The translations under genes were made by a program, and so were the position numbers. The notes under the pieces were generated by a model. The model searched no databases. It was not told the DNA's origin and saw only the letters and a program-made list of their open reading frames with translations. A stretch of DNA of 64,000 nt from Halichondria panicea. Taxonomy: Eukaryota; Porifera; Demospongiae; Suberitida; Halichondriidae. The stretch lies in contig NC_087384.1 of assembly GCF_963675165.1 (NCBI RefSeq), positions 6,007,182 through 6,071,181 of the forward strand, read 5' to 3'. This document shows, piece by piece, positions 1 through 64,000 of this stretch (positions are counted from its first letter, which is position 1; the number at the start of each line of letters is the position of its first letter).

Positions 1-14
1 ACTGCAAGCTTAAC

Positions 15-530
15 ATGGAAACTATGGTTGGCATAGCAATAGCAATAGTAGTAATAATAATTATAGCACTATTGCTATTAGTATACTATAAACCTCGGGA
101 GACAAAGACAGACACTACAACCAAGAAAAGCAGTTTTGACAAGTTAAACGAACGTATAGATGCTGCACAGAAGAAGATTCTTGAAGGGAAAGACCCACAA
201 GTTAAGCAGGGTAACACTATAAGCTACGATCACACTAATGTAATAATGGGACAAGAAAGAACACACGTCATGCAAGCTCTGGATAACGCTATCGGAAAGT
301 TCCTACAGAATATGACATGGGAAACTGAACAAACGCAAAGATCGATCCGGAACTCAGTTCAAGACGCAAGAACACAGTTTGAGATGAGACAGAATGAGAG
401 CCGCAACGCTGTGGCTGAATGCTCTGGTGAAGTTGTCGAGAAGGTTGCCACAGGAGAAGTCGAAGATGATATTTCGAGCGTGAAAGTACGAGTGTGCAAG
501 TGGTTCATCAGCTGTGACAGTCGTACATAA
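15..530 (+). CDS. Single-pass membrane protein, 171 aa (copy 1)
   Basis: I do not recognise the family. The single-exon frame opens with Met, then a strongly hydrophobic segment at about residues 5-25 (Val/Ile/Ala/Leu rich), followed by Tyr-Tyr-Lys-Pro, which looks like an uncleaved N-terminal membrane anchor. The rest is polar and helical-looking: a Lys/Asp/Glu-rich linker at about 30-70, then a likely coiled coil at about 85-145. Cysteines occur near the C-terminus. The right-hand copy (25,185-25,700) differs by only a few residues, mostly in the anchor region. In that copy the gene lies inside an intron of BCAS3 on the opposite strand; here the same arrangement is presumably cut by the window edge. 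Function is unknown. Confidence 0.6.
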   Translation: METMVGIAIAIVVIIIIALLLLVYYKPRETKTDTTTKKSSFDKLNERIDAAQKKILEGKDPQVKQGNTISYDHTNVIMGQERTHVMQALDNAIGKFLQNMTWETEQTQRSIRNSVQDARTQFEMRQNESRNAVAECSGEVVEKVATGEVEDDISSVKVRVCKWFISCDSRT

Positions 531-988
531 CCATAACTTAATTAAAGACTTACATAATAATTAAGGATTAATATACATGTACTGTTTTAACTACATGTAT
601 AGTACGTACAAGTACAGCGTGTGTTACGTAATAGATATAGTATGAAACAAGTGTTTTATGGAAATAATTATCCAGACACAAGCACGAGAGTGAGCTGCCT
701 GTACATTTATAGTGCATAAAAACAATACGAGGATTCTCATACTATCGCGACGACCCCTTACTGTATTATGCCTCGAAGCTACATGACCGTGTATAAGACA
801 CGGAAGGGACTGTATGATTTTTACTACACGCTTGTAACCTTGACAACGTAGTATACACGTACTCATGTAATGTGTGCTTGCAGTACATGCATTAGGTGTA
901 AATGCAACCATCAAAGGATTAATGGCAGGGTATAGATTATACAAGTATACCAAAAGAGTCAAATACCGGTACATGTAATAGTACGTAC
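531..988. other. Intronic stretch between nested gene and BCAS3 exon
   Basis: No convincing exon was seen. In the right-hand copy the matching sequence lies within the BCAS3 intron that hosts the membrane-protein gene. Minus-strand frames here are short, differ between copies and lack family resemblance. Confidence 0.5.
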
Positions 989-3900
989 CACTCCGCTGGT
1001 TGCCCCCCGGTAGAGGGTGTAGATATGGTGTATGGCAGTCTCGGAGGAGAGCCAGGGGTGGGGCAGGATGTGGAACACATGGAAACTGTTGCCCTCGGTA
1101 CTAGCCGAGACCAGGAGGGTACCACTGGAGGGAGGAGGGGGGGCAGCTTTGAAGTGATGTAAATATGATTATAATTATTGCTGTAACAGTAAACTTAATG
1201 TACATTATAAGCTTCCATCATCGCCTCTCCCATTATTTGGTGGTGTTTGTTTTAGACATGTTAGTAGTTCACTCCTTTGATCCTAACCGTCAACACAAAA
1301 GTAATCTCACTCGTAAGTATGACACACAAAAACATCCAAGGAAGCATCAGAGAGATGCTTTAATAAGTCAAAAATCCATAATCGCATTTTTTTACACTAG
1401 AAATACCAGAGGGACCTACAATAACATAGTACAGTGGTGTAATGTTGATTAAAGGAATACCTTGAGTTGAATACCAGAGGACCTACATTGTATGGTGTAA
1501 TGTTGATACCTTGAGTTGAATACCAGAGGAACTACATTGTACATGTACAGTGGTGTAATGTTGATACCTTGAGTTGAATGCCAGAGCAGCTATGTGTACA
1601 CAAGGTCCAGTGTGGGCCACAAAATGAGCTATCACTCCACCACTCTCACGATCCAGCTCCTGAACTTTGAACTGGAGGCAACAAAAATAGAGTGTAACGT
1701 GTAAAACAAAGTATCGATCGACCTGTAAACCATATATGGCTGTATTGTAGAACTCCCTATGATTAATTGGGGCCTCAAACTTAAGTATTGAAACACATAC
1801 TCCATTCTCCTTTCAGAGGAGTAAGGGCAAGGCTACACTGTACCAGAGTACTCACCTCTTGTGTGTGTGTCTTGATAGTGTCCAGTACTGTGATGATGTT
1901 GGCACTGGTGGAGTCAGTGGTCTATGGTGTATTGTTAGTCAGTTGGATAGTTACTTGTACACATGCACACACGCACGCATAAACTCAACTGTACGCACAG
2001 CACATGTGTATAGAGTGTACACTAGTGGTGTGTGCCGTTGCTATAGTGATCTAGTCACCTGTTGATGAGTGTGCTCTGGAGACTCAGTGGAGCTTGGCTG
2101 AGTCTTTCCAGTCAGTCCAGAGATAGTATCAGCTGAGAGAGAGATACAACAATGGATTAGCTATGTAGCAATAGCTAGCACTCTAACCCCCTTCTCCCAC
2201 ACTCTCTCTGGCTATTTTTCCCTTCCCCACTATCTCCCTGTACTGTGATGAAATGAATCTCACACGAACTGGATTGGTCTCAATAGCCCCTCCCCCTCCT
2301 CTTGATGTTTGCAATGACCCCTACACTGTACATGTAGTGTGCACTCACTGAGAGCTGAGATGCCCTTCTTGACGTTCTTGAGCACGGTGGTGGCCACGGA
2401 GGGGGGCGTGGCATCTGACATACCCCCCACACTCTGGTGCTTAGACGACAGCTGTATAAAACGTAGAAAACATTGAATTTGGTTACTTGGCGTTTATTAA
2501 AATGTAGCCATGTGTAATAATATTGTTGTACGGGTGTACCTTGGTTTCTGAGAAGGCCAACCATCTGGTTCCCAGGGCAACAGGGTTGCACGGATACCCC
2601 ACGGAAGGGTAGCTGTCTACAAATAGAGAGAGTGTGATCGTATGCGATAGGTGTTTTGAAGGACTTACTTCGTATGACGTATTTGTTGTCTAGTGAACCA
2701 GCGTCCAACACAACCATCCTCTTCTGGAACACAATCACCACCACTCTGGGGAAAGAGCAAGCATTAGTCTTAGGATATTGAAGCATCTGGCTATACTGTA
2801 TTGAGGCCTGTACAGTTAGTCTCAATAGACAGGTGGTCTCTTTAGGGAGGTCATTATGTGAGCATTGTAGGGACAGTACTGAGTGGTCTCAATAGAGAGG
2901 TGGTCTCAATGGTGTGAGCATTGTAGTCATGTGCTGATTCTATGGTACCTCACCTTCTGTTGCAGTGCACATCAACAATGGGTCTAGTCTTAAAGACAAA
3001 CTTCTTGACAGTGTTGTCTCCTCCATTGATCCTCAAAGAGAGCAGCTGCAGTGTGGAGTAGGCCACCGTACTACCACTGTTGTGTCTGCATGGAGGGTGT
3101 GTGTGTGTGAATAACATTAGCTCTATTTTCAAGAATTCAATCCTCTCACCTCCCCTTCTTGACAACGGCCATGATGGGTCTTGCCTCAGGGAACTTGTCT
3201 GGTGTGACGCCCTCGTAGCTCTGGGGGGTGGGCAGTAGCTTGGCAACTCTCGTAGTCTCCCCCTCACCACACACACAGTACACTTCACGAGCATCGCCAC
3301 CGGGCTGTGAGGGAGGTAACAGAAATTATTATTCTAAGAATTCACATGATTTAGTGGCAAGCAATGATTTTGTAGATGACTTGTGGTTCCATAATCTTCA
3401 AGGAAGTATCAAATTTACGTAATTATGATACATGGGCAGAGTAAAATGGAGAGGGATAAAACTGTATGCCAATAACCACATACTAACCATCTGGTGCGTC
3501 TATTACTTCACCCACCGTGACCGTCCATACTGCGAACCCGTTGGCCAAGCCCAGTATCAGCAGTAGGGGATTCCCCCTCACACCGTCACCTAGCGACGCG
3601 TCATTAATGTCACATGACTCAAACCGCACCCACAGCACACGCTCTCTCTTATCATCTTTAGGTCCAGATACTGCCTGTGAGGGTACAGAAAGATAGGTAT
3701 AATACCCCAAAAATTGTCAACCTATCGTAACAATAACGATTTATAACTTACTTGTTAATGTAATCATCAGTCATAGTCATACACAGTCATTTACAAGGTG
3801 CGTGCGTGTGACTTACCTGCGGTACATAGTCTTGTAGAAAACCAATCACATTTTTCATTGTGCTTTGATCACTGTGTATACGAAGAAAAAGGTTGAACTC

Positions 3901-4071
3901 ACACAATTTTAATATGAACCACTCTCCCAGTGACCCTCACCTGGCTGGCTCTGGACTGACTACATTTCCACGTCTGTAGGAATTCTTCTTTCCTCTCTCT
4001 GACTCGGAAGACATGGTGGCTTTTCTATTCTCTCTCTTGATAAAGCTCCCAAGGGGTTTCACCTTCTTCAT
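989..4071 (-). CDS. BCAS3: BCAS3 homologue, 5' half only (copy 1)
   Basis: Minus-strand exons match the N-terminal WD40/beta-propeller half of BCAS3, which in mammals works with PHAF1 at phagophores and in cytoskeletal/transcriptional roles. Exons in transcript order (window coordinates): 3941-4014 or -4071, 3817-3862, 3516-3674, 3150-3304, 2954-3085, 2669-2745, 2540-2616, 2349-2451, 2059-2132, 1856-1921, 1568-1671, 989-1124. All junction phases agree and no exon has an internal stop. Recognisable BCAS3 features are LWVRFE, a VWTVT strand end, VDVHCNR, NPVALGTRWLAF and HILPHPW. The remaining exons would lie left of the window, so this is a partial view rather than a proven truncation. Start choice is open between Met codons at 4071 and 4014. 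It is divergent from the Death-domain gene at 4176. Confidence 0.88.
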
Positions 4072-4175
4072 ACATGTATGCTGAGTCAGCGATTTCTTCA
4101 TAATTATGGGCCACGCCCAACTAGACGTAATTTAACCCGTAATTTTTTATTTATAAACAAACGTCAAGGTACAAG
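4072..4175. promoter_or_regulatory. Probable bidirectional promoter, BCAS3 / Death-domain gene
   Basis: Only about 104 bp separate the furthest upstream BCAS3 start (minus) from the Met of the Death-domain gene (plus). The interval holds a GC-box-like GGGCCACGCCCAA and an AT-rich TTATTTATAAAC block. It is almost identical in the right-hand unit (30,275-30,378). Copy 3 lacks it and has a different 5' end. Promoter activity is inferred from spacing and conservation. Confidence 0.55.
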
Positions 4176-7100
4176 ATGGCTACAACGAATTTTGATACTC
4201 TGAAACAGAAGACTGGGGTAACAGACACCCAGCTAGACCAAAGAATTGAAGAAGATAAATTGTGGAGCCTGGCTGGTCTACTTGGCAGCTATGAAAAGTT
4301 TGTTAGAAGCCCAGTGTTTGGTCTCAATAATGCAGATGTAGAGGATCTGAAGGATTGTGCCTCCAAGCATGGAAATCAACAAGCCATGTATGAAGCTTTA
4401 AGGAAATGGGAAAACGTCATCCGTGACTTCACTTATCGGTCGTTGTTGAAGATTTTGATTAGTCTTCGTGAAGGAGCTTTGGCTGACCAAGTTTGTAGAA
4501 TTTGTGAGTTTAATATTTAATATCTACTTTCTGTGTTTCATCATTTCTTGTACTCCAGTCATCCAGACACAAGCCAGTGAGCCGAATAAAGAAGACGCTG
4601 TGTCCTTGTCATCTGCACCAGGTTAGTATAGCTCAGTATGAAGTTAAAGTTCTCATGCATATAAAAGGCGAAACTGTTTCTGTTCACCATTTTAAGATTC
4701 TAGCCATACTTTTAGGCTTTGCTAAGCTTTATTGGAGCTTATAAACCCAGCTCAGGAGCAACAACCTTAGAATCTGGGATATAGCAGCTTCAGTGCCGGA
4801 TGGGGGTGCTAAATCTGGGACAGTCCCGGCCATTCCGGGACAGTTGCCTTGGCACCTATGTATTAATCAGTTATAATTATATGCCAGTTGCAACAATGTG
4901 ATGTTCTTATACAGCACTGGCTACTGGGCACACTGTAGGATCATCTTCTCATCCAGTGAGTGCAGTTCTTCAACGACAGATGGACAAATATCAGCTCACT
5001 ACAGCCCAAGTCGACCATGAAATCCAGCAAAAAGACATACCATATTTGGCTGCTTACTGTGACAATGTGGAGATCTATGACGATGAGATGGAATTACGAC
5101 GTAGCAAGCAAGATAATCACCTAGCCATGATCAAGTACTTGAAAATCTGGAAAAGTAAGAAACTCTCACAAGCAACATTCAGGGCCCTTCTGGAGATGCT
5201 AATAAAGCTGGAGAAAGAGGCGATTACTGACGAAGTCTGTCAGTATATAAAGGTGAGTGTTTGTGTGTACGTCAAGCTATTTTGAATGGCACCAAACCTT
5301 ATCAATTGTATGGATGCATTGTACGTATGTCTGTCTAGCCCGTACTACACCAGAGAATCTGCCAGGGTCAAAAGACTGTTTCGCATTTGACATTAAAGTA
5401 AACAAAATATAGCTAGTATGAAATTTTAAAAATCAATGATTACCCTCGACAAACAAGCTGTAAGCGCGGGTATGTTATGATCTTTGAGACGCTTTTGAAA
5501 CGCATTACTTCAAGCTATTGATGTGCTTTCAGGCAATTCTTAGAGTTAGCATTACGTGTGTTAATTACTAATGCATTTGAGTCGAAGAACCTCTGCTACT
5601 ACACACTGCAATCAACATTGAGGGTAGTCGGCATAAAGTATGGGCGTGGTTGAGCATTCCTTATAATTGGTTGACAATAGATATATGCAAAGCAGGAGCA
5701 CATTACAGAAGCAGCGTCTTACCTCGGGAATCGCATCTCGTGCAAGTTTGCAAAGTAATTGGATATGCTCCTCTTTTAGAATTTTCTGTAACTCACCAAT
5801 GACTGTCTCTTCCATGATGTACCAACATTCATCAAAGATCTAGCTATTCATTTTAACTCTTTCTGGCTCACCCTAGCTCTCCTGCTGCTGCAGTACATAT
5901 AAAATCCATTCATAATGATATTCACAGGCTGACCGCGGTCTGTAATATGTACACAGTACTTACACACTTTTCTTATAAGGCAATGCGGCGTTTAGGAAAA
6001 CACACGAGATGCAATTTCCGAACCCATGCGGAGTTAGATGCTCCTTCTGTAATGTGCTCCTGGAAAAGCATGCATATACCATAATGTAGGAAACACTCAT
6101 GCAACCCCTCAACGTTCTTTGTTGATTAGTTTAATTGTGACTGAAGTTTCATTCAATACAGGAAATTCCCACCACATTTGTTGGAGAGGGATCACTTCGA
6201 GAGATGTCCGTGGCACGAGGGCAGGAACACATTACTGAACAAGCAGTTCTGTCACCTACCACAGAAGTAGATGCCCTACTATCAAGCAATGGATTGATGT
6301 ACAAAGACGTGAATAGGGAGTGCAGGGATGACCATATATTAGAGATTTCACAGCAGCTGGAACAATGGGAGCTAGTAGCAACACGGCTGGGATTAACCCT
6401 AGCTGAGATTGGAGCCATCAAATATAACAATCGGAGTATAGACATGATGAGATATAACACTCTTAAGAAATGGAAATCTAAGGCTCTACTCAGTGGAACA
6501 GCTACGTATCGAGTTCTACTACAAGCTTTGTTGGCTCTTAGCTGCAATGACTTAGCAAACCAAGTGTGCTCACTACTCAAGGAATCACTACGGGAATCAC
6601 TACTCAAACAAAGGCAACAGAGGAGGATATTCGACGATGCTCTAAGAGATGGCGCAGTCACTGTGAAAATAACTAATGCTCTAATTCAAGGAGAAGCGGG
6701 TGTTGGAAAAACATGCACCAAGCGCATTCTTTGTGATCAGGGCCGTCCGAGCTCTAGAGATAGCACTCCTCTCGCCGATATTTCTGTTCATGTTAGAGAT
6801 GTAACTGATGTCAAAATCCATTCTCAAAACAACAAATGGACAGAAGTGAATGAGGAAAAACTGCAAGACATTGTTGGAACTATGATTTCGATAGTTTGTA
6901 AAAATCGTTCGTTAAAGACATCAATCGATCAACAGTGGCAACACCGGAAAAAAGTACATTTCATTCCAGCTGATGATCTAGCTGGCAAACAACTACCACA
7001 GCCACTACCGGAACGAACAGTACCGAACCTATCTCTGAATGATGATGAACCAGAAACATTGCCACGGGCTGAATTTGAGTCACTGATTGATAATCTTCGG

Positions 7101-10100
7101 GATAAAGTAGCTGATTCACACCATCCAGGATCACAAGATGCACGAGAAATTCTAGGCTCCAACTGGATCTATTTAATCGACAGTGGAGGCCAGCCTCACT
7201 TCCACAATCTTCTACCTCATTTTGTGCATGGCATTAGCATTGCTTTGTTTACTCTGAAGCTTTCAGAACGATTGGACTCTCATTCTATGGTTGAGTATTA
7301 CGAACATGGCAAACTGATTTCGACTCCATACCGATCACCTCTTACAACTATTGATACCCTCAAGTGTCTCGTCCGCTCAATGCAGTCTCATACTATCGAT
7401 GGCGAAAAACCTACTCTTGTCATTGTAGGTACCTTTTTGGACGAGATCGAGAAATGTTCTGAAACTGTACAGGAAAAGAATGAGCGACTACTTAAAATTC
7501 TTTCACTAGAATTTACAGACCAGCTTTTCTTTTATAATGAAGCTGAAAACAATTTAATATTTGCTCTGAATGGAAAGGATCCAGGTCCTCATGAAGAAAC
7601 AATCGCTAAATTGATAAGATCTGTCATCGAAACTTCTCCTTCTAAAGTTATCAAAATGCCTATTTGGTGGTACGTGCTGGAGATATCGTTAAAAGAAATG
7701 TCAAGTCGTCTGAACAGAAAAGTGTTGAGCAAGCAAGAGTGTCTGGAAGTCGCAAAGCAAATACATATCGAAGAAGATGCACTTGTAGAGGCTTTGAAAT
7801 TCTTTCATGAACAACACATTTTTCACTACTATGTAGACATATTGCCTAATGTTGTCTTCACTAGCCCTCAAGTTCTCCTGGACAAGCTGACAGAGTTGGT
7901 CAAGGAAGCATACGATAAAAGGATTAAATCAACAACCACTACTGAACAGGCTCAAGTTGCGAAAGGAAAATGGCAGAAATTTCAAAATAATGGAATCATA
8001 ACACTGGAGTTTGTTGAATACTTTTCAAAGCACTACGTGGAAGGATTGTTTTCTCCACCCGACCTCCTCAAAATATTCATGAATCTTCTCATTCTAACAC
8101 CATTTTCGCCTACTGATTTCGAAATAGATTTCACATCACGTACAGCTCAGTACTTCATGCCTTCACTTTTGGATATGCTTCCACAAGACAAATTAATGGA
8201 ATATCGTGTTGTGTCTGTTTTAGCGAGTCCGTTGTTACTTAGATTCCCTAATGGTTGGCCACGTGCAGGAGTGTTTTGTTGCCTTCAAGTTTATCTGATT
8301 CGTCAGTTGGGTTGGAAGCTTCTGCTTATTAGGGGAAAGCCGAAACTAATTGCTCAGAATTGTGTGATGTTGTCTCCTCCAGGCAGTAGTTGCCGGGTTA
8401 CTCTGATCGACTCTTTTTCGATTGTTGAAGTACATGTCGAGGGAGACAAAGATGTTTGTTCTGCAATGTGTCCGACAATTCGAAATCAAATTGATACCGG
8501 AATACGTGCTTCTTGTCAATTACTTCGATACAGTGAGGAGCAACTACAGTTAGCTTTCTTTTGTCCTTGTACACTTTCTTCTTCACCACATTCTGAGGAA
8601 GTTCCTCATTTCCATGCTGCAATACTCTTGGAGGACGGCAATCAAAGATGCACTTTTGATGAGAGTATCACATCGAGGGTCCAGTCTGAAGAAATGATCT
8701 GGCTCCAAAATACAGGTGTGTAAGCATTATAATTGTATCTGCATAATTATAACACATCGTCTATGCTAATTATACAACAATGTGTATTTATTTCATCTTC
8801 CTATACAGCACCGGCTACTGGGCACACTGTAGGATCATCTTCTCAACCAGCGGGGACAGTTTTTCAACAGCTGATGGACAAATATCAGCTCAGTACTACT
8901 GCCCAAGCCAGTGAGCCGAAAAAAGAAGATCCTTCGTCTTCGTCACCTCCACCAGGTGTAGTAAATCAGCGTTTCTGTTCAGTATTCTAGCCGTAGTTCC
9001 AGGCTTGCTAAGCTTTATTTGGAGCTTATAGTAACCAGCTCAACCTTAGAATTCGGGATATGGAAAGCAGCTTCAGTGCTGGACGGGGATGCTAAATTGG
9101 GACGTACGGTCCCAGCTACATGTACAGTATAATTATAGCCTATTATATACATGTGTATATGCCAGTTGCAACAATGTCATGTTCTTATACAGCACCGGCT
9201 ACTGGGCACACTGTAGGATCATCTGCCCAACCAGTGAGTGCACGGCTGATGGACAAATATCAGCTCAGTACTACTGCCCAAGCCAGTGAGCCGAAAAAAG
9301 AAGATCCTTTGTCTTCCTTGCCTCCACCAGTACCAGGTGTAGTAAATCAGCATGGATGCATAAAGCTTTTCTGTTTAACGTTTTAATATTCTAGCCATAG
9401 TTCCAAGCTTCCTAAGAGGAGCTTATAGTAACCCAGCTACATATATGAAAGGTGAATAGCAGTTTCAGTGCCATACGGGGGTGCTAAATTGGGACAGTCC
9501 CGGCTACATGTATGTATTAAATATCGTATAGCGTGAAATTTTCAAGGGGCTTAATTTTCGTTGTTTTCGTGGGTTAACAATCCTACATGAAAATGAATTC
9601 CACAAAAATTCACTATAAAATTATTGTGAAGGCATGGCTTTCGGTAAGCTGTCCAACCCACAAGAGTGCCTCGAAAATTTCGCGCTATACGGTATAGGGC
9701 CTATTGTATATATGCCAGTTGTAACAATGTCATGTTCTCATACAGCATTGGCTACTGGGCACACTTCTGCTCAACCAGTGAGTACAGTTCTTCAACAGCT
9801 GATGGACAAATATCAGCTCACTAATTCACAAGTCAACCATGAAATCCAGCAAAAAGATGTATCATATTTGGCTGCTTACTTTGATAATGTGGAGCTCTAT
9901 GTCGATGCGATGGAATTATCATCTAGCGAGCAAAGTGATGTTTTGTTAAAAAGATTGGACGGTAACCACCTAGCCATGATCAAGTGCTTGAAAATCTGGA
10001 AAAGTAAGAAGCTCTCACAAGCGACATTCAGGGCCCTTCTTGAGATGTTAGTAAAGCTGAAGAAAGGGGAGATTGCTGACAACGTCTGTCATTACATAAA

Positions 10101-12116
10101 GGTGAGTGTTTGTGTGTGCCTAAATTTGTGCTTCGAGCTATTTTTACATCAATTGTGTGAGTGCACTGTATGTATGTCTAGCCCCTAGACTGCTTCGTGT
10201 TCGACATAGCTAGACTCGTAATTAGGCCTTACAACTGTAAAAATGTAGTTAACTAGTATGAAATTTAAAAATCAATGATACTCCTCGACGAACAAGCTGT
10301 AGGTGAGGGTATGAAAAATGTTGTGATCTTTGACCTTTTGGACTAAGTTAACGCTTTCGAAACGCATTACTTACAAGCATTTAATAACTTTAGTGCTGAT
10401 CACATGATCTCCAGCCAATCAGCTTATCTGAAAGTAGTCAGGTGACCATGGATTAAATAACTTAATCCACACTTAAGTGTGCTTTAAGTTGGTTTGTTAA
10501 TGCACACTTTTATCAAACAATCATAATACAAGCAGATTGAATCTGAATGTCATCATAATTATAATAATAATACAAGCAGATTGAATACGTACACAAGCAA
10601 AGCTGAAAAGTATTAGAAAGTTGAATGTTATTGTTTTGACTTGTTTCATGTGTACCGAATTGCTGACTTGACCATAGCATCACTTTTTCGTCTGGAGAAA
10701 TAGGCTCAGCTTGCTTCGAAGATGTACGTACCTGTACCTAAGCCAGATCCATATAATCGGTTCATCAAAGGTGCTTCGAATATCATAGCGTTCCAAAAGA
10801 GCAAACCAGATACTCATTGCCATATAGTTTGCGCACAAAGTTTCCCATCCAGTAAGCCAGATCAACTGGAGGCCTATCCAGTATATAGTGGGATCGGGAC
10901 TGTTGGTCAGCAGGAGAAATAAGTCGAGAACATGCCCAGTCAGTCCAGATAGCTTTAGATCGTATCTCCTTCTCCTTTGCATCAGTTACTGGATCTACAA
11001 ACCTACTAAAACTTGCTATTACGTCTAGCTAGCTAGCTAGCCACCAGCAACTGATTTAAAATGTAGCTAGATCTAGCTGCCACGAGGCTAGAGCTCACGT
11101 GACAGCACTAAATCCTTTAGAACATACCTAGCCAAGTCACGTGTTTTAATCTGATGCACTCGGATGGCCTCTCGGTTACGTAATGCACTCGGCTGCACCT
11201 CGAGCACCACGTTAACCTCGAGGCCATCCTCAGCACGCAGATTAATCTTGGCTAGGTGTGTTCTAAATAATACTTAAACTATTGATGTATTTTCAGGAAA
11301 TTCTTAGAGTTAGCATTGTGTGTGTTACGCATTTGAGTCGCAGAACCTCTGCTACTACACACACTACAAGAATCTTTGCAAAATCAAAGTTGAGGGTAGT
11401 CGGTAATATGGGCATAGTTAAGCATTCCGATTGATCACAGATAACACTAAGTAATGTTGCGATTCTATGCAAAGCGTATACACACTATAATGTATAATTT
11501 AGGGAACACTCATGCAACACCTCTGTTCTTTGTTCATTAGTGCTCAGCGAGATTGTGTATTTTGACTGATTCAATACAGGAAATTTCCACCACATCTGTT
11601 GGAGAGGGATCACTTCGAGAGATGTCTGTGGCACGAGGACATCATCACACTACTGAACAAGCAGTTCTGTCACCTACCACCGGCACCGAAGTAGTACGCC
11701 TCTCGAGAAAGCGATTAGTAAGAAGCGGAAGTGGGCGTGGGGACGAGGCTACAGAAATAGATGCCCTACTATCAAGCAATGGATTGACTTGCACAGACGG
11801 GAATAAGGAGTGCAAAGATGACCATATATTAAATGTTTCACTGAAGCTGGAACAATGGGAGCTAGTAGCAACGCGGCTGGGATTAACGTCAGCTGAGATT
11901 GAAGCCATCAAGGGTAACAATCAGACTGTAGAAATGATGAGATATAAAGCTCTGAAGAAATGGAAATCTAAGGCTCTATTCAGTGGAACAGCTACGTATC
12001 AAGTTCTACTGCAAGCTTTGTTGGCTCTTAGCTGCAATGACCAAGCCAAGCAAGTATGCTTACTACTCAAGAAATCACTAGAATGTCAACATAAAGTTCT
12101 TAAAATAGATAATTAG
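4176..12116 (+). CDS. Multi-Death-domain ROC-COR-like GTPase (copy 1, intact)
   Basis: Eight exons join in phase to a 1488-aa protein: 4176-4503, 4559-4621, 4915-5252, 6162-8715, 8809-8955, 9193-9336, 9746-10101, 11580-12116. Order: DD1 (about residues 1-109), Ser/Pro linker, DD2 (about 150-243), DD3 (about 279-385), a Ras-like ROC GTPase, a COR-like winged-helix region, two similar linkers (1094-1191), DD4 (1192-1310) and DD5 (about 1350-1480). GTPase motifs: P-loop GEAGVGKT at 420-427, switch-II DSGGQ at 583-587, and GTFLDE at 666-671 in the G4 position. DD2 and DD4 are one subtype, DD3 and DD5 another. Death domains and ROC-COR proteins are known in adaptor assembly, cell-death and innate-immune signalling; the role here is inferred. 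SANBR follows 180 bp downstream. Confidence 0.85.
5723..5815 (-). other. Possible antisense first coding exon (copy 1)
   Basis: Inside intron 3 of the Death-domain gene, the minus strand has a Met-initiated 31-codon frame (MEETVIGELQKILKEEHIQ at its start, helical and charged) ending exactly at a good donor, GAG then GTAAGACG. It recurs almost unchanged at 31,982-32,074. No partner exon was found. It may be a relic or chance. Confidence 0.25.
9523..9693. mobile_element. MITE-like element with CGTATAGCG termini (copy 1)
   Basis: An imperfect inverted repeat: the left end CGTATAGCGTGAAATTTTC pairs with the right end GAAAATTTCGCGCTATACG. The centre is AT-rich with no frame of note. It lies in the intron before the DD4 exon and is present at the same place in all three paralogues (35,792-35,970; 45,829-46,010), so it inserted before the duplications. 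A related family member is at 27,192-27,401 and a more distant one at 22,376-22,547. Confidence 0.65.
10385..11270. other. Copy-1-specific insertion in intron 7
   Basis: Copies 2 and 3 go directly from the conserved intron sequence (ACTTACAAGC) to the conserved ATTGATGTGTTTTCAG acceptor region. Copy 1 has about 880 bp extra. It contains a direct repeat of ACAAGCAGATTGAAT near 10,530 and 10,572, and a terminal-inverted-repeat hairpin at 11,117-11,266. Short frames on both strands at about 10,680-10,980 look non-coding. Confidence 0.55.
11117..11266. mobile_element. Hairpin MITE
   Basis: About 150 bp with termini TTAGAACATACCTAGCCAAG and CTTGGCTAGGTGTGTTCTAA, which are inverted copies with few mismatches. 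A second inner pair (GATGGCCTCTCG / CGAGGCCATC) would extend the hairpin. No coding capacity. Confidence 0.65.
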
Positions 12117-12296
12117 ACCCCAAAAAGTTATATTGTGTGTAATGTGTGTTTGTTTGTTTTGCTTAAATGTATTTTTATCATAAGCCAATATTCAATAAGG
12201 AAACGGTCAGCTATTGTAAAAGTCAAAAACTGTAAAACAAAAAGCATTGCAAATAGTGGGAGGGGCTACCTTGCACATCCATTCCCAGATCAGAGA
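12117..12296 (+). promoter_or_regulatory. SANBR upstream region
   Basis: A 180-bp interval between the Death-domain gene stop and the SANBR start. It contains AATAGTGGGAGGGGCTAC, which is kept upstream of all three SANBR copies and even in the degraded fourth trace near 56,925-56,945. An adjacent GGTCAGCTATTGTAAAAGTC block is also shared. The G-rich box is the best promoter-element candidate, by conservation only. Confidence 0.4.
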
Positions 12297-19620
<7,324 letters not shown>

Positions 19621-20423
19621 TGAGGACAGACTCAATCTACCTAGATTTCAACAAAACTAGTTGTTTGCCTATCTGATAAAAGCGGAGCAATTTTCTTTTC
19701 TTTTAACATCAATCTACGATCAAATTTTTTGTACATTAATGTTTGTAGATCAGTACAATATGGTAACGATGGCATATTGAATTCTTATAAATAATAGTTC
19801 CTGCTTCCTCCGAATTTTCCCCAGTCTCTGTATATGTACGTGTTTTAGCCATAATTATATGCATGCAATCTATACCCGATGCAATTCTATAGCATTTATG
19901 ACAGTCTAAATTCCTATCGAGCCAACATGACTGCATGCCGGTATTTCCTACCTACTATATATAGCTAACCATGCATAGATGGTTACTCTTTACCGGTATA
20001 CCTATATATAGCTTTAGAAGATGTCCCTTATCAGCTCATACCTCATCAGCTGAGTGGGTGATAAAACTCCCCAGGTATATTTTACCAATAAATCACTAAC
20101 TTTCAGGGAAATTCCCTGGGTATTTTTAACAACAAGCTGTGTTATAAATAATATTAACCACCCTAATACATGAACAAAGATTAATAGTGATGCTGTATAA
20201 TGTACAGCATATACAATATTATGCACAGAAATTAACGACTTATACTTTTTTGTGGGGGTCTTGGTATACTTTGCATGCATATGCGGTATTATCACACACT
20301 CTTCTTGAACGGCTAAAACGTTGACAGACAGAAAACTTTAAATAGTACAATAAAAAGTTTATGTTGATAGACACACACAAATTATTCAATCCGTATCGGT
20401 CCAACACTGATAGCTAGTGAAGT
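19621..20423. other. Intergenic, convergent gene ends
   Basis: AT-rich sequence between the SANBR stop (plus) and the minus-strand zinc-finger exon. No exon, RNA gene or clear repeat seen. Confidence 0.5.
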
Positions 20424-20676
20424 CTATTCATCTCCACAAGTGCTGGCATGCACCTCAATGGCATACTGCGGCAGCTTCACACCACACACAGGGCACTCCA
20501 CATCCCTCACATTCATCACATCCCTCACACTCGTCACATCCCTCACTTGTCACAGCTTCTACACATTCCTCAACATCGCTGCCGTGGTAGCTTTCAGTTG
20601 CATCTAAGTCCAACTCTTCTGTGCCGGCTAACTTTTTCTCGATATTCGATTGGACGTTTTCACCAGCCAGGTCCAT
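20424..20676 (-). CDS. Terminal exon candidate with C2HC zinc-finger frame
   Basis: After an acceptor (CACAATCGCAG) the minus strand opens MDLAGENVQSNIEKKLAG, an acidic stretch, then two in-frame 18-bp repeats giving GCDECE twice, and stops near 20,455. In the +1 frame the same repeats lead into ECPVCGVKLPQYAIEVHAS followed by TCGDE and a stop at 20,424: a Cys-x2-Cys...His-x3-Cys pattern like UBZ/Rad18-type ubiquitin-binding fingers. The two frames are not joined by any obvious intron, so a small indel in the repeat or an unseen splice is implied. It lies where the last BCAS3 exon should be, but the phase does not fit exon 22,246-22,305, so ownership is unresolved. Confidence 0.4.
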
Positions 20677-20759
20677 CTGCGATTGTGATGTATAAATCAT
20701 AAGACAGGTGACATCATTGTAAGAATAACACATTACATGCCTATTGGCATTTTAAACAA

Positions 20760-21840
20760 TAATGAGCTCCAGAAAACGTAGAAAACATTGCACTTGGGAG
20801 GTCATAAAATGTAGCCATGACAATGTCATGAAGGTACTAGACGTACAATACAACAATATTGTTATACATGTACGGGTGTACCTCGGTTTCCGAGAAGGCC
20901 AACCATCTAGTTCCCAAGGCAACGGGGTTACACGGGATACCCGACGGAAGAGTAGCTGTCTACAATGCATAGAGAGAGTGTGATCGTATGCGATAGCTGT
21001 ACAGTTAGTCTCAATAGAGAGGTGGTCTCTTTAGGGAGGTCAATAGTGTGAGCATTGTAGGGACAGTACTAAGTGGTCTCAATAGAGAGGTGGTCTCAAT
21101 GGTGTGAGCATTGTAGTCATGTGCTGATTCTATGGTACCTCACCTTCTGTTGCAGTGCACGTCGACAATGGGTCTAGTCTTGAAGACAAACTTCTTGACA
21201 GTGTTGTCCCCTCCATTGGTCCTCAGAGAGAGCAGCTGCAGTGTGAAGTAGGCCACCGTACTACCACTGTTGTGTCTGCATGGAGGGTATGTGTGTGTGA
21301 ATAACATTAGTTCTATTTTCAAGAATTCAATCCTCACCTCCCCTTCTTGACAACGGCCATGATGGGTCTTGCCTCGGGGAACTTGTCCGGTGTGACGCCC
21401 TTGTAGCTCTGGGGGGTTGGCAGTAGCTTGGCAACTCTCGTAGTCTCCCCCTCACCACACAAACAGTACACTTCACGAGCATCGCCACCGGGCTGTGAGA
21501 AAGGTAACATAAATTATTATTCTAAGAATTCACACGATTTTAGTGGCAAGCAATGATTTTTGCAGATGACTTAGTCTTGTGGTCCCATAATCTTCAAGGA
21601 AGTATCTAATTTAGAGGGACAAAACTGTATACCAATAATCACAATTTGATGTGTCTAATACTTCACCCACCATGGCTGTCCATACTGCAAACCCATTGGC
21701 CAAGCCCAGTATCAGCAGTAGGGGATTTCCCCTCACACCGTCACCTAGCGACGCATCATTAATGTCACATGACTCAAACTGCACCCACAACACACGCTCC
21801 CTCTTATCGCCTTTAGGTCCAGATACTGTCTGTGAGGGTA
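20760..21840 (-). pseudogene. Partial internal duplication of BCAS3 exons
   Basis: Same orientation as BCAS3 and located just downstream of its last secure exon. It holds near-identical copies of three exons with intact splice sites (21,671-21,829; 21,338-21,492; 21,144-21,275), plus a damaged copy of the PVALGTRWLAF exon at about 20,880-20,961 that carries small indels. The exon between them (VVVIVFQKRMVVLDAG in the parent) is missing, with intron sequence joined directly. The spacer includes two units of the GGTCTCAATAGAGAGG minisatellite found in the parent. Exon phases do not allow clean inclusion after 22,246-22,305, so this is probably a relic. Confidence 0.75.
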
Positions 21841-21889
21841 CAGAAAGCTAGGTGTAATACACCAAAAATGTTATGGGAGGTGATTACCG

Positions 21890-22155
21890 CCAAAATTAGC
21901 AGTTAAAAAAATGATGCTGTTTTTTAAAATGGTGCTGTTTTTTTTACAGAGGGTTTTAAAAAAATAGTGCTGTTTTTTTAACAGAGGTGTGTTTTAAAAA
22001 ATGTTTTTTTAGAGGGTTTTAAAAAAATGGTGCTGTTTTTTTTTACAGAGGTGTGTTTTATAAAATGATGCTGTTTTTTTTACAGAGGGTTTTTTAAAAA
22101 AATGGTGCTGTTTCTTTACAGAGGTGTGTTTTAAAAAATGATGCTGTTTTTTTGG
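21890..22155. repeat. Low-complexity tandem repeat (TGCTGTTTTTTT units)
   Basis: Several degenerate units of roughly 40-65 bp built from AAAATGGTGCTG, a T-run and ACAGAGGGTTTT or ACAGAGGTGTGTTTT. Non-coding. Confidence 0.8.
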
Positions 22156-22245
22156 CTCAGACAGCAAGTCAGAGAGAGGATTGTCTGAAACAGATTTGTC
22201 AAAATCAACATTACATTATTATTAAGACGCTGTGTGCTCGCTCAC

Positions 22246-30274
<8,029 letters not shown>

Positions 30275-30378
30275 ACATGTATGCTGAGTCAGCGATTTCT
30301 TCATAATTATGGGCCACGCCCAACTAGACATAATTTAACCAGTAATTTTTTATTTATAAACAAACGTCAAGGTACAAG
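30275..30378. promoter_or_regulatory. Probable bidirectional promoter (copy 2)
   Basis: Nearly identical to 4072-4175, between the divergent BCAS3 and Death-domain gene starts, with the same GC-rich and TATTTATAAA-like blocks. Confidence 0.5.
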
Positions 30379-31981
30379 ATGGCTACAACGAATTTTGATA
30401 CTCTGAAACAGAAGACTGGGGTAACAGACACCCAGCTAGACCAAAGAATTGAAGAAGATAAATTGTGGAGCCTGGCTGGTCTACTTGGCAGCTATAAAAA
30501 GTTTGTTAGAAGCTCAGGGTTTGATCTCAATAATGCAGATGTAGAGGATCTGAAGGATTGTGCCTCCAAGCATGGCAATCAACAAGCCATGTATGAAGCT
30601 TTAAGGAAATGGGAAAACGTCATCCGTGACTTCACTTATCGGTCATTGTTGGAGATTTTGATTAGTCTTCGTGAAGGAGCTTTGGCTGACCAAGTTTGTA
30701 GAATTTGTGAGTTTAATATTTAATATCTATTTTCTGTGTTTCATCATTTCTTGTACTCCAGTCATCCAGACACAAGCCAGTGAGCCGAATAAAGAAGACG
30801 CTGTGTCCTTGTCACCTGCACCAGGTTAGTATAGCTCAGTATGAAGTTAAAGTTCTCATGCATATAAAAGGCGAAACGGTTTCTGTTCACCATTTTAAGA
30901 TTCTAGCCATACTTTTAGGCTTTGCTAAGCTTTATTGGAGCTTATAAACCCAGCTCAGGAGCAGCAACCTTAGAATCTGGGATATAGCAGCTTCAGTGCC
31001 AGATAGGGGTGCTAAATCTGGGACAGTCCCGGCCATTCCGGGACAGTTGCCTTGGCACCTATGTATTAATCAGTTATAATTATATGCCAGTTGCAACAAT
31101 GTTATGTTCTTATACACAGCATTGGCTACTGGGCACACTGTAGGATTATCTTCTAAACCAGTGAGGGCAGTTCTTCAACAGCTGATGGACAAATATCAGC
31201 TCACTACAGCCCAAGTCGACCATGAAATCCAGCGAACGGACTTACCAATTTTGGCTGCGTGCTTTGATGATGTGGAGCTCTATGTCGATGCTATGGAATT
31301 AACACCTGGCGAGCAAAGTGATGTTTTGTTAAAAAGATTGGAAAGTAACCACCTAGCCACGATCATGTGCTTGAAGATCTGGAAAATAAATAAGCGCTTA
31401 CAAGCAACATTCAGGGCCCTTCTGGAGATGCTAATAAAGCTGAAGAAATGGGCGATTGCTGAAAAAGTCTGCATAGTGAGTGTTTGTGTGTACGTCAAGC
31501 TATTTTGAATGGCACCAAACCTTATCAATTGTATGGATGCATTGTACGTATGGATGCATTGTATGTATGTCTGTCTAGCCCGTACTACACCAGAGGATCT
31601 GCCAGGGTCAAAAGACTGTTTCGCATTTGACATTAAAGTAAACAAAATATAGCTAGTATGAAATTTTAAAAATCAATGATTACCCTCGACAAACAAGCTG
31701 TAAGCGCGGGTATGAAAAAATGTTATGATCTTTGACACGCTTTTGTAACGCATTACTTACAAGCATTAATAATTATTGATGTGTTTTCAGGCAATTCTTA
31801 GAGTTAGCATTATGTGTGCTAATTAACTAACGCATTTGAGTCGAAGAACCTCTGCTACTACACACTGCAATCAACATTGAGGGTAGTCGGCATAAAGTAT
31901 GGGCGTGGTTGAGCATTCCTTATAATTGGTTGACAATAGATATATGCAAAGCAGGAGCACATTACAGAAGGAGCGTCTTAC

Positions 31982-32074
31982 CTCGGGAATCGCATCTCGT
32001 GCAAGTTTGCAAAGTAATTGGATATGCTCCTCTTTTAGAATTTTCTGTAACTCACCAATGACTGTCTCTTCCAT
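31982..32074 (-). other. Possible antisense first coding exon (copy 2)
   Basis: Duplicate of 5723-5815, with frame and donor (GAG, GTAAGACG) both preserved. No downstream exon identified. Confidence 0.25.
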
Positions 32075-35000
32075 GATGTACCAACATTCATCAAAGATCT
32101 AGCTATTCATTTTAACTCTTTCTGGCTCACCCTAGCTCTCCTGCTGCTGCAGTACATATAAAATCCATTCATAATGATATTCACAGGCTGACCGCGGTCT
32201 GTAATATGTACACAGTACTTACACACTTTTCTTATAAGGCAATGCGGCGTTTAGGAAAACACACGAGATGCAATTTCCGAACCCATGCGGAGTTAGATGC
32301 TCCTTCTGTAATGTGCTCCTGGAAAAGCATGCATATACCATAATGTAGGAAACACTCATGCAACCCCTCAACGTTCTTTGTTGATTAGTTTAATTGTGAC
32401 TGAAGTTTCATTCAATACAGGAAATTCCCACCACATTTGTTGGAGAGGGATCACTTCGAGAGATGTCCGTGGCACGAGGGCAGGAACACATTACTGAACA
32501 AGCAGTTCTGTCACCTACCACAGAAGTAGATGCCCTACTATCAAGCAATGGATTGATGTACAAAGACGTGAATAGGGAGTGCAGGGATGACCATATATTA
32601 GAGATTTCACAGCAGCTGGAACAATGGGAGCTAGTAGCAACACGGCTGGGATTAACCCTAGCTGAGATTGAAGCCATCAAATATAACAATCGGAGTATAG
32701 ACATGAGGAGATATAACACTCTTAAGAAATGGAAATCTAAGGCTCTACTCGGAACAGCTACGTATCGAGTTCTACTACAAGCTTTGTTGGCTCTTAGCTG
32801 CAATGACTTAGCAAACCAAGTGTGCTCACTACTCAAGGAATCACTACGGGAATCACTACTCAAACAATGGCAACAGAGGAAGATATTCGACGATGCTCTA
32901 AGAGATGGCGCAGTCACTGTGAAAATAACTAATGCTCTAATTCAAGGAGAAGCGGGTGTTGGAAAAACATGCACCAAGCGCATTCTTTGTGATCAGGACC
33001 GTCTGAGCTCTAGAGATAGCACTCCTCTCGCCGATATTTCTGTTCATGTTAGAGATGTAACTGATGTCAAAATCCATTCTCAAAACAACAAATGGACAGA
33101 GGTGAATGAGGAAAAACTGCAAGACATTGTTGGAACTATGATTTCGATAGTTTGTAAAAATCGTTCGTTAAAGACATCAATCGATCAACAGTGGCAACAC
33201 CAGAAAAAAGTACATTTCATTCCAGCTGATGATCTAGCTGGCAAACAACTACCACAGCCACTACCGGAACGAACAGTACCGAACCTATCTCTGAATGATG
33301 ATGAACCAGAAACATTGCCACGGGCTGAACTTGAGTCACTGATTGATAATCTTCGGGATAAAGTAGCTGATTCACACCATCCAGGATCACAAGATGCACG
33401 AGAAATTCTAGGCTCCAACTGGATCTATTTAATCGACAGTGGAGGCCAGCCTCACTTCCACAATCTTCTACCTCATTTTGTGCATGGCATTAGCATTGCT
33501 TTGTTTACTCTGAAGCTTTCAGAACGATTGGACTCTCATTCTATAGTTGAGTATTACGAACATGGCAAACTGATTTCGACTCCATACCGATCACCTCTTA
33601 CAACTATTGATACCCTCAAGTGTCTCGTCCGCTCAATGCAGTCTCATACTATCGATGGCGAAAAACCTACTGTTGTCATTGTAGGTACCTTTCTGGACGA
33701 GATCGAGAAATGTTCTGAAACTGTACAGGAAAAGAATGAGCGACTACTTAAAATTCTTTCACTAGAATTTACAGACCAGCTTTTCTTTTATAATGAAGCA
33801 GAAAACAATTTAATATTTGCTCTAAATGGAAAGGATCCAGGTCCTCATGAAGAAACAATCGCTAAATTGATAAGATCTGTCATCGAAACTTCTCCTTCTA
33901 AAGTTATCAAAATGCCTATTTGGTGGTACGTGCTGGAGATATCGTTAAAAGAAATGTCAAGTCGTCTGAACATAAAAGTGTTGAGCAAGCAAGAGTGTCT
34001 GGAAGTCGCAAAGCAAATACATATCGAAGAAGATGCACTTGTGGAGGCTTTGAAATTCTTTCACGAACAACATATTTTTCACTACTATGTAGACATCTTG
34101 CCTAACGTTGTCTTCACTAGCCCTCAAGTTCTCCTGGACAAGCTGACAGAATTGGTCAAAGAAGCGTATGATAAAAGGATTAAATCTACCACTACTGGAC
34201 AGGCTCAAGTTGCGAAAGGAAAATTGCAGAAATTTCAAAATAAGGGGATTATAATGCTAGAGTTTGTTGAACATTTTACTAAGCACTACGTGAAAGAATT
34301 GTTTTCTCCACCCGACCTCCTCAAATTATTTATGAGTCATCTCATTCTAACACCATTTTCGCCTACAGATTCTGAAATAGATTTCACATCACGTACGGCT
34401 CAATACTTCATGCCCTCACTTTTGGATATGCTTCCACAAGACAAATTAATGGAATATCGTGTTGTGTCTGTTTTAGCGAGTCCGTTGTTAATTAGATTCC
34501 CTAATGGTTGGCCACGTGCAGGAGTGTTTTGTTGCCTTCAAGTTTATCCTGATTCATCAGTTGGGTTGGAAGCTTCTGCTTTTTAGGGGAAATCCGAAAC
34601 TAATTGCTCAGAATTGTGTACTGTTGTCTCCTCCAGGCAGTAGTTGCCGGGTTACTCTGATCGACTCTTTTTCGATTGTTGAAATACACGTGAATGGAGG
34701 CAAAGATGTTTGTTCTGCAATGTGTCCAATAATTCGCAATCAAATTGATATCGGAATACGTGCTTCTTGTCAATTACTTCGATACAGTGAGGAGCAACTG
34801 CAGTTAGCTTTCTTTTGTCCTTGTACACTTTCTTCTTTATCACATTCTGAGGAGGTTCCTCATTTCCATGCTGCAATACTCTTGGAGGACGGCAATCAAA
34901 GATGCACTTTTGATGAGAGTATCATATCGGAGGTCCAGTCTGAAGAAATGATCTGGCTCCAAAATACAGGTGTGTAAGCATTATAATTGCACCTGCATAT

Positions 35001-35791
35001 AACACATCGTCTATGCTAATTATACAACAATGTGTATTTATTTCATGTTCTCATACGTGCAGCACCGGCTACTGGGCACACTGTAGGATCATCTTCTCAA
35101 CCAGTGGGGACAGTTTTTCAACAGCTGATGGGCAAATATCAGCTCAGTACTACTGCCCAAGCCAGTGAGCCGAAAAAAGAAGATCCTTCGTCTTCGTCAC
35201 CTCTACCAGGTGTAGTAAATCAGTATAGATGCGTTTCTGTTCAGTATTCTAGCCGTAGTTCCAGGCTTGCTAAGCTTTATTTGGAGCTTATAGTAACCAG
35301 CTCAACCTTAGAATTCGGGATATAGAAAGCAGCTTCAGTGCTGGACGGGGATGCTAAATTGGGACATACGTCCCAGCTACATGTACAGTATAATTATAGC
35401 CTATTATATACATGTATATGCCAGTTGCAACAATGTCATGTTCTTATACAGCACCGGCTACTGGGCACACGTAGGATCATCTGCCCAACCAGTGGGCACA
35501 CGGCTGATGGACACATGTCAGCTCAGTACTACTGCCCAAGCCAGTGAGCCGAAAAAAGAAGATCCTTTGTCTTCCTTGCCTCCACCAGTACCAGGTGTAG
35601 TAAATCAGCATTGATGCATAAAGCTTTTCTGTTTAACGTTTTAATATTCTAGCCATAGTTCCAATTTAAAGCTTCCTAACTTTATTGGAGCTTATAGTAA
35701 CCCAGCTACATATATGGAAGGTGAATAGCAGTTTCAGTGTCAGACGGGGGTGCTAAATTGGGACAGTCCCGGCTACATGTATGTATTAAAT

Positions 35792-35970
35792 ATCGTATAG
35801 CGTGAAATTTTCAAGGGGCTTAATTTTCGCTGTTTTTGTGGGTTAACAATCCTACATGAAAATGAATTCCACAAAAATTCGCTATAATGTGAAAAGATTA
35901 AAGGCGTGGCTTTCGGTAAGCTGTCCAACCCACAAGAGTGCCTCGAAAATTTCGCGCTATATATACGGTA
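35792..35970. mobile_element. MITE-like element (copy 2 of the intronic CGTATAGCG element)
   Basis: Orthologous in position to 9523-9693, before the DD4 exon, with the same inverted ends and a few extra bases (ATATAC) at the right end. Confidence 0.6.
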
Positions 35971-37731
35971 TAGGGCCTATTGTATATATGCCAGTTGTAA
36001 CAATGTCATGTTCTCATACAGCATTGGCTACTGGGCACACTTCTGCTCAACCAGCGAATGCAGTTCTTCAACAGTTGATGGACAAATATCAGCTCACTAC
36101 TTTCCAAATCGACCGTGAAATCCAGCAAAAAGACATATCATATTTGGCTGCCTGGTTTGACAATGTGGAGTACTATGTCGATGCGATGGAATTATCACCT
36201 GGTGAACAAAGCAATGCCCGGAAAACAGAAAGTAACCACCTAGCCATGATCATGTGTTTGAAAATCTGGAAAAGAAAGAAGCTCTCACAAGCGACATTCA
36301 GGGCCCTTCTCGAGATGTTGGTAAAGCTGAAGAAAGGGGAGATTGCTGACAACGTCTGTCATTACATAAAGGTGAGTGTTTGTGTGCATGTGCCTAAATT
36401 TGTACTTCGAGCCAAACCTTACATCAATTGTGTGAGTGCACTGTATGTATGTCTAGCCCCTAGACTGTTTCGTGTTCGACATAGCTAGACTCGTAATTAG
36501 GCCTTACAACTGTAAAAATGTAGTTAACTAGTATGAAATTTAAAAATCAATAATACCCCTCGACGAACAAGCTGTAGGTGAGGGTATGAAAAATGTTGTG
36601 ATCTTTGACCTTTTGGACTAAGTTAACGCTTTCAAACGCATTACTTACAAGCTTAATTACTATTGATGTGTTTTCAGGCAATTCTTAGAGTTAGCATTGT
36701 GTGTGTTTATTAACTAACGCATTATTTTTGAGTCGAGGAACCTCTGCTACTACACACACTACAAGAATCTTTGCAAAATCAAAAATCAAAGTTGAGGGTA
36801 GTTGGCATAAAATTTATGGGCATAGTTAAGCATTCCTTATAATTGATTGACCACAGATAACACTGTGAGTAATGTTGCGATTCCATGTAAAGCGTACACA
36901 CCATAATGTATAATTTAGGGAACACTCATGCAACACCTCTGTTCTTTGTTCATTAGTGCTCAGCGAGATTGTGTATTTTGACTGTATTATCTAATTCAAT
37001 ACAGGAAATTCCCACCACATCTGTTGAAGAGGGATCACTTCGAGGGATTTCTGTGACACGAGGGCAGCAACACATTACTGAACAAGCAGTTCTGTCACCT
37101 ACCACCGAAGTAGTAGGCCTCTCGAGAAAGCGATTAGTAAGAAGCGGAAGTGGGCGTGGGGACGAGGCTACAGAAGTAGATGCCCTACTATCAAGCAATG
37201 GATTGACCTGCACAGACGGGAATAAGGAGTGCAAAGATGACCATATATTAAATATTTCAGAGCAGCTGGAAAAGTGTGAGCTAGTAGCAACGCGGCTGGG
37301 ATTAACGCCAGCTGAGATTGAAGCCATCGAATATAATAATCGGACCATAGAAATGATGAGATATAAAACTCTTAAGAAATGGAAATGTAAGGCTCTACTC
37401 AGTGGAACAGCTACATATCGAGTTCTACTACAAGCTTTGTTGGATTGTGGCTGCAATGACCAAGCAAAGCAAGTGTGCTCACTGCTCAAGGAATCACTAG
37501 AATGTCAACATAAAGTTATTAAAATAGATAATTAGACTCCAAAACGTTATATTGTGTGTTGTGTGTGTTTGTTTGTTTTGCTTAAAATTAATGTTGTAAG
37601 CCAATATTCAATAAGGAAAAGGTCAGCTATTGTAAAAGTCAAAAACTGTAAAAAAAAATCGTAAACAAAAAAGCATTGCAAATAGTGGGAGGGGCTACCT
37701 TGCAAAAATAATACCATTCCCAGATCAGAGA

Positions 37732-40514
<2,783 letters not shown>

Positions 40515-41422
40515 GACTATGAATGTAATAATAGGTAAACCATCCTTGGCCTCAGGTTTCGCCCTCGGCCTCGGAGGTTTACTGCCATAAATTTTAATGT
40601 ATAGTGGACAATAAGTATAACTTATAAACACACTGTTTTGGAGGTGTCTTAGTATGGGATTTAGAAGCCCAAAGGCACCACTGCTTTAGTATCCCGAGCA
40701 TAGTGAGGGTACTACAAGTGCCTGAGAGCTTCTAAATCACATTATAGACAGCGAAAACAGTGTCTATTAACCCACGCATCAAACGCTCTCAGTGCATGAA
40801 TATAACTCTTTTGTGCATTTTGTACCGAGTGAAGAATCACAAAAGCTAGCCGAAATATCCCTCTCGGCAAGTTTAGGCCAGGAAATGTTGAACTGAAGCT
40901 TCTATCTATTTATACGAATGAATGGGCAGGGCGACACAAAGAAAAATATTGACTACAGTCAAGTGAGTTGCAGCTAGCCGTCACTTTGTAGAGAGATCGA
41001 GCGAGTTTGTAGGTACTTATTGTCTCTTGAGTTTTAGCTTTCTTCTGTTTTATGAAGTTTTACAAGCTTAGCTATATCTCTTCGTGTCGCCCTCTGGAAG
41101 GTATTTATCTACATCTACAAGCCTTGAATGAAAGCTGCACTGAAGTACTTACTGCTCATACAAAATGCTGACTAAAATAGTGTTATACTAGCAGCTTTGA
41201 TTTTATCTTGTCTCTCATGCATATTTATAAATTATTCATACAAATATATACAGCAGACTTCTTTTGTCCTGCAAGGAGAGAAAAAAGCTAGCCAAAAAAA
41301 CTCATGAATATTCATGAGCAATCACTTGGTGATGACGCCTTCCTGTACAAATTGCAATGTAAAACGCTGATGTCAGCACTTTACTAAACAATCACATGAT
41401 CATTCACATTTAAATGGCCCAA
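40515..41422. other. Junction sequence between duplicated units
   Basis: Not shared with the other units. It includes AT-rich and repeat-like sequence (for example TTTAGTATCCCGAGCATAGTG near 40,685) and probably the promoter of the copy 3 Death-domain gene. No other exon found. Confidence 0.5.
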
Positions 41423-44400
41423 ATGAGTAGTGATACAGACAGAGCTAGAGCTAGAGGGTACCCGTATGTGAAGTAAGTTGATCAGTCAATCACAAAGTGC
41501 TCCAGCATTTAAAGCATAATTATTGTTATTTCTCTATAGCCCAAACTCTCTTAAAAATGTGTACACAGCTCTATTTAAAGTAGCTGATCAATGGTTTAAT
41601 CTTGGCCTTCAACTTGACGTTGACTCAAATGACCTAAAAAGGATTCACAGCACGCTCCAAAACAATACAGAGAAACTGCGTGAGATGCTCACTGTGAGGT
41701 TAGCCCAAGGAGATTTGACTTGGGATCAAATTACAGAGGCTCTAGAAAATCGTACTATTGGCCAACAAGTTATTGCCAATGAAATAAGAAGTAAACATAT
41801 CACACCAGTAGAGAGAGGTAAATAGTGCAACTATACTACAATGTATATATACAAATCAATGGTGCAAGCTGCGCTGTGCTAATGTGCCTCTTGGGAAGAG
41901 GTCATTGTATTTTGTATAATTATCACGAATCACGAAATAAATGTTTGCATTTGCAATAATTAAACCACAATTTAGAGCAACAAGTAACGTAGCTTAATGA
42001 TAAAAGTTAAATAGTGCAAACAGATGATGCTATAAAAGATTCTGAAAAGACTAGAGCAGCCTTCAGTTTGCAAATCCACGAATTAAAATCCAAGAGAGCT
42101 AGAAAGAAGCCTGCATGTAGAATAATTACATGCATGTTAGTTTTAGTTCATAGGGTTATATCTCACAGAGGGTACATACATAGTGATGAATTATGTGATC
42201 TCAAATTAACGGACAGTCCCGGGACAGTTGCCTTTGCACCTATGTATATATACAAGAGTTCATTATATCAGATAGCTATTCGTTACAACAATGTCATGAT
42301 CTTATACAGCACCGGCTACTGGGCACACTGTAGGATCATCGGCTCAATTTTTTCAGCAGCTGATGGATAAATATCAGCTCACTACTGCCCAAATCGATCG
42401 TGAAATCCAACAGGAAGATGTACCAATTTTGGCTGCTTACTTTGATAATGTGGATCACTATATTGATGCGATGGAATTATCACGTAGCGAGCGAAGTGAT
42501 GTTCGGTTGAAAGGTAACCACCACCTAGCTATGATCGAGTGTTTGAAAATCTGGAGAAGTAAGAACCCCTCACAAGCGACATTCAGGGCCCTTCTGGATA
42601 TGCTAGTTAAGCTGAAGAAATGGGCGATTGCTGCCCGAGTCTGTCAGTACTTAAAGGTGGGGGTTTTGTGTGTACCATAATTTGTGTACGTCAAGCTATT
42701 TTGAATTAGCACCAATTAAACCTTACTAACGTTGTGATTTATAATTAATGCCCATAGTCTTATCGTGTATGTGTGAGTGCACTCTGTGTGTTGACACATT
42801 ATTGTGCACTCGATTGCATATTGGGAACTGATAAGCACTCACTTAGTAACCAACAGTTCAGGTTTGCTTCATTCCATGATGTTTTTCCTCATAATAATTT
42901 ATTATAGGAAGCACAGCTGCAGGAAACGCTAAACCAGCAATTACAAAATAAGAAAACATTCGACGATGCTCTAAGAGATGGAATAGTAACTGTGAAAATA
43001 ACTAATGCTCTAATTCAAGGAGAAGCAGGTGTTGGAAAAACATGTACCAAGCGCATTCTTTGTAATCAGGGCCCTGCCAGCTCTAGAGATAGCACTCCTC
43101 TTGCTGATATTTCTGTTCATGTTAGAGATGTAACTGATGTCAAGGTCCATTCTCAAAACAAAAAATGGAAGGAAGTAAATGAGGAAAAACTACAAGACAT
43201 TGTTCAAGCTATGATTTCAGGCGTAATTAGAGAAATGCAAAGAAAAAATCCCCCAATACACGAAAATGTAGCAACAATAATTGAAGATCCAGCTGGTACT
43301 AGCGAACCGAGTCAAAATCCAACTCTACCAGAATTGTTAGAGAATACTGAAAAATCTACCACAGCATTGCCACAGGCTGAACTGGAGTCACTGATTGATA
43401 ATCTTCGTGATAAAGTAGTTGATTCACGTCATCCAAGCTCACAAGATGCACAGGAAATTCTAGGCTCCAACTGGATCTATTTTATCGACAGTGGTGGCCA
43501 GCCTCACTTTCACAATCTTTTACCACATTTTGTACATGGCATTAGCATTGCTTTGTTTACTCTGAAGCTTTCTGAACGATTGGACTCTCATTCTATAGTT
43601 GAGTATTACGAAAACGACAAACTGATTTCAACTCCATACCAATCACCTCTTACAACTATTGATACCCTCAAGTGTCTCGTCCGCTCAATGCAATCTCATA
43701 CTATCAATGGCGAAAAACCTACTCTTGTCATTGTAGGTACCTTTCTGGACGAAACAAAGAAAAGTTCTGAAACTGTACAAGAAAAGAATGAACGTCTACT
43801 TAAAAATTTTTCGCTAGAATTTACAGACCAGCTTGTCTTCTATAATGAAGCTGAGAACAAATTAATATTTTCTCTGAATGGAAAGGATCCAGGTGCTCAT
43901 GAAGAAAGAATTGCTGAAATGATCAGATCTGTCGTCGAAGATTCTCCTTCTAAAGTTATTGAAATGCCAATTCGATGGTACGTGCTGGAGATATCGTTAA
44001 AAGAAATGTCAAGTCGTCTGAACAGAAAAGTGTTGAGCAAGCAACAGTGTCTGGAAGTTGCAAAGAAAATACATATCGAAGAAGATGCACTTGTGGAGGC
44101 TTTGAAATTCTTTCACGAACAACATATTTTTCACTACTATGTAGATATCTTGCCTAACGTTGTCTTCACTAGCCCTCAAGTTCTCCTGGACAAGCTGACA
44201 GAATTGGTCAAGGAAGCATACGATAAAAGGATTAAATCAACCACTACTGGACAGGCTCAAGTTTCCAAAGGAAAATGGCAGAAATTTCAAAATAAGGGAA
44301 TTATAACGCTAGAGTTTGTTAAATACTTTTCAAAGCACTACGTGGAAGGGTTGTTTTCTCCACCCGACCTCCTCAAAATATTCATGAGTCATCTCATTCT

Positions 44401-47400
44401 AACACCATTTTCGCCTACATATTCTGAAATAGATTTCACATCACGTACGGCTCAGTACTTCATGCCCTCACTTTTGGATATGCTTCCACAAGACAAATTA
44501 ATGGAATATCGTGTTGTGTCTGTTTTAGCGAGTCCGTTGTTAATTAGATTCCCTAATGGTTGGCCACGTGCAGGAGTGTTTTGTTGCCTTCAAGTTTATC
44601 TGATTCATCAGTTGGGTTGGAAGCTTCTGCTTTTTAGGGGAAATCCGAAACTAATTGCTCAGAATTGTGTAATGTTGTCTCCTCCAGGCAGTAGTTGCCG
44701 GGTTACTCTGATCGACTCTTTTTCGATTGTTGAAGTACACGTGAATGGAGGCAAAGATGTTTGTTCTGCAATGTGTCCAATAATTTGCAATCAAATTGAA
44801 ACCGGAATACGTGCTTCTTGTCGAACACTTCGATACAGTGAGGATCAGCTGCAGTTAGCTTTTTTCTGTCCTTGTACACTTTCTTCTTTACCACATTCTG
44901 CGGAGGTTTCTCGTTTCCATGCCGCAGTACTCTTGAAGGACGGCAATCTAAGATGCACTTTTGATGAGAGTATCATATCGGAGGTCCAGTCTGAAGAAAT
45001 GATCTGGCTCCAAAATACAGGTGTGTAAGCATTATAATTGTATCTGCATATAACACATCGTCTATGCTAATTATACAACAATGTGTATTTATTTCATGTT
45101 CTTATACATGCAGCACCGGCTACTGGGCACACTGTAGGATCATCTTCTCAACCAGTGGGCACAGTTTTTCAACAGCTGATGGACAAATATCAGCTCAGTA
45201 CTACTGCCCAAGCCAGTGAGCCGAAAAAAGAAGATCCTTCGTCTTCGTCACCTCCACCAGGTGTAGTAAATCAGTATGGATGCGTTTCTGTTCAGTATTC
45301 TAGCCGCAGGCTTGCTAAGCTTTATTTGGAGCTTATAGTAACCAGCTCAACCTTAGAATTCGGGATATGGAAGGCAGCTTCAGTGCTGGGCGGGGATGCT
45401 AAATTGGGACGTACGGTCCCAGCTACATGTACAGTATAATTATAGCCTATTATATACATGTGTGTATGCCAGTTGCAACAATGTCCTGTTCTTATACAGC
45501 ACCGGCTACTGGGCACACTGTAGGATCATCTGCCCAACCAGTGAGTGCACGGCTGATGGACAAATATCAGCTCAGTACTACTGCCCAAGCCAGTGAGCCG
45601 AAAAAAGAAGATCCTTTGTCTTCCTTGCCTCCACCAGGTGTAGTAAATCAGCATGGATGCATAAAGCTTTTCTGTTTAACGTTTTAATATTCTAGCCGTA
45701 GTTCCAAGCTTCCTAACTTTATTGGAGCTTATAGTAACCCAGCTACATATATGAAAGGTGAATAGCAGTTTCAGTGCCATACGGGGGTGCTAAATTGGGA
45801 CAGTCCCGGCTACATGTATGTATTAAATATCGTATAGCGTGAAATTTTCAAGGGGCTTAATTTTCGCTGTTTTCGTGGGTTAACAATCCTACATAAAAAA
45901 TGAATTCCACAAAAATTCGCTATAATGTGAAAAGATTAAAGGCGTGGCTTTCGGTAAGCTGTCCAACCCACAAGAGTGCCTTGAAAATTTCGCGCTATAT
46001 ATACGGTATAGGGCCTATTGTATATATGCCAGTTGTAACAATGTCATGTTCTCATACAGCATTGGCTACTGGGCACACTTCTGCTCAATCAGCGAATGCA
46101 GTTCTTCAACAGCTGATGGACAAATATCAGCTCACTAATTCACAAGTCAACCATGAAATCCTGCAAAAAGACGTGCCATATTTGGCTGCCTGGTTTGATA
46201 ATGTGGAGCTCTATGTCGATGCGATGGAATTATCACCTAGCGAGCAAAGTGATGTTTTGATGAAAAAATTGGACAGTAACCACCTAGCCATGATCAAGTG
46301 CTTGAATATCTGGAAAAGAAGGAAGCTTTCACAAGCGACATTCAGGGCCCTTCTGGAGATGTTAGTAAAGCTGAAGAAAGAGGCGATTGCTGACGACATC
46401 TGTCAGTATATAAAGGTGAGTGTTTGCGTGTGCCTGAATTTGTACGTCGAGCTATTTTACCAAACCTTACATTAATTGTGTGAGTGCACTGTATGTCTGT
46501 CTAGCCCCTAGACTGTTTCGTGTTCGACTCGTAATTATGTTTAGTGATACGCGAGGTAGTTCTCAACTGTGCCCTTGATGGCCTTACAACTGGTAGCTTA
46601 GTATGAACCCTAAAACTCAGTGATACCCCTCGACAAACAAGCTGTAAGTGAGGGTATGAAAAATGTTGTGATCTTTGGACTAAGTTAACGCTTTTGAAAC
46701 GCATACTTACAAGCATTAATAACCTTCAATGGTGTTTTCAGGCAATTCTTGAGGTTAGCATTGTGTGAGTAACTAACGCATTTGAGTCGAAGAACCTCTG
46801 CTACTAGCTATACACACTACAAGAATCTTTGCAAAATCAAAAAGTTAAGGGCTGTGAGTAATGTTGCGATTCCACGCGTACACACCATAATGTACACACC
46901 ATAATGTATAATTTAGGGTACACTCATGCAACACCAGTTCATTAGTGCTCAGAGATTGTGTATTTTGACTGTATTATCTGAACTTTCATTCAATACAGGA
47001 AATTCCCACCACATCTGTTGAAGAGGGAGAGATGCAATCACTTCGAGGGATATCCATGCCGCGAGGGCAGGAACACACTACTGAACAAGCAGTTCCGTCA
47101 CATACCACCGAAGTAGCAGGCCTCTCGAGAAAGCGATTAGTAAGGAGCGGAAGTGGGCGTGGGGACGAGGCTACAAAAGTAGATGCCCTACTATCAAGCA
47201 ATGGATTGACTTGCACAGACGGGAATAAGGAGTGCAAAGATGACCATATATTAAATATTTCAATGCAGCTGGAACAATGGGAGCTAGTAGCAACGTGGCT
47301 AGGATTAACGGCAGCTGAGAGAGAAGCCATCAAGGGTAACAATCAGACCATAGAAATGATGAGATATAACACTCTTAAGAAATGGAAATCTAAGGCTCTA

Positions 47401-47538
47401 CTCAGTGGAACAGCTACGTATCGAGTTCTACTACAAGCTTTGTTGGATTGTGGCTGCAATGACCAAGCTAAGCGAGCGTGCTCACTACTCAAGAAATCAC
47501 TAGAATGTCAACATAAAATTATTAAAATAGAGAATTAG
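41423..47538 (+). CDS. Multi-Death-domain ROC-COR-like GTPase (copy 3, chimeric N-terminus, intact)
   Basis: Eight exons join in phase to 1322 aa: 41423-41472, 41540-41817, 42310-42656, 42908-45020, 45114-45260, 45500-45637, 46060-46415, 46999-47538. The first two exons are unrelated to the DD1 exon of copies 1-2: a 16-codon start (MSSDTDRARARGYPYV) ending at AA/GTAAGT, then a more classical Death domain (KVADQWFNLGLQLDV, EKLREMLTVRLAQG). It then joins in phase 1 to the shared DD2-type exon. The large GTPase exon starts later than in copies 1-2, so DD3 is missing. P-loop GEAGVGKT and DSGGQPHFH remain. Linkers, DD4 and DD5 are as in copy 1. Final order: DD, DD, ROC-COR, DD, DD. SANBR copy 3 lies 150 bp downstream. 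Confidence 0.83.
45829..46010. mobile_element. MITE-like element (copy 3 of the intronic CGTATAGCG element)
   Basis: Same place and ends as 9523-9693 and 35,792-35,970. Confidence 0.6.
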
Positions 47539-47689
47539 ACCCCAACATTATTATGTGCGTGTTTATTAATTTTCATTAACCCATATTCAATAAGGAAAAG
47601 GTCAGCTATTGTAAAAGTCAAAAACTGTAAAAAAGTACATTGCAAATAGTGGGAGGGGCTACCTTGCAAATTAATTCCCAGATTGGAGA

Positions 47690-51531
<3,842 letters not shown>

Positions 51532-51787
51532 TAAGACAGACTTGATCTATGAACAATTTTTTTGTGTGTGTTCGCAAATGCATGCATATGAATGATTGAC
51601 ACAAGGAACGATTAATTATACAAGAGAGGTCACACTGGTGTTGATTCATTTGCTGACTGCATGGGTACATAATATGTAAATTATACTTTAGTGCATGCAT
51701 GTATAGGGGATCGATCGATTACTTCAACATGGTACAACAATTAATATAGGTGTGTGTGTTGCGGGTGGATTTACCATTAGGATATTA
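51532..51787. other. Non-coding flank of SANBR copy 3
   Basis: AT-rich; nothing recognisable. Confidence 0.4.
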
Positions 51788-52062
51788 CAGTAGAACCTCG
51801 ATTATCCGGCTTGGCAGTTTTCTTTTTAAGATTAAATAATTCAGAAAATGGGCGTGTCCCTCAAATGCGCACGCGCGTTGCAGCTGTTACCATGGAGATA
51901 TGCATGCTTATTTTCTGCGCATGCGCAGAAAACCATGTGGCACTGCTGTTTATCAATAAAGTGGGTGGATCAAGGCGTGGTTTATCTATTCGATTATCCG
52001 GCATATTCACTTATCTGGCCTGCTTCTGGAACCAAGGTGTCCGGATAATCGATGTTCTACTG
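51788..52062. mobile_element. Pogo/Tigger-like MITE, TA target site
   Basis: Inverted ends CAGTAGAACCTCGATTATCC and GGATAATCGATGTTCTACTG are flanked by TA. About 275 bp, with an internal perfect palindrome TTTTCTGCGCATGCGCAGAAAA-like core near 51,911-51,932. No transposase. Confidence 0.8.
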
Positions 52063-53007
52063 TATTACTGCATGCGTGCATCTCCTTATGAGCTAAATTA
52101 TATTATGTCACACCATTTGATGGTCAGCAGATGATAAACTCGGGAGACTACCTAGAGTCTCCCCATGCATGCAAATATAAAAGCCCCATGTAGACTCACT
52201 GATGAATTAAATTAATTTAAAGTTGTGCACTGTCAACACAAACGCTGCTACCTGGAAATCCCCAGGGTATTTCCAGGGGTATTTCATGTGCTCCTACATG
52301 AATTTCGTTGACACTCTGAAAGTGCTGCTTTAGGCGCATGCTTGTCATATACCTCCTCTGCAAGGTGGTCTATCAAGAGTCAGTATCATGAATAATTTTA
52401 TTAAAACTTGGAATGTGGAATTAATGAATAACCTCAGCTTTTTGCTGACACCCCGCACGCACAGTTATGGTGCACGGCACGCTGCGTCCCATGATAGTAT
52501 CATGAATGCACTCCTGCTGAATCCTGCATGAATCAGCCGCCCTTCCCGTCTGAGCAAGTCTGAACTTTTTGGCTAGGTCGAAATTCCCACCTAATCAATT
52601 AGATTAAGGATTGACAAGGAAATAACAAGAAGCGTATGCGTTCTATGCAGTGGGACGCACTAGCGCTAGTCGGCCTAACTATATAGCCTCAAATCCAGGC
52701 CGATTAAAATAGGTATATTTTAATCAATCAACATGGATTCAAGGCTAGCCTATCGCTAGTCAGTCGATTGACCTGGAGATAACTAGTGAGTCTAAAACAC
52801 TTCCTTTGACTCGCGGATGTCGTACCTCCTGTAGTCTCAGGTCCAGGCTGCGCTTACGTATGCGGTATTCATGGCCGATCGTGGGCGTGCACCTCCTGTG
52901 CGATTAATTACTGGTCTAAGAAATTCCTGGACTTCTAACACGAGTTTCAGATTTCTAAAAAAGTTATATATCACGTAACCCTAATTTACGGTGTCCTAGA
53001 ACTGAAG
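52063..53007. other. Intergenic repeat-rich DNA
   Basis: Short inverted and direct repeats (for example GCACTAGCGCTAGTCGG near 52,665 and TCGCTAGTCAGTCGATTG near 52,755) but no exon resembling a known family. Confidence 0.4.
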
Positions 53008-53551
53008 GGTCACCCGCCTCCGCCTACCGCCACAATTATTAAACGCTTGCGGTAGGCACGCGCAGTTATTCCTAATGCCCACGCATTAAATATTAAATGC
53101 ACACGGTTAAACAAAAACTGCCAACAAAGTTAATGTTCAGGTCAGTCTGCACAAGGTCAAAGGTCAATGAATCATGTCTGCATTCTAATTAACGCACGTA
53201 TTACTTCTGTTGAAATGGCCATTTGATGCAGGTGAGTTGGATTTGGTCTCACTATATATTATGCTAGTGATTCCTTTACACCCTTCAAGGTAGCTCTAAG
53301 ACCGAATATAACTCATTGCAGCGATATATAGTGGGCCAAGGAATACTTAGAATGCGGACATAATTCATTGACCTTTGACCTTGTGCACACTGACCTGAAC
53401 ATTTGTTGGCGGTTCTTTGTTTAACCGTGTGCATTTAATGTGCCTACCGCGAGCGCTTAGATTTAAGCACGCACGGTTAACAAAACTCTTGCGAGTGCTA
53501 AGAATTTAAGCCTGTGCGATTAATTGTGGCGGTAGGCAGAGGCGGGTGACC
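53008..53551. mobile_element. Foldback element, about 540 bp
   Basis: The left end GGTCACCCGCCTCCGCCTACC pairs with the right end GGTAGGCAGAGGCGGGTGACC. The arms continue inward: CAGGTCAGTCTGCACAAGG with CCTTGTGCACACTGACCTG, and GGTCAATGAATCATGTCTGC with its inverted match. Arms exceed 150 bp with repeated internal GTAGGCACGCGC-like blocks. No coding capacity. Confidence 0.75.
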
Positions 53552-53689
53552 TTCTCGTCCACTGTACAATTTACTAAAAAAAGATGAGCTTGTATGTTTT
53601 GCCGTTATGTCATGAATACATAATTATTGCACTTCCAGGAAATTGCATGGTGATGTGTTTCAAGTAAAATATATATGTATTAGTTATTA

Positions 53690-54060
53690 TGTCATCCAGT
53701 GCAATATATGGCATGTTGCACGAGGGCGCCTGCAATAACTAACTTGTTGCCCAATGACGTTAAACTCGTCTGACTGGTCATATAAATCGTAATAAAAGAC
53801 ATGTGTTTTGAAGGAATTTAGTGTATTCATTAGTTTTGAATTCCATAGTAAATTTTTAGGTGTTCTTCCCACTAGTAGTAGCCTATAAAACGGACCAAAT
53901 GAGTTATTGGGTGGGATGGGGCATAAGTCCCAAATGGATATCTCTTTTTTACAGTGCAAGTGCATATAATCCAGTGCATTATGCCATTAATGCAGTGCAA
54001 TATATGGTAGCCATGGCAGTGATGCAACATGCCATATACTGAGCACTGGATTGCTTTGAT
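53690..54060. repeat. Imperfect inverted repeat (GCAATATATGGCATGTTGC)
   Basis: TCCAGTGCAATATATGGCATG at the left matches CATGCCATATACTGAGCACTGG at the right in inverse orientation, with TTGCCCAATGA / CACTGGGCAAC also inverted. Probably a small foldback element. Confidence 0.5.
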
Positions 54061-56241
54061 CTGCCCACTCACTGGGCAACAAGAATTAAAACATATGAAT
54101 ACCGAATCCTTAATATTTATCATTACCTCATTCTGCTTGCAGGTATGGAATGATAGCCTTGGAAACTGGAGACTCTATAAAAGAATAAAAGTTTACAATA
54201 TAGACTGCATGGTCACATCCGATGAAAAACAGTTTTGTATCATTAAACCAACAATTTCCACCACAATTATCACCACAACAGAAAACATATCACCACTGAC
54301 CACCTTGCCTAAGAGACTAAAACATGGAAGACTATAAAATTGCTCGCAATAATTATGGTACATAAGTTGGATCTTTTTGGACAAGTATAGTTTGCCCTCA
54401 CCTCTGCAAAGATGCTGTACAGTCAGTGTTGTAGAAATTATAATTATGTCACCATTGATGTCGTCAGATGATAAACTTTACCCAGGGTTCTCCCCGCAAT
54501 TTTAACGGGAAATCCCTGGGTATTACCTAGCCTCATGAATTATCATGTCACCATTGAGGTCAGCAGAGGAAGACTTATAATAATTATACCCAGATTGCCA
54601 GCTATCTGATTGAACAGCTTCCCCAGCTAACCGGTAGGTTCGTCTGTGATGCATAAGATAGCAACATTTACATGCCTCAAGAGTATTCATTTGCCAAAAT
54701 AGCAATATGTATATACATGTACATACATACAGCAATCCCCTGTACGTTGCAGTAACAAAAAAATTGTCAAAATTATTACGGCAGTGTTGTAAATTCACTG
54801 AGAAAGGTAAGCCAACGACCAGGTTGTCTATAATGACAGAAATAGATCATTGACCTAGGAGACCTTAAATTACTACTTGATTTTTAATCATATGGAGGCA
54901 AAGATCTAGAATTTCAAATTGGTAAATTCAAGGGATATATATATTGATTACCCAAGCGTTTTCGTGACAAAACTATTTAGATCTATGTCTTTTTTGGCAC
55001 AAAATTTAAGAAAAAGAAAATTCACACTTTTTTCAACACTTACCGATTGTACACTTATCACATGTATTGGATCATAATAGACCCGTGTATGACGTTCGGG
55101 ACGGTATGGCTCTCCCCCGTTGCTTGTTTCAAGGTGTTTTCCCAGGCTAATCCCATGGGGTGTCAGCGAAAAACGTCTCAGCATGCAAAAGCATGCCCAA
55201 AGCATGCGATTATAATTAGATTCATTCATTCCGCATTCCTAAGTAACCAAATTTACCGTGATACCGCAATGCACAATAGTTGAGAATACACGTCATGCAT
55301 ATGGTGCTTTAGGTAACAGCAAAGAGAGAGAGAGCGGAGTGTGTCTAGTTGGATAGTGTGCTGGGTTTGTGCATGAGGTATAAGCCCCCTGTTTTTCCTT
55401 TAATCAGGGTTGGAATCCGATTAAGGCGTATACCTCGCTTGTGCATGCATGCGTAACAATTAAACCTATCCTCGTTTGTGTAAACGGGCCTAATCCGGGT
55501 TCTAATCCGAATTAGCCAACCCACCTCTGGAGTTAGTCGGGATACGCCCTCGGCATTGGTTGGTTATAAGTCATAATTACTAGTCAACCAGTCAATAATA
55601 TAACTATAACATACATAGACTCTAGTTAATAAAGATTTACATGGAAAGTATATGGGGAAAAGTGCCTCAGAGGAGGTATACTATACTATGGGACAAGTAA
55701 TTGTATTGTAGTCAAGCCTCGAGGGCGAGGTACGTTTGCGCATGCGCATTAGTATATAAGTCTAACTATTATAATGTCATAGCTTATTCATTCACCTACA
55801 CAAGTCAATGGTATCAGTATACAATTATTTTCTTACATAGGAAACACATGCATGATTGTGTATTCTACTCTCTAGACTGGATGCGCTGTAGGCCGGGAGA
55901 GACTGTCTGAGCAGTATGAACTTTTTTGGCCAGGTCAGAATTCCGACCTGGCCAAACATAATATCATAGATTGAATCTATGATCAGATCAAGGATTGAGA
56001 TTGACAAAATTAAGGCTTTTTGAATGTCACTGTGCTGTCGTGCTTACAATTGGTCATGAATATAATTATTGATACACGATCATTATAATATATTCATGGC
56101 CAATCTTGGCATGGGGTTGACGTGGGATTGGAATTCTTCAAATTAGGCTCAGAATACAGTTCTTTTGAAGGTAAAGGGGGAGGAGTGTTACGCATGGGCG
56201 GTTGTTTATAAAAGTCGAAAAACAGTCATTAGATCTACCAG
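54061..56241. other. Intergenic, with a Ser/Thr-rich exon relic
   Basis: Around 54,140-54,340 an open stretch after TGCTTGCAG includes ISTTIITTTENISP, repeated almost exactly at about 56,245-56,290 ahead of the Death-domain fragment. This looks like a duplicated linker exon, not a complete gene. The remainder has a palindrome TTTGGCCAGGTCAGAATTCC...CCTGGCCAAA at about 55,925-55,965 and no supported exon. Confidence 0.4.
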
Positions 56242-56811
56242 CCAATTTCCACCACAATTATCACCACAACAGAAAACATATCACCACAACTGACAACATT
56301 ATCACCACCAGTTGCCCAAGGGACAGATATATACATGGAAGGCTATAAAATTGCTGAAAACAGAATGACAGAGAAAGCGTATGAAGATAGAGACTGTCGA
56401 TCATCATGTGTAGATATACTGCATGTGTGTCTAAGTGTATATATATATTTTGAACAAACTCTGTCACATACTACACATTTTAAAGTAGATGCCCTACCAT
56501 TAAGTAATAGATTGACGTGCAAAAACGTGAATATAGAGTGCAGCGATGACCATATATTAAAGATTTCACAGCAGCTGGAAAAATGGGAGCTAGTAGCAAC
56601 GCGGCTGGGATTAACGGCAGCTGAGATTGAAGCTATCGAATATAATAATCGGAATATAGAAATGATGAGATTGAACTGTCTTAAGAAATGGAAATCTAAG
56701 GCTCTACTCAGTGGAACAGCTACGTATCAAGTTCTACTACAAGCTTTGTTAGATTGTGGCTGCAATGACCAAGCCAAGCAAGTGTGCTCACTACTCAACA
56801 CTACTGAATAG
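56242..56811 (+). pseudogene. Solo DD5-type Death-domain exon (degraded fourth unit)
   Basis: After an acceptor-like CTACCAG the frame stays open through a Ser/Thr/Pro-rich segment, an unrelated bridge, and then a Death domain close to DD3/DD5 of the three genes (DDHILKISQQLEKWELVATR, LGLTAAEIEAIEYNN, VLLQALLDCGCNDQ) to a stop at 56,811. GTPase and other DD exons are absent. The homology continues past the stop into the SANBR upstream block near 56,930, so this is the end of another tandem unit. It could be expressed as a solo-DD protein if a 5' exon exists. Confidence 0.6.
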
Positions 56812-57359
56812 AAAATTAGACTATTATTGTGTGTATTTTTTTACTTTACTTCTTGTATATTAATTAATGATCTTTTATTGCAATAATTATGGAAAAGGGT
56901 CAATTGGACCTCTGTCTTTTGCAAAATAATAGTGGGAGGGGCTACTTTGTGCAAAGGAGGTATTACACTTTCCAGAATGTGGCAATGGACTCTGATAAAT
57001 GGACCAACGGTAGATTACGTCATAGAGGCTTGAGAGCTTGCATGGTGGGTGGGGCTCACACAACAAGCTGATACCACACAACAAGCTGATACCACACACA
57101 GCTAGCTAGAGATATATAGATTAGTTATATCATAGATAATAGAGCACAGAAATATGGTTATATAAAGTACCCCCTGCAGCATGTACTATGTCTTGAAGCA
57201 AAAGGATATGGAAGGCTGCATGCACATTTTAATTTTTAATGCATGTCTGGTTCTACCGAGTTGCCCTACAGTTTGCCAGTTTCTTTATCCGTTTCATTGC
57301 AAACTTCTGTTCACAGGATCTACAGCAAACAGTGTTGCATGTTACACTTGCTTGATTGC

Positions 57360-58400
57360 TCCAGGCATCATTAAAACCTGCTGGTTGGTCCATTAAGGGG
57401 CCTATTAAAATTAGGTGCATGGACCAACTGCCTGGACGACTGGTAAAAGAATTCACCCAGCTTGCATAAAGTGTTCTAGGTGGGCAGCTCATTTCAAAGC
57501 TTGCAGGGGTTCGTTGGCATCAGAAAAACCTGCTTGTTGGTCCATAGGAGGCTGTTTCTGGAAACTAGGTGGACCAACGACCTGGACGGCAAGTAAGAAA
57601 ATAGTCGCGCAGCTTGAATAATGTGTTCCAGGCTGGTGTCACAGCTCATTTTTCAAAGTTTAGTGTCTCCATTGGCATCAATTAAAAGAAAACTTGCTTG
57701 TTGGTCCATAAGGTTTCCTTTTTCTGGAAATTAGGTGGACCAACGGCCTGGACGACAAGTAAGAAAATAGTTCACGCAGCTTGAATGCATAATTTAATGT
57801 GTTCCATGTTGGTATCAGATTGGTGTCAGCTCGTTTCAAAGCTTAGTATCTCCGTTGGCATCAAAACCTGCTTGTTGGTCCATAAGGTTTCCTATTTCTG
57901 GAAACTATAGGTGGACCAACGACCTGAACGACAAGTGAGAAAATAGTTCACGCAGCTTGAATGCATAATTTAATGTGTTTGAGCTCATTTCAAAGCTTGG
58001 TGTCTCCTTTGGCATCATTAAACTGGAAAACCTGCTCGTTGGTCCATAAGGTTACCTGTTTATGGAAACTGGATGGACCAACGTCCTTGGACGACAAGCA
58101 AGAAATAGTTCATGCAGCTTGATTTCATGTATACTCATTTCAATGTTTGGTGGCTCCTTTAGCATTGAAAACCTGCTTGTTGATCTATTAAAGTTTCCAG
58201 TTTCTAGAAATTGGGTAAACCAACAGACAACAGGGGTAAGAAAAGAGTTTTTATGCAGCTTGCATTTATTGTGTTGGTTTCAACTTTCCAAGTTTGGTGG
58301 CTCCATTGGCATCAATTAAACGAGATAACTGCATGGGGCCCCATCGTATAAGTATATCATAAAAATTATTCCTGGAAATTCGATGGACCAATCCATGCAG
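57360..58400. repeat. Tandem array of about 165-bp units
   Basis: About six degenerate units, each with CCTGCTTGTTGGTCCATAAG, TTTCTGGAAACTAGGTGGACC, ACGACAAGTAAGAAAATAG and CACGCAGCTTGAATGCA. TTGGTCCA positions near 57,384, 57,537, 57,703, 57,878 and 58,039 give a 150-175 bp period. Each unit has a TTGGTCCAT / GTGGACCAA pair that could form a hairpin. Degeneration increases to the right. Confidence 0.85.
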
Positions 58401-58665
58401 GTAAGAAAATAATTATGTTTCTCCAGTTATTGACTACTATTACATACAGTGCATGCTGCCTCAGTGTGGGACCTGACATCCTGTGGTTAGACACCATTCA
58501 AAATGTTGAACAGCTCCATCTTTTGAATATGTGTGTGTGGGTGTTGTTGCATAAACTTTGCTATTTGATGTGGTTGATTTAAACCTGGCTGCGGTGCTGA
58601 TTATGACATCTAATGAACTCTGATCTTTCTGGCTTAATTCTATAGATCTAGACTTAGGCTGTATA

Positions 58666-58728
58666 ATGACTGATTCTAATGAAGAGCAGGCTGCCACAGG
58701 CAATGAACAAGATGACTTTGAATTCTCG
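58666..58728 (+). CDS. Possible first exon of the KDZ-related gene
   Basis: A Met-initiated 21-codon acidic frame (MTDSNEEQAATGNEQ start) ends at a good donor (TCG, GTGAGC). It is the nearest plausible 5' exon to the transposase-like gene on the same strand, but its phase-0 end does not match the phase of the next open exon (59,875-59,999). Confidence 0.25.
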
Positions 58729-59874
58729 GTGAGCAACAGTGATACTGAGCCTCAGTCTAGATCTATATATAAAAAATAGTGATACCATACACAAGTGAAT
58801 TATGCACCGATCCATGTCAGTCCCCACTGCCCTCCCCCTGTAGGACATAGTGGGGTTTTGGTAACCCTGAGGTGCGGAATATAGGGTGAGAATTTGAGTT
58901 CCTTAGTATACAAACTTACAACAGCAATATCCATGGAGAGAAGTGTATAGCACATGCACGCGTGTATAGTCAAATCCCGAGGTTATGAAGTGGGGGTATA
59001 TGGGAGGGAAAGAGGCGATTTGATTTCACCCAGGCTCCCAGGATATTGATCATGCAAATCCACACTAAACCCCGACATACGTACACGGGGCGTAGTGGGG
59101 CTGAAATTGATACTTCTCCTATCTATATAATTATATTGCTATTTTTGGGTGAACAATAAATATAATTATCCTGGACCTCTATAACATCCATCAATCATAT
59201 CGTCATCATTATAGAAGGCCTATGATCCTGAATCGGTTTTCTTAATCTAGCAACATTGACCATGACGATATTTGCCGTGCATGGGTATATTATATATACC
59301 CATGTATATCTATATATATATATATATTGTATCCAATGACATGTATATGAGTAATCAGTATAATTGGTTGGGTATCACTGCATGGGTGATTCCTATTCAT
59401 TCATGCAACATCTGCAACACTGATGTAGTGAGTCGCTATAATAATGTATAGCTATCATTGTGCATGTGCTATGTACAAATGCACTAGCTCGTGGCAATAA
59501 AACACGTCATCAATTATAGAAGGCCTATATGATCCAGTTATAAGCCACTCATGGAAACAGATTCGAGAGGCTAACGAAGATAAATATTCATTTTGCTCAA
59601 ACAAGTTAAAGAAGAAGAGGAAACACTACCCTATAGTAAAAGAATTAAAGCATAATTAGCTATATGGGTATGAATGCCGGGTATTCGATATTGATGTACA
59701 AGCCTGATTGCTTGCGAAATGCATGCGCATGCTCTTTCGATTGCGAATTATGCATTCGCAGTTTGCAATAGAAAGAACTATCCTCTAATATACGGTACCA
59801 TCCACAACCTATTGCTAAGTGATCACGAAGAAGTAAATTAATCCCAAGTGTGTATTATATCGTTCAATTTGTAG
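58729..59874. other. Intronic or intergenic AT-rich DNA
   Basis: A direct repeat of TATAGAAGGCCTATGATCC near 59,210 and 59,515 and an (AT)n-rich stretch near 59,310. No supported exon. Confidence 0.4.
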
Positions 59875-60048
59875 GTCAGATCAAGAAAATGCACCGAGTT
59901 ATTCAGGGAAAGGGAATCGTGTCAACTCAATTCAGGAGTGACCAAGAGGGCCATAATGAGCCTTTTGATAAGATAAGTCAAGCCGGATACAAAGTACAGG
60001 TAATCGTACAAACTCAAACATTAGATCTCTACAATCATGCCATTGCAG

Positions 60049-63000
60049 GATAATGTTTCAAAGTCAGAAACAAAGCCGTCTGGAATTCCAGTGCCATTGC
60101 TGTCTGCATATCTCATCAGTGTACATGAACAGCGTGCTTTCAACTCATTGGACAACTCTCTCCGGTCGTTTGTTATACAGGGAATCAATAGAATCGATTC
60201 CTCTTTGAATGTAAGTATATTATCTTTTTCGTGCGTATAATTGCATGCATATAATATTATAAAAATTATAGAGAGATGAAGTATAATTATATTCATGTAG
60301 GTTGGTTTGTTGATCTATTAACTTCACTGAGCATGGAGTTTCTTTTCGTCTCACGCTGTGGGTTGCACTTCAGTGATGGTATACAGTGGGTATACTGGTG
60401 CAGTTGTGATAGTGCACGTGGCAACTTACTAAATAGCTGCTCCACTTCGGTTGATTCCACATATGATGCATTCACAAGCATTGTTGGCTCTGAATGTATC
60501 CACATCGAACCAACTAGACTGATTATCCAAGAGACTGACAATATTCACAACATTACATCAGCTCAAGAATTATCAGGTACATGTCTTCTAAAAGTGCATG
60601 CACAGCTAATATTTATGAATTATCCTCATACCCATTCAGATCATTCGTATACTTTGAATATCGAACCTCACAAGGAGGACACCTCCTACAGTATAAATGT
60701 TGGCACAGAGGTAAGTTGGACACTATTGTGCATGCATGTACGTCTCCAATCACAACTATATAATTATAATGATTTACAGGTTGTATGCTCTATTGGGCAG
60801 GCGGTATGTACAAGAGCTGATATAGTGGCCATGGTGTTGTACAAGTTCGTATTGATGATAAACAATTAAGGGGTCTGTACTGTTGTACATGCATGCAAGT
60901 ACAATAAACAGCACAGTTCACATGTGGACATTGTCGAGAAAGCATTGAATAGCCCGGATGAGGATAAACATGACTGCCTCAATAAAATTGCAAAAGATCT
61001 GTCTAGTGTGCAGCAGAATAGACAAGTGCATGTGCATCAGTATCGGTCCCTTAATTTCATCAAGCAGTATATACCGTTCAATTTATCAAGTGAATTGTCT
61101 CAACAACTGGCATGTACTGTAGCTGATCGCTTCAACATTGTAAACAACACTTCTATTTTGGGCTCAGTTGACACATATTGTAAAGTGTGCAGTACGCTTA
61201 CACGAGATGAAGAAGACAAGCAGGAATCTGTACGGATCAAAATTATACTGCTCAATACAGTTATCAATGCGAATGGTAGGTGGCTTTAGAAGTATAAATC
61301 CATAACAATTATTATATTGACCAAACAGTGCATGTTAGGTATTGCTCAGGATGTAAGAAATGTAAAGAATTTGATGGCCAACTAGTAGGATTAGTGACTA
61401 TGGGCAAGTTCCTGGTATCCTATGAAGTTCTGTGAGGTTTTATGCATCAATTCCTTTTGGGAAGGTAATTAATGTTGCATGTGTGTGCACTTTGACTATT
61501 AACGATACATTTCCTCTTCAGAACAACTATATATACCCAGTATTGTGTGTTGGTTAAAAACCATGAAGATGCAGGATTCGGCGATCAGTTTAATAAGTAT
61601 ATGTTTACATACAATCACTATCGGTTGTCGTGGTATGCCTTTCTTGACCGGTTAGACATTGATTATCAAGTAGGATTTCAGTGCACTGCGTGTGGAGATT
61701 GTCCACCCATTGTTGTCATGGATGCTACTTGTTTAGCATTCAGAAAAGACCTTATGCCCTGGAAGTCCCAACTCAACGGTTCTGGAGTTCATAAAACCTC
61801 ATCCCCTATCAGCTGTACTGGAAGATAAGTGCAAATTTTCCCATGTAATCAACCACTGTATATAATGATTATATATATAATGATAGTCCTCCCTGAGCTA
61901 AGACAAAATAAATACCTTGCCAAGCATGCATGCACAGATTTATTCAAAACTTGAATCCATTTGTAGAAGGTGCCTCTCATCATAGTAATCATATACAGTG
62001 TGGCGAAAGCTGTTTTACTTATTCAGCAATTATTGTTGTGATAAGTTTAGGATCATGCAGACAGCTGAAAAGTTACTGTATTTATTTTCTTTCAACACTA
62101 GTTTCCATGATCGGATATACATCAACAACAAGACAACACGCACGCAGCTGAAGATGTTTACTACAAAGAAGTGTATAAGCCAGCATGAATTCACTTCTCT
62201 TCTAGAATTACTACATTTGCACGCACCAAGTTTGGTCAAACTTATCACCACAATAGCTAAAGAAGTCAACGAGGCTGATACAGCTGTCTCCTGTTGCAAG
62301 CACTGGATTAATTTACTGCAAGCTCTCAGTTCAGCATCACCTGTGTGTGCTTTGGTACCACCTACAGAAGAAGTGCACAAAATGCTAAAGGAAATGGAGT
62401 CTTCTGGCTCCTTGAAGTCAAATGCAAAAAAGACGGCCTTTCTACAAAAGGAAGCTCCAGTACTATTCACTTTAATTGAATGTCTTCCTTCTTACCCCAC
62501 TGAAGCATTGCAGCCTATACTAAAAAGGCTTGTGGAATTATCATTAGCCCCATTTACGCAAGACTTCACAGAGTCTAGTACTGGTGACCACACTGACATT
62601 AATGATGATGATATGATATCGTACTTTCCAAAGCTTCCTTCACTAAGAAAACGAAAGATTTATAAGGCTGACAGTTCTAAATCCTCTGTATGTACAAAAA
62701 AAAGCTCAAGACATCCATCACTGCTACCGGGGATATTTACTCTGTATTGTCAGCATGGTAATGCTGACAATACATGATAATTATAATTATTACGCCTCTA
62801 TACCGTATTACTAGAATATTTTGCAGATGAAAAACCTTTGCGAATGAGCCAAATCAGCAGAAAATTTGACCCTTTGCGATCTAACTATTGTGTTCTGGCA
62901 AGTATTTACTAGTAATAATTTAGGTTTTGCGGATTTTATTGATCAACCCTCGCAAAATTCGCAAATGTTTGATGCTCGCAAAACATTCTAGTAATAATTA

Positions 63001-63538
63001 TGGTACATTAATTTGCATCAATATTGTATAGGAATTTGCTATGGATTCCAACTGATGGAAGTTCAGGAATCCCCCAACATTCCTTTCACTATCTTATATG
63101 AACGATTCTCATCAGGTATAAATGCTATATATATCGGGATGATTATTTTTGAACTCTTCCGGCATGCAATTGCATAATATAATTATATGCCCTTGTATCT
63201 GCAGCACCTGAAGTCATCATATACGACAATAGTTGCAACCTGCACCAATACTGCTTGAATAGAGAGCCCCCCTTTTTCAGGCACAGTCGGTTTCTAGGTC
63301 TAGTAGATCGTTTCCATTGGCCAAATCATTCAGGTATATAATAATTGTATGTTAAGTATAATTATATGATTTTAATTACCATGCACTTATATATCATACA
63401 GGATGCAGTGTTGCTTACAAAATGAGCACCTATTCATGCTTGAAGAGAATCAAATCGTCACTGTCGTATATGAATAAAAGAAATTTCCTCACACATTGTG
63501 GATTTTATTTATGGTATCACAATCAGAAAAAACTATAA
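60049..63538 (+). CDS. KDZ-type (Kyakuja-Dileera-Zisupton) transposase-derived gene
   Basis: Confident 3' exons in phase: 61329-61431 (VRYCSGCKKCKEFDG, Cys cluster), 61522 to about 61778 (VGFQCTACGDCPPIVVMDAT, zinc-ribbon-like Cys pair and first candidate catalytic Asp), about 61,998-62,757, 63032-63115 (GICYGFQLMEVQESP), 63205-63333 (VIIYDNSCNLHQYCLNREP, second candidate Asp; DRFHWPNHSG) and 63402-63538 (LKRIKSSLSYM to the stop). Likely upstream exons include 60049-60210, open regions to about 60,870, and one ending 61,275. The order of Cys cluster, DAT, DNSC, DRFHW and LKRIK is characteristic of KDZ transposases with CxC clusters. Multiple introns and the loss of the usual segment with the catalytic Glu between the GCS and LKRIK motifs suggest an inactive or domesticated copy. 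N-terminal exons are uncertain. Confidence 0.72.
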
Positions 63539-64000
63539 GTATAATGTACTCACATGCATGATGGTCTTGTCATGCACTTTTTGTTTTTACAACCATGAAT
63601 TTAAAATTGTGGCGTCACTTGTTCTGACTTATCATGCATGCATTACAATAAGGGGTGACTGAAGAAATTACACACAACACAATCATATTATATGCATGGG
63701 GAATAACAGATGAGAAACTATATGAGGGAAACTAGTAACTATATTATTGCACATAATTATATACAATAAAAAATAAACATTCTGAGCTATACTACAAGCT
63801 ATACAATTAATGTTAAGTAAAAATAGCAGTTAAGGCTTCGATTTTGCTGTCTTCTTAACAGATATACACTGGCATCATCATCAGTCTATTGCATAGTAGA
63901 CAATGTCGGTATAGTTTATATACCAGCATGCATTGAAGCATGCTCATATACACATTATACAAGTACATAGCAATCAACGTTTGTGAATGCATGAACACAA
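63539..64000. other. AT-rich 3' flank
   Basis: Contains AATAAA at about 63,775, a possible polyadenylation signal. No other feature seen. Confidence 0.4.

Follow-up and report, generated by a model that had tools for sequence, protein, structure and literature searches.

A divergent, probably ROC-COR-type GTPase gene with apparent Death domains at both ends in a tandem array of the sponge Halichondria panicea

What is encoded at the first copy of this array? The window, by which we mean the whole 64,000-nucleotide stretch of DNA analysed, holds at 4176-12116 eight exons of the forward strand which, upon joining, yield a single open frame of 1488 amino acids with a terminal stop only, all seven introns being GT-AG. 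The Death-to-GTPase gene recognized in a preliminary description of the locus is confirmed at the level of the gene model. Exon 1 (4176..4503, phase 0-1, with a GT donor) encodes a first Death-like domain, DD1, and is followed by a linker, exon 2 (4559..4621, phase 1-1), whose length and phase are identical in copy 2 and in a further array copy, L051. DD2 occupies exon 3 (4915..5252, phase 1-0), and exon 4 (6162..8715, phase 0-1) combines DD3 with the putative ROC-COR GTPase. Two chimeric linkers, exons 5 (8809..8955) and 6 (9193..9336), both of phase 1-1, lead to DD4 in exon 7 (9746..10101, phase 1-0) and to DD5 with the stop codon in exon 8 (11580..12116, phase 0 to stop). The exon model thus bears out the matching phases noted earlier (1-1 for linkers, 1-0 for the DD2 and DD4 exons, terminal exons starting at 0), and because the phases match, modules can come or go. 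Judged from these exons, a divergent switch-type GTPase and Death domains at both ends appear to be united in a single gene. Reading through the exon 4 donor of copy 1 meets a stop two codons downstream, so that retention of this intron would give a product ending there, without the C-terminal Death pair.

The preliminary description had counted five Death domains, and five Death-like modules are indeed supported by Pfam, tblastn and profile comparison. Against the Pfam Death cut-off of 22.6 bits, DD3 (26.2 bits, E=8.8e-6) and DD5 (33.3 bits, E=5.3e-8) score above, while DD1, DD2 and DD4 (E=5.2e-4, 6.1e-4 and 1e-3) all stay below. The latter three are linked by other means: in a profile-profile comparison the DD2/DD4 type matches the DD3/DD5 type (Prob 96.5, E=8.4e-10), and DD1 matches DD4 in tblastn (E=3e-9). 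By these sequence and profile criteria, all five exons are Death-like, two above the Pfam cut-off and three by linkage. A sequence search of the PDB with query A1 returned four RIPK1 Death entries (E 0.013-0.025) aligned on DD3, and query A6 returned no matches. An AlphaFold model of DD4, built from six window exons, reached a pLDDT of 56; Foldseek with this model listed 43 matches, none with E<=0.001 and none described as a Death domain.

For the GTPase exon, direct evidence from Pfam is weak: in copy 1 Roc matches with E=0.021, below cut-off, and COR gives no direct match, while across 29 family members Roc reaches E<=0.1 in ten (best 8.4e-4) and COR-A matches one directly (E=0.044). The family nevertheless displays G1, DxGGQ and GT[FH]xD motifs, and a profile of the 29 members matches two relatives, L013 and L014, with Prob 99.9 and E=8.8e-34 over 468 columns spanning G3, G4 and COR. 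As both relatives score above the COR-A cut-off of 35.3 bits, the exon is best classified, from profile comparison, as a divergent ROC-COR, its COR part being assigned through these COR-A-positive relatives. The same profile matches the LRRK-like ROCO proteins of this genome weakly (Prob 9.5). The ROC-COR assignment of the preliminary description is thus upheld by the family profile, where the direct Pfam search gave next to nothing. An AlphaFold model of the exon from three window copies was unusable (pLDDT 31), and a PDB sequence search with query A2 listed 25 matches with no ROCO entry among them, the best being HslU (E=0.031), followed by Rab-like G domains.

The gene of copy 1 seems to be an elaborate representative of an extensive local family, with at least 63 scored GTPase loci in the genome. 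Soon after a single conserved tryptophan, 26 of 29 members carry a phase-1 donor, which scores 8-9 out of 9 in 23 of the 29; none of 580 control positions scores above 7. For a census of Death matches we used the ten contigs with GTPase loci, which account for 330 of the 489 matches listed. Among the matches listed, a Death match lies within 6 kb 3' of the GTPase in 22 of 63 loci and is absent there in 41, lies 5' in four, and never falls on the opposite strand; Death matches on both sides of the GTPase are found, among those listed, at the three window copies alone. In L047 the GTPase is followed by DD4 and DD5 with the phases of copy 1, and in L048 by a single Death exon; both meet a stop soon after the exon 4-type donor when it is read through. 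Gene model and paralogue comparison together point to a C-terminal Death domain after COR. When genomes of prokaryotes and contigs of viruses were scanned for relatives, 54 and 23 pattern matches, respectively, came up, of which none was confirmed.

The other copies of the array differ in their integrity. Copy 2 (30379..37535, forward strand) is broken by a frameshift towards the end of its GTPase exon and by a base lost in linker 2; its DD2 exon, initially a candidate for a further lesion, is in phase, and that candidate was rejected. With L051, two of at least four array copies are broken. Copy 3 is open from a DD2-like exon to its end (42310..47538, forward strand; 1212 amino acids, terminal stop only), and its GTPase exon is without DD3. 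A DD1-type exon was sought for this copy and not found. Upstream of it lies a Death-like exon of another type (41540..41817, forward strand; Pfam Death E=0.0068, below cut-off) that ends in phase 1, and from phase and position we infer that it belongs to copy 3.

The copies do differ by modules gained or lost, as claimed earlier: DD3 is present or absent, and the chimeric linkers number two, one or none. Exon 5 is a chimera of nucleotides 1-96 of a DD2-type exon and nucleotides 12-63 of exon 2, and exon 6 is the same chimera, its counterpart measuring 138 nucleotides in copy 3 and being one base short in copy 2. By their composition, these linkers look as if made by a duplication that started in one exon and ended in the next. 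The comparison of copies 1 and 3 shows the linker block to be homogenised; since the introns of the two copies are about as alike as the linkers, we rejected linker identity as a sign of constraint.

Between copies 1 and 3, dN/dS is 0.42 (0.32-0.54) for the GTPase exon and 0.85 (0.58-1.46), compatible with neutrality, for the C-terminal half; in comparison with L047, it is 0.35 (0.19-0.60) for DD4 and 0.87 (0.57-1.43), again compatible with neutrality, for DD5. The exons of the C-terminal half differ between these two copies by three indels, none of them out of frame; in introns and flank, 22 of 28 indels are not multiples of three. The C-terminal half shows little constraint.

We consider it fairly probable (roughly 0.6) that the locus represents a divergent ROCO-type gene, in which a core of ROC-COR and C-terminal Death exons has been elaborated in the window copies. 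The paralogue comparison shows this core as a single large ROC-COR exon ending at the conserved phase-1 donor, with C-terminal Death exons next in many members. In copies 1 and 2 a second Death pair, DD2 and DD3, stands ahead of the GTPase, together with DD1 and linker exons. This pair has the types and phases of the C-terminal pair DD4 and DD5; its simplest origin would be a deletion within the tandem array by which the last Death exon of one copy was fused to the GTPase exon of the copy that follows. By analogy to known ROCO biology, the nucleotide state of Roc could control the monomer or dimer state via COR, RocCOR dimerisation being reported in PMC6337361. A dimer of copy 1 would present ten Death domains, which, going by Death-domain biology, may seed a homotypic assembly of Death domains and draw in partner proteins that carry such a domain. 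The gene product would then perhaps be a signalling scaffold, and GTP-driven assembly and an immune or cell-death role may be envisaged.

Could the locus instead specify two products, a DD1-DD2-DD3-GTPase protein ending after exon 4, with linkers, DD4 and DD5 separate or unused? The stop two codons past the donor, the similar stops in L047 and L048 and the dN/dS of the C-terminal half would agree with this, but exon 5 begins behind an acceptor at phase 1 and no first exon was identified for a separate unit. As, moreover, the phase-1 donor recurs in 26 of 29 members, the GTPase-then-Death order and phase are maintained in L047 and L048, and DD4 is constrained, we regard this division as unlikely. 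Nor do we find it probable that the array is merely decaying, with the two-sided Death layout a recombination by-product without a functional protein: the broken copy 2 and L051, the near-neutral C-half and the homogenised linker block are what decay would leave, yet copies 1 and 3 have kept long open frames, and GTPase exon and DD4 are constrained. That the NTPase is of another P-loop class (STAND or another GTPase) with Death domains is highly improbable, for while Pfam matches it weakly to nSTAND3, NPHP3_N and AAA models, and G1 and G3 lie 129-179 residues apart in those members (16 of 29) for which both patterns gave a match, compared with 40 residues in the LRRK-like L009, the scanned exons give no NACHT, AIG1 or LRR match at E<=1, the profile matches COR-A-positive relatives over G3, G4 and COR, and the long spacing recurs in L049 and L050 (188 and 186 residues), whose COR-A matches reach 32.5 and 25.9 bits, below cut-off.

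Returning to the ROCO-type reading, how does such a gene relate to known systems? The preliminary description had regarded it as a candidate for an undescribed system, which is not supported: in the DAPK1 group a Death domain already stands C-terminal to ROC-COR (PMC6337361), and exon shuffling of LRR exons is published for brown-algal ROCO genes (PMC11378527). The copy 1 gene appears to be of the known ROC-COR-Death kind and no new system. With the DAPK1 group as outlined there it shares the absence of LRR and the animal host, but it differs in lacking a Pfam kinase match (at E<=1 in exons 1, 3, 4, 7 and 8, those scanned), in having several Death domains, some before the GTPase, and in its long G1-G3 stretch. 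The brown-algal genes likewise join a ROCO core to phase-matched shuffling modules; there, the modules are LRR exons of phase 2 for which splice variants have been observed, whereas here they are phase-1 and phase-0 Death and linker exons seen in genomic sequence. The Death/TRADD-N proteins of Amphimedon (PMC8195603), which have one to three Death-like domains at the N-terminus and vary at the C-terminus, are likewise a large sponge expansion; TRADD-N was not found in our Pfam scan of the exons, and here a ROC-COR GTPase forms the core. The DEATH-NACHT-LRR genes of sponges (PMC12909245) also combine a nucleotide switch with a Death domain in many copies, but NACHT and LRR were not found in the exons scanned. 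Among the entries listed by literature searches on the subject, none names a ROCO switch with Death domains on both sides.

Provided that the animal does produce the joined protein, this would be such a switch and a testable case of an animal diversifying Death signalling around a non-NACHT GTPase, and with its linkers in two, one or no copies the array displays stages of module birth. A wider view, tentative and rather doubtful, would see here a large undescribed NLR-like class in which ROC-COR replaces NACHT and the phase-1 site after it serves as a socket, where C-terminal modules, Death or others, would be swapped by recombination. Alternative splicing of phase-matched Death exons could in this case possibly yield Death-only decoys, an example being exons 1-2-3-8, for which the sequence permits an in-frame join of 421 amino acids.

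What does the DNA tell us about the gene at 4176-12116 (+), here called copy 1? Its eight exons, joined in silico, give a single open frame of 1488 residues, with GT-AG borders at all seven introns and exon phases of, in order, 0-1, 1-1, 1-0, 0-1, 1-1, 1-1, 1-0 and 0-stop; the exon set of the preliminary description thus joins in frame, and the matching phases reported there were read identically on re-checking. Its five Death domains are likewise retained. Pfam Death matches all five exons concerned (DD1-DD5), with DD3 and DD5 above the curated cut-off and DD1, DD2 and DD4 below it. In a profile comparison, six window exons of the DD2/DD4 type match a set of ten exons that are of the DD3/DD5 type or related to it (Prob 96.5, E=8.4e-10), and DD1 matches DD4 in tblastn (E=3e-9). 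On these sequence similarities, we accept all five as Death-like.

For the GTPase in exon 4 (6162-8715), which had been described as ROC-COR, direct Pfam searches give a weak Roc match (E=0.021) and no COR match, and it is a family profile that brings in the COR part. A genome search with the protein of copy 3 (42310-47538 (+)) yielded 322 candidates, of which all 63 scored have E=5e-108 or better. The family alignment (A2) holds 29 members, namely window copies 1 and 3 and 27 of 30 fetched loci, omitting L017 and L018, which are these same two copies, and L020, the frameshifted copy 2. Searched member by member, Pfam finds Roc at E<=0.1 in 10 of the 29 and COR-A in one. The A2 profile, however, matches L013 and L014, relatives above the COR-A cut-off used as profile partners, with Prob 99.9 and E=8.8e-34 over 468 columns spanning G3, G4 and the COR part; its match to a pair of LRRK-like ROCO proteins from this genome is weak and lies in the COR part (Prob 9.5, E=0.0034). 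The D, both G and the Q of the DxGGQ motif are invariant, and G4 reads GTHKD in 11 members and GTFxD in the remaining 18, THxD being a usual Roc form. G1 and G3 lie 129-179 residues apart in the 16 of 29 members in which both patterns matched, compared with 40 in the LRRK-like L009 and about 40 in canonical Roc domains; Gα proteins likewise have an insert here. Judged by its sequence, we call the GTPase a divergent ROC-COR.

Splicing of this exon to the downstream Death exons is favoured by four comparative tests. In 26 of 29 members the best donor after the GTPase is in phase 1 and lies 16-28 nt from the start of an invariant tryptophan codon; in the other three it is in phase 0 and scores 5 or 6. 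It scores 8-9 of 9 in 23 of the 29 members, which are kin and hence not independent trials, while none of 580 control positions in the same frames exceeds 7 (35 reach it). In L047 (C8:5.78 Mb) the GTPase is followed by DD4 and then DD5, in the phases of copy 1 and without linkers, and L048 has a GTPase followed by a single Death exon, with a phase-1 acceptor read by eye; no Death match was found in the upstream stretch examined at either locus. Three further loci (L026, L027, L036) have a phase-1 acceptor before a downstream Death frame, a weak test as acceptors in other phases also pass the loose filter, and in L023, whose frame contains stops, the sole acceptor found there is phase 0. Among the 63 loci, a same-strand Death match lies within 6 kb 3' of the GTPase at 22 or more and 5' at 4 or more (within 3 kb, at least 16 and at least 3). 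Among the matches listed, 41 of the 63 have no 3' Death within 6 kb, none has a nearby Death match on the opposite strand, and only the three window copies have Death on both sides.

Exons, phases, domain order and family context are seen in the DNA. If the joined protein is produced and binds GTP, switching of the GTPase could bring its Death domains together, and the clustered domains might then assemble and recruit partners, possibly in an immune or cell-death role. In excerpts of PMC6337361, RocCOR proteins dimerize mainly via COR (in the C. tepidum protein, from a bacterium, the state depends on the nucleotide), and members of the DAPK1 group have a Death domain at the C-terminus. We did not adopt a DAPK1 identity for copy 1 because no kinase was found among the Pfam matches in its scanned exons.

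How might the modules have arisen? DD2 is of the DD4 type and DD3 of the DD5 type, with equal start phases. Exon 4 is homologous to the DD5 exon up to nt 429 and to the copy 3 GTPase exon from nt 468 on, with 39 nt between; most economically, a deletion would have fused the terminal Death exon of one tandem copy to the GTPase exon of the copy that follows. The linker exons after the GTPase (8809-8955 and 9193-9336) are chimeras in which nt 1-96 of a DD2-type exon precede nt 12-63 of exon 2, the two sharing CAAG where they meet, and the intron separating the linkers resembles intron 2; a tandem duplication with its start in one exon and its end in the following one would produce such chimeras. 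Linkers number two in the window copies, one in L051 and none in L047; those of copy 1, copy 3 and L051 stay in frame, while linker 2 of copy 2 (30379-37535 (+)) has lost one base. Upstream of copy 3, a Death-like exon of another type ends in phase 1, compatible with the DD2-like exon of that copy; it is presumably part of the gene, whose start is provisional.

When copy 1 is compared with copy 3, dN/dS of the GTPase exon is 0.42 (0.32-0.54); against L047 it is 0.43 (0.33-0.55). Against L047, copies 1 and 3 give 0.35 (0.19-0.60) and 0.46 (0.27-0.77) for DD4, and 0.87 (0.57-1.43) and 0.60 (0.37-0.97) for DD5; the entire C-terminal half gives 0.85 (0.58-1.46) between the two copies. DD5 and this half thus appear to carry weak or no sign of constraint. 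Between the same copies, none of three indels in the C-terminal exons is out of frame, 22 of 28 in introns and flank are not multiples of three, and so are 2 of 5 in the GTPase exon, yet both frames are open. Recent gene conversion is probable in the linker block, since between copies 1 and 3 the linkers and their introns (8716-9745 versus 45021-46059) are 0-3.7% diverged, the GTPase exon 10% and most flanking stretches 8-19%. In copy 2 the frame is shifted towards the end of the GTPase exon, and L051 lacks the middle of its GTPase. Turnover of the array is quick. The shortened frame of L051 (2707-3621), a fourth array copy, has several units of an in-frame repeat of about 27 residues between G1 and G3. 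The unit 2819-10389 recurs at 29022-36661 (94.6% alike), and the gene that follows the Death array is repeated along with it in three copies, at 11273-13782, 36652-38621 and 46732-49162 (88-89% alike).

The preliminary description's candidacy of this gene for an "undescribed system" is not supported, as close published cases exist: excerpts report shuffling of LRR exons in ROCO genes of brown algae (PMC11378527), Death/TRADD-N expansions in Amphimedon (PMC8195603) and Death-NACHT-LRR genes in sponges (PMC12909245, where a figure legend has COR among its domains). Literature listings and abstract openings, a search outside which most subscription papers fall, named no sponge ROC-COR-Death family.

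Further Death and COR loci occur. A DD3/DD5-type frame at 56332-56808 scores 33.1 bits, above the cut-off, and no GTPase exon of the copy 1 family was found beside it. Elsewhere in the genome (G000), C8:6714334-6755482 holds 15 DD1-type frames in tandem at intervals of about 2-3 kb, and the matches listed there include no GTPase of this family. Of the 148 Pfam Death matches listed, about 31 form one cluster at C12:1.04-2.08 Mb, three of them with a COR-A match about 3 kb upstream. In L050, a ROC-COR frame is followed by Death and repeats, which we take to be ankyrin-like. Finally, L016 (C10:4436983-4439409) has two COR-A matches in one open frame of 1269 residues, possibly a doubled ROC-COR, and such paired matches recur in three further places or variants on C10.
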